Assembly (NCBI GenBank): GCA_951799425.1
Contig: OX637397.1
Location: 14,902,064-14,966,063 of the forward strand
Length of the DNA stretch: 64,000 nt
Origin: Ilex aquifolium
Taxonomy: Eukaryota > Streptophyta > Magnoliopsida > Aquifoliales > Aquifoliaceae
Direction of reading: 5' to 3'
Shown here: in pieces, positions 1 through 64,000 of the stretch
Layout of the letters: each line of letters begins with the position of its first letter
Position numbering within the stretch: position 1 is the first letter of the stretch
The notes under the pieces: model-generated
Database searches by the model: none
Seen by the model: only the letters and a program-made list of their open reading frames with translations
What the model was told of the DNA's origin: nothing
Program-made: the position numbers and the translations under genes

Positions 1-1619
1 CAATTTATCAATTAATGGAGTTTTTATACGCAAAATTTGAATGCAGAAACCAAATTAGTATTTTTGCATCTCAAAAAAAAAAAAGAAAAATAATTATTGA
101 ATAAATATATATTAATATATAATAATTTTTTAGTTGTCTATATTATTATACTATGTAGTACTGGGGCCTCTAAAATTTTCGCCCAAGACCCTCATTTGTG
201 TTGGGTCGCCCCCGGTTGTACACTTAAAGCTTCTGAATTTATGCCGTGAAGTGTACCAGGACTATTAGATTAATGGTATTTTCGGTAGAAATAATTAGGG
301 TATCTGACAATTGAAATAGGAAGGATTATAGCAATTTTTTATTCCAGAATGTCGTAGTATTGCTCGACAGGAATTTATTTTTAGGGCTCTCACTGCGTAT
401 GTCTGGTCCTCTTATTGGATAATTCATCTATCAAGCACAATGCCCTGGTCAGAGAATTCCTTAAAATTGACAGGTGAGTGCACAACAGCTCCTTGCGAAT
501 AAAATAGAAAGGATGAAAATATTTAATGTGAAGAAAGATCAGGGTACACTGCTTAGTTTGATTCTGATAATGCAATTGGTGGAAGACTATTGCAAGTAGA
601 TGGATAGTGTTAGGATTATAATTGAATACACTAGCAGTGCATATATATGTGTATTTGTGCGTATGTTGATGGATCTTGGCCATGCCCGTGTCATTGCTAA
701 AGTTTCTTGGAGTGATAAACTATGGTATTTGGCCATCCCTCTAGCTCATGGACTGCTCTTAAGAGACGAACATGTTTCTATTTTCGTCACTGCTGATCAA
801 CTACAATTACTGGAAAAAAAACTGCTGAACACCTATAGGACTGAAAGAAATATCAGCATCTGATTTTTCTAGGTGTTTGGTGGCCTTCTCATTTAATGGT
901 CTCCCTAAAGGTTACATTATCTGGCATAGAGCATGCAAGATTACGTGATATTTCACTGCTACATTTATTTTCTTCTGTTTTTTATTTTGCTTACACCCGT
1001 ACTGCCATCCACAAATTCCAACAAGAAATAAACAACTTTAGCTGTCAGACCTCCTCAAAGTAACATGTTTCCACGTACGGCACTCTGTATTCCTTCTACC
1101 TTCACAGACCCTAAACTATGAGCAATTCCAAGTGTTGGTTCACCAATTAAGTGATGGTTGGAATTCAAATGCTCTCCAACAACTTTGTATTGCAGCTAGT
1201 AGGAGAATGCTGTCAGTATTTCTCCTGCATCATTGTTTCATATCTGAGGCTCATTTAAATTTCTTAATTCTGAGTCGCAATGATTGCTTTGTCAACTATA
1301 ATTAAGTGATGCATCATAGGCTGATGCATGTGTGTTTGTTCTTTTTCTCTGACGAAAATGTGCCTGGAAAAGCATATGTGAACACAGCCACTCATTGGGT
1401 TTTTGAAACAAGATTTATAGCTTGAATCAGCTCTAAATAGCATTTGATAATAGTGGGAAACTTTAATTAACTTCTAAATCTCAGAGTTTGGCTTGAAAGA
1501 TATTGACTTGTCTCTGATCGAGAATTCCATTAGATGTGAAGAACTCCTATGAAAAATCTTCTCTCTCGTGCTATCTTATTGTATTCTCTCACTGAACTTC
1601 TTTTGTTTTCTTTTTACAG
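1..1619 (+). other. Intron or 5' part of the importin gene, no coding sequence found
   Basis: The first exon I can recognise starts at 1620 in the middle of a codon, so this stretch is most likely the end of a long intron. I looked here for the conserved N-terminal importin-beta segment of SAD2-type proteins and did not find it. Bases around 155-225 are rich in GGGCC/GGGTCGCCCC words resembling the end of a degraded hAT-type element, but no partner end or target duplication is visible. Confidence 0.5.
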
Positions 1620-4600
1620 GTTCAAGTCAGATGAGGAGAGAACACCAGTTTATCTCATTGTTGAGGACACATTTCCGCATCTGCTCAGTATATTTAATAG
1701 ACTAGTTCAGATTGCCAATCCTTCAATAGAAGTAGCAGACTTGATCAAGCTCATCTGCAAAATATTCTGGTCATCCATATATGTAAGTATCAGGATGCCT
1801 TTCCTTGGTGGTGTTCATATAATGTTCTAGAGAGCATTAATAAGTCTTTGTCAAAATGCTTTTCACTGAAGGCATGTGATCATGTTTTCTTAAAAAACTT
1901 TTGGACTCTATTACCACCTTTTATGCTTGGTAAACCATTATAGATAGTGTGTTGCAAAGTTTTTCTCTTCTTGTGAAACCCCCAAGTTTTTTTTGTTTGC
2001 TTCTTTTATAGGAAACAGGAGAATTTTATTAATAATAGACATGGACAAGTACATGAGAGGATGAGGATTGAGGATTGAGGAGTCCTCTATATGAGAAAAG
2101 GAGGGAAAATAGAAATGGAGAAGCTATAAGTTTAAAAATAAAGAACATGACTAGAAAAAGGACACTTAAGCCTCAATAATCTTCATGCAGTTGAATGCAA
2201 TGATCTTTAATAAAAAAGAATGGAATTCTTTCAAAATCTTTGGTTGTGGAAGCCCAAAGAGAAGCCACAAATATAATTTTGTCCCCGAAATGTTCCCAAG
2301 GAGTCTCTCTTTCATCAAATATCAGCTGATTTCTTTCCAACTAAGCCACCCTAAACAATTCCAACCCACGCAACTCCTTAAAGTCTTATCTTTGTTACTT
2401 GAACCAAAGCCATCAAAATGAGTCACAAAGACCAAAGCACAATCTCTAGGGTTCACCCGAGGACTCCAACTGTACCCAAAAGCCTATTCCACAATTTAGA
2501 GACAAAGGGACAATGTAAAAATATGTGGTCCATACCTTTTATTGAGATATGCCTGTTGTAGTCTTTTGTCCTCAATCCTAACATAGGAGAAGCATAACTT
2601 ATCTTGGTCCATGTCTTGGTCTGATGAATGATAAGTAGGAAAAGATAATTGATCTAGGCAACTCCTCAGGGTATCCTTTTACTCTTTTGCCTTTTTTTAG
2701 TTGTGTGCTGATCTTATTTTGTTCAATTGATTCTTCTCCATGTCAAAATCCTTTTTTTTGATCTTTTCAGTTGGAGATCCCAAAGCAGTTGTTTGATCCA
2801 AATGTGTTCCATGCTTGGATGGTTCTGTTCTTAAATATGTTGGAGAGGCCTGTCCCATTAGAAGGCCAACCTGCTGACCCCGAGATCAGGAAGTCTTGGG
2901 GATGGTGGAAGGTAAAAAAGTGGACAGTACACATATTGAACCGCCTGTACACCCGGTGAGTTCATAGCTGAGCAAATATCTAAGCAACATCAGGCTTAAA
3001 AACTGATTCTGATTTTCCACCATTTTGGCTCCCTCACAGGTTTGGAGATTTGAAACTTCAAAATCCAGAAAACAGAGCTTTTGCCCAAATGTTCCAAAAG
3101 AATTTTGCAGGGAAAATCTTGGAATGCCATTTAAATTTATTGAATGTGATTCGCACTGGTGGCTATTTGCCTGACAGGGTTACGAACCTTATTTTGCAAT
3201 ACCTGAGCAACAGGTTCGTAGTGTGTGTGTGTGCATGTATACATAGTGCATTCCTTTGCATTACATAATCTCTTAATTATACATCATCTGCATGCATGGA
3301 GGGTATTTGTGATTTGTTTTAAACAAGGTCTTAATGTCTCGACTTTTTTTCATCCCCATGACTTCTCATTTTGGGGGTGGGAGAGAGGTAGGCCTTGAGC
3401 TGACTAATCTTGATTATGGTTATTAATCCAAATTAAAGGGTTAACTATTTGTCTTTTGGAATCCCTGCAGTAGCAGGCCCTATTTTTCTGCTAGTGAGAA
3501 TTCGGGTGGGGTCTCTATGCTTAATAATGGATGTCTTCCAATTTGTGACCAACATAACCCTTTGTATTTTCCAAATTTCTTGCACCAATATCCATCTGTT
3601 TTGTCAATTTTGGGTGGGAAAACCTAGTATTTTGATATATCATACTACCAAAGCAGGGGAGTAAGGTAAAATCTTTGGTATGCCAACTTATAATCCATAA
3701 ATCCTAATTAGGCAGAATATCCAGTTTTATAATTGCCAATTTGGCTTAAGCAATGGCAAGGACGATATAGGAATTAGGTTTGCTTTGACTCTTAAACCAT
3801 TGGTACATGGTGTTCTCTCAATGCTGCATTGGAGATCTTTCCCTTTCATTTTTTTGGCTTGTTTTTTCTCATCTTTCCTTCGTTTTCTTTTTGTTTTTCC
3901 CCATGAGTTACACATTCACTTTCTTGTCATTGTTTTGTCATGTATATGCCTTGGATTGTGGCTGTAACTCACAATAGACATTTTGTCATTCACCTGATTC
4001 GAATTATATTTTTTTTGCAGTATTTCAAAGAATAATATGTACAATCTGCTGCAACCAAGAATAGATATTCTTCTTTTTGAGATAATCTTTCCACTAATGT
4101 GTTTCAATGACAATGATCAAAAGCTTTGGGATGAAGACCCACATGAATACGTGAGGAAGGGTTATGGTGAATCATCATACTGGTTTTGTCCCCTTATAAG
4201 CAAATGTTAGTTGCTTTTTTATCTTAATCTGGATTTGCTTCATGCAATCCTTTATTTGATGCAGATATAATTGAAGATTTGTATAGTCCTAGGACTGCTG
4301 CAATGGATTTCGTGAGTGAGTTAGTGAGAAAGCGTGGAAAAGAGAACCTTCAAAAGTTTATACTATTCATTGTGGAGATCTTTAAAAGGTAGAAGTGGTC
4401 AATTTTTTTAATGTGGGTGTGGTGCACTATCCATGGTAAAAGAATTAAAACTATCATTTTTTTATGTCCTAATCCAGATACGATGAGGCATCAGTGGAAT
4501 GTAAGCCCTTTCGACAGAAAGATGGTGCCCTTCTTGCTATTGGAGCACTATGTGATAAATTGAAACAAACAGAACCTTACAAGTCTGAGCTTGAGCGTAT

Positions 4601-5091
4601 GTTAGTGCAACATGTTTTCCCTGAGTTCAGTAGTCCTGTGGGACATCTTAGAGCCAAGGTGCATTGCTTTGCATTTCCTTTGTTTCTCTTCCCCTGTTAT
4701 GTATAACTACATATTACGTAATTCACACACAACATTTTGTTGTGAACTTATAGTTTACTTTGTTACCTCCCTACTGTAGAGCCTTGTAATACATTCTACC
4801 TCCTAAATGTATGACACAACTCCCTTTTGTTTTTGGACCAAAGTGAAACTGTTGGATTTTCCATCCAAAGTGATTGATGGTGCAACATATGTGCCAGGAA
4901 GTGTGGTGGTGTGCAGAAAATTAAGTTCCTCCAAGTTTAAATTTTAAAATGCTTGTTTTCCTCCGTCTCTCACACATGTATCTGTATATGTGTATGTGTG
5001 CGTGTGCCTGTTATATATACATAATTATATCTATATATATACGTGTGTGTATGTATATATATGTGTGTATATATGTATGTATATATATAAG

Positions 5092-5132
<41 letters not shown>

Positions 5133-8100
5133 AGTGTTTGGATTTGTATGTCACTGTGGCCTTGGTATTCTCTTAAGCTGTAGTTTGGACCCTCGAATCA
5201 GTGGATCTACGCAAACTATTAATTTTCGCAAACAATAAAAAAGAGGATGTTCTTTAGTGAAACAAATGTTACGTGATTACCATCTCTTGATATAATTATT
5301 TATTTCTTTTCATCTTCACTTTACGTACTGCCTATTCGGCAGAGTTGTAATTTAATTGTGTATGATTTGAGCTGCTCTTATAGTTGGAGTAACACTCGGT
5401 TGAGTTGCGTGGGATTTAGTCTAGTAAGTCATATACTTGTAGTTATGTCTTCTGATAAAGCTTGAAGTTTCTATGATTAAACCTATTCTTGAAATTTGTA
5501 TGTATACCTGAAGAGTAATCTAAACTTTTGGTTGATCAACCTGGATGCATGATTTATCTTTTCCCTAAAATCAACAAACAACACAACGTTGCACCCTTTG
5601 GTGGTAATGTGATGTGAAAACAGTGTAGTGTATGGGCATATTAAGTTTATGGGCCGTTCAATTAGTGCTTCATAGCCTTACTGTTCGTGATACTACAAAA
5701 ATTATTTATGAAGATGGCTGTGGTATGGGCCCCTCTGTCTCATCTATGAGGATAGATATGTGGATGACCTATCTGAAACAGTGTTCCCTGCCTTATCCTT
5801 GTTATTCCTTGGCTGTCTTGGATCTCATAAGTTTGTAGTCATGCTAGATTTGCACAATTTATTTTGGAAGTTCTTAATGTTTTGTTGATAATTTTTAGCT
5901 CCCCCCCCTTCCCCCCCCTTTTTCCCTTTTTCTTTTTCTTTTTCTCTTCCCTTTTCTCCTTTTAAATTCTCTGGAATATCAGGCAGCATGGGTTGCAGGG
6001 CAGTATGCCCATATTAACTTCTCAGACCCAAATAATTTTCGCAAAGCATTGCAAAGCGTTGTTGCTGGGATGCGTGATCCAGAGCTTCCAGTTCGTGTTG
6101 ATTCTGTTTTTGCATTGCGTTCCTTTGTTGAAGCCTGCAAAGGTGACATATCTATGTGATCTCCTGTTTTACGGCATCTTTTTCTATTTCAATGATTTGA
6201 TGCTTTTCAAGGACTGGATCATGTTCTTTGTTTTGCAGATTTGAGTGAAATACGACCAATTCTTCCAGGACTGCTTGATGGTATGTGATTAATGAAACTT
6301 TGGTCTGCATTGTTCTTCATTCATGAGATTCTAATTTGTGATTGAATTTGTTTTGTCAAATTTTATTTTCAGAGTTCTTCAAACTTATGCATGAAGTTGA
6401 AAATGAGGATCTTGTGTTCACTCTTGAGACTATTGTGGACAAATTTGGGGAGGAGATGGCACCATATGCTCTTGGATTATGCCAGAATCTGGTGACACCT
6501 GCATTATCAGTCTTGGATACTATTAAATCTGCACATTCAATCCTGTCGCTTTGGTAACTCTTTTTTACGTTTTTATTTCAGGCTGCTGCGTTTTGGAAGT
6601 GTATGAACACTGCTGAAGCTGATGATGAAGTTGATGATCCAGGTGCGTTGGCAGCAGTTGGCTGTTTGCGTGCCATAAGCACAATTCTTGAATCAGTGAG
6701 CAGGCTTCCTGACCTTTTCGTCCACATTGAGCCAACTCTGCTTCCAATAATGCGCAGGATGCTTACTACAGATGGGCAAGGTCATTTATGCTTCTTTGAG
6801 CTAGCTTTGATTATTGCTGGAATTTTGCTGCAAATACTTTCTTGCATAGTAATTTGATTTATAATATACTGCAGTTGTATAATCTGATGCTAATCAACTT
6901 GTTTGCCAAACATTTTGAAACTTCGTGTGAATTTTGATGTGATCTTTGTGGAATTCCTCTAATGATACTTCCAAAGATTCTCATGCACTCTAGTCATGCG
7001 AGAGTGGTCATCAACAGCATTAGCATTACTATCGTCAGTATGTGGATAACCTGGGAGGTGGTCCTCGAACATTGGAATGAACAATGGCCAGAAATACTAT
7101 TTTGTTTTCACGAGATTCTCCCTAAGATTGAAACCAGAATCATACTCATAAAAACCACTATTATATGTTTCAGTTGGGCAAGTTGTGGACCTAACGGTTT
7201 TGTCCTTGGAATTTTTGGTTCTTATGAAAACTACACGTTGTGATTTGAGTCAGTGATCAACCGAAATTTTGGAGATTGCCATTATTTAGTGAAGTTCTAC
7301 TAATTTTTGGTCTTGAGAAAAGAGGAAAGCTGATTATCATCTATGTAATTTACAAGGACTCTGATTTGGAGATAGGTATGGAAAAAATAAACAGGAGTAA
7401 CCATAGTAGCTTATTATCTGTTTGTAACCGTAAAGAATGCCCTTGTAGCGATCCATCTTATCATTAGATGTGTCCTTGAAGTTCACTTGTGATGAAAAGG
7501 TCATGTCTACCCTCCTTGAGTGCTTAAAAAATGGGTGTTGGTAAAGGATTGTTCCTAATTGCAATTTGGAATTTGGATTAAGTTGATACCATATTAGTGT
7601 GGAAGTTTGTCCTTGGCGAAAAGTACATTCTACTGGTTCTTTTTATTTTTTTTTTCGGGGCAACCAATTTTGGGTTTTCCTGATTGATATGTTTAGTTTC
7701 ATGTGTGAACTTTGAAGCCTGAGTTTCCATTTACTTCCAACTGATTTATCTTTAACTCGAAAACTGTTGCCATCATTGTTATTTTTTAACGTAGATAACC
7801 TGGGCTGAGGCAAAAGAAATGATGACCTTGCAAGCTTGTCTAGCTGAGTGTTTTTTGTCAAACAGCTGGGGCTTCATCCTGGGGAATGACTTTTTAATCT
7901 CTCTTAAAATTGTTGGTTCCTATTAAAAAATCCATTTTTTTCATAATGGTATCTTCACAAATAATTTTCCGTTCAATGAATTGATGCATTTCAACTAAGA
8001 AACAACACATTCAAAAATTAAGTATGGCAAAAATGAGAATGTTAAAATTTATGTGTGGTAAAACTAGGAAGGATAGAATTAAGAACGATTATGTCCGTGA

Positions 8101-11100
8101 AAAAAAGTAAGGAAGAATCGACTTAGGTGGTTTAGACTTATTTGTAGATGACCTTCTACAACACCGGTGAGAAAGAGTGATATGATTATTATTGACGGTA
8201 AGAGTAGGAGTAGAGGAAGACCAAAATTAACTTTAAATGAAATAACAAAGAAATATATGATAACTTACCGTTTAACAGACAATGGTACCCTTAATAGAGC
8301 ACAATGATGAAAGAGGATTCATGTAGCTGGCCCAAAATATGTTGGGTCAAGGCTTTGTTGAGTTGAGTTTAGTTAAGTTAAACGAATTGATGCATCTGTT
8401 TGATGCTTTGCCTTGGTTTTCCTATGTGGTTGGACAAATTTATTGTTTACATCCTTGATAACTTACAAGGATTACATGGACACCAAATTAGTGCATGCCA
8501 TGCTACCGTGCGAAATATATATCTTTGAAAAATTGTGGGATGCTGCTAATCCAGTCTCTACTCTTATCCATGAGCGAGGTAACTTGGACAAAGAGAGTGG
8601 CTTCTGTTTCAAATTATCTTAAGAGTCACTGTTATCATGTTCTGTGGATTGCCGTTATCATTTATGTTTTTCTTAAAAAAAAAAAAGAAAAAAGATATCA
8701 GCTAAGCTGGATTTATTGAAGCTTATGTATGTAATAGGTCTAAAAGACAGATATACCTTTCTTGGAAAAACAATGTTCGAATGAGTGTTAATTTTGTCTT
8801 GACTGATGATCTTGGCATTTAGGTTAGCTGTTAAGCTCCTGTCTCATAAGCCATAATATGAAAATTTATAAAATCTTTGTTGTAGGTTCTTATTTGTTTT
8901 TTCTTAGGTGCTATTTAGAAGTAGATTATTGGTTATTGAATGATAAGATATTTTGTTTCTTCTCTTGTTTCTTAGTCCAGTCTCTCATTAGATGATTATT
9001 TATCGCTTTGTATTTTGCTGGATAGTAGTTCATCTATCCTTTTCTAATTAATATTTCTTTCTGCAGAGGTTTTTGAAGAAGTTTTGGAAATTGTGTCATA
9101 TATGACCTTTTTTGCACCCACAATATCCCTGGATATGTGGTCTCTTTGGCCATTGATGATGGAAGCTTTGGCTGATTGGGCTATTGATTTCTTTCCAAGT
9201 ATGTTTTATATGCATTTTATTGCTATGTCACTGCCAATAACAAATAAATTCCTTGCTCACTAGTCTTCATCATTAATTTTGTCATCTGTTTGTTAATGCA
9301 ATGTGAGTTCTTAGTTTATGGGGACCATTTGGGAATTTATAAGTGTGTTGGGCATAGACCCTTCCATTTATCTGCATTTTTTTTTTGTTAGTGTTAATCT
9401 GCATTTTCAAAAAGCCAAATTTTCATTTTTTTTTTTTGGATCTTTCTTTCCTTCTATTCTGCAATGGGCCACAAACTGTTGGACTAGTAAGAGGTTCCTA
9501 CTGAACCCCTAATTACTTAGGCATTTTTCGGATCGTTGGAAGGCAGCTCTTCTTCTGAGCCAGCCAATTTATGCAGTTCATAATAGACACCTATTCTATG
9601 GCCTGAGCTTGTGATAATTGGTTACCTTCTAATCGCTAGTCCACTGCCGTCTAAGAGACATTGGGATGGGCGAATGATTAAGCAGAAAATATCATTACAG
9701 GCTTGAGTTATGTTTCAAATTTCCAGAAAACTTTCTAAGCCTTACGTGGTGATTAGCTCACTTGTCATTTTCCTTCATTTATGAGATTTAGAGCCTCACT
9801 CGAAGTATGGTTGGTAAGTATCATTTACTATAATTGGAAAATTTAATATTCTTGTTGATAAGTTGCAAATTCCAAGAATAGGATGAGCCTGATTGATATA
9901 TCCTGAGTTTTTTCTTACCATTCCTGCTTATGCTTATCTTCATTACTGTATGAAACAATAGGGTACATTTTCTATTGGAGAGTATTATTTTTCCCTTTTT
10001 TTTTTTTATGCCTTTAAGTTTGTTTATTCTTTGTGGAAGCAGCTTTAAGTACTTCCCTTGTCCTTTATGTGTCGCTGCTTTCCATTTTTGTGTAGATATT
10101 CTGGTTCCATTGGACAACTACATATCCAGGAGTACGGTGCACTTCCTCACATGCAAGGAACCAGACTACCAGCAGAGCCTTTGGAAGATGATTTCATCTG
10201 TGGGTTACTTTCACTTTTAGTAAATCGTTTCTTTATTGTATCCAATAAAATAATGGACGACTGGGTATGGTGATATTGCGATTTTCCAACAATTACTTTC
10301 ATGTTTTATTAGTGTATTTTTTTGTGCAGATCATGGAAGATAAAAATTTGGAGGATGGCGACATTGAGCCTGCACCTAAGCTTATTGAAGTAGTGTTCCA
10401 GAATTGCAGGGGGCAGGTGGATCATTGGGTTGAACCATATATAAGAATTACAGTTGAGCGGTTGCGTAAAACTGAGAAACAATCTCTAAAATGCCTTTTG
10501 ATGCAAGTGGTAAGTAACTTGAACAGAGCTTCCCTTTTTTTGTAAAAACAATCGATCCATCCTTGCATGCTCAAACGACAACATTTGTCTAGTATTCTGG
10601 TTCTCTGATTGGGTTTGTCCCTTGTGATTAGTTACTGAGTGTTGATGGAGACCGCACTGCTTGACAGTTGGTTGCTTGAGGAACAAGTTTGCTTATTCCT
10701 CGCAAAATGTCAGACTCCGTGGCGAGCCACATAAGGACTATTGCCCACCCTCAATTTTTTTTCTTACCATTACGCATATAATTTGTATTCATTTTTTTTA
10801 GTATGTCCAATTATGCCCACCCTATATTTTTATCATATCAATTAATATAAAGCCGCTCCTAAATGATGATTAATTTTTGGACACACTACAAAAACATTCG
10901 GATAAGTTTGGACGTATTATTGATGTGTGATCTAGCATTAAGTTTTCATACCTAACAGAGATTTGTGGTCTTACTCAAAAAAAATTTAAGACAAGAAAAG
11001 AGGAAGTATATCCTTTCATTTACATACTTGTAACTTTGACATTGATTTACTAGTTGCGACTGCACTACCAATTTCAGCTATAAAGATTGTGAAAATTCGG

Positions 11101-13895
11101 TTATTTTAATCGAATGGGTAATAAAAATATGACTGATAGCGTACTTGCATGTATAAAAAAAAATGTTTTTCGATGGTATTGATAGTGAAGCTACCATACA
11201 AGGCTATCAACTTGTGGAAATTTGTCAGGGTCTATTGTAAATAGTTATAAGTTATACCTAACCTTATTGTTTGTAAAATGTTATGGTCAATCTTTTTTTT
11301 GTGTACACATTGTATTCCAGTTTTTTGTCTATTTTTGTTGAATAGATTTTTAAGTATCATTCATGAGATAAATAAACATTAACACAGTATCTTACCTTTA
11401 TCGATTAAGATAAAACTTGTTAAGTGTCCACCCAAAGATTTTTCTGGCTTGGGAGCACCAATCTATATTGGTCAAGCAATTATTTTTCCAAGTCCAAAGA
11501 AAGCTATAATTATCCTTAAGTTATGCATTGAGGCTACTCTCTTGTGATTATTTGCTGTATTTGTGTATTTGGAAATCATAAAAGAAAAAAATGTTTTCTT
11601 GTCTAACATTCAATATCTCGCTGTCATTTCTGGCAAAAACTTGAAACTTTAAAATACGGACCGAGACCTAGGGATCTCATCATCTAAACTCATGCGCTCA
11701 TTATAGGGGAAGGATAGAGTTGGTGCAGTCCTTTAAACTGGCTTGCGTGTGTAGGTAAGTTGTAATGGCAGTTACCATTGTTGTTTTTGTTTGTAGCTTA
11801 CGGATGTTTCTGTGTCTTTATGTCTGTTCACACATGCGTCTTGCTTTCTCTCTTTTATTTATTTATTTGTTTTTTTTTGGGGGGGGGGGGGGGGTGCCGT
11901 GATTATAAATTTTATAAAGAGTTTCTGAGGATATGTGTTGGAAATTTTCTGTTTATGCATAACTGTTTTTGGGGAGGTGAATATTTGATGATCCTGAGAA
12001 ATGATGTTTTTCTGCAGATTGCTGATGCTCTTTATTATAATGCATCTTTGACACTCAATATACTGCAAAAGCTTGCTGTTGCTACGGATATCTTTAACCT
12101 TTGGTTCCAGATGCTACAACAAACTAAAAAGAGTGGGGTGCGCGTTAATTTTAAAAGGTGATCGACTATTCTTGTTCCTGTCAGTTTTATGTTGACATCC
12201 CTCCCTGTCTCCCCCTTCTCTGAAACCAAACCTTGCACCTTTTTATCATCTCTGTCTCAGAAGGTTTGCCATTTGGAATGAATGTCATGTTATTGCTGCA
12301 GGGAACACGATAAGAAAGTTTGCTGTTTGGGGTTGACGTCATTGTTTCCACTTCCGGTGAGTCAATTACCAGTGGAGGCTTTAGAGCGTGTTTTCAAGGC
12401 TAATCTTGATCTACTTGTAGCCTACAAGGATCAAGTAGCAGGTTGCTCCCGAAATTTCTCTTTCTTCCTTGTCTTCTCTTTCTTCCTTCAATATTGAGGA
12501 AAGCTAGGCCAATTTCTTAGTTTTTCATGTTTTATCTTATTTTACATCCTGTATAACATGCACAGAAGCTGCAAAGGAAGAAGAGGCTGAAGATGATGAT
12601 GATATGGACGGCTTGCAAACTGATGACGAGGATGATAATGGTGATGGGTCTGACAAAGAAATGGGAGTTGATGCAGAGGATGGGGACGAAGCTGACAGCA
12701 TTAGATTTCAAAAATTGGCTGCACAGGTGTGGAATACTTCAGTAAATGTTTAGGCCTGCAGTTTAACTAAAATAGGGATCGTTCACTGTTGTTTTCAGCC
12801 GTTTGTTTATACTACCACAATAATTATATTAGACAGGTAATTCAAGTACTAACGCATTGATGTGTTTTTTTTTTTTCTAAATCCATTTTAAGAGTGGCTA
12901 AGAAGATTCCAACCCGACTCAAAACCTTTTTTGTACAAGTCTGGTCAGCCCAAGGTTTTTAGGTTGAGTGGTAATAACATCTTTCACAACTTCACTGGGG
13001 TCTATCAAAATAATAAGTCAGAAATTGACAGAAAAGGAGGCCTTATGTTTGTCATATGGGGCGAGTCCCCCTGGATATGGCACTTAAAAAAATTAAGACC
13101 CAAGAATGAAATCTGAAATTGAAATGCTAATGGATTGAACTAGGTTTTTGAATTGCTTCTTAAGCTTCTACTTCTTAGAGTCTAGAAAAGTGTGGTGAAT
13201 ATGTTAAACAAGCAGCAAACCGTGCTTTCTGGAGGGTTACCTTTTTGAACCTCAATATTCGTCCCTGTTTAGAATTTTTATTTGTAAACCTTTACATTCC
13301 CCTTTGAGCCTCAAAGATACTCCCCCCCCCCCCAAAAAAAAAAAAAAAAAAAACCTAGCCTGTCCCCCGAGCATCCATTTGGTCAGTTGACCTACCATTT
13401 TTCTTGAAGTCTACACTTGTATATCATCTGACATCTTCTACCTGATCATAACCTGACATGGGTAACAGGCAAAGGCTTTCCGCCCGAATGACGAGGACGA
13501 CGATGAATCGGATGATGACTTCAGTGACGATGAAGAATTGCAATCGCCCATTGATGAGGTTGACCCTTTTATTTTCTTTGTGGATACTGTGAAAGGTAAA
13601 CTATAAATGCCTTTTTCTCTACTCGTAGTCAAAGTAATGAGTGCCTTTTGTAGTGGTATTGAGCTATTTGCTGATTTGGAATTTTTTTTTTTTCTCTTTT
13701 CTGTTGTTTCCAATTTTTATGAATCTAGCTTTGCAAGCATCTGATCCATTGAGGTTTCAGAACCTCACACAAATGCTTGACTTCCATTATCAAGCACTTG
13801 CTAGTGGTATTGCGCAGCATGCTGAGCAGAGAAGACTAGAGATTGAGAAGGAAAAAATGGAGAAAGCATCGGCTTCAGCTGCAGCAGGCTCATGA
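1620..13895 (+). CDS. SAD2: SAD2/importin-7-type nuclear import receptor, 5' partial, 18 exons visible
   Basis: Karyopherin-beta family importin that carries cargo through nuclear pores with Ran-GTP; Arabidopsis SAD2 is linked to ABA sensitivity, trichome formation and microRNA function. Exons read: 1620-1782, 2771-2955, 3040-3213, 4021-4166, 4265-4388, 4478-4658, 5983-6142, 6239-6280, 6373-6491, 6582-6780, 9067-9198, 10096-10199, 10330-10509, 12018-12157, 12302-12441, 12566-12726, 13469-13595, 13729-13895 (stop TGA). All introns are GT..AG and phases match, giving 880 codons with no stop. The protein matches SAD2 along its length: [70 protein letters not shown] and [15 protein letters not shown]-type helices fill most of it. 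Exons 16 and 17 encode the acidic D/E-rich C-terminal segment typical of importin-7/8. SAD2-type proteins have about 1,040 residues, so roughly 155 N-terminal residues (importin-beta N domain) lie upstream. One exon is only 42 bp (6239-6280). The gene appears intact and functional as far as seen. Confidence 0.96.
1985..2620 (-). mobile_element. LINE 3' fragment inside an importin intron
   Basis: On the minus strand, about 2550 to 2180 reads as the C-terminus of a plant L1-type LINE ORF2: [18 protein letters not shown] (the Cys/His zf-RVT region), then [27 protein letters not shown] and a stop, broken by frameshifts. After it comes a 3' UTR, then an A-rich tail (T-rich on + at about 1985-2011). 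It sits antisense in the intron at 1783-2770 and is 5'-truncated. I could not define target duplications. Confidence 0.8.
4981..5128. repeat. TA/TG-rich tract and (GA)n microsatellite
   Basis: Alternating TG/TA steps at about 4981-5090 run directly into about 17 GA repeats (5094-5128). It lies in the 1.3-kb intron at 4659-5982. Confidence 0.9.
6781..9066 (+). other. Long importin intron (2.3 kb)
   Basis: Bounded by a GT donor after DGQ and an AG acceptor before VFEEVLE. It holds one recognisable element, the RTE fragment at 8024-8375. I see nothing else I can name in it. Confidence 0.8.
8024..8375 (+). mobile_element. RTE-clade LINE 3' fragment
   Basis: Reads, across one frameshift and several stops, as the conserved C-terminus of plant RTE-type retrotransposons: [45 protein letters not shown] and [12 protein letters not shown], followed by a TTG/TTGAG-rich tail. 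RTE elements typically end in short tandem repeats rather than poly(A), which fits. It is a dead relic on the host gene's sense strand. Confidence 0.82.
9199..10095 (+). other. Importin intron, no recognisable insert
   Basis: An 897-bp AT-rich intron between the FFP(N) and [10 protein letters not shown] exons. I see only short T-runs. Confidence 0.75.
10510..12017 (+). other. Importin intron with a T/G homopolymer junction
   Basis: A 1.5-kb intron between the LLMQV and IADALYYNA exons. The only standout feature is T(8) followed directly by G(16) at 11871-11894. No element was recognised. Confidence 0.75.
12727..13468 (+). other. Importin intron with a C/A homopolymer junction
   Basis: A 742-bp intron between the two exons that encode the acidic tail. 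C(12) is followed directly by A(20) at 13322-13353. A stretch at about 12930-13120 contains a tRNA-like GGTTGAGTGGTAA word, but I see no convincing B box, so I do not call a SINE. Confidence 0.6.
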
Positions 13896-15099
13896 GTTTT
13901 GTTGGCGGGGAATGTTGTGCAAATTTTGCTTTGCTACCCCTTTTTTGGTTATTCCATTTATCTAGGAAATCCTTCCGGGAATCATAAGAGTTGGCAGATG
14001 GAGTTTGTGTTGGTTCACCGCCCATGGTGATCAGTGAGGCACAAAGGGTCTTCAGCTTTAAAATGCATGTCCCAGTTCCCAGAGACGAGGAAAGTGCTAG
14101 GGAACTCGGCCATTGCACCAGTTTCTTCCCTGTGTGGGTTGGGTAAGTTATCATCAGGTGAGTCGGCTATTCGATGGTAGAAGATGCCGGTTTCCACACC
14201 GTGTCACTATTTGTTGTCTGTAGTTTAGTCCATTTTTAGTCACAATTTTATAGAGACATAAATCCCAGTGCAGGGTTTTTTAATTAGAAACCCCTAGAAT
14301 CTGGTGCAACTGGGAGGGCGTCATGCATACGGGGTTTATCTTATGCATTTGTCATTGTTTTGGTTAGGTATCATGTGCAGTGTTGGTTGGCTTTATTGTT
14401 AAATGTTTGATGAGAAATGGTTCACAATTCTTTTTATTCCTCCATCAGGGGTTATAGTCTACATATATGTTACATCATTGGTTAATTTGGGGTTGGGAGT
14501 CCTGAGTCGTGGCGGAGACCTTGCAAAGAGTAGCTTGGTGCTGAATGTAAAACAACTATTTATTCTTTGCATGTGTATTAATGAGTATTTGATTGGATTT
14601 TGTTTTGGATTGATCTTTCTGGGCTCTCTCTCGCTCTAATGTGAGTCTGTCGCAACAAATGTGTTGAGAAAGGCAAATGTATAGAACCTTTCGAGATAGT
14701 GCTTTCTCAATATTTTTTGTCTTTACTTTAAGCCCTTACATAACGAAGCAACCATCCTAACATTATTAATAGAAATTTAAACGTAAGGTAGTAAATAAAA
14801 ATGATGAATTCAAATGTGTAGTAATTAGCAAAAAATTTGAAGTTGTTATATTAGTCACAATGTCGGATTTCAATTGGAGGAATGTACACCTAAAACTTTG
14901 TTTGGAATAAGAAAATGCATTAATGGACACTTAAGACGAAAGGATATGCGATTAGTATAATGTATTTTGCTAACTCAAATTCAGGGGAGTGATTTTATTT
15001 GCGTTTGTTATTAAATGTATTCAAAAGACTAACATTATTTGACAACATATGCACGGTAAACTGTTATGTACAATATTTTTAAATCAATGTGTTGCAAAA
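13896..15099 (+). other. Importin 3' UTR, then intergenic DNA
   Basis: The 3' UTR starts after the TGA at 13893-13895. No clean AATAAA is visible; AT-rich termination could fall anywhere to about 14640. From there to about 15100 I see nothing identifiable. Confidence 0.55.
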
Positions 15100-15368
15100 G
15101 GACTTCGATAACTCAAATTGTGATTGGCGGGAGTGTGGTATACCTGGCAAATCCACAAGGGATACCCTTGGAACAAGACCTTTTCAAGAGAACTTGTCAC
15201 CCATTTGATGCCTATGGTGGTAAAGTCAACAAAGGGTGTACTGTTGCTTAAGTAGCCTGAGGGACTAAGAGAAGGGAGAACTATGAAATAGAGGTGGCCA
15301 GACATGGTTGCCAACTTCGACCTTGAGCAGGTTTTCGAAGGTTTAGTCTGCTTGAACAAGTCTCCTAG
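15100..15368 (+). repeat. Tat-type solo LTR, left part
   Basis: Its last 150 bases match the Tat LTR at 45858-47055 read on the minus strand, for example the GAAGGTTTAGTCTGCT stretch at about 15339-15354 and GGACTAAGAG near 15265. The match resumes after the nested LARD at 24845. The true left end is unclear; the first half of the reference LTR has no visible match here. Confidence 0.7.
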
Positions 15369-18300
15369 TGTCACACCCTATAACGAAAAAGAGTTAGAGT
15401 GTAGGTAATCCTAGCTTGTTAATTCTTAAAACATTATTTAAACCACGATATCATAACCTGTGCTTCATTAATCAAACTCATCCGCTACATAATCATTTTT
15501 TTTTTTGTAAATATACAACTCAACGCGATGTCACAACAACTAGGGCACCATACCCTTAAGTGTCTTTACTACATGTGTTCAACAATGACATAAGACAGTG
15601 TATAAACTGATGTCAATGCTTTCATGTCAAACTAGATTGTTCAATGGACCACTATCTAAATTCCAAGAACCTAAAAACAAAATAACTACTGGGGGAGACC
15701 AAACTATACGCTCAGTAAGTATATTTGAGACATATTAAAAGAAAACACATAAGCACAAAACAATTATAATCATATCACACATACACATTAAAAATGAAAT
15801 TCAACATTAAACATCCAACAACCAATAGCCAACATCCAATATCCATTATCCAATATCAATATCCAATAACAACTAATGCTACACGTTTCTGCCTAGGAGT
15901 CACGACAATCATATTACTGTTGCTTATGCCCAGCAGTCTCAACAATCCCATCGCTATCGTCTACGTTCGGCAATTTCAGCTATTATATTTCTACCTTTTA
16001 TGCCCAGTAGTCTCGACATCCACATATTGATAGGCACCCATAATCAATTTCAATACTTGAAAGCATTGTTATCAGAATCGGACCGGACTGGCCGGTTCAA
16101 TCGTGAACCGGGACCTTGATCAGTCCGGTTGACTAGTTAAATTGGATAAGGATGGGAACCGGATGAAAACCACCAAATCGGATGGTTTTTGGAGAAAATC
16201 GTGAACCGGACGATTTTTTAAAACAGGACGGTTTGAAGTCAATAAAACTAAAAAAAAATTTTGAACGGTTCAATTTTTATTTGGGCCATTTTTTTGATTT
16301 TGCCCTAAATCTCGCAGAAGTAGAAGGCAACAACTTCTTTTCTCTCTCCAGTGATAGGGAAGCAGCGAAGAAGGAAACACTGCTCTGCGCGACACACCGA
16401 CAGGGAGGCAGCTTCTTCTCTCTCCAACGACATTGTTCTGTGCGACACTCAGGCGAAGGTGACAACTCAGGCGATTACTGCTCTGCGCGACACTCAGGCA
16501 GAGGCGACAACTCAGGTGACCTCTCCGACGATGAACAACAGCTAAAGGAGGCGACAACTCAGGCGACTGCTCCAGATCGTTAAGGTAAAATGGTTGTCCT
16601 CTCCTCCTTTCTCATTTCTCCTTTCTCCTGGAGTTGTACTTCAATTTTCCTAAGAATAATCTTCAGATCCTGTTGCAAATCTGCCAATAAAACAAAAAGT
16701 ACTGATTAATGACAAAAAAAAAAACAAAATGGAGTGGGTTTACAATAAAAATGCATCATGGTAGCTAGTTTGTTATGTTGCCTCAGAAGTATTAGGTTGA
16801 TGCATCAGTGAATTATGTGGACTGAGTTGACATAGGTTGATGCAATTAAAATGGTCTATTATTGATGTTACTGTGCTATTATTGTCTGTTTGTGGATTTT
16901 ATGAATTGAGATTGTAGGATTGTGAATTGGAATTTTTGTTGTCATTGTGGATTTTTTCTTTTACTTAACTTCATTAATTTTATGGCAAATTCTATGCATT
17001 TTAGACACATTTTATATTTTTTGGCTAACTTATTATGTTTTATAATTATTATATATATATATATTTTATTTTTATTTTTTTTATTTTATTATTATTTTTT
17101 TATTAGATGACCGGTCCGACCAGTTGACCCGACGGTTGAACCAGTGAACCATTGACCTGGTCTCCTTGTCGGTTCGATGACCGGTCCGGTTATAATAACA
17201 TTGCTTGAAAGTACACCTAACACCAATTCACAATCCATAAGTCATTAAATTACAACCTAGCCATTTGCAAATAAACATAGTTAGCAACAAAACAATCATC
17301 ATTTCACACCCTACCAAATTACTTTTAAGCTATTTCACATAAGTATAGCTAATAAACATATAACTTCTTTATCAATTAATATGAATCAATACACTTACCT
17401 CGGGTTCAGTTCCAAACCCAAATTCAAACCCTTTATGTAGTGTTAGGTGAATTCGACGCTGACATCGTTGTAACAAACCACATAAATATCATTTACAAAC
17501 ACATGATATTTTGCTACACATGTATAACTGATTAATCGAGCTTAACCCGATGCCTTTCCAATCCCCTTCATTTATTATGATGTGTCCAACCCTTAGATTT
17601 AGTGAGGTGTTTGCAGATAAATAAAATCAACTAAAATTGATTTGAACCCATTAAAATGTTTAGAGAAAGTTTGAGGTTGAATGGATAATGAACCCGAAGC
17701 ATTTCGACAAAAATGGAAGAAAACCTGCTTGAACCAGTACAAGTTCTACCGATTTTACGGACCAATTTTTCCCTCGAATGGGTTCATCTTTGGTTGAACC
17801 AATTCATCGCAACAAAGTCCTAATGACTGGTTCATTGATGTTGTACTGGTTCATCAACTTACATTATCTCATCAGAACTTCGATGTACCGGTTCTTCAAT
17901 GTTGTACCGATTCATCACTAAGTTTTTGCTATGTATCAGTTACAAACTTCATCTTTAACCTACTCTCTGAAACCCAACACCTCCAAACTCTCAAACATTT
18001 ACACATCCATTATAAGCCCCACATACATGTTATTTCATACCCATAGCCAAGATTTACAAACACTAAAACTCAAGCTACTTCCTATGTTTTAAACAAGTAA
18101 ACACAGAATTATTTGAGAAAACTCTTATTGAAAGAGGTTACTCTCTTTGAATTCTCCAAGAACAACTTGTTTTGAATTCAAGACTCGAGAAAAACAATCT
18201 CATTCCATGCCATTTCCAAACCAAAAAATCGAAGATCCTCCGCCGGATAATTTTCCTCCCAACTCCTCTCTTTATTCTTCCTGTCTCTCTTTCTCTATCC

Positions 18301-18894
18301 CTCTGTAAATGTTAAATAATACACACACAAAGACATATATGTCTGATGATGACGGTTATATTGTTGTAAGAAGTAAGAAATCAATGAAGGAAGCCTTAAT
18401 AGCCAAACCAAAATTAAATTATACAGAGTTAAATACTCTGCCTACTTATAGCAGTATTATAATTTTGGAAAATGAATATATAATATGGATGACAATATAT
18501 ATATATTTATATCAAAGACACATAAGGGGGTGGGTTGAGAGACACCCGTCTCTTATGACTGAACTCTTTTCCTCAAAACCCACTTGGGTCTCCTTTAGTT
18601 CCATCCAATCACGCACACACCACGTAATTTGCAATTATTTTATAAATTGTACCCAAAACATTTTTCCCACTTTATGATTTAATCACATAAAAACCACATA
18701 ATTTCCTTTATTTACTAGATTACACCCAAAACCTTTTTGTCATCAAACAATTTAACTCAAAATATTCCGTCATCAAATAAATCAACCCCCAAAGGTTAAT
18801 ATTTAAAAATATTACCCAACACCTATAATTTTAATTACTATAATTAGACCCTAACATTTAATAAATGTCATGCAATGCATATATGAGTCTCACA
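15369..18894 (-). repeat. 3' LTR of the LARD
   Basis: 3526 bp, of which 1148 bp is a nested hAT-like insert plus its target duplication. Without it the LTR is about 2.4 kb and colinear with 22716-24844. It includes a run of degenerate TATCCAA units near 15825-15870, expanded in the other copy. Confidence 0.85.
16064..17203. mobile_element. hAT-like non-autonomous element in the LARD LTR
   Basis: Flanked by a perfect 8-bp duplication CTTGAAAG (16056-16063 and 17204-17211). Its ends are inverted copies starting CATTGTTAT and CAATGTTAT and lead into GGACCGG-rich subterminal repeats at both ends. The other LTR of the host element is uninterrupted at the same point (near 23290-23310) and serves as an empty site. 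The interior holds imperfect tandem copies of a GCGACACTCAGGC unit (about 16380-16560), which create long spurious ORFs on both strands. No transposase is present. An 8-bp duplication fits hAT, but the termini are not classical. Confidence 0.8.
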
Positions 18895-20877
18895 ATTATC
18901 CCCTATTTAAAAAAAATTCGACCTCAAAATTTACTTACTATCAAGAAACAAATGAGAATATTGAACTCGCATAAGCTCTTCACTCTTCATGTCACCTTTT
19001 CTACCGAATGATTACGCCACAAAACTTTCACTAACGAAATAGTCCTTGTGCGTAACACTTTTTTTTTACAACACAAGATTTCTATTAACTGCTTAACATA
19101 TAATAAATGTTTACTCAACTCAAATGCTACACCACAATAACCAAATAAGACTATATAAAACAAATATTTATAGAGCATAAAGACATAGAACTTGTCAATT
19201 AATTCACATATTTAATTATTCTTGGATCCGTATTAACAATACATCATCATTTAGAGAATTTCATTCGTTCACATATGCCCCTTTGGGCCACTAACATGTA
19301 TCATAACCACAACCATACACCAAGTATGCCTCACACATGTGTCAATAAATTCACAAATATTTCACCAAACAAGTATCACAACAACTAACGTTAAATGAGA
19401 AATACGACTGAAACATCAAAATTCCAATGTTTAAACAAGATAACATATCATATCTTGAAATTAGACGATACTACTATCCACGTACATTATGCATAACAAC
19501 TTACCATAAAATTTTTGTAAAGTCATACTGACACTCGTTTGATACTATTATTATACACAACCTTTAACAACAACAGATACTGACACTCTACAAAAATACA
19601 CAATCTCATATACATAAAATTTATTACCAACATTCATTATAATGTGCTCTCATCCCCATCTTGGAATAGGGAGTGGTTGTAGCAAATTCACTAGTATACC
19701 AAACACTTAACTATAAATTTAATAACTTTTCGTTTACCATCCATCAATAATATTTCTACAGATTCCTAATATAACTTAATGTTGTCAAAGTGCATAGCTT
19801 AAGCTACACTATATACTTCCTCTATACTCTCTTGTTTTTGACATTGAGTCACTTAATATATAAATGTAAGAATTAAATAATAACGTATCATCTTTTCGTA
19901 TTACCAAAATCAGTCCAAAGCCCATTTCTAGTTTCTTTATAAACTTTAAATGATGATTCTAAGTCTATACATCTTATGTACAATTTACCAACATTAATCT
20001 CACCTTAAATTGTGCTGACAATACATCAGCTTCAATCAAAGGCAACTCCACACCTAGATATTCCATCACAACAAAATATCAACATAAGTACATTATACAC
20101 AACCTAGTAACCCCAATGTTTTACAATTTAAAACATCCATAACTTTATTTACCTTACCTAAACATTAGTGTATGGTACACCCATAGTCTTTGTTTATTCA
20201 AAAGTATTCACAATTACTTTCCCATGTTACATCAACACACAACACAACCTTTAATATGAAACGTCACCATAAATCATAAAGCCAATCCTTCTAAAAGAAA
20301 TACTTAACATCGAAGTTGAAACTAATTCATAATAACTCTGTTCTTATTTATTATCCCGCTCAAATTTATATCTTTCTCTGTTTATCATTCACACATACAC
20401 CAAGTAATTCGAACAATCTTTTTTTTTTTTTGAGTAATTTCAAAGCTTGATTGCAAATATTAAACAATGAAGAGTTATCATTTTTGATCACATTGAAATC
20501 TAAATTCGGGCTAATTTGACATTTGAAAAACAACCTTTGTCATGGAACAATTTACAAAAGCTTAATATACAATTAATCGAACCATTCTCAATGTCAAATC
20601 AAAATCTTACATATCAAGAGGAATCAAATCTACTAATAATTCGCAAGTATCCATATAAACAACACAACCCCTATTAAGAGTATCTATACACTTCACTTCA
20701 CCTACACATGTATTATTCATTTTGTTCTTACTTACTCATTAAACATCTCCACACTAGCAAATCAAATTTCAACACATTTATCCACTTATATATATCAACT
20801 CAAAATTTGTCACTCAATAGTTAATATCATTTCCTTCTCATTAATTTCCACCTTAGATGTCCATATATATGTATGTC

Positions 20878-21425
20878 TAGGCCTGGCAATGGATCAGATT
20901 TCAACCTGAACCCAAAGTTGTTTAAGTAGATATGGATCAAATTTTCAATCCATTAATTCCTTCCGATCTGATTGGATAAGAGTTGTCTAAATGGATTCGG
21001 ATATGAATTTATAATAATCCAATTCGAATAAAAAAAATATTATGTAAATAAATATCACACATATATTATACTTATACTAGAAAATAAATAAAAATAGAGT
21101 GAATATCACAATGTATGACACATTTTTTTTTAATTTTTTTTCCCCTCTTTTGTTTGATTTTCCCTCTTGCTTTTACTTTAATTTCATTTTTCCTCCTTTT
21201 TTTAGTTCATTATCCAAATTCTTATTTTTAATTTTTTGGTGTACATGTGTTTTTTGTGATAATCGGATCGAATTAAATTTTCGGATCAGATATCCAAAAA
21301 TTAATGGATTCAGATATGGATTGAATTTTTCAAATCCATCGGATAATCGGATTGGGAAAAACTTAATTGAATTCGGATTCGGATATAGGCCAATCCGGTC
21401 CATATCCGATCCGTTGACAGGCCTA
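20878..21425. mobile_element. hAT-type MITE
   Basis: 548 bp. Inverted ends read TAGGCCTGGCAATGGATC at the left and TAGGCCTGTCAACGGATC from the right. The 8-bp flanks TGTATGTC and TGTATAAC match at 6 of 8 positions. The arms are rich in repeated GGATA/AATCCG words. No coding capacity. Confidence 0.75.
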
Positions 21426-22698
21426 TGTATAACCACTTATATACATATCAAACACAAGTTATCCAACATTCCACAAAACATTTTCTTTTCTTCCCTCATA
21501 TAATTTTTGTTCCAATTACCTCAATTCCTTAAATTCATATTTGTATTAGAAGATAATAAATTCAATCCATAAAACTTTTTATTACAGTGAAACCTATACA
21601 TGGGTTTCCACAATTACAGATACTTACACCTGTAAAATAATCTCAGAGATAAATATCACAACCCAAAATTCATCTACTCTCATTAATCACAACATTTAAA
21701 TTTTATATAATATCATGATCTCCACACTAGTGGATAATATAATAATCACAATTAACCACCACATTGATTTCAATAATTCACTTCGAATGTAACTTATAAC
21801 ATAGTACAACCAAACCATAACATAACCTTCTATAATTAGTTTTAATCGTATTACCACCGCTTTTATTTCTTATTCCTTTACTCAAGCTTTAAGAATTTAC
21901 GTTATTGTACATGCAAACTGTCGTACACATAAACAACTTCAAAATTAAGATAATCATATGTTCATTCTTAAATAAACATATGAATTATGTGTTGCTTGCA
22001 AGATATGCTATATATTTACCATTAAGACAATATAGATACGCATCCGCCATTGTTGCAACACAAATTACCACTAAGGTGATATATCCCATCACTAACACCA
22101 CATAACAATTGTCATGGCTATTTTGCCACAAAAGTATTGTACATAACAAAAATAACCCAGTGGAAATCATTATGATCATAATTTGCATCACATGGGCTAC
22201 AAATATCCACCACATAGCCACATTTATGTCATTCAGGCAATTCGCCATAAAGGCTACCTCCTTATTATTTAAAAAATACCTGCCACCAAGGTCATACATC
22301 TGTCTTTAAGGCTATATTTGACAATAAAATACTATTCATCATACTCACAATATCAATTATAAAACAATAACCCACTCAGCCGTACATTAGTAATGCATAA
22401 GCATCCTATAACCATTACCAATTATATAAAATAGCACACCCACCATTTCAACCTTATGGTTGTTGTTTACCATTTTACTTAACCATATCAAGGGCATGCA
22501 AACCCTTCTTCCTCTTCCAAGGCTTAATCATTTGGAAGATCCATAATTCATTATGTTATAAAACTACCAATCAATATAGATAACCACACAAACACCCCAA
22601 ATTATTCAATACACATAGTCATCCTATCCACTTGACAGACACACCCCTAACGGTCCACTATGACAGCTAGACTCGACAAGTTTACAAAGCAAACACTA

Positions 22699-22710
22699 GC
22701 TTTGATACCA
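22699..22710 (-). other. Primer-binding site of the LARD
   Basis: On the minus strand TGGTATCAAAGC follows the LTR end after five bases. It is complementary to the 3' end of initiator tRNA-Met with one mismatch, and it sets the element's orientation. Confidence 0.75.
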
Positions 22711-22715
22711 AAATT

Positions 22716-24844
22716 TGTCATTCCCCATCCTAAAAAGAGTTAGGGTGTGGGAAATTATCATAACTTGTGTTTTATTCGTCAAACTCATATGCTCAATCAT
22801 TTTTTTCCTATAAATATACAACTCAACACGGTGTCACAACAACTAGGGCATCATACCCTTACGTGTCTTTACTACATGTGTACAACAACGACATAAGACA
22901 AAGTGTACAAACTGATGTCAACGCCTCCAAGTCAAACTAGACTGTTCAGTGGGCCACCATCTAAATTCCAAGAACTTGAAAACAAAATTACTATTGGGGG
23001 ATGGGCAAAACACACGCTCACTGAGTATAATTGAGACATATAAAAAGAAAACATATAAGCACAAAACAATTATAATCATATCACACATACACATTAAAAA
23101 TGAAATTCAACATCAAATATCCAACAACCAATAGCCAACATCCAATACCCAACATCTAATATCCAATATCCAATATCCAATATCCATTATCCAATAACAG
23201 TTAACGCTACCTGTTTTCGCCCAGGAGTCATGACAATCATATCGCTACCATTTATGTCTAGTAGTCTCGACATCACTCATAATCAATATCAATATATGAA
23301 ACCACACCCAACACCAATTCACAATTCATAAGTCATTAAATCACAACCTATCAAATTATTTTCTAGCTATTTCACATAAGTATAGCTAATAAACATATAG
23401 CCTCTTTATCAATCAATATGAATCAATATACTCACCTTGGGTTGAGTTCCAAACCCAAATTCAATCCCTTTATGTTGTCTTAGGTGAATCCGACGCTGAT
23501 GTCATCGTCTCTACACCTAACATACATCGCCACAAACCACATAAATATCATTTACAAACACATGATATTATGTTATATATATATAAGTGATTAATCGAGC
23601 TTAACCCGATGCCTTCCTAATATCCCCTTCATTTATTATGATGTATCCAACCTTTATATTTAGTTAGGTGTTTGTAAATTAATAAAATCAACTAAAATTG
23701 ATTTGAATCCATTAAAGTATTTAGAGAAGGTTTGAGGTTGAATGGATAAAGAAACCCGAAGCATTTCAGAAAAAATGGAAGAAAACCTGCTTAAACTAGT
23801 ACAAGTCCTACTGGTTCTACAGACCAATTTTGCCCTTGAACTGGTTCAACTTTGGTTGAACCAGTTTATCGCAACAAAGTCCTAATGAATCGGTTCATTG
23901 ATGTTGTACCAGTTCATCAACTTATAGTATCTCATCAGAACCTCGATGTACCAGTTTTCCAACGTTGTGCCAGTTCATCCCTAGGTTTTTGTTACATATC
24001 AATTACAAAAGTCATCTTCAACCTCCTCTCTCAATCCCCAACACCCCCAAACTCTCAAACATTTACACATCCATTATAAACCCCACATACATGTTATTTC
24101 ATATCTATAACCATAGCCGATACACAATTCAATCAAAACCATACCCATAGCCAAGATTTACAAACACCAAAACTGAAGCTACTTCCTATGTTCTAAACAA
24201 CTAAACACATTGAATTATTTGAGGAAAGTCTTACTGAAAGAGGTTACTCTCTTTGAATTCTCCAACAACAACTTGTTTTGAATTCAAGACTCAAGAAAAA
24301 CTATCCTGTTATGTGCCGTTTTCGACCCGAAAAACCGAAGCTCCTCTGCCGGATAATTTTCCTCCCAATTCCTTTGTTCCTTTTTCCGGTCTCTCTTTCT
24401 CTATCTCTCCTTTCTTTGTAAATCATGTTACACACAAGCGCGCGCGCGCACACACACACACACACCCATATATGTATATAGGTGGCTGAGAGACACGTGT
24501 CTCTTGTGACTCACTCATTTTTCTCAAAATCCACTTGGGTCCTCTTTAATTTCATCCAATCACGCACACACCACACAATTTGCAATTACTTTATACATTG
24601 TACCCAAACCATTTTTTCCCACTTTATGATTTAATCATGTACAAACCACATAATTTCTTTCATTTACTATAATTCAAAACATTTCGAAATCAAATAACTC
24701 AACCCACAGGGTTAATATTTAAAAATATTACCCAACACCCATAATTTTAATTACTATAATTTAACCCCCAAATTAATTGTCATAAATTATAAATTAGATC
24801 CTAACATTTAATAAATGTCATGCAATGCATGTATGGGTCTCACA
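22716..24844 (-). repeat. 5' LTR of the LARD
   Basis: 2129 bp, homologous to 15369-18894. It carries an expanded array of TATCCAA-type heptamers (about 23110-23195) and a GC/CA dinucleotide tract (about 24438-24465). Confidence 0.85.
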
Positions 24845-25571
24845 CTTAGTGTATGAATCATTGCCCACTAGGTTGTGCTTGATTGGGATCTGGAGGGGCT
24901 CCTAAGGTACAAGGAGTTAATAGCCCAGATTAACAGATGAGATGATGAGACAAGTGAATTGGTGGTCAAAGGACCGAAACTATATGAGTATCCTTGATTG
25001 GACACCTTGATAGAGGTCTTAGAAATGGTTCCAAAGGGAAAAGGAAGACCCTGAGTACGCGTTCATTGGGGGCATTGCAGACATGACTATCCCATGGTCA
25101 TGCTCCCGCGGTGGCTAGTTGGGACTTGCCTCGGAGGATGTACCTTTTCCTCGATGGTCGAGTCCAGGCTATTTCCGAGAAAACATTATATCTGTCTAAT
25201 TAAATGTTTGGAACACTCGACATGCAATGAATGACCATCGACATAGCTATAGTTGAGACTATTACAGGTTGACACAACTGTTATGTACAACATTGACCCA
25301 TACACAGAGGTAGGGCAGCTCTGCTTGCTCAAGTACTTGTGTTATAAATACCTTCATCACTTACCCATATAGTACACACAATAACCTGGTTTGAAATAGA
25401 TATTTCGACTTTTGTGTGCACTCACTATCTCTACCTACTCGAAAAACTTTTTGTCCACCCAGTAGTTAATAGGTTACTCGAGTCCTTTCATCCCATCTGC
25501 TCATCCTACACATCCTTTTGAGTACATTGACATCAGATACATGTGTCAACCTCTTCAACTCTCTATCTACA
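24845..25571 (+). repeat. Tat-type solo LTR, right part
   Basis: Continues the LTR broken at 15368. It is colinear with the minus-strand LTR at 45858-47055 and shares a GAATTGGTGG...GACCGAAACTAT block and the final CATGTGTCAACCTCTT...CTACA. A TATA box (TTATAAATA) lies near 25340. The sequence after CTACA has no primer-binding site, so this is a solo or remnant LTR rather than the edge of a complete element. Confidence 0.78.
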
Positions 25572-26781
25572 ATGGTTAAATACACTTTGTACCCTCTACT
25601 TTGGGACAATAACATAATTCGACATATTGCAGTAACACAAATCATGTGAGTGGACAACTGCGGTACTAGCAAAGGAGGGACGAAAATTATAACATTTTAA
25701 GATGGAGTTACAATCTTTTGAGGGTCTAAGTTACAATTAAAAAAGTCATGATTGACCAAAAAGTGTTGTCTTCGATCATAAAAAAATTAATTTTTAAAAA
25801 TTAAGTTACACTTTTTATAAGTGAAATTATTTATAATTGATCATAAAATATTGTAGTCAACGATTAATAGTAAAATTGTCTTTTCATGATGTGAAGCAAA
25901 CTTAAGTGGATTTGCGGCAGCAAAAGCTCAATATTATTATTATTTTTTGTTTTCTCATTAAAGGATTAATTGAGCTGGTGCATATCGTGGGTGTTTTGTG
26001 CTAGTGGTTTATAGAATCTATCTTTTTCCGTGACACATTCCTGTCATTGTGAAATGCATCTTGTTTGTTCTTAAAAGATCATTTCACAATATTTGCTCCA
26101 TTGGTAGCCAACATATCATACTACAAAACGTCAGCTGATTCTCGAATTTTGATATGCATAGTTGGATTGGCATCATTTTTTTCCCCAAATACACGGTTAG
26201 AACATCTTTAATAATATTTTTTTTTTAAAATAAACGTCTTTTCTGAAAGATCGATATCACAGGTTTGAACTACAAAAATATTTTTTTTGTATATAATATT
26301 AATGATGCGTATATTTGAGCATCTCCAATCCCCGTGTGGTGGAATCATTGTTTTTTTTTTTTTTGGGGGGGGGGGGGGGGGGTTAACATTTTTTTTCTAT
26401 GTTCTAACCTAACTTGAGTAATTGATTTTTTTTTTCTCTAATTTTTGTTATGTTAATACCGTTTTTCATTCAATGATAATAACATTTTTCTCCAAATTAA
26501 GTTCAAATAACATTTTTCTTCAACTTGTATAACAATGAGCGCATTATAAATTATTTTTTAGTGATTAAATAAGAATTGAAGAGGCATAAAAAACCCAGTA
26601 GGGATTCTCTTAATGGAAGTTCAACTAATACAACCAAAATACATGCCAATCTCATGGAGAATCAGATAAAAGAAAGTTGGAATACACCCCCACCTCACCA
26701 CCCTGGTGTGGGGCCTCAGCAGCTGTGCATTCCATGGATAAAGAAAGAATGTCGTTTCACATATAAATATTTGTTCTATTA
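25572..26781. other. Intergenic DNA with a degraded repeat
   Basis: Bases 25690-25900 are loosely homologous to 28190-28420 (repeated GATCATAAAA words). Bases 26105-26190 and 26600-26760 resemble 27845-27900 and 27905-28020. T(14)G(18) lies at 26351-26382. No genes. Confidence 0.55.
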
Positions 26782-27805
26782 ATTAATTATATTTTATATT
26801 CTAAAGTTTTCCGTAATCTTTATTTGATCTTTAAACTATCAATTGAAACAATTGAGACGTTAGGCCTTGAGTCGTGTTTTAATAAACCCTTATTATATAT
26901 TGTGGCATTTGACGTTTACTTGATGCTTTCCCGTCACAATTGCTGATAAATTTAAGGGTTAATTGCAAATTATACCTCGAAAGATCGTCCGAACTTTAAT
27001 TTGTACCCTCAAAAATAAAAATTTGTATTAATACGTATTTGAAACTAACAGCCTGAGTTTGCCGTCTAAAACTAAATGGATAAATTACACCTAGATCTCC
27101 TCATGCTTGTCACTTAATCTTTTGGACCCCCTCACATTTAGAATATTATTCCTACACCTCCTGACGTTTGTGCACGTGTAACACATAACTCCTAATCGTT
27201 GATATCTTTTAATATAAATGTTAAAAAAGATAATTTCATCCTAATAAAAAATTATAATTTCATACTACTTTTTATTTTGTGGGCCCGTTATATTCTAAAG
27301 TTCAAAATCAAGCTTACTATTTGAATTCTCAATATAATGCAGGTATTTATATAATGTTCTTTATATCCAATGCAATACATCACTTAAACAGAATTTTTTG
27401 AATGCCCAATAGGGGGAACATTTTTAGTCATATTTGGATTCTCAAGGGATGAAGGTGTAATTAATATTTCAAATGTGAGGGGTCTACGTGATTAAGTAAC
27501 AAACATGAGAGGGTCTAGGTGTAATTTATCCATTTAGTTTTAAACAGCAAACTCACGGCTCTTAGCTTGAGGTGCGCATTGATACAAATTTCTATCTTTT
27601 ATGGTATAAATTGAGATTTTTTATCTTTGAGGGTGCAAATTAAAATGCGAACAATCTTTCAGATTGCAATTTGAGATTAACCCTAAATTTAAATAGAATG
27701 ACATGATTGAAACGCACATTAAAACTTTTTGTTTCAATTGATAGTTCATGGGTCATATACAAATCAAGTGCAAACTTAAACGGTATAAAATATAATTTCT
27801 TGATT
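26782..27805. mobile_element. Foldback element interrupted by a MULE-type MITE
   Basis: The outer arms, about 26785-26870 and 27710-27805, are inverted copies sharing AACTATCAATTGAAACA and ATTATATTTTATA. A separate terminal-repeat element sits between them. The outer ends and target duplication are not resolved. Confidence 0.6.
26956..27683. mobile_element. MULE-type MITE with 9-bp target duplication
   Basis: A perfect 9-bp duplication TAAATTTAA flanks it (26947-26955 and 27684-27692). Ends start GGGTTAAT and GGGTTAATC, with inverted repeats of about 180-200 bp that include an AAATGGATAAATTACACCTAG block near 27070 repeated in inverse near 27535. A 9-bp duplication with long inverted repeats is the Mutator-like signature. 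No coding sequence. Confidence 0.85.
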
Positions 27806-28570
27806 GTTCTGTAGATAACCAACATATAATAATACTAAAAATGTCTACTCATGCCCGAATATTTTGATATGATTCGTTTGGCATCATTCTCTTCCCTAAC
27901 ATTCTCAATGGAAGTTCCAAAGTATGAAACCGAATTATATATACTACTATCATGGAGAATAAGAGAGTAAAATGGATTCGTATGGGGCTTCGCAGCCATG
28001 CATTCTAGATGGAATCCAAGTACCTAAGAGAGATGTTACAACCCATACGTCAAAAACAGAAAGAATAACTCATTTCACATTGGACAACCGAATAAAATAA
28101 CATTAGTTCACATACAAAGATTGCACTAAAAGTTACTGAACTTAGGCTAAAGTTCCAGGTTAAAGTAACCATTACGTTATCTCTGTCGATACCTTACCGA
28201 GACTTATAATATTTACAATTTAAGTTGTAAATTTTTGAGGGTATAAATTATCACTCAAAAAGTTATGGTCGATCATAAAAAGTTATGATTAATTACGCAA
28301 ATTATAACTTTTAAAAATTAAGTTACAACTGATAGAAATTATTCACAATTGTGATCGATCATAATGTTGTGATTGATCATAAAGAGTTGTAAGTTATCAT
28401 TTGTGAAGTGTAAACTTTTTGGTATGGTAGTGGTGGTGTCCATTGGGTAAAGTTTAAATCTAAATGCATATAACCCGAAACTAAAAGCAAATAGAGAGCA
28501 GCAACAGGTTAGGTGGAGAGGTACATAGAATATGGAGAGAACAATATTATGTTGAAGCTTAAACTTGGGC

Positions 28571-28928
28571 ACTTTGCACCTTAAAAAGATGTCTCAATTT
28601 TCACATTATACCTCGAAAGATTATTTTTTTCACATTGTATCCTGAATGTCATAAAATAGCTTCAATGTGGCCCTTCGACTAACATCCGTTTCAAATTCCA
28701 CTAAAAATTGACTCACTTGTCACTTACGTGTGCTGCTTTTGAGCAAAAATATAAACTCACCATTCATATCCTTGAGTTGCATGTGCATCAATTTTTAACA
28801 AAATTTGAGTGGATGTTAGTCTGAGGGTCACATTGGAACCAATTTATGACATTCAGTGTAATGTGGAAAAAATAATCTTTTGGAATATAAAGTTAGAATC
28901 GAGATATTTTTTAAGGTGCAAAGTACAA
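28571..28928. mobile_element. Foldback MITE
   Basis: Inverted arms of about 160 bp: the left arm begins ACTTTGCACCTTAAAAAG and the right arm reads the same backwards from about 28928, with shared blocks TGAATGTCATAAA and GACTAACATCC. I see no clear target duplication. Confidence 0.7.
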
Positions 28929-29123
28929 AAAGCCCCTTCAACTTTTGGGGTTAAGTTTTAGTCTAACTATATATGAGTGTTCATATTTGATAAGGAAAAG
29001 AGGAAAGATTAATATTATTGAGACTTAGAAAATTGATTTAATTAGTTGACTTAATAATGTGACAGCGGCATAGTTCAATAATGTTGTTGTTGCTGTAACT
29101 TTTAAGAGTAATGTTATAGGGAT

Positions 29124-31430
29124 TGTCACGCCCCAAACTCAATATACGAGCCTAATGACGTGACAAATGCCGCACACCCATGGAACTAAGTCCTACGGGT
29201 ATGCCAGGCTTCGACCCACAAATTAGCTCAATACTCTTTCCCAAGGCCATATCCAACAATTCTCTGATCATATAATTAATAGAGCAAAAAATAAAAACAA
29301 TTAATCTCAAATGCACATCTCTAGAAATAAAATCTAACAAACCAAATCTCCATCTAGATCCCAACATAAATATATAAAGTACTACACGGTCTTTCTAAGA
29401 TAATGTTAATAAATAGAGTCTTCAAATCCTGCTCACATCCATTTCCCAATTATCATCAGTTTCTATTCCCCAAAATTTAAAAAAAAAAAAAATGGAATAG
29501 GATTGGGTGAACCGAATAACTAATAAGTAATAGTCTACCTCTACCAGTTGGACTAAGCATGCACTTCAAACATGTATTCAAAACCTTCACAAATAATACT
29601 GGAATAAATTTTCAAACCTCATACAAATTCAGTAGTTTAATAGTAAATAATATCATAACAATTCCACAATTAAATCGACAGTCAACATTCTTTAACGGCA
29701 ATGGCCACATTCATCCGTGACCAGGTTCTTAATGTGACATGTATCTCCCCCATTGGCCGTTGGGTCCAAATGTCACATTAACAAGTGTGAGATCAGGTCT
29801 CAAGTCAAAACTAGATTCTAACCAATGTATCTCTCCCATTGGCTATTGGGTCCACTCGTCACCTTAACCCATGTGACATCGGGTCGGATAATAGTTAATT
29901 TCTCCATCATGGTCATGACATCCACATATTCCCATACAAAATCACCCATTGGGATGGGTTCGATCATAGCCAGAATGAGAATCAAATCAAAACATCATTT
30001 CACAAACAATTTCACAATCCATTTGAAAATCATATGTCATGCCATCTATAATAGAAAATTATAGTTTATCTCAAAAAGAATTATTGCATGGCATATGCCA
30101 ATTAGCATGTCAAGTCCGCATTTTTCAGAAAATCATTTAATAAAATATGTTGCGACTATATTAGAAATTAGTTCACATTTTCAATCAAATTGCACCATAC
30201 ATTTAAACACCAAAAATACATTTAGTAAAAAAACACTAGAGAATGTAGAAAATTACTTACAATCTTTCCAATCAAAAAAGAAAAGAAACACAACTCTCCT
30301 GCTACACTTCCTTTACAAGTCCTATAATAATAATACAAATTATAACTAACTAAATTAATTTGAGCAAGAGACACCTAACCATAATAATTCTTACCCAATT
30401 CGTGAAGCACAGTGGGTATCATGCACTAGCATCCAACTTACCTTTCTAATGTACAAGTTGCGTTAATTAGAGATGACTAGGCAAACTAGCCCAATAGATG
30501 TTTCCTTTCACATTAGATTTTGTCCTTTATGACAAGAAAAGCCTGTCATTCTTTCACTTAGACTTCCAACATGCAGACCACATGAAAAAGTTGAAGGTAT
30601 CAATTCATAAAATAACCTACTCCTTGGCATTGCAGCCCACCCTCTCACGGTTACCATTCTATGAATATATATATGTGTATGTGTGTGTATGTATATCAAT
30701 GTATCTACTAAACATGTGTACCCAATGGATAAATAGGTTTGATATTTACCTTGTAGTACCCTTTTCCCTTGTTCTCTCTGTCCCTTCAACTTCAAGAACT
30801 CAGCCGCCCCTCTCAGAGGTGCAATTTGGGCGGGCTAATTCAATTTCAACCCGAAAAAATTAGGGTTTTGACTAGGATTTTTAATATTTGGGTTGAGCTT
30901 GGGTCAAAAAATCTCAATCCGAATTCAATTTAGGAGGGCCTAGGGTTGAGCCATCGGGTTCAACCCAAATTAATACTATATAAATACAATTTTATCCTAG
31001 GGTTAATCTCAAGCCTCCCTCAGACCCTCACTCACTCTCAGTCTCTCTCAAGGATTCTGGTTGTGCAAGGATTTTGTTTAAGCAGTGAACTCTATGTTTG
31101 TGCAATGATTCTGGTTGTGTTTATTTGTGTTTTGTATGGTTGTGGTTGCATTATCTCAAACATTGAGTTCTTAATATTATTGTTTTTATGTTAAAAACTT
31201 GATTGAAGTAACCTGAAATCAGCCTGTAAAGTAACCCGAAATCATTAACCCGAATTCAACCCGAGCTCGTTCGAATTAAAATCGGGTAGTGTTCGGGTTG
31301 AGTTTCTCAACCTGAGGTAGGGTTAAAGTTGAAGATTATATATTTAGGGTTGAGCTAGGGTTGACTGTCCAACTTGCCCAACCCACCCGAGTTGCACCCC
31401 TAGCCCCTCTCCCTTTCTCCTGTTGAGAAT
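29124..31430 (-). repeat. LTR-like stretch of a gypsy-type element, minus strand
   Basis: Begins TGTCACGCCCCAAAC at 29124, the mirror of the GGGGCGT(G/C)ACA end common in gypsy LTRs and also seen at 55798. No genes are inside. The far end is not clear and a hAT element is nested at 30814-31402. It could be a solo LTR; no matching 5-bp flanks were found. Confidence 0.4.
30814..31402. mobile_element. hAT-type non-autonomous element
   Basis: 589 bp with a perfect 8-bp duplication GCCCCTCT (30806-30813 and 31403-31410). Ends read CAGAGGTGCAA and, from the right, TAGGGGTGCAA. Subterminal copies of CAACCCGAA/GGGTTGAG repeat in both orientations. No transposase; the overlapping frames are not genes. 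Confidence 0.88.
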
Positions 31431-32060
31431 ATAACTGTGGGAAAAAATACCTGACTAACTATTTACTTATACGGTGTCAATCCTAATGAGTGCCTTAATC
31501 TAATTTTTACAATTTAGTCCCTGCTACTTTTTTCCGGACTATGTAGTTAATAAGATATATATATATATATATAATAATTGGGGTGGTCATTCCAAGGACC
31601 TAATTTGGGAACCTATTCAAGAACTTAATTCAATACAACTTTTGGATTAGTTATGAGTTTCAATGTTAGATGAAACTCACTTCTAATCTAATAGATACAT
31701 TTGATTAAGTCCCCAAATTAAGTCCTCAAATTAGGTCTTAATAGCATTTTTCAATTCGATTAAACTGCATTAAAACTCCCAACAAATCCAATAGTTGCGT
31801 TGAATTCGGTCACCAGATTAGGTCCACATAATATTTTCTAAACTTCTTTTTAAGTATTTTAGGTTTGCGAAAAAAAAATACTTAGTTATAATTATGATTC
31901 ACAGCGATCACAGAGAAACACCTGTCTATATGCAACAGGTTCTTTTGCTTGCATTTCAATAGAATCAGTATCTTAGCACTAGCATCAACTCAATTTGTTC
32001 AATTTGGCAACTCCATGAAGATCTCCTCTGTCCACACTAGTCACTTGGTGGTGGATGCCA
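31431..32060. other. Intergenic region upstream of the transporter gene
   Basis: AT-rich, with a (TA)n stretch at about 31554-31572 and a block at 31575-31840 with repeated AATTAGGTC/ACTTAATT words in both directions that may be another degraded MITE. No genes. Confidence 0.5.
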
Positions 32061-32068
32061 CTTCCTCT

Positions 32069-32125
32069 CTCTCTCTCCCTCTCACACACACACACACACG
32101 CACACGCACACACGAGCATATATAA
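32069..32125 (+). promoter_or_regulatory. CT/AC microsatellite and TATA box of the transporter gene
   Basis: A (CT)n run then an (AC)n run (about 32069-32112) is followed by TATATAA at 32119-32125, 141 bases before the chosen ATG. A second TATA-like word lies near 32182. CT-rich promoter tracts are common in plants. Confidence 0.45.
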
Positions 32126-32265
32126 CAGTTAGATTCGTAGAAATAGTGGCTAGATCCACTGTGTCTATCAACATCTGGCTGCTATAAATTTATGGCCAAC
32201 CTTTCACTTTGGTACCAAGAGTCCCATCGATCCCAGCTTGGTGGAACAACATACATAGAAAGAGA

Positions 32266-33365
32266 ATGTGGGGTAAGAGCAAGAACTCTCAATCTTGTGA
32301 AAAGTTCCCATGCCTAGACTCAGATTGTTTGCCTCATCGCATCCAAGTAGCAAGCGAAATGACGCAATGGGTGGGCTGTGACCTTTGTGTAGAAGAAAAC
32401 AAGATTTGTAAGTGCAATGACAAAGATGTTGAGCACCATGACCATGAAAAACCCAATTGTTCTTTCATGCATGCAGTCATCAACATGATTGGAATGCTTA
32501 TAGGTAATCCTTTTAATTTCTTTCCGTTGTTTGTCTGTATCTCACTTTTTCAATCTTCTTCTTCTTCTTCATATTTCATATATGTCAAGTAGGGGCAATA
32601 AACGAGTCGAACTGAACTGAGCACTACACTTTTTGAGGTCGATTCGTCTGAGTGTTAGAGATGCTCATTGCTCAAACTCAACTTTTGATCATGACGATCG
32701 TCAAAGAATACATTCATTTCCTATAGTTTGGCTCGCTTCAAATAGCAGCCAAGTTGAATCCGATAGCTTCTCATGTGCAATGACTAAATAAAAAAGTTAG
32801 ATGGAGTCCCTTTAATGTACGCCACTTCTTGTTTATGAGCCTAAGAGTTAAACAAGACATTGTTTGGCTCATTTTTTTTTATTTTTAAATGTGTTATAAA
32901 ATTATCCCACGTGGTATTTTTGTTTTTTTATAAGCAAAAAAAGGGTGGAGGCAAATGAGAGTGCTTAGAAACTACTCCGATAAGCCCCCACTAGTAGGAT
33001 CATGAAACCCCTGATCGCGCCCGTTACACCTCTCGAGAACAAACCTAACTAAGCTAGTACCCCACTCGGTGGTATCTGGCTTCTACTCCAAGTGGTCATA
33101 GATTCAAATTTCACCATCTACATACAGTATCCCCTTGTGTTTATGTCATAACGATGAGAAAATTTTATAAACACTATGGACCGGGTACTGTCTACACTCA
33201 ATAAAAAAATTGTCACAAAACCTTTTTGTTAGATCACAAATTGGTTTTTTCAAAAAAAAAAAATTGGTGCCTTCACTAGTTGCAGCAACATGATTGTGAG
33301 TATACACTACATGACATTGTCACGGTTGAACACCGAATATTATATCCGGATGCATGCATATGAGC

Positions 33366-33418
<53 letters not shown>

Positions 33419-35533
33419 TTAAGTTTTGACATCTTTTCCACACTTTATAACAGGTTTAGGTCAACTATCAACTCCATATGCTCTAGAAAATGGAGGATGG
33501 GCTTCCTCTTTCCTCCTCATAGGACTTGGAGTGATTTGTGCTTATGCTTCACATCTTCTTGGAAAATGCCTAGACAAGAACCCCAAGTCAAGAAACTACA
33601 CAGACATTGGACAGCACGCGTTCGGAAAGAAAGGAAGAATCCTAGCTGCAACATTCATATATCTTGAAATCTTCATGGCCCTTGTTTCCTACACAATCTC
33701 TCTGCACGACAACTTATCCACAGTGTTTTCGGCAGCTCGGGTTTCTTTGAATTGGACTCATTTCTTATCTTCATCTGAGCTTCTGACTGTGATGGCCGTC
33801 TTGGTTGCACTTCCTAGTCTGTGGCTGAGAGATCTTTCTTCAATTTCTTTCCTTTCAACTGGTGGAATTATCATGTCACTTGTGATTTTTATAACAGTGG
33901 CATGTACTGCCATTTTCGGAGGCTTAAGAACTAATCAGAGGATTCCAGTCCTTAACATAAGAAAAATTCCTGCCATTTCTGGGCTTTTTATCTTCAGTTA
34001 TGCTGGGCATATTGTGTTTCCTGAGATACATAAATCCATGAAAGATCCTTCCAAGTTCACAAAGGTGAGAAATTCCTATCAATTTGCAATATTTGTTTTC
34101 GCTATTTCGGTTTTAATTAATGTACTCAAGTGTCTGCGCGTATATATATATATATGATAAATCATCATATCATCTAAAAATTTAAGTTGTTAAAGAGGTT
34201 AAATCATACCGTTCTTCTCAATTATCATCTAAAAGTTTGAACTGTTAGAGAGACGTAATATAAATAAATCACTGTATCATCTAAAAATTTGAACTGTTAG
34301 AGAGATGTAACATAAATAATTATATACGATCCACTTATATTTCTGGATTGAGAGCTTCAGATTCTGATGCTAACTAACCTCTTCCACGACTTTAGCATCT
34401 CTCCTTTTTTTGGCTCACCTATCAGTATTGACGAATATATTTACTTGTTTCCTATCTATGTTTGCTGTGATTTTTGATACTGTTTAATAGCAGGGTTTTT
34501 AAGTACTTTTTTTTTTTTTTTTTGCCTTTTTTTTCTTTTCTGAGTATCTTTTGAATTATTTTTTGTTTCTTATCATGTATTTGGTTTTGTGACAAAATTG
34601 TTTTATTTTGGTTACAAAAGGAACTTAAAAAACGTTACCAAATTGTGCATTTCTTAGTATATATATGAACCAAATGTCCTGAGTCTAAAATTTAACGACT
34701 CCTTAGGACCAATCTCCTTGGTGTTAGCACACAGTTTGGTTAGTAGGGGCCTCCATTGACTAGACGAACTGTATCCAAGCTTTGGGTGTGAGTTCGATTC
34801 CCAGCCAGATATGCGAGTAGTGATTGACCGTTGCTTGTGTTTAAAGACCAGTGCGTGCGACACTCTCCGAATAAGAATTATCTCTCGGAACAGAGCACAT
34901 CCTATTTCTATATGACCCAACGTAATTATTCGATATATATGAAAATTTTCAACTATAATGCTCACAATATGTAGAACTAAACTATCTTTTATCTTTTTTC
35001 AGGTATCTATTGTTAGCTTCTCTCTAGTCACAATGCTCTACACAGCTCTAGCATTCATGGGTGCCAAAATGTTTGGACCAGAAGTAAATTCCCAAATTAC
35101 CCTCAGCATGCCTCCAAATCTAATTTTTACCAAAATTGCATTATGGGCCACAGTACTTACACCAATGACAAAATATGCCCTGGAGTTTGCACCATTTGCA
35201 ATGCAGCTTGAGCACAGCCTTCCTCCTTCAATGAAACCCAGTACCAAGATGATCATAAGAGGCTCTGTGGGTTCATTTCTTCTCCTTGCAATACTAGCCC
35301 TAGCTCTTTCTGTGCCCTACTTTGAGTATGTTCTCAGCCTCACTGGCTCACTTGTGAGTGTGGGAATTTGCATTATTTTCCCTTGTGCTTTCTACACCAA
35401 GATTTTTTGGACTCAGATATCAAAACCCCTTGTGATTCTCAACCTTGTTCTTGTTGCGCTCGGGTTGGTTCTCGGGATAAGCGGAACCATTTCGTCTTTC
35501 AAGTTGCTTGTGCAAAGAGCTCACTCAACTTGA
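32266..35533 (+). CDS. AVT1: AVT1-type vacuolar amino acid transporter (AAAP family), 3 exons
   Basis: Member of the amino acid/auxin permease family; AVT1 proteins are 11-helix, proton-coupled carriers of neutral amino acids, usually in the vacuolar membrane. Exons 32266-32503, 33454-34064 and 35003-35533 (TGA) give 459 residues with GT..AG introns and matching phases. The ATG is the first in frame after an upstream TAA. About 75 hydrophilic residues rich in Cys and His precede the first helix, where GLGQLSTPYALENGGW is the family signature (usually GxGxLSxPYAxxxGGW). Later family motifs are YTDIGQHAFG, TPMTKYALEFAPFA and GSLVSVGICIIFPC. The frame is open throughout. Most AVT1 proteins have about 500-560 residues, so this N-terminus is short. 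Vacuolar location and substrate are inferred from family only. Confidence 0.9.
32504..33453 (+). other. Transporter intron 1 with a (TA)n microsatellite at its 3' end
   Basis: 950 bp. (TA)23 at 33369-33415 ends 38 bases before exon 2, inside the usual branch-point zone. A tRNA-like stretch at about 33070-33115 (TGGTATCTGG, then AGATTCAAATTTC) could be a worn SINE. Confidence 0.7.
34670..34931 (+). mobile_element. SINE-like insert in transporter intron 2
   Basis: Has a possible RNA polymerase III A box (TGGTTAGTAGG, about 34737-34747) and, roughly 50 bases on, a near-consensus B box (GAGTTCGATTCCC, about 34790-34802). Both edges carry ATATATATGAA, a candidate target duplication, though the region is TA-rich. 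No poly(A) tail is visible. A tRNA-derived SINE is the best reading. Confidence 0.5.
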
Positions 35534-37037
35534 TCAGATATCTGATCAGCAATATATGCTAGCCAGATTTTTAGAGCTTGGTTTGCCTAACATGAAGGAC
35601 TAGTTCACGAGCCGCTACTAATAATCAAAAAGGTTCATAACGAGTTCAGTCTATAAAAGTGTTAGGTGTATTTCGGAACTATTTTGGATGTACCATCAAT
35701 CTTACATTAATGAAAGAGTTGTAGTTGTCTTGTATAATTTCGATCTTTTGGTATACAAGTATATGAAGGTACTTGCTTTATATTATGCACCCTCTGATAT
35801 AAAAAAATACCCTACAAATATACAATTGCTGATCATTTCAAATAGTCATAGGCTTCTTTGCTGGCCCTTACTTCTTCATTTTTTATTTTTATTTTTTTTT
35901 TCGATTCATTTTATAAACCGATGCCTTCATTGATATTTTCTGTACCAAGGAAAAATATAAGTTGAAAAAAATAACAAATTAATTACAAATTAAAAGAACA
36001 AGAGAAAAGATCTTCATAGCAATGTAATTGAACATCATTATGTCAATTTCTTAGATCCTAATACGCTATTCGAGAGGATATGATGCAATGTCATTATTGG
36101 AATAGCAATCAATCTCATTATTGAATGACGTCCATTACCAATCCAATTTTAGCAATGCATTTGAATCTCTACATTAGGTTTTTACATATGATATACAAGT
36201 ACTATTATTCATCAAGGCAATTTTCGATAAAAAAAGGATAAGAAAAAAAATATTTTTTTTATATTGGATGTCCCCAACACCAACTTCCGCCAAGGTTTCG
36301 AGAAAGAAATGTTATTTGTATCTAATGTAGAGGTCTAATTCATTATAACTGTAGGACGGAAAATGGGTCACATCCAATATTGAGATTGTAGTACTGATCT
36401 AATTGCTACAACAAATTAGGTCTAATACACCTCAATCGACATCACATCTAGGACCTCTAGTTATTGAGCCATGGTCTCCAACAAGCTTCTTAGGCTGGCA
36501 TAACACACAAAATATAAACACAAACCAAAAAAAAAAAAACAATATTGACTACAATCGAATTGAAAGAAATCAAAACAAAGTAATCAAATTGATGAATGGA
36601 GAGCCAGTATTTGGAGAGGTTTTTTCTTTTTCCAAATGTAAATTTGGAGAGTTAGAAACTCTTTTTTTTCATATGAATACCGAGGAGTTGGATTTAATCT
36701 TTACGGATTTTCTCTCCAATGGTGGTTCTCTATACAAACATTTGATTCATTTATGAATATATTATTAAATAAACACTATACATTCACCAAAAAAAGTCTT
36801 CATGGGGACCCCACTTATTCTTATCTTCATGCATGCAAATAGATCAAATACTATAACACTGCATTTGGTATGCGATAATATTTTTAGACAAAAATGAAAT
36901 GGAATAGACATGAGAATCAAACGAACTCAATAATGAAATGAAATGTACATTATCATTCTAATGTTTGATAATTATTTAGAATTATTAGGTCCTGGAATGG
37001 AATACACACTTCATTTCTACATTTGGATAAAACACTT
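35534..37037. other. Transporter 3' UTR and intergenic DNA
   Basis: AT-rich. The open frame at 36403-36756 has no recognisable motif and a composition like the surrounding DNA; I do not call it a gene. Bases 36860-37030 start with a GCATTTGGTATGCG word of the kind found at MITE ends, but no partner is identified. Confidence 0.5.
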
Positions 37038-37557
37038 CAGGGCCGGCTCAACAGCATTAAAAAAAAAGAATGGGCTTTAGACCCCAAATTTTTAGAAGGC
37101 CCTAAATTTTTAGGTACATTACTAACCCATAAAAAATTAAATCTTTTAAATTTTAAATCCTAAAAAAAGGCCCCAAAATATTAAGTACAATCAACATTTT
37201 TATTATAATAATTTGGGTCCATAATTCAATTCATAACATTAGAAATCTAAAAATCATAAGTTGAAAAAATAAAAAATACTCAAAAGTCAACTCATATTTA
37301 CCCATTCTCTCTCTCTCTCTCTGCGTAAAAATTAGTACAAAACATTAAAAAAAATTAAAATTAAACTCTCTTTCTGATAAAAAACAAAATTAAAAATTAA
37401 AATATTTTTTTCAGTAACACTAGCACGACCTTCTTAAATCTCTCTCATATAATAAATTGAAAATAAATTAATTTTTTAAAAAACTAATATTAAAAATAAA
37501 AAAAGACATCATTTAGTGTTTTCGCTTTAAGTCTCCAATTGCTTAAAGCCACCCCTG
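37038..37557. mobile_element. hAT-type non-autonomous element
   Basis: 520 bp flanked by a perfect 8-bp duplication AAACACTT (37030-37037 and 37558-37565). Ends CAGGGCCGGC and, from the right, CAGGGGTGGC, the CAGGG start being typical of hAT. The interior is AT-rich with repeats of GGCCCYAAATTTTTAG. No ORF. Confidence 0.9.
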
Positions 37558-37565
37558 AAACACTT

Positions 37566-38410
37566 TTTATCCAAATGATATAAAACTTGACCAAAATAAA
37601 CATTTTTCCATCGTAATTTTTTTTTAAATTTGACAAATAAGATGAAATACAAAATCCACGCTCACAAATAACCACATAACCTTTTTTTATGGGAAAACAT
37701 AATCAAATTCAATAACAAACAGCATAACGGATAAGAGTAATACAAATACATAAGTTTAATCGTCATACATAATACTACTTGTATATTGTTCGTAGACAAA
37801 AGAAATCTAAAAACATGGTCATTTACCATACATCATCCTACATAATACGTATAAATTCAACATCTAAACATATATCTCATAAACCACTCCTTAATATCAT
37901 CAAAAAATTATTTGGGTTCATCTGACCTTGGGGTTATTAACAGGAGAGCTAGCAGTAGTGTCTTCCCATGAATCATCATAAGGTCTTCTGCCTTAAATAA
38001 TAACCTCGTCACTTGTGGGCCCCACTGAAAATTCCTATGCCATCACATGGTTATTAGTTGCATTGAATACTAGGATTGAAGCATGAGTAGTTGCATTGAA
38101 GCATTGTCATGGCTATGGACTTGGGGGGTCGGTATACAAACCTTAACTAAATTATTTTATAATTAATTGAATATCAGCAATAATAATATGAAACTACAAT
38201 TATTCATGAAAATTATAACGCCTTAATGTAACACACACAAAGTTCCACATTTCTTACTTAAGACGTGAGATGGTCATGTCAAAAATATTTGCTCATCATC
38301 TCTTTCTTTTGTAATGTGACAATTATGGTTCGTTAACTTTAGTACAATGGAAAATGATAAGGAAGAAGAGATTGATTATGCTGGTTATGAGTTAATTAGT
38401 GATACATCCA
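37566..38410. other. Intergenic DNA
   Basis: AT-rich with no recognised gene or element. The LINE's truncated 5' end follows. Confidence 0.5.
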
Positions 38411-41400
38411 TCATACCAAAAGAAGCCAACAAGCACAACTTTGGAATATGATGAATATGATTATGAATGGTTCACCTAACCCTATCATCTTCATTGGAGA
38501 TTTTAATAATGTCACAGGCCAAGCTGAAAAACGTGGAGGGAAACCTGTTGCTAACTCATCTAATGGAGGCTTTGCAGCATTCATTAAAGACCAGGGATTA
38601 GTGGATCTTGGATTTGCAGGAAACCAGTTCACTTGGTCTAACAAAAGAGAAGGAATGGCCAACATAAAAGAAAGATTGGACAGATGCTTAGTTAATCTTG
38701 ATTGGAAAATGTTGTTTCCCAGAGCCACAATAAGACATCTCCCAGCTATTACCTCAGACCATTGCCCTCTCTTGCTAAATACTTATGGGGGAGAAAACCA
38801 ACTTTGCAAAACCTTTTAAGTTTGAGGCCATGTGGACTAGGGACACAAACAGTCATATCAAAAATGCATGGCACACAACTCTTAGGGGATCCATTGTCTA
38901 CAGATTCTGCAGGAAACTCCAATCAACCAAAGATGCCTTAAAGGAGTGGAATAGAAACCATTTTGGAAATTGCATCAAGAGAGAAAGGGAGCTAAAGACA
39001 AGAATCGAATGGTTGCAGCAAGCTGATCCAACACCAGATAACCTATTGGAGGAAAGAATCCTATCCACAGAACTTGCAGAACAACAAAAGACAGAAGACA
39101 TCTTATGGAGACAAAGGTCTAGAATCCAATGGATGAAGGAAGGGGATGCTCATACAAATTTTTTTCATTCAACCATAGTCATTAGAGGGAGGAGAAATGC
39201 AATAGACTCTGCCTGAAGCTTGTGGATGGAACATGGATCACAGACAGACAGGACATAGGTAACCAATTTCACTTCACTTTCAAACAATTTTCAACTCATC
39301 AAATCCACAATTCCCAACTGACCTTGAGAATCTCATAGCACCAATTATCACCCCAGAACACCACTCAGATCTGTGTGCCATCCCAAGCCCAGAAGAAATT
39401 AAAGCCAGTGTTTGCCATGCCCTCATTCAAAGCACCTGCCCTGATGGCATGTCCACCATCTTTTATAAAACATACGGGGCAAACAATAGGTGGGGACCTA
39501 ATAGACTTGGTAAGGAGTTTTTTTTGCTGGAGGACATATGCTCACTGAACTTAATAGAACAAACATTTGCTTGATCCCAAAAACTGCCAAAGCAACTTCT
39601 GTCCACCATTTCAGGCCCATTAGTTTATGCAATGTCGCATATAAAATTATCTCAAAGATCCTTGCTAATAGGCTCAGACCACATCTTGATCAACTAATTG
39701 CTCCAAACCAGACTGCCTTCATACCTGGTAAACACATAGCTGAAAACACTGTCCTAGCACAGGAAATAGTCCATCAGCTGAAAAAGAAAAAAGGCAAAGG
39801 AGCTTTAATGTTACTCAAAGTAGACATGTCAAAAGCCTTTGATAGAGTTGAGTGGCCATTCCTATTGCATATCCTCACGCTCCTTGGCTTCCTACTTCAC
39901 TTCATAAGCCTTATTCAACAATGCGTCACCACCGCATCTTTTTCTGTTCTTGTTAATGATGCTCCAATGGGCAGATTCAAGTCACAAAGAGGACATAGGC
40001 AGGGGGATCCCCTATCACCCCCACTCTTTGTTATCTGCACTGAAATTCTGTCTAGAATGATACATAGGAAAGCAATGCAAGGCAAATTAAAAGGAACCAA
40101 ACTGGCCAGGAACTGTGAAGCAATCAACCACATATTGTTTGCTGATGATCTCCTAATCTGTGGACATGCAAATGGCACTGAGGCAAAGGCTATCTCAGAA
40201 TGCCTTGAGTTGTTTGAAGAATGGTCAGGCCAACAAATTAATAAGGAAAAGTCAAGGATGTAGTACAGTAAACATGCCCAGGCTGCAACTATCAGAGAGC
40301 TAAAATGCATTTTGGGTCTGAAGAAAGGCACCACTGATGCAACCTATCTAAGACTCCCACTCTTTATTAACAGATCTAGGAACAGAGCATTCCATCCCAT
40401 CTTGCATAGACTTGAGACGAAACTTCAAGGATGGAAGTCGAAACTATTCTCATATGCTGGAAGAGCAACTCTCATCAAATCCACAGCCCTTGCAATGCCC
40501 ATTTATGCAATGCAATCCCATTTGTTACCCAAGAATATCTGTTAACAAATGGATGCAAAGATAAGAAAATTCTAGTGGAGACATACAGAGGAAAAAAAGG
40601 CAATGCACATCAAGTCATGGGACTATATTTGCATATCCAAACTGGTAGGAGGACTGGGTTTCAGGAAAATACATGATATTAACCTCTCATTCTTGGCAAA
40701 ATTAGGATGACAGCTACTTTCAAAACACCCAAGACAGTGGACGACACTTCTCAGTAGGAAATATTGCTCCAGAATGTCCTTTCTTCATGTTCAGAAACAA
40801 ACCCATGACTCCAACATTTGGAAACAAATTTTGGAATGCGGAGACATCATCAAGAAGGGAGCATGCTATTTAGTGGGGAATGGACATTCAATTAATATTT
40901 GGACTGAGCCATGGGTCCCCAATCTCACCTCCTTTAGAGTGCAACTTGATCAAGATGTAGATTGTCGTCCAACAACAGTGGCTGGGTTGATCCACCAGGA
41001 AACACATACATGGAATATGGAGTTGCTGCACTCACTCTTTAACCAACAAATTATGGAAGCCATTCACAGAATCAAGTTCCCTATCTACCCAAGAGATGAT
41101 CAAATGACATGGATTCCTTCCACATCTGGCCTCTTTCAAACCAAAACTGCATAAACACTCCAAAGAGAGGAAAGAGATCAAACAAGCCAGTACTTAGACA
41201 AGGCTGATCGGGAAAGCTATGGCATTCACCCTTGCATGAGAGACACAAAATGATGCTTTGGAGAATGGCAACTGAGAGCATTCCTACCAAAGGTCTCCTA
41301 GCTACCAGATTCCCTATCCCTGATATTTTTTGTCCATTATGTGGGCAATCAGCAGAAACAGATACTCACATCTTCTTCCTATGCCCCCTTACAAGAATGT

Positions 41401-41761
41401 TGTGGTTTGCTAAATGGGGTTTTAGATTTGATGCGTTTTTACATTTCACAATGCAAGAAAGGATCCACAATATCCTAAACCCAAGTTTACTCTTTGGCTC
41501 GAACAGCCCACCAGCACCCAGCTTACAATCTTTACTGCGGTACTAACCACAACCATTTGGAAATGGAGGAATAAAATCCAATTCCAAAAAGCCAGAATGG
41601 ACCCACAGGAAATTCTGAAGGAAGTCTCACAGTCCTTTAATGATTTTATTGAAATCAAACGGAGGCCACCTGCAGAGAACCCTCAAGGTGAAGAAGGCCT
41701 GAAAATGCAGTCAATATTGGACTTCTCCATAAATAAGGGGAATCAAGATTAACTTTGATAC
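38411..41761 (+). mobile_element. L1-type LINE, 5'-truncated, broken by a copia insertion
   Basis: Starts inside the endonuclease domain and runs through RT and zf-RVT to the first strand of a plant-type C-terminal RNase H (NFDT at 41750-41761), where the copia element is inserted. A continuation of its RNase H, carrying the same GATAC target bases, lies inverted at 47056-47225. Confidence 0.88.
38411..41761 (+). pseudogene. LINE ORF2 (endonuclease - reverse transcriptase - zf-RVT - RNase H start)
   Basis: Endonuclease C-terminal half: FIGDFNNVTG (38491-38520) and SDHCPLL. A linker with DILWRQRSRIQWMKEGDAHT follows. RT at 39538-40263 has RPISLCNVAYKIISK, KVDMSKAFDRVEW, RQGDPLSP and the catalytic box FADDLL. 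The thumb continues at 40312-40545 (YLRLPLFINRSRNRAF). The Cys/His zf-RVT region at 41232-41546 has FCPLCGQSAETDTHIFFLCP. Stops and frameshifts between these blocks (for example near 38819, 39217, 40263, 40545 and 41154) show it is dead. ORF1 and the endonuclease N-terminus are missing. Confidence 0.88.
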
Positions 41762-42548
41762 TGTTGGAGATTAGAGTTCCTTTTCCCCTTTTTACCATTA
41801 CTATGTTTTTTATATTTTGTCTAGACCACAAGAGTGTTTAGGTCACTTTGTACTATTATTTGGCTATATATATGGGGCTCTACCCTTATGTTCCGTTTGG
41901 TACGATGAAAAAATAGAAGGATGGAAAGTTGGAAGGATAGAAAGTGGGAGGAATAGATAAAACATCATGTTTGGTAAGGAAAGAAAGTAGTAAGGATGAA
42001 AAAGTGAATGAATTAACTTTCTTTCCAACTCACCAAAATCAATCCCTCCAAAATCGGAAGAAAAGTAGATGGAAAGTTAATTATTTGTGTTAAAATGTAT
42101 CTTATTTATCTATATATACATTAATTTCATATAAAAATACAATGATAAAATATGTATTTATATATATATATTTTTTTAAAAAATTAAAAAATTAAAAATT
42201 AAAATTAAAAAATAAAAATAAACAGGTCAACTCGCAACTCAATACGACACAATTGGTTAAATGAGTTGAGTTAGGTTTGACTAATGTTCAACAGAAACCC
42301 GTAATACCTCAACACGAATCTGACACGACACGACTCTATTGTCACCCTTAATTTTAGTCAGCACAAAAAAAAAAAAAAAATTAGTCATTTTTATTTTTCA
42401 TCTATCCAACCAAACACAAAATAAGGAAAGTATATCATTGCTACTTTCCTTTCTTGAAGGATAGAAAATGTATCCCTCCTACTTTCCATCCTTCCTACCA
42501 AACGGAGCATTAGTTTGAGTATCATTTTCACTCACGTTTATTCCAAGT
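41762..42548 (+). repeat. Copia 5' LTR (163 bp plus nested MITE)
   Basis: Starts TGTTGGAGATTAGAG and ends TTCCAAGT. Taking out the MITE and one TTA leaves exactly 163 bp, the length of the 3' LTR at 47226-47388. The two differ by about nine substitutions and two small indels. Confidence 0.9.
41889..42509. mobile_element. PIF/Harbinger-type MITE in the copia LTR
   Basis: 621 bp with a TTA duplication on both sides (41886-41888 and 42510-42512) and inverted ends TGTTCCGTTTGGTA / TGCTCCGTTTGGTA extending about 45 bp through GGATGGAAAGT. The 3-bp TTA target fits PIF/Harbinger. The other LTR of the same copia is an empty site. Confidence 0.85.
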
Positions 42549-43125
42549 TGGAATTAGAGTCATACCCTAACCCTACCCTTTTCCATCATCCTCACTGGCG
42601 ATTAATAGCCACCTCTCCACCATCCACAATCACCGACCAGCATACCAAACTCCCAGCGAACCAGCAAACACAAACCACAAACCAATAAACCAGCATAACC
42701 GACAGCCTACACCGACTGCCCAGGCCACACCGACTGCCAACATCAACCCAAGCACCGACAACCAACAACTAATACTACCTCAACCCACCGCCTAGTCAGC
42801 GACATAAAATACTACCTCAACAAACCAGCAGCAGTACCAAAGCCATAGCAAACAAATACCCATCTGCAACCAAATACCCACCGACAACAACACCAAACAA
42901 ATACCCACCAACAGCAACACAGCAGAACCCACCGGCAGCAAACAACTCCTACCCAAGTCAACTACCCAACCAATAAATCCACTGTCCAGCCCACAGACAA
43001 CCTGCCTAGCAAACCCAATAAACCCAAGTCATATTAAATCAACCCAAGTCCACCTGCCCAGCAACCCAATAAACCGAACCCAACCCAGACCAGCCCACTG
43101 TCCACCCAAGTGCCTAGCCTACTGC
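42549..43125 (+). other. Copia primer-binding site and A/C-rich leader
   Basis: TGGAATTAGAGTC directly after the LTR resembles the initiator tRNA-Met binding site with mismatches. From about 42590 to 43125 the + strand is overwhelmingly A and C, with loose repeats of ACCGAC, CCAACA and AACCCA. No gag reading frame can be recovered here. Confidence 0.65.
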
Positions 43126-45346
43126 TGGGTCTCTAATCAGTACATTATCGGGTCCTATTTTTTGTTGTAGTTTCGTCCTTCGTACTCTTCGTCACAGTGC
43201 TGCCAGGTTGCAGTATCTAGGACTTTTTTAAGAGGGGTCGGATCCTCTTCTCCGTTGATCTGCTTTTGATGCAGTAGATCACTTATTTATCTTTATTGGA
43301 TTTTTGGGCACCGTGATCTTGATTATTTGGGAGCTTCCCAGACCTTCTTTATCTGTTGCTACTGTTCGACTGGAGGTATATTATTCTCCCTTATTTTGTC
43401 CCTTTATTTATCTTAGAGTTTTTTCTGTCACGGGTGCCCACGTATTGTTATTGCTATGGCTACTACTGTTGAGACTTCTGTTGTTAGTACTTCCACCTGG
43501 AATGTACCTCCTGGTTCTCGCCAGTGTGATTATTGTGGCCGACCAGGACATCACAAGGCTACTTGCTGCAAGCTCTATCCGAAGCTTAAGCCACCTCCTC
43601 GCAGCCGTACTGCTACTATTGTTGAGGTACCACCACCTACTGTCGCTGCTCCTCCTCCTTGGCAGAGTGATATGGATGTTATCACTTCCCGATTGGATAT
43701 ACTTATGTCCGCCCTGACTTCTCAGGGTCCGACTACTACTGCTGCCACCACTACAAGAATACCTCGTGCCTTTCATGTTTGCGCCAGTCCGTCTCCCCTT
43801 TGGATGCTGGACTCGGGTGCGAATGGTCATATGACAGGTGAGGCCCATCACTTCACCACTTTTGACGAGCAATTACATACACAGGTTCAGCTAGCAGATG
43901 GGACACATGCCCCTATTGTTAGTAGGGGTACAGTCCACCTCTAGATAGCTTTACATTACATTCGGTTTTTCATGCGCCAAAACTGGCCATGAATCTATTA
44001 TCCGTACATCAATTAGCTATAGATTTTCACAATGTGGTTGTGTTTTTATCTCATTCATTTTATTTGCAGGACCTGAGTACTAGGAGGATTATTATCAAGG
44101 GACATGAGAGAGATGGACTGTATTATCTAGGCGATCCACCTCTAGTTTCACCAGTTCCTCCACCTCCATCACCTGCACTTACTTTGTCTTTATCTATTCC
44201 TAGCTTGCATGCTAGTATTTTGCCTAGTACTTGTCGTTATGATTTTTCATCACAAAGTGTTCAATTTGTGGCATGACCGTTTTGAACATACAAATTTTAA
44301 ATATTTATGTATGTTATTTCCTGATTTGAGCAATGCTTGTATTGGTGGTAAACTTGACTGTGTTATATGTTCCCTATCGAAACATGTTCGAACCAGTTAT
44401 ATTCCTTGTATGCACCAGTCGCCGAAGCCATTTGACCTAATACACTCTGATATTTAGGGACCTTCTCCTGTTACTGCTCTATCAGGTGCTCGATACTATG
44501 TGACATTTATAGATGACCATACCCGTTGTACTTGGGTCTACCTTTTGCATAGGAAGTCTGATGTACTCACTGTCATCAATTAGTTTCTCTAGATGATTAA
44601 GACACAATTCGATGTCATTGTTCGTGTTCTTCATTCGGATAATGCCAAAGAATATGTGTCTGATGCCTTAGTGTCTCACCTTTCCTCTCAGGGTATCCTT
44701 CAACAGCTCACTTGTCCATATACTCCTGAGTAAAATAGAGTTGTTGAAAGGAAAAATAGGAGTCTAATAGGGATGGTACGTTGTATGCTTAGAGGTATGG
44801 GGGTACCAAAATCTTATTGGCATTTTGTTGTTTTGACTTCTACCTTTCTGTGTAATCGTACACCGAGTCGTGTTCTTCAGCATAGAGCTCCCTTACAGGT
44901 CTTATTCCCTGAGCGGACACTTTTTTCGGTCCCTTCTCGTGTTTTTGGCTGCACGTGTTTTGTTTAGGATCGGTCTCTTACTCGTCATAAGCTTGATGAT
45001 AAAGCGATTTGTTGTGTCTTTGTGGGCTATTGTCATCAGTCTAAGGGGTATCGGTGTTATGATTCTATCAGGTGTCGTATGTATCACAGTCTAGATGTTA
45101 CCTTTTTTTAGCACATTCCTTATTTTTCTTCCAGTCCTGTGTCTGCCCCTCCAGTTGATGATACTCCCTTTGATTTTCCGTTACCACAGGAGACAGAGCC
45201 ATTAGTCACTATCACTACAGAGTTATCAGTTTCTCCTCCTCCAGAGCCACTCGTCCCTGTCAGTACGGAGTTACCAGTTCTCTCTTCCTTTGCCGGTTTA
45301 TGTTCGTCGCCCTCGCTCTCATCCCCCTACTGATGTCCCCTCTACC
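43126..45346 (+). pseudogene. Copia gag zinc knuckle, protease and integrase
   Basis: Gag before 43456 is too worn to read. A CX2CX4HX4C zinc knuckle (CDYCGRPGHHKATC) lies at 43526-43567. Protease follows at about 43795-43860 with WMLDSGANGHMTG. The GAG-pre-integrase and integrase core run 44090-45110: FIDDHTRCTWVYLL, LHSDNAKEY, VVERKNRSL and the GYCHQSKGYRCYD tail. In-frame TAG/TAA stops occur at about 44455, 44581, 44593, 44731, 44965 and 45109, mostly where the family has Gln or Trp. The linker ends VYVRRPRSHPPTDVPST at 45346, the inversion break. Confidence 0.88.
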
Positions 45347-45347
45347 T

Positions 45348-45673
45348 AAGGGGTTAGTTGCATCAATTTGCAGCAGAAGTGGTAGGGGTTCACTGGTAGG
45401 ATTTTGCAAAGTTAAACCATAAGGTCTTGACTTCCGTGATGCACCATTATCGCCCGACAGTGCCATTGGAGGAGATGCCGACAAAGTCGAAGGTGGTGGC
45501 ACCAGGTACTGTGGGAGCAATGGCAAGAACATCGGTGGATTCTGCAAGCCAGGTGATAGGCCAGGTGGTCGGAAATACATCTGAGCTTGAATCATCTGCA
45601 TTACCGCAGCCATTTGTTGTTGCAGAGTTTGCATATCGTGTAGAGCATGTGCCATTGCAGAGGGCCCTGGCAC
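45348..45673 (-). pseudogene. Tat-element gag N-terminus
   Basis: Minus strand, starting in a Gln/Met-rich stretch (DMQTLQQQMAAVMQMIQAQM), then a Pro-rich part. It lies downstream of the Tat LTR and primer-binding site and is cut off at 45348 by the inversion break. The rest of gag is at 49235 on the + strand. Gag forms the particle; no domain is assigned to this part. Confidence 0.7.
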
Positions 45674-45834
45674 CTCCGGAGCCCTTCAGCTCGTAAAGGA
45701 ACCATGGCTATCCTCACGCTGGGGTGTGTTTTTTTGCTGCTCACCTTCCTTGTCGTTGTTGTTTTCAGTCATCGTATTAGACAATACTCTTCCACTTCGA
45801 GTTGTAATAAACATAGGCTAGCGAGGCCAAACCT

Positions 45835-45851
45835 CCCCAGTGGAATCGCCA
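45835..45851 (-). other. Tat primer-binding site
   Basis: On the minus strand TGGCGATTCCACTGGGG follows the LTR end (CTACA at 45858-45862) after six bases. This layout is normal for a gypsy 5' LTR and fixes its orientation. Confidence 0.7.
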
Positions 45852-45857
45852 AAAGAA

Positions 45858-47055
45858 TGTAGGTGGGGGGTTAAAAGAGGTTGACACACGTGTCTATGTC
45901 AAGGGTAATCGAAGGGGGTGAGTAGGATAAGTGGATGAGATGGAAGGAACTCAAGCAGCCTCTTAACGAAGGGACGAACCAGTTAGGCAGAGTGTAGGTG
46001 AAAAATGCTCTCACCAGTAGAAAATCATCTGTCGTCGTGGACAAGTAATATGGGTATTTATAGCACAGTGGTCGGGCAGGTCGGGCTGCCCAAAGGGCTT
46101 CCCGCCGCGACCCCCTACCACTCGCGCTAACCCACAACTGTCTCGACTGCGACGATACTAGTGGTCGTTAACGGCGAGACATGCATCCCAACATTAACTA
46201 GGCAGATGTGATGTTTTCCCAAACGCAACCTGGACGTGGCCCCGAGGAGGGTGTGACAGCCAAGGTGAGAGAGGGCTCCCAAGGTCCATGACCACAACTG
46301 GTCACCGTGGGACCATGACCTTGAGAGGTGCCTGCGATGCCCCTAACGCGCTCCTACCTGGGGTTCTTTTTTCCCTCTCTAGACCCTTCCTCGAGACTTT
46401 TGGCGAGGTGTCCGATAAAAGAAATCCACATAGTTTCGGTCTTTCAGCCACCAATTCATATGTCCCATCATCCCATATGCTGATCCGGGTCAATAACCCC
46501 AGTTACCTTAGGAGTCTCTCCGGATCCCAGTCAAGCACATCCCAGTGGGCAGTGAGTCATACATTGGGAAGCCTGCTCGAGCAAACTAAACCTTCAAGAC
46601 CTTGCCCCAGGCCGAGGTTGACAATCGTGCTCATCCACCCCTATTGCTTAATTCTCTCTTGAGAAGGGCCATGTTCCCCTGTCCCTAGGTGGGGACGCCT
46701 CTTAGTCCAGTGGGCCTGTCGAGCAACGACATTCAGTAGGTTGAGAATACCATTCCTGCGGCGGGGGATGCGAGTCTCGCCGAGGTTGCCCCCACACTTC
46801 TGCGATTCCATTTTTGCCCGACCTTGGTGAAAGGTCCATCTTGCCACTTCTAATGCGATGGAGATGTATCTCGCCCTGATACGGTATTGTGCTTGAGGGC
46901 GTCGCGCCCAGGAATGTCACACTTGTCACTGTTATCTATACCAGTCCAGCTGAACTCTATCGAGTCCCATTTCCACGTTAACTGATAATTGTTACCACTT
47001 GTCCTGTTATGGTGGAGACACGTGTCTTGAAGTTTTTTGAGTACTACAGGTTACA
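45858..47055 (-). repeat. Tat-element 5' LTR
   Basis: About 1.2 kb; minus-strand start near 47055 (TGTAACC, inferred from where the LINE match stops) and end CTACA at 45858. A TATA box (CTATAAATA on the minus strand, about 46050-46062) precedes the presumed R/U5. Homologous to the split solo LTR at 15100-15368/24845-25571. The start is uncertain because the 3' LTR is outside the window. Confidence 0.75.
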
Positions 47056-47225
47056 CAATTCCATCTCTATTCATGCACCCAAGTCATAGCCATTCTTGCT
47101 GGTAGAACTTCAGCTACTAGTGGTTTTGTGTCTGCTACAAGTGCCACTTGTGCTGCTATGACTTCTCCTTGTTCATTCCTAGCTAATGTTGCAATGCAAG
47201 ATCCTGAACTTCCAATAGTTGTATC
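47056..47225 (-). mobile_element. LINE RNase H fragment, continuation of the LINE at 38.4-41.8 kb
   Basis: The minus strand reads GEVIAAQVALVADTKPLVAE and ARMAMTWVHE, a plant LINE RNase H (RVT_3) segment. It begins with the same GATAC that precedes the copia LTR at 41762, so it is the other side of that insertion, now inverted. It ends where the Tat LTR begins. Confidence 0.85.
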
Positions 47226-47388
47226 ACTTGGAATAAATGTGAGTGAAAATAGATACTCAAACTAAGAGTAGAGCCCCGTATATATAGCCAAATAATAGTA
47301 CAAATTGACCTAAACACCCTTGTGGTCTAGGCAAAATATAAAAAACATAGTAAGGGTAAAAAGGGGAAAAAAACTCTAATCTCCAACA
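47226..47388 (-). repeat. Copia 3' LTR
   Basis: 163 bp, minus strand, TGTTGGAG...TTCCAAGT. The purine tract TTGAGGGGAAG lies directly before it (47389-47399 on +). Confidence 0.92.
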
Positions 47389-49231
47389 CTTCCCCTCAAG
47401 CTAGGCGCAAAACTATCAACTAAGTTAAGCTTGACAACGGAGTCCTGAAGAATGAATAGAGTGATAGGTTTGGTGAACACATCCGCAACCTGATCACTGG
47501 TCCCCCACAAACAATGGAGTAACAATACCATAACTAACCTTCTCCCGAAGAAAGTGAACATCAATCTCTATATGCTTCGTCCTCTCGTGTAGTACAGAGT
47601 CAGAAGTGAGCTGAATAACATATCGATTATCACAATATAATGTAGATGAAGAAGTCACTGGAAATCTCAACTCGTCAAGAATCGATTGTAGCCAGATAAT
47701 CTCGCACGTGCCAAGTGTCAGTGCCCGATACTCTGCCTCTACTGACGAGCGGGAGACAACTGTCTGCGTCTTGCTCTTCCAAGAGATAAGATGAGTCCCT
47801 CGAAAAGCACAGAAGTCCGTAGTAGATCGACCGTCACACGCTGCCCCATAATCTGAATCTGAATAACAGGCTAGAGAACTAATCTGAGATCCTGATGCAT
47901 AGAACAACCCAAGTTCAGGACAAGACTTGAGGTACCGAAGGATATGATAAACTGCATCAAGATGAGGCTGACACGGCCTGTGTATGAACTGACTAACTTG
48001 GCTGACAGCGAATGATATGTCTGGCCTAGTGTTGGTTAGGTAGATAAGTCTACCTACCAACCTTTGATAAACAGTCGGATCTTTCAACTCCTTATCTTCA
48101 ACAATAAGCTTCAGGTTTGAAATCATGGGTGATGATGCCGGTTTGCACCCCAACATCCTAGTGTCTGAGAGAAGATCCAGAACATACTTTCTTTGCGAAA
48201 GAACAATACCTCTGCTACTACGGGCAACCTCAATCCTAAGAAAGTATCGTAGAAATTCAAGGTCTTTCACATCGAAGGCCTTCCCAAGGTCTACCTTGAC
48301 CTGCGCAGTCCCAGAAACATCATCTCTAGTAATAATAATATCATCAACATATACCAAAAGGATGACACATTGTCCAGAAGTATTCCGTTGAATGAAGCAG
48401 GTATGATCAAAATGACATCTGGTGAACCCTAAACGTACAACCACACCACTAAACCGAGAGAACCAAACTCGTGGTGACTGTTTCAGTCCATACAGAGACT
48501 TACGCAGTCGACACACCTTCCCAACATACTCCCCCTCACCACGAAAGCCTGGTGGTGCATCCATATAAATAATCTCATCTAGATCACCGTGAAGAAACGC
48601 ATTCTTCACATCTAACTGATGAAGAGGCCAAGAGTACTCCGCAGCCAGAGAAATAATCAACCGAACAATAGTCAATTTTGCCACGGGGGCAAATGTAGCA
48701 CCAAAATCGCGACTTAGTACCTGAGTAAAGCCTTTCGCCACAAGCTTGGCCTTGTGACGATTAATAATACCATCTGCAAGAAACTTCAGGGTGTAAACCC
48801 AGCGACAGCCAACAGGCTTCACCCCTGAAGGTAAAGAGACAAGATTTCACGTATGATTACGCTGAAGAACGTCCATCTCCATTTTTATGATAAGAATCCA
48901 TTGGGGCTCCCGCATAGCCTCTGAAACAGAGCGAGGAACCGAAGTATCTGATAAGACCATACTATAAGCTCGAAATGTAGGAGACAGATCACCATAAGAA
49001 ACATAAGCAGAGATCGGATATAAAGTCTTGGCAGTCCAACCATAACGAACAATTGGACGACGATCACGCTGCGGATAACGACGCCCTAAATTATCATCCT
49101 CCACTGACAATATCTCATCAGGGAAAGTAACTGGCTCAGTACCTGCAATCTCATCAGTACTAACAATAGGTGTATCAATATGCTCAACGAACTGAGAAGT
49201 ATTACCTGCATCGCCTGGCCTCGCTGCTTCC
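47389..49231 (-). pseudogene. Copia reverse transcriptase and RNase H
   Basis: Minus strand; the long open frame 48822-47494 (442 codons) is nearly intact. RT: KPVGCRWVYTLKF, LDVKNAFLHGDLDEIIYM, SLYGLKQSPRVWFSRF and the catalytic LLVYVDDIII. Then LVGRLIYLTNTRPDISFAVS and RNase H with CYSDSDYGA, SWKSKTQTVVSRSSVEAEYR and LYCDNRYVIQL. Upstream (49110-48847) is the pre-RT linker ending in MREPQW; a short disrupted piece separates it from RT. A frame change near 47494 precedes the C-terminus. It is the second half of the copia whose first half ends at 45346. Confidence 0.92.
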
Positions 49232-49234
49232 TAA

Positions 49235-50589
49235 ATGGCTCATCTCACCATCTTTACAACAGTACCGATAACTACCCAAGTGTGGGGTCAAACTATTTTT
49301 TCCACTATCCCTGCAACCATGCCTTCAGCATTTTCGGCCCCCATCACCGCCACCTCGTTTCGATCAGCAGCCGCTTGGACGCCGTACTCGGCCAGCACAG
49401 AACGGCTAGTGCCTAGTGCTGGGTTTATCACGCTAGCCAAAGTACAGGTCGTACTGGATAGACAGAAGGAGCCCATGCAAACAACCATGGACATAAGGTC
49501 CAAGTTTACCCAGACTGTGCAGTAAGTAATGTATCCATCAGGGTACTCATCGCCGAAGTTCAAGAAGTTAGATGGAAAAAATGGCAATCCCAAGGAGCAC
49601 ATTACCCGTTATCTTGATAGCCTTGGCAACTATGTGCTCCACGAGCCTCTTCAGATGAGGTAATTTTCCAAGTCCCTCAAGGATAGGGCCTTCACCTGGT
49701 ATGCTAACCTCCCGGTAGAATCAGTGAGGGATTGGGAAGACTTGGTCGCACAATTCTACGCAAAGTTTTTCCATGTCGAGCAGCGCACTACAATACTTTC
49801 CCTGAAGAAGACTAAGGATGACGGAGAAGCCCTAATGACAAGTTCCGTGACAAAGCCATCGAGCGCCAAGAAAATGTCACCGAAGAGGCCCTTGTCTGGA
49901 TCTGCATCGACGGAATGCACAACAAATACAAGGCATACTTGGTGAACAGTGACTTTAAAACCTTTACTAGGTTATGTGAATCTGCTCAAAGGCTTTCGGA
50001 GGTGGTCCAACCCTCCCTGAAGATAGTCGGTTGGAAGGATAAGAGGAAATGAGCAACTATTGTAGTTGTTGAGGATGTCCCGAAGGGGGGTCAGCGTCCA
50101 AAGAAGTGAGGGAAAGCCTCCAAGCCCGAGGAGCCACCTCCGTATCCTTGTGGTATGAAAGAAGTCCAACAAATTCTCATGGAATGGATTAAGAACGATG
50201 ATATCGAGCTACCACCAGTGGAAAATGAGCCAACTAGAGAAGAAAAAAATAGTCCGACCTTCTGTGAATTTCATCGCCACACCAAGCACAACCTTAAGGA
50301 TTGTTGAACCATGCACCGACTATTTCAGAAGCGCTTAAAGAGTGGAGAGTTGGTACTAACGAGCGCCGGGGGCAATGTCCATGATCGACCCCTCATAGAC
50401 CACGAAGAAGGTAAGGAGGTGCACATGGTGTCGTTCTACGACCAAATCGAGGATATAGCGGAAGGTAACTTCGAAGAGTGGCCTGGAATTCAGTTAAATC
50501 GAGAGACCTTAGAAGATTGCCACGTTGTGCCAGAGATTGACCCCTACGCGAGTACAAGTATCTTGAAGGAAAATGTTGTTGTCCGAATT
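49235..50589 (+). pseudogene. Tat-element gag
   Basis: Retrotransposon gag homology at about 49526-49800: YSSPKFKKLDGKNGNPKEHI, LKDRAFTWYANLPVESVRDW and LVAQFYAKFF. Near 50268-50310 a C-X2-H-X4-H-X4-C motif (CEFHRHTKHNLKDC) is the Tat-type zinc knuckle variant, followed by a TGA where Trp is expected. In-frame stops also occur at 49523 and 49661, with frame changes after about 49800. Gag is interrupted at about 50590 by a solo LTR. Confidence 0.8.
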
Positions 50590-52103
50590 TGGTATTGACA
50601 ATTTACGTGCAAGTATACACGATCAACAAGTAATAAAGTGATAAGTAGAATATCGTTCTCACGGAGAATTATTGCTAATAACTTTCAAGTACTAACTTTA
50701 TATCAATTCAATTTTATTTAAACAATTGCAATCAACTATGAATTTACTAATTTAAGAAGAAACCTAAATTTAATAATCAAAGATTGAATTTAACGGATAG
50801 AAGAAGTTAAGATTACAACTTCCCCTAATGCTTCGTATAAATCTCTCCACTCTCTTTCCAGTTAATTGATCAAATTGAATTGTTAACTGAGACTTCAAAA
50901 GTATTTATCAAACCTCTTCCGATAGTATGATAAGCATATCTCTCCCAATTAAATTGCTATATTCCTATGCAAAATAAGTTGGAATAGATTCATTAAGTTC
51001 AAACTCTCATACAAGTTACACACGGCATATAGGTATATTCCTATCCTATACACAAACCCAGCAATTCAATCCGAAGAAGAATTAACCAGACGCATGTCAT
51101 CATATTCAGATCTAAACCTAGAATTCATCTCCCAATTTCATCTAGGTTATCAAATTAATTGATGGCCAAACAATTATATATTAAACACAAAATATGACAA
51201 ACAACTCATATATGATCAACAAGAACTAGAAACGAGAGTAGATAAATTTAACTAGACATTAGGTTCTGTTGCAATCTTAATAAAAATTTAGTTCATAATG
51301 TAATTGAAAAACATCCTTCTCAAATTAAACAACATCTTAGAAAATCAAGAAGTAAAAGTAAGGGAAAAGAATGAAAACTTAGTTGCAAGCTTCAATCCCT
51401 CTCTAGCCTTCAAGTCCGATTTTCTTCGTGTCGGTTTCTTCGATTCTTGCCTTCAATTTTCTATCAATCATTGGTCTTCTTCTCTATATGTCTATATCCC
51501 TTTTCAGCCCCCAAAGTCATTATATTTATATCCCCATCAAACCCTAGGCACATAGGAGTCATTAGAGTCTAATTTCAGGTCAAAAAGGAGTCATAATTCG
51601 CGTCCAACGTCAGTGGGGGCGCGCTGGGGCGCTGGGACAGCGATGGGGAGCTGGGACAGCGCTGGGGCGCTGGTAAGGCAGCATGTTGGCGCAGGGGCGC
51701 TGGTTTTGGCGCCTAGGCGCGCCTCCCTTTTTCTTCAGCCTTGGACCAGTTTTCATAAAATCGTCATAACTTTTGATCCAACCGTTGGATTGAGCTGAAA
51801 TTTTGACACAATACAGAAGACATCCAGATCTACAACTTTCATGTTTTTCACTTTTCCAGATTCTGAGTTGATCATGGTCAAAATGGAGGAAAACCGAGGT
51901 GCCTTTGTTACCAAACACCAATACCTCCTTGATTTCTTTCACTTTTAGGCCTCCACATCCTTGTTTCCTTCCAAATAATGATTCCTACAAAATAACATCA
52001 ACACACACAAAACAAATAAAAAAGAACATAAAATAATTGAAAACTTGCAAATTCCTCAAGCCGAAAGTACTCAATTCGTAGGTATAAAACCCACTCATCA
52101 ACA
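50590..52103 (-). mobile_element. Solo LTR inserted between Tat gag and protease
   Basis: 1.5 kb without genes. On the minus strand it begins TGTTGATGAGTGGGTTTTAT and ends near TACCA, with a TATA box (GATATAAATATAAT, about 51520-51535). Element coding resumes at 52104. A clean 5-bp duplication is not evident (GTCCGA left, GTCGA right). It includes a GC-rich GGGGCGCTGG repeat patch at 51610-51725. Confidence 0.7.
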
Positions 52104-53410
52104 GTCGAGTTCAAAATTTTCTTTAATCAGTTGGGACTTACTGATGGTACCAGATTGGAAGCCACCAAGGTCATCATAGACTTGTGCGCTGATAGGCCCT
52201 CAAGCCCCGAGAAGTGCATGGTTGCGAAAGGCTCGGTGTCCCGCAGTATTAAGGAAAGGTCTAATGCCATCAGCTTCACGGAGCGGGATCGCCAAGTACC
52301 CTGGAAACACAATCGCCCGCTCTACGTCACCACCAAGATCAATGGGGTATAGTTGAAAAGGACTTTCTGGACAATGGGGCCTCAGTCAATGTCATGCCTT
52401 TGTCCACATATGAGCAGCTTGGACTTTGCGACTCAAGTTTTTCAGAAAAATGACTATCATCGCCAAATTTACCAGCGACAAGAGAAGGACCCTCGGGTAT
52501 GTCGCTGTCTCTTTGGTCATGGGGAAGGTGAGGGTACCTACGACCTTCCATGTGATCGATGCTCCTATGAGTTATCATGCGCTCCTAGGGCGCACCTGGA
52601 TGAATGATCTAGGAGCAATCCCTTCTACGTACCACCAGTGCATGAAGATGATTTGGAATGGAAAAGAAGTGATGATACCTGCGACCGAGGACCCTTTTAG
52701 AGGCAATGAGGCACACTTGACGGAGGAAGCACTATACGATGAAGTGGCCGAAGACGACGAAGTCGCTAGTCCGCTACAACAGCCCTTGTCCTTCCCTATT
52801 CCTTCCTGAGATGAGGTTCAGCGAGAAGTCTATGTAACACCGCGAAGGGTTAGTGTGAAAGAAAGGCTCGGAGAACAGGCTCGAAGAAAAAGGCAAGTTG
52901 AAGAGTCCTCGCGAGAGGTGGCTCTAAAGAGATGTATATGTCATGTCCTACCTGATGGGCGAGTCACTTACCAGTTATGATGGTGTGGGGGGACCACTCA
53001 CGAGGCCGGGAGGGTGAGTCCCCGAGACGAGATGCATGAAGCAGAGCCAACATCACCGCGACGCCCACTAACGTGGTCCCTGCGCTAGAATGCATGGAGG
53101 ATCGCCCTAAGCCGCATGAGTAGGGGCTCTAGGAAGTAAACCTCGCCCCACTTGGGGAATCATCGTGGCCAGTCTTCATCTGCAAGGGGCTATCCCCAAA
53201 AAAGAGGCAGGCGTTCTTGGTACTAATGATCGAATATGCTGATATTTTTGCATAGAGATATGAGGAGATGCCCGGATTGGACCCAAGTCTAGTCTGCCAC
53301 AAGCTAAACATCTGCCCCTCAGACAAGCCTGTCAAATAGAATTCGCGAAACTACGCCCCTGAGGTAATGATAAAAATCAAGGAGGAGTTGGAAAAGCTAT
53401 TGAGGGTTAC
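52104..53410 (+). pseudogene. Tat-element aspartic protease and RT N-terminal part
   Basis: Reads SFTERDRQVPWKHNRPLYVT before protease. The protease active-site triad appears as LDNGASVNVMPLSTYEQLGL, with DNG where D-S/T-G is usual, then DAPMSYHALLGRTWMN. At about 53130-53410 comes the pre-RT region: EEMPGLDPSLVCHKLNI and MIKIKEELEKLLR. TAG stops at 53256 and 53337 replace Trp and Gln. RT is split at 53410 by another solo LTR with a GTTAC duplication. Confidence 0.82.
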
Positions 53411-55798
53411 TATAAAACCCGGGTGAATTTGAACTTTTTTCTGAAAAAGGGCAAAATAGTAATTTACCACCGCTATGCGGATTTGAAATAAGTATTTCTC
53501 TAGACCTTGGATGAGTAAACGGACTTCACCATTGGATTCGTATCACGAAATCCAATTACCCTGCCAAATTTCGTCGAATTCTGAGATAGTCAAATTTTTG
53601 CACGTGGTTCGAGGTGGCTGGGTGGCGAATGACCTCGCAAAGGTCCCCACAAATAAATTTGAACTTAAACCGAGATCAAATAAATCGTTTCGGGGCGAAA
53701 ACGGACCCGAACAAGTGAGGGGCGTGTGGCGCGATCTGAGCCAAGTCTTGGAAATTATAAATAGGGCTAAAATTAGATATTTTGGCATAAAAATCTGCTG
53801 GAATCAGCTGGTTTGAACGTTGGAGAGAAAGAGAGAAATCCAAGACTTCCTTCGGCGATTCTCGAAGTTCCGTCACTCGGATCGACTCGGACCAAGAGTT
53901 AAAGTCGATCACCGCGACAAGGGCTACGCAACCACACCAAGAACGAGTGATTTCACCGAAGATCCAAGAGGAGACTTTGGAGAAATCAAGAGTTTTGGGA
54001 GCTTGAGAGGTGTTCTTGGAAGTTCTACCTTTCAATTTACACACCAAGAGGTAGGGTTCTTCCTACTTTGGTTTTATTCCTACCTTTTGGGCTGATTTAA
54101 GGGGTTGTTATGTGGTTGTCTAGGGGCTGTTTTATGGTCTGTTAAGGGGCTGAAATTGCGGCTGTTTTGGGTTAAAATTTTGGACTGTTTTGGGTTGAAA
54201 TTGTGGGCTGTTTTATGGCTTGTCTATGGGCTATTTTATGGCTTGTTTAGGGGCTGTTTTATGGCCTGTTAAGGGGCTGAAATTGCGGCTGTTTTGGGTT
54301 AAAATTTTGGACTATTTTAGGGACTGTTTTGGGTTGAAATTGTGGGCTGTTTTGTGGCTTGTTTTGGGGCCGTTATATGGCTTGTTTAGGGGCTATTATG
54401 TGGGCTGTTTTGTGGGCATATTATATGTTTACATTATGCCTTGAGGATTAAAGGTGTTATTGTTTGATTATGTGATGACATGCTTGGTTGTTGTTGTTAG
54501 ATAAAATGTTGATATATGTGTATTAATATATTGACATTGGGATGAGTTTTTGGAGGTTATATGTATATGATATGATTGTCCATGATACATGATGAAATAT
54601 GTGATTTAAGTTGTCCATGTGACATTAACTACATATGAGACATGACATTGACATGCAATGGTACATTACATTGCATATGCACGGGGACATCGCATTCCAT
54701 GGGTGTGAGTGCATGGTTGAAAGCAAACACCACATTTGGTGATTGATAAGTGGGCTCGGTACCGTTGGACCAAGGTTCAACAGAGTCGCACGGTCGCATG
54801 ACATGGAAAACTTGTGTCGGGTATAGCAAGAAGGGCTAGACACTCCCTCGGGTGAAAAACCCGGTTACTGGTTCATACACTCCGACGGTGAAAGTCCAAA
54901 AAGTGTAGATAGGCTTGCAGAGCCGGCGGTGTGATTCTAAAATCCGCTACCCATAAAGACTCATGGTTTTGTTTCTGAAATGATCATTCGATGTGTAACA
55001 TCCAACAAGTTTTGGTTTATAAACACATGACTTTTATTTCAAAGTGATCATTGGATGTAATTCATCAATGACGAATTTTATTATACATTGGCATTGCATT
55101 GTGTGGTGGGAGTTGGTGAAGACTCGGGTTATGATGCATGAGTGAGTTTCATCTCATTTCATAGCATGACATGTAGAATTCCAACCTAGAATTGCATATT
55201 CTTAATTGGAATGTTGATGTGAATATAGATTGTTGAATGTGAACATTGCATGTACACTTAGGTGGGGAGTAACCTCTATAGGAATTACTCTACTGGGCGT
55301 GGCTCACCCTATACGGGGAAATATTTCAGGTGCGGGATATACGCCGGTGGACGGTTCTCATTCGGGGCCTCAAGGGTGAAGAAAGCCGACATGTTGCTTT
55401 TATAACTCTTTTTGTAAAACTTTTGGAGCAAATTAGTTTTGACATGTAATTTTATGTAAGAGAGTTGTAATGGAACTCATATGGAATGTTTTTAATATAA
55501 CCTTGCATGTTTTTATATGAGTATGGATAAATGGACCCGGTGTGGTCAATTTTTACTCATAAATGGACCCGGTGAGGTCATTGTGTTATAATGGACCTTA
55601 GATGGGTCATGTTAATGTATATTGTACAGGTTGGGTTTTGGGTAGAGCTCCCCGTACAAAGGAGACTCTGTCCGATTTTGTTAAATTATGGATCCCAGTA
55701 AATGGAACACAACGGTGTGATATCGAGTTACACGATATCCATAGGAATTCCGCGGGTGGATGGGTGATCAACGGACTCCTGAATTTTGGGGCGTCACA
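53411..55798 (+). mobile_element. Solo LTR inside Tat RT
   Basis: 2388 bp flanked by a perfect GTTAC duplication (53406-53410 and 55799-55803). Starts TATAAAACCCGGG, probably a mutated TG start, and ends GGGGCGTCACA, a common gypsy LTR end. A TATA box (TTATAAATA) lies near 53755. No coding content. It contains a tandem repeat at 54123-54377. Confidence 0.88.
54123..54377 (+). repeat. 127-bp tandem repeat
   Basis: Two units about 127 bp apart, each beginning GGGGCTGTTTTATGG, and each built of smaller GGGCTGTTTT and GGGTTGAAATTG blocks. Confidence 0.85.
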
Positions 55799-57022
55799 GT
55801 TACCTTCATCAAGCCTATTTAACACCCTGTGTGGCTGTTAAACATAGTGCCCGTCAAAAAAAAAAATGGGGTCATCATGATATGTGTAGATTTCAGGGAC
55901 TTGAACATGGCGTGCCCGAAAGACGAGTTTCTGTTGCCAAATGTTGACATTCTCATCGACGTTACCTTTGGGGCACGAGATGATGTCTTTCATGCATGGG
56001 TTTGTGGGGTACAATCAAATCAAGATGGCCGAGGAAGATGCAGAAAAAACTGCTTTCAGGACCCCATTTGGCAACTTTTACTATACAGTAATGCCTTTTG
56101 GGCTGAAAAACGTAGGCGCAACCTATCAACGTGTTATGGTCGCGATTTTTCATGATATGATGCACGATATTGTGGAAGACTATGTCGATAACCTTATTGT
56201 AAAATCGCGAAAGGAGGAGGACCATATGACGGACTTGCGAAGAGTGTTCGAAAGGTGCCGAAAGTATAACCTATGCATGAACCCCCTAAAATGTGCCTTC
56301 TAAGTAACAGCAAGGAAATTTCTCGGCTTCTTGGTACATCGGCATGGCATAGATCCGGATGCGGGAAAGATAAAGGCTATCCAGAACATGCCCGAGCCTA
56401 GAAGCAATTGAAAAGTTTCCTCAGGAAGGTGTCCTACTTACGGCGATTCATTCTAGCCCTTTCTGAGGTAACCATGCCGTTCACCCCTTTACTCAAGGAA
56501 AAGGAACCATTCAGTTGGAATGTGGAGCAACAGTAAGCTCTCAACACAATCAAGAAGGCCCTCGGCTCCACCCAAACTATGGTTGCACCGCGAAAAGGCC
56601 AACCCTTGTTATTGTATCTTACCTCCACTGGAAAGGATGTAGGAGGATTAATAGCACAAGAGGTGGAGGGTCTGGAAAGGCTCATCTATTACTTCAATTG
56701 CATTATAAAAGATGCAGAAACGAGGTATCCCAGGGTGGAAAGGCATTGTCTGGCCTTGGTATTTGCAGCACAGAAGTTGCGACACTACTTTCTTACTCAC
56801 GAGGTCAAGCTGATAACCAAGTGTGACCCTCTCAAGTATCTGTTGACACGCCCCGCCCTAACAGGAAGGGCAGCGCGATGGCTCCTCACTCTATCGAAAT
56901 TCGACATTGAACGTGTAGCTCTGAAAGCGATAAAAAGTCAGGCTCTGGCCGACTTATTGGCCTATTTCCCAGATAATGAGTATGAACCACTCAAAAAAGA
57001 GTTGCTAGGAGGAGAACCATAG
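55799..57022 (+). pseudogene. Tat-element reverse transcriptase and first RNase H
   Basis: RT: IVPVKKKNG, CVDFRDLNMACPKDEF, GYNQIKMAEEDAEKTAFRTP, YTVMPFGLKNVGATYQR and the catalytic box as YVDN (YVDD expected). RNase H of the gypsy type at 56560-57000: PLLLYLTSTGKDVGGLIAQE, ETRYPRVERHCLALVFA and TRPALTGRAARWLL. Stops at about 55820, 56301 and 56533 and frame changes near 55960 and 56400 kill it. Confidence 0.88.
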
Positions 57023-57109
57023 CAAGGGCTTCCCGCAGTCACGATACCCTCAAAGACCACGGGACCCTCCACAACTGTGGAACCCGCATCCATCGCGAAA
57101 ATACTTACT

Positions 57110-57757
57110 ACAATGGATGTCATACCCCCACCCAAGTGGCACTTAGTATTCGACGGCTCATCTACCCTAAGTGGGGGGGGGGAAGGGAATAGTGCTGACT
57201 AGACCTGAAAGCGAGGAGAAAATAACTTTGTCATACAAATTAGATTTCGATGCAACAACAATGAGGCAAAATATGAAGCACTAGTTCTAGAGTTACTCAC
57301 GACACGAAAGTTAGGCATACGAAACATCCAAATTAGGGGGGACTCAAAACTTATCATTAAACAAGTAATTAGGGAATGTGGTGTGAATGAGTCAACACTT
57401 GTCAGCTACAAGGCATTGGTACATCAGTTGCTAGAGGAATTCGAGGAGGCCACCATTGAGCATGCCCCGCGAACAGAGAATAGGTTCCCCGACACGCTGA
57501 CTACTTTGGCATCAAAATTAGACATGGTAGAGGAAGAGGCGACCATCCAAGTAAAAAGGCAGACACTGCCGAGTCCTATTACTGAAATTTTTCCCGCCAC
57601 AAACTACGAAGATTGGAGAACCCCTATAGTGGAACAGTTGAAAAAAAGGACAAGAGAAATCCCGGTTAAAAAACTAAGCCAATTCACTATGATAGGCGGG
57701 ATGCTACACTTTTGCGGCCCTGAGGGAGTTCTCCTAAGATGTCTTTCACAGCAATAA
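57110..57757 (+). pseudogene. Tat-element second (archaeal-type) RNase H
   Basis: KWHLVFDGSS (57136-57168), NNNEAKYEALVLELL (about 57256-57300), IQIRGDSKLIIKQV (57328-57368) and the HAPRTENRFPDTL end give the D-E-D acidic set. A second RNase H after the gypsy one is a hallmark of the Tat lineage. A G(10) run at 57173-57182 and a second slip near 57250 shift the frame. Confidence 0.85.
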
Positions 57758-59173
57758 TCACGCGACAGATTGGTCCAAGTCCACCAAGACACCTGTGGGG
57801 ACGCAGACATCAGTCTTTATAGGAGACTCCATTGGAGAGGGTACTATTGGCCGAAAATGGCCAATGATGCCAGGGAGGTACAGCGAAATTGCCTCCGGTG
57901 CCAGGAGCACCCCGATTCCAAGGAGTGCATCATCGTAGAAGAAGTAGGGTACTGGCGCCAACTATAGATCAACTTTCTTCGTGAAGGGTCACTTCCGGCA
58001 GACAAGAGTGCCGCGACAATGGTCAAAAGAATAGCCCCTAGGTTCTTTTTGAATAACAATGAACTATATAGAAGGGGGTTCAATGGAAAAAGCCTAAGGT
58101 GCCTTGCGGGAAATGAAGTTTTGGAGGTGCTAAAAATGTTACATGCCGCAAAAACACCAAGGGGGGCGAAACTGTACACCCAGATGTTGGACTTGGGGTA
58201 TTACTGGCCGAAGATGAAAGGGGAATGCATAGAGCACGTACGAAGGTGTGATGTCTGTCAGAAGCACGGGGATCTCATTCATGCATCTGTCGTAAACTTA
58301 AGGACTTTAGCCACCCCATGACCCTTTCATACTTGGGCCACGGACCTCATGGGACCCATCAATCCTCCATCTCGCGAAAATATATGGATAATGGCCGCAA
58401 TAGAGTTGTTTACAAAATGGGTGGAGGTTGTGCCCCTAAAAAGGACGACAAGGAAGGTCGTGTCCGGCTTTCTAAAGGAAAATATAATTTACAGGTTTGG
58501 CTTCCCTAAACACTTGTTGTCGGATAATGGCACCCCCTTCGTTAATAGAGGCGTTGCTGCAACGTTACAGCAATATGGGGTGATCCACCATACCTCCACA
58601 CCATACTACCCACAAGGAAATGGTCAAGCTGAGGCCACTAATAAGACATTGATATAGATCTTGAGCAGGACCATCGAGGATGGGAAAGATTGGGCTGAAC
58701 AGCTGCCAATAGCGCTATGGACCTATAAAACCTCAAAAAGAAAGCTCACTGACGCAACGCCCTATTCGCTGGTCTATGGTGAGGAAGTGGTACTCCCTAC
58801 AGAGATAATGGTACCCTCCGCGAGGTTGGCAGCCAGAGCCGAGGTGACCTCAGATGTGAGACACGCAGCGTTAGAAGCACTTGATGAGCACCGAGACGAG
58901 GCAAGGGAACACTTGAAAAAATATCACCGGAGAATGTCTAAGGCTTACAACTTTACGGTAAAGCCAAGGACCTTCCAAGAGGATGATTTGATGCTAAAAA
59001 TAATCCCAACTGTTATGCACTGCCTGGCCACTCTTAAGTTCTCCGCCAAGTGGGAAGGACCTTTCGAAGTCCGGAAGGTTGAGGACAACGGATATTGTGA
59101 AATCAGGCGCATCAAGTCAGAGAAAATAATGGAGAAGTTTAATGTCAAATGGTTGAAGCTATACTACTCTTGA
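57758..59173 (+). pseudogene. Tat-element integrase
   Basis: One reading frame broken only by stops at about 57755, 57965, 58319 and 58656. Catalytic core: ATDLMGP, LSDNGTPFVNR and GQAEATNK give D-D-E with about 35 residues between the last two. A C-terminal region with FSAKWEGPFEVRKV and a normal end at 59173 (KWLKLYYS). Upstream are two zinc-binding-like modules: YYWPKMANDAREVQRNCLRC and, 110 codons later, YYWPKMKGECIEHVRRCDVC. Integrase inserts the DNA copy into chromosomes. Confidence 0.9.
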
Positions 59174-59243
59174 GGGATAGAAATGTAAATATCCATAGAA
59201 AACATGTAAATGGATTTTGGAAGACAGAAATGTAAACATTAGT

Positions 59244-59244
<1 letters not shown>

Positions 59245-59283
<39 letters not shown>
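59245..59283. repeat. (TA)n microsatellite
   Basis: About 19 TA units, 70 bases after the pol stop. Confidence 0.95.
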
Positions 59284-59286
<3 letters not shown>

Positions 59287-59395
59287 GCTTGTCTTTTGGT
59301 TACATTTGGTGCAAAAAAAAAAAGAAACATATGCATGGAACAAGCTACAATAATCCATAAGCAAATGGTGCCGCTGTGTCAAAATCCCCAAGGGC

Positions 59396-62300
59396 TTACG
59401 CAGCCTGCAAGCGGTCCATATGTAGCCACTCGTGGGTCCCCAAGGTATCACGCAGCGCCTCAAGTATTTGTTGCATGTCATCAAGTTCAGTGCGTAAATG
59501 ATCAGCTAGCCTCTGTGAATGTTCCATGTCATACAAAATATGAGCATGAGCGATGCAGTCTCCAATGATCGAAACAGTAATCCCAACACACCGCAAGTCC
59601 CGGACTGCACACTCCAAATGGAAAAGGTCGCGAGGGCCAATATCTCTCGCTGATCGGTGCTGACAGGTATACACTAAGGATGCCAGCAGGTCCAAGATAA
59701 AAGACTACATACGCTCATGCTGCGTGGGTAAACAGTGAAGTATCATGGGGAAACGCTGCAACAAACTATCCAAGAGAGGGATACTCCATCGAGTGGTGAA
59801 GTATTCGCCGCACCATGAAACAGTATCCTCGCAACAGCCCGGACCATCATACTGTAAGGGAAAGAGAAGCATAACAGTTCTAGAAGGTTACGCAGGACCA
59901 CGCTCCTCGGTAACGCGGCTAGCGGTGGTGGAAGTGCTCATAGTCGGCTGGGATGCAAAGGCACATGCGGCAGCAGCAGGAGTCGGGCGCTCGGCCTGGG
60001 GATGCCAAGTGATAAGAGGCAAGTCCCTCCGGGGCAAGGGAAAGAAAACACTGCCATGAGAGGGAATGGTCTGAATAGGCGCCAGAGGAACATATGAGGA
60101 GACAATATAAAAAATAGGAACAATTAGCAGAGGCGATGGAGGTAGTGTCTAAGATGGGGGTGACGGAAGGACCTGTAGCGGGGTAGTGCTTGGAAGATCC
60201 GAACAAGGGGACAAGGAATGTGCCGAAAGAGGTAAAGTCAAGTCACTCAAGCTTGGAGAAGCAATACCCGCAAAAAAAGTTATCACCAAAGTCATTCTGA
60301 AAAAGTATAATGTCACTAAGCGAAAGACCAGAAAAGTCCGCATCTAAGAAGTCCAGGCAAAAGGGGAAGGGGCTTACCTGATCGAGATTCCCAAGGCCAC
60401 CCTCATGAGTCATAGGGCCAGAACGAGTAGGCTCGTCATTGGCTTCCCCTCCCCCAGAGGAGAGAGCTGGTTCTAGAATACCCGCCCTATCGGCGCCATT
60501 ATAGTCAAACTGTCCCGCAAGGTTAACGTCAAGTACGGAATCAGAAAACCAACCCTCGAAAAAAGTCATGCCGACGTCACAACCTTAGAGCGAAAAAAAA
60601 AAGGGTTAGTCTGTGATGAGGGGAAACATAACAAATGACAAAAGGAACAGTCTAAGTGTGTACCGCGGAAGAGACAATAGCCTCCTGATGCTCTTCCATG
60701 CGTCGCACGACGTTAGGGGAAAGAGGTCTTAACCCCTCAGCAATGCTAGAAGCTAGAGACTGAGCATCATCATCTTCTTGCGAAGCAGCGGGGATGGAAG
60801 GCTACCTCCCAGGAAAAATAGTGTTGATAGTACATAAGTCATCGTCGTCATCAGAATCACAACCAATGTAGACCCTCCGGGGAGGCAACGTCGCAACAGA
60901 GGTCACGGGAAGTTCACCTGTTGTGACCTCTGTGCCAAGGGGTGTCCTGAGACAACAAACTATGTCTCTAGTGACCTCTCGTGCAGGAAGACCCTGGTGA
61001 AAGAATATATAGGTGCATGTACATGGTTAAGAAAAAAAAGGGGGGAAAGTATCAAAAAATTCTAAGGGCTAAACACCAAGCTATAGAATGGGGGGTTTTA
61101 CCTTCCGCAAACGACAAAAAAGAGAGTTTGAAACAGGAGGGAGGGACTGTGCGGGGACTAGCTGCCGCGACCGGGTCTTGTGTGCCAGACAACCATAGTG
61201 AGAGGTGCTAACAGACCTAACATCACTATACTTCCCTAAGGTAACTGGTCGAGATTTCTTTGTGAGGTGTTCCTCAGCACAAATGAGGAGGTCTCATCGT
61301 GGCTGAATCCCCAAGGGGTCCTCTCCCATAACACCTCCTTGATTAAGTGGATGGTCGATCGGGGAAAAATTGCTCAAACACCCTCTGGTCCTCACCTTGG
61401 ACTTGAAACTCCTCAAGTAGGAAAAACCCTGGATATTCGTATCTCGAGGCAATACACAAGCCTTAGTCTCAGGAAAATATAATATTGAAGACGCCATAGC
61501 AGCCCAATAAATTCGATAATCTGGCGTAAAAACACCAGCTCTGGATGCTGAAGGAATAATGACTGTACTATCCTCAAGTAGCCTGACTCTGTCGGCAAAT
61601 AAATAGCAGCGCACGATGTCAATGTAACTCGGGGCGTCCCCTAAAGCAAAGGGAACACCTTGGTCAAACCCGAACTATAGAGCCACCCGATGTGGGTTAT
61701 AAGCCACAAGCCCGGTGCCCCGGTCTCCAGCAAAGGGAAGGTATCCCTTAGTGGAGCAAGCAATAAAATCAAAATAGCAGTCGGTCATGGTCTCAATGGC
61801 ATCAGCAGTAATAGCCACGGGCTTGGCGCGGTAATAGGAAGGTGACTCGACCATAGGGTGATAAACCGCATAAGGGCGGAAGATGAAATGTGACTCATTA
61901 TCGAGAAAGGGGTCCACCGATCTAGATATGGGGCATTCAGACCACCGTAGTCCCTAAGGAGAAGAACTACCATCAGTAGGTCGTTTGGCCTCAAGGGCGG
62001 ATGCTGGGAAACGTTCAAGTAGGAAGAGCTGTAAGAAGAGGGTAGAGACGTATCTACTAATGCCGTAACGCCCCATCGAAACAGAGGTCGCCTCCTATAA
62101 TTCATTAAGGCGAAGGTACAGGTTCTCGAGAAATAAGGGAGCCAAAGGGACGGCGTAGCCACGAGCCAACCTAGCAGCCATAGGAAAAATACCATTGCTG
62201 ATACCATCAGAAGGGAGCTCCAGTGTAACGTATCGCGCAACCACATTGCGATAAAGCAGCCAATACATGCTCACTCTGGGATCCAGGGCCATCTTGGCCA

Positions 62301-63032
62301 ACACGCTCGGAACCTCTGCTCTTCGCAGGCTCGATATCCCTAAAAAAGAACCTCACCCAAGATGTGTAAATACACTTGTGTCTGTCGGCACTACCTCAAA
62401 CACCAAAAGATGAAGGAAGCCTTGCGGCATCGGTAAAACAGTCAGATAAGTAAGATAATGCGGCCGCCTCGGCAGGAGTAGAATCTCTAGAGGGGTAAAT
62501 GGAATCTCTAAAAATGGGCAGTTGCATCAATACCAAGACATCCTCCAAAGTGGGGGTAAACTCACCCCAAGCGGTGACGAATGTATGAGTCTCACGGCAC
62601 CAGCGAGAAATCAAAAAAAATAGACTGGCTTTACGTCGATTGACGCTAATCTTACGGCATAACTTTATAGCAGAAATAATACCGGCAGACTCTAAAGTTT
62701 CACAAAATGCCACATCTGGAAGAATGTGGTCAGACCACTTGCGCCAGCCGGCAGAAGGAGTAGATGAGGTCTCAAAGTCAATAAAAGAATAAGGGTAGTC
62801 TCCTATCTCCAATGGCATCCGAAACACAAACTCGGGATCGATACAAGGGGTCCTATAAAGGTGCGCAGGGGGATCCTAAAATAATGGATGGGCTGACACC
62901 TCTCCCTCGGGCATATAACTACGAAGGTAATCAAAAAATAGATCAACATCACTACCGAGAAAGGGAGCGCAATACCACTCCTCAGACGAAGGCACTGGAC
63001 CTGCACGAATATGACGATGGTCGGCCCATGGA

Positions 63033-63075
<43 letters not shown>

Positions 63076-63148
63076 CGTGAAAATGTATATATGTGTATAA
63101 GGCTAGAACACTTGAGAAATTTGGAGAATATAAAAAGGTGAAGTGCAA
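59396..63148 (-). pseudogene. Antisense plant mobile domain gene carried by the Tat element
   Basis: Minus strand, opposite to pol. The main exon, 63148-61294, reads as a plant mobile domain (PMD) protein: ETHTFVTAWGEFTPTLEDVL, FIDFETSS, ARGYAVPLAPLFLENLYLRL, YVSTLFLQLFLLERFPA and FGFDQGVPFALGD. One frame shift near 62330 and TAG stops at 62876, 62095, about 61957 and 61675, mostly at expected Gln codons, break it. Further exons are likely: about 60960-60665 (RRVYIGCDSDDDDDLC, SSIAEGLRPLSPNVVRRMEE), about 60590-60378 ending in a consensus donor CAG|GTAAG, and a Ser/Pro-rich piece near 60265-60150. A C-terminal helical segment is at 59695-59396 (LADHLRTELDDMQQILEALR). PMD proteins derive from or accompany transposons; the role in this element is unknown. 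Tat elements are known to carry extra ORFs here. Confidence 0.78.
63037..63072. repeat. (TA)n microsatellite in the PMD gene's 5' part
   Basis: About 18 TA units. On the minus strand it lies just upstream of the recognisable PMD coding sequence and may have displaced the start codon. Confidence 0.95.
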
Positions 63149-63274
63149 AGACTTGGAAAATAAAGAGGCAAAGTGACTTAGAAAATTTACAGTGAGGAGA
63201 AAGGGAAGAAAGTGTCAAGAAATTTGAAGACATGAACGAAAAATGGGATGAGGTAAAAGAAAGTGAAGGCCTTA

Positions 63275-63281
63275 ATTTATA
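63275..63281 (-). promoter_or_regulatory. TATA box of the antisense PMD gene
   Basis: TATAAAT on the minus strand (inside GCCTATAAATTAAGG), about 200 bases before the recognisable coding frame, with a pyrimidine-rich leader following. Position and spacing suit a promoter, but AT-rich DNA gives such words by chance. Confidence 0.45.
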
Positions 63282-64000
63282 GGCAAAAGAGACAGTGGTG
63301 AGTTCAGCTGCAATCCACATAAAATCTCCCACCTTCGTAGTCGCATCACTTAGCAAAATAACTTCGGTCAACACAACAGCCCCTATACCCCAATATTTTG
63401 AACAGTAGTTTCCCTGAAGTTGGACCCACCAGTGGACAAGTCACGCCAGTATTGAGGACAGTAGCATTAAAAAGCTTTTCATTTTTAGCAAGCTAAAACT
63501 AGCCTGCAGTAAACATTAAATCCATGACTTGGTCAAAGTGCCACACTTTCGTTTTGTCTATATCAGGAGAACAGGCCACATTTTCGGCTGACAGTCGTAA
63601 GAGATCAAATGGGTTTGTTCGGCTGACAGTCGTAAGAGTTCATATCAGGAGAACCCATCAGAGGCTTTGCTCAATTGAAAAGAAAAAAAAAGGGAGGCGC
63701 AATGCACAGAAAAGACGTGTGATTGATTGGAAACGTTGTTGTTTCCTAACCCCTTAATATCATCCCTTTAATGTGTATATGGTGTATGTGTGAAGGGAGT
63801 GTCACTCTCCCTCGGAATGATATGGGAGATAGGGCAACAACGGATTGGTGGAAAATGGAATGAACAAAATATATGAAATGAAATGGAATGTGTGGTGAAC
63901 AAAAGTGCTCCCCAATCGCAAGGAGTCTTTCGTTGTCAGTGTTTTACTTGGAAGAGTATTCCAAGGTCTTCTCCTCAGGGAAAGAAAGGGAGTTTTGTGA
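63282..64000. other. Tat 3' untranslated region, no LTR yet
   Basis: No match to the Tat LTR of 45858-47055. It contains a direct repeat of TTCGGCTGACAGTCGTAAGA (63583-63602 and 63618-63637). The element's 3' LTR must be beyond the window. Confidence 0.6.

Follow-up and report, generated by a model that had tools for sequence, protein, structure and literature searches.

Within a window of 64,000 nucleotides of Ilex aquifolium (the window being the whole stretch of DNA analysed, G000:C7:14902064-14966063), a copia element, a LINE and a Tat element are each present in two orientations. This raises the question of whether a single inversion has turned over parts of all three, whether the turn took place in the plant or in the assembly, and by what route it arose. 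We consider it probable that one inversion, made by end-joining, passed through a copia and a Tat element nested in a LINE and is younger than all three. The rationale behind our analysis is that the window's own assembly (800 Mb, 103 contigs) could be searched, so that family copies of each element were available for comparison. Order and orientation, both target duplications, the positions of the breaks, the loss and the 2-bp overlaps were all read against these copies.

Organization of the locus

The features are listed below, in positions of the window.

38403..41761 (+), 5' and middle portions of the LINE (an endonuclease-like stretch, RVT_1 and an RNase H-like start); start approximate, being that of the first ORF piece; ends in GATAC (41757-41761)
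41762..45347 (+), copia left part, comprising 5' LTR, protease, integrase, SH3 and the linker as far as the left break (from the LTR pair and the Pol_BBD, rve and SH3_retrovirus domains)
41762-42548 (+), copia 5' LTR, containing a 621-bp insertion flanked by TTA
45346..45347 (no strand), left break, with the 2-bp microhomology CT (21/25 displayed copia copies, 7/8 Tat copies)
45348..49217 (-), inverted segment, 3870 bp, from comparison with family copies
45348..45857 (-), Tat primer-binding-like site and N-terminal part of gag (ATG at 45772-45770; from the translation, and matched by 8/8 Tat loci)
45858..47048 (-), Tat 5' LTR, 1191 bp, now opposed to the 3' LTR at L041:2402-3590
47049..47225 (-), LINE middle piece, RNase H region, with TAACC at 47053-47049 and GATAC at 47225-47221
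47226..47388 (-), copia 3' LTR (LTR pair; 47226 is where many copia LTR matches start)
47389..49217 (-), copia linker, reverse transcriptase and RNase H region (RVT_2, E 5.8e-69, profile 6-243 of 244)
49216..49217 (no strand), right break, with the 2-bp microhomology TG (23/25 displayed copia copies, 7/7 Tat copies)
49218..59173 (+), remainder of Tat: gag past the break, reverse transcriptase, RNase H, additional RNase H (RVT_3) and integrase (Pfam)

The host of both LTR elements is the LINE, which lies in three pieces: one up to 41761 (+), one reversed at 47225-47049 (-) and one following the Tat 3' LTR (+), where the reading of the RNase H resumes. Its reverse transcriptase is secure (RVT_1, E 8.4e-37 in 39514-40263), and in the Pfam search Exo_endo_phos at 38403-38819 remained below the cut-off, 40711-41154 matched no family, the middle piece taken alone gave no match and the piece past the Tat 3' LTR reached RVT_3 at E 0.0013, also below the cut-off.

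The copia element has protease and integrase ahead of the reverse transcriptase (RVT_2) and is bounded by LTRs, with one order in the family copies, as is characteristic of Ty1/copia. Pfam gave no family for its linker ORF (48847-49230) and placed gag_pre-integrs below the cut-off. The two LTRs are 93.7% identical over 127 columns (41762-41888, forward and ahead of the insertion, against 47388-47263, reverse). The target duplication GATAC stands before the 5' LTR on the forward strand and after the 3' LTR on the reverse strand, split by the flip; the continuation of the LINE RNase H across the copia with a shared GATAC, as the original prediction had claimed, is thus borne out. LTRs usually end in the letters CA; both copia LTRs (47226-47229, 42545-42548) appear to end in ..CCAAGT, as judged from GATAC and from the primer-like site that follows. 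The insertion in the 5' LTR (41889-42509) is MITE-like: it ends in the inverted repeats TG(T/C)TCCGTTTGGTA and is flanked by TTA at either end, and the 3' LTR has a single TTA at the matching position, which is the empty site. In type it resembles PIF/Harbinger.

The second LTR element shows the domain order of Ty3/gypsy (RVT_1, partial, and RT_RNaseH, then Integrase_H2C2 and rve). A site at about 45851-45835 (-) is presumably its primer-binding-like site. Retrotrans_gag was just above the cut-off in gag, and Pfam found no family for the N-terminal part of gag or for the second gag piece, and only matches below the cut-off for 58658-59173. The native-type RT_RNaseH (56537-57022) is accompanied by an additional RVT_3 (57209-57757), and an additional RNase H adjoining the native one is given as a hallmark of Tat (PMC10508981). 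The 3' LTR lies 2.4 kb beyond the window and is identical to the 5' LTR at 1064 of 1183 aligned bases. Reading it showed that Tat had inserted in the same LINE as copia, which the original prediction had missed: TAACC precedes the 5' LTR on the reverse strand and recurs after the 3' LTR, followed by the end of the LINE, so that this duplication too was split by the flip and its pairing is visible only outside the window. Matches to the LTR side of a query across the LINE/LTR junction end at 47048 in 6/6 cases. An earlier placement of the LTR start near 47003 with ACAAG as the target duplication was replaced by 47048 and TAACC once the 3' LTR had been read.

Several other observations were made in passing. 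Between the gag and the reverse transcriptase of Tat lies an imperfect tandem repeat array (54085-54414), with a reference copy of 110 nt that the others overlap at 61-84%. A relative of the Tat LTR (+, 64-71% identity) occupies 15272-25571 and is split by an element of about 9.5 kb whose long direct repeats lie at 15449-18898 and 22756-24848; the whole may be a solo LTR into which another LTR element has inserted. No tRNA and no Rfam match was found in the window. Relatives of the copia element were found in neither viral_contigs nor genome_contigs, and relatives of the Tat gag in neither viral_contigs nor plasmids. The copia reverse transcriptase matched four plasmid records, among them two small linear 'plasmid' records from Kitasatospora and Streptomyces (NZ_CP115454.1 and NZ_CP115302.1; L001, L002) with a copia-type reverse transcriptase at 37.9% identity over 98% of the query; these two look like plant contamination. 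The family comparisons below draw on the plant's own genome in place of such records.

Order and orientation in the family copies

We compared the copia element with 28 loci, all elsewhere in the genome (L012-L014 and L016-L040). The two halves that are opposed in the window are contiguous and in one orientation in every one of them, the halves overlapping by at most 4 bp or lying at most 3 bp apart; left-half matches end at 45344-45351 and right-half matches reach 49216-49218 in all 28, the left half of L039 being additionally interrupted further upstream. Among the eight Tat loci, both sides were on one strand in seven, and the eighth (L007) showed one side only. In the LINE, the three pieces follow one order on one strand in all four relatives, two of these by partial matches: L048 and L049 matched the LINE pieces only in part. 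The left-piece matches of L046 and L047 stop at about 41651. Because the relatives share this order and strand, both LTR elements can be placed in one LINE whose middle piece is now reversed.

These comparisons agree with what had been proposed from the sequence: the left break joins forward copia to reverse Tat gag and the right break reverse copia to forward Tat gag, according both to the domains and to the copies, and turning the segment over restores the copia. A single inversion that cuts copia and Tat and carries the LINE middle piece is therefore well supported (28/28 copia, 7/8 Tat and 4/4 LINE loci), the DNA between the two breaks being the same DNA, reversed. The Tat element required a correction. 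Its LTR, primer site and gag start do lie on the strand of the remaining gag once the segment is turned, but they do not simply run into it. In the seven copies the two sides are separated by 174, 187, 223, 223, 223, 223 and 224 bp, and the content of this gap is missing here. Since the copies hold that stretch between both sides, about 223 bp of Tat gag were lost at the break, the exact loss in the present element being uncertain because the length of the gap varies from 174 to 224 bp among copies. A search for the missing stretch in the window and four flank loci gave three weak matches: each of the two query copies matched 38 bp at 2769-2806 (E 0.001), and the third match measured 24 bp (E 0.22). 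We do not take them for a relocated copy.

The break junctions

Base-level display of the junctions covered 25 of the 28 copia loci. Both joins are without inserted bases, and copia has lost 0 bp when the overlaps are counted as its own and 4 bp when they are not. At the left join, CTAAGG against the copia CTCAGG would permit an overlap of 6 bp with one mismatch. The window alone spans the joins: with 301-base queries it was the only spanning match among the 40 scored of 370 candidates for the left join and among the 40 scored of 362 for the right, the other 39 being one-sided in each case, and it was likewise the only one among the 40 scored of 732 candidates for the LINE/LTR junctions. The 26-base word at the left junction occurs once in the genome at up to two mismatches.

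Of the segment first claimed, 45347..49232, the left end stands and the right end moves, the copies giving 49216/49217, about 15 bp further left. The proposal of end-joining at a shared CCTAA was likewise right in part, in that end-joining is retained and the letters are present at both breaks, but they are not the junction homology, which according to the copies is CT at one join and TG at the other, about 2 bp each. The right CCTAA (49230-49234) belongs to Tat, about 13 bp in from the break, at a position where 7/7 Tat copies read CCCAA, and the left one was created by the join. Because the copies set the break at 49216-49217 and carry CCCAA inside Tat, the earlier right end falls together with the argument from CCTAA, whether as microhomology or as the target duplication of an inserted segment. 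A model without loss and in frame, with short palindromes, was also abandoned, as it rested on the wrong right break, and the 3.1% chance of a 5-mer common to the two joins has no bearing once CCTAA is dismissed.

Origin of the inversion

That unrelated fragments of copia, Tat and LINE merely came to lie in such orientations by chance might be entertained in a locus full of nested repeats, but it is refuted by the matching of both target duplications and of both LTR pairs, by copia halves that complement each other without overlap and by a LINE order shared with relatives, and we give it practically no credence. A 3.9-kb contig placed the wrong way round by the assembler deserves more attention, as the locus is repeat-rich and the uninverted order is that of the family copies. 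Nevertheless, there are no Ns in the window, both joins run on seamlessly, overlapping by about 2 bp and costing copia at most 4 bp, there is no inverted repeat near the breaks to confuse an assembler, and a mere flip leaves the missing stretch of about 223 bp of gag unexplained. A search of the genome with the LINE middle piece revealed no second, uninverted locus: of its five matches, only the piece itself reached 100%, the other four being 72-81% identical. As these arguments are drawn from the sequence, they make an artefact less likely rather than impossible; we regard it as improbable, and a genuine inversion is our best reading.

With regard to the route, two or three double-strand breaks repaired by end-joining appear to be the best mechanism, because the breaks fall in coding parts, long homology is lacking, the overlaps are of about 2 bp and the deletion is local. 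The double-strand breaks and their joining are, like the correctness of the assembly, parts of the best explanation that we infer. The 300 bp on each side of the two breaks have no notable repeat in common; what they share is limited to 8-10 bp words and to weak matches of E 0.53 at best, and the microhomology and losses are small, although about 223 bp is large for the class. An overlap of 2 bp has a chance of 0.156 at a random join and of 0.024 at both (uniform bases), and since such overlaps are prone to arise by chance and are absent from some family copies, they say little on whether the end-joining was classical or alternative. Template switching of the FoSTeS/MMBIR type, in which a stalled replication fork jumps to the opposite strand and back and leaves a stretch turned over, accompanied by short microhomologies and a local loss, is compatible with the 2 bp at both joins and with the one-sided deletion; it is nonetheless unlikely, in that neither join has inserted bases, copia is balanced to within 4 bp and two-break end-joining is simpler. 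Repeat-mediated inversion is a known route, and homologous recombination between inverted repeats would follow it, yet the breaks lie in coding parts of copia and Tat and their 300-bp flanks hold nothing beyond the short words and weak matches just described. Inversions induced by transposons are known in maize (PMC8225341), but alternative transposition of DNA transposon ends meets the same objection as to the position of the breaks, and no transposon end is seen at either of them; both routes together are very unlikely.

The RNase H domain of the LINE was struck twice, by Tat (Ty3/gypsy; TAACC) and by copia (GATAC). Under end-joining, breakage would have come later, with a single break in the copia linker and either one break or two neighbouring ones in the Tat gag, and the 3.87-kb fragment would have been rejoined in reverse with about 2 bp of homology per join, Tat gag losing about 223 bp in the process and copia 0-4 bp.

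Age of the inversion

Because copia and Tat each have parts inside and outside the segment, the inversion must be younger than both insertions, and therefore younger than the LINE; the original claim that it postdates all three is well supported by this splitting of the two elements at the segment edges. The distance between the Tat LTRs is 0.111 (K2P) and that between the copia LTRs 0.058 (SE 0.022; 126 sites), the latter from the 127-column piece only, because the alignment misplaced the small second LTR piece. At substitution rates of 7e-9 to 1.3e-8 per site per year, which may not be those of the host, the nominal insertion ages are 4.3-7.9 My for Tat and 2.2-4.1 My for copia, and the inversion, being younger than the copia insertion, would nominally be under 2-4 My old.

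Comparison with known rearrangements

Of 23 inversions in irradiated Arabidopsis, 20 had a junction with 2-23 bp of microhomology and 11 were flanked by deletions of 1-61 bp (PMC8581144). The present case is like these in that one segment is turned, with microhomology of a few bases and small flanking losses, and differs in being natural, in lying within nested retroelements and in having lost about 223 bp on one side against their 1-61 bp (PMC8581144). As in the nested plant LTR retrotransposons of PMC6911290, in which 5-bp target duplications are given as the commonest class in most families, copia and Tat sit in an older retroelement with 5-bp duplications; unlike those nests, the present one was later cut and partly inverted. 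That text has words in 'inver' once (inverted-repeat) and words in 'rearrange' once, in a general sentence, and PMC2773423 concerns large inversions. The event is thus an ordinary, small rearrangement without evident function, and a well-resolved new example of an already known kind.

Since the inversion, the LTRs of each element are opposed, those of copia about 5.4 kb apart and the 1.19-kb arms of Tat about 19 kb apart. It is conceivable, though we think it doubtful, that opposed LTRs shield both elements from solo-LTR deletion, permit re-flipping by recombination between LTRs and yield a silencing hairpin RNA if transcribed through; if so, hairpin RNA from read-through transcription would silence both the copia and the Tat families. 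What the locus does offer is a record of a small inversion at nearly base level: two independent target duplications, together with the family copies, allow the earlier arrangement to be inferred. Nested repeats can act in this way as recorders of small rearrangements that are otherwise hard to detect in repeat-rich DNA, and split target duplications together with opposed LTRs constitute a signature that could be scanned for genome-wide.
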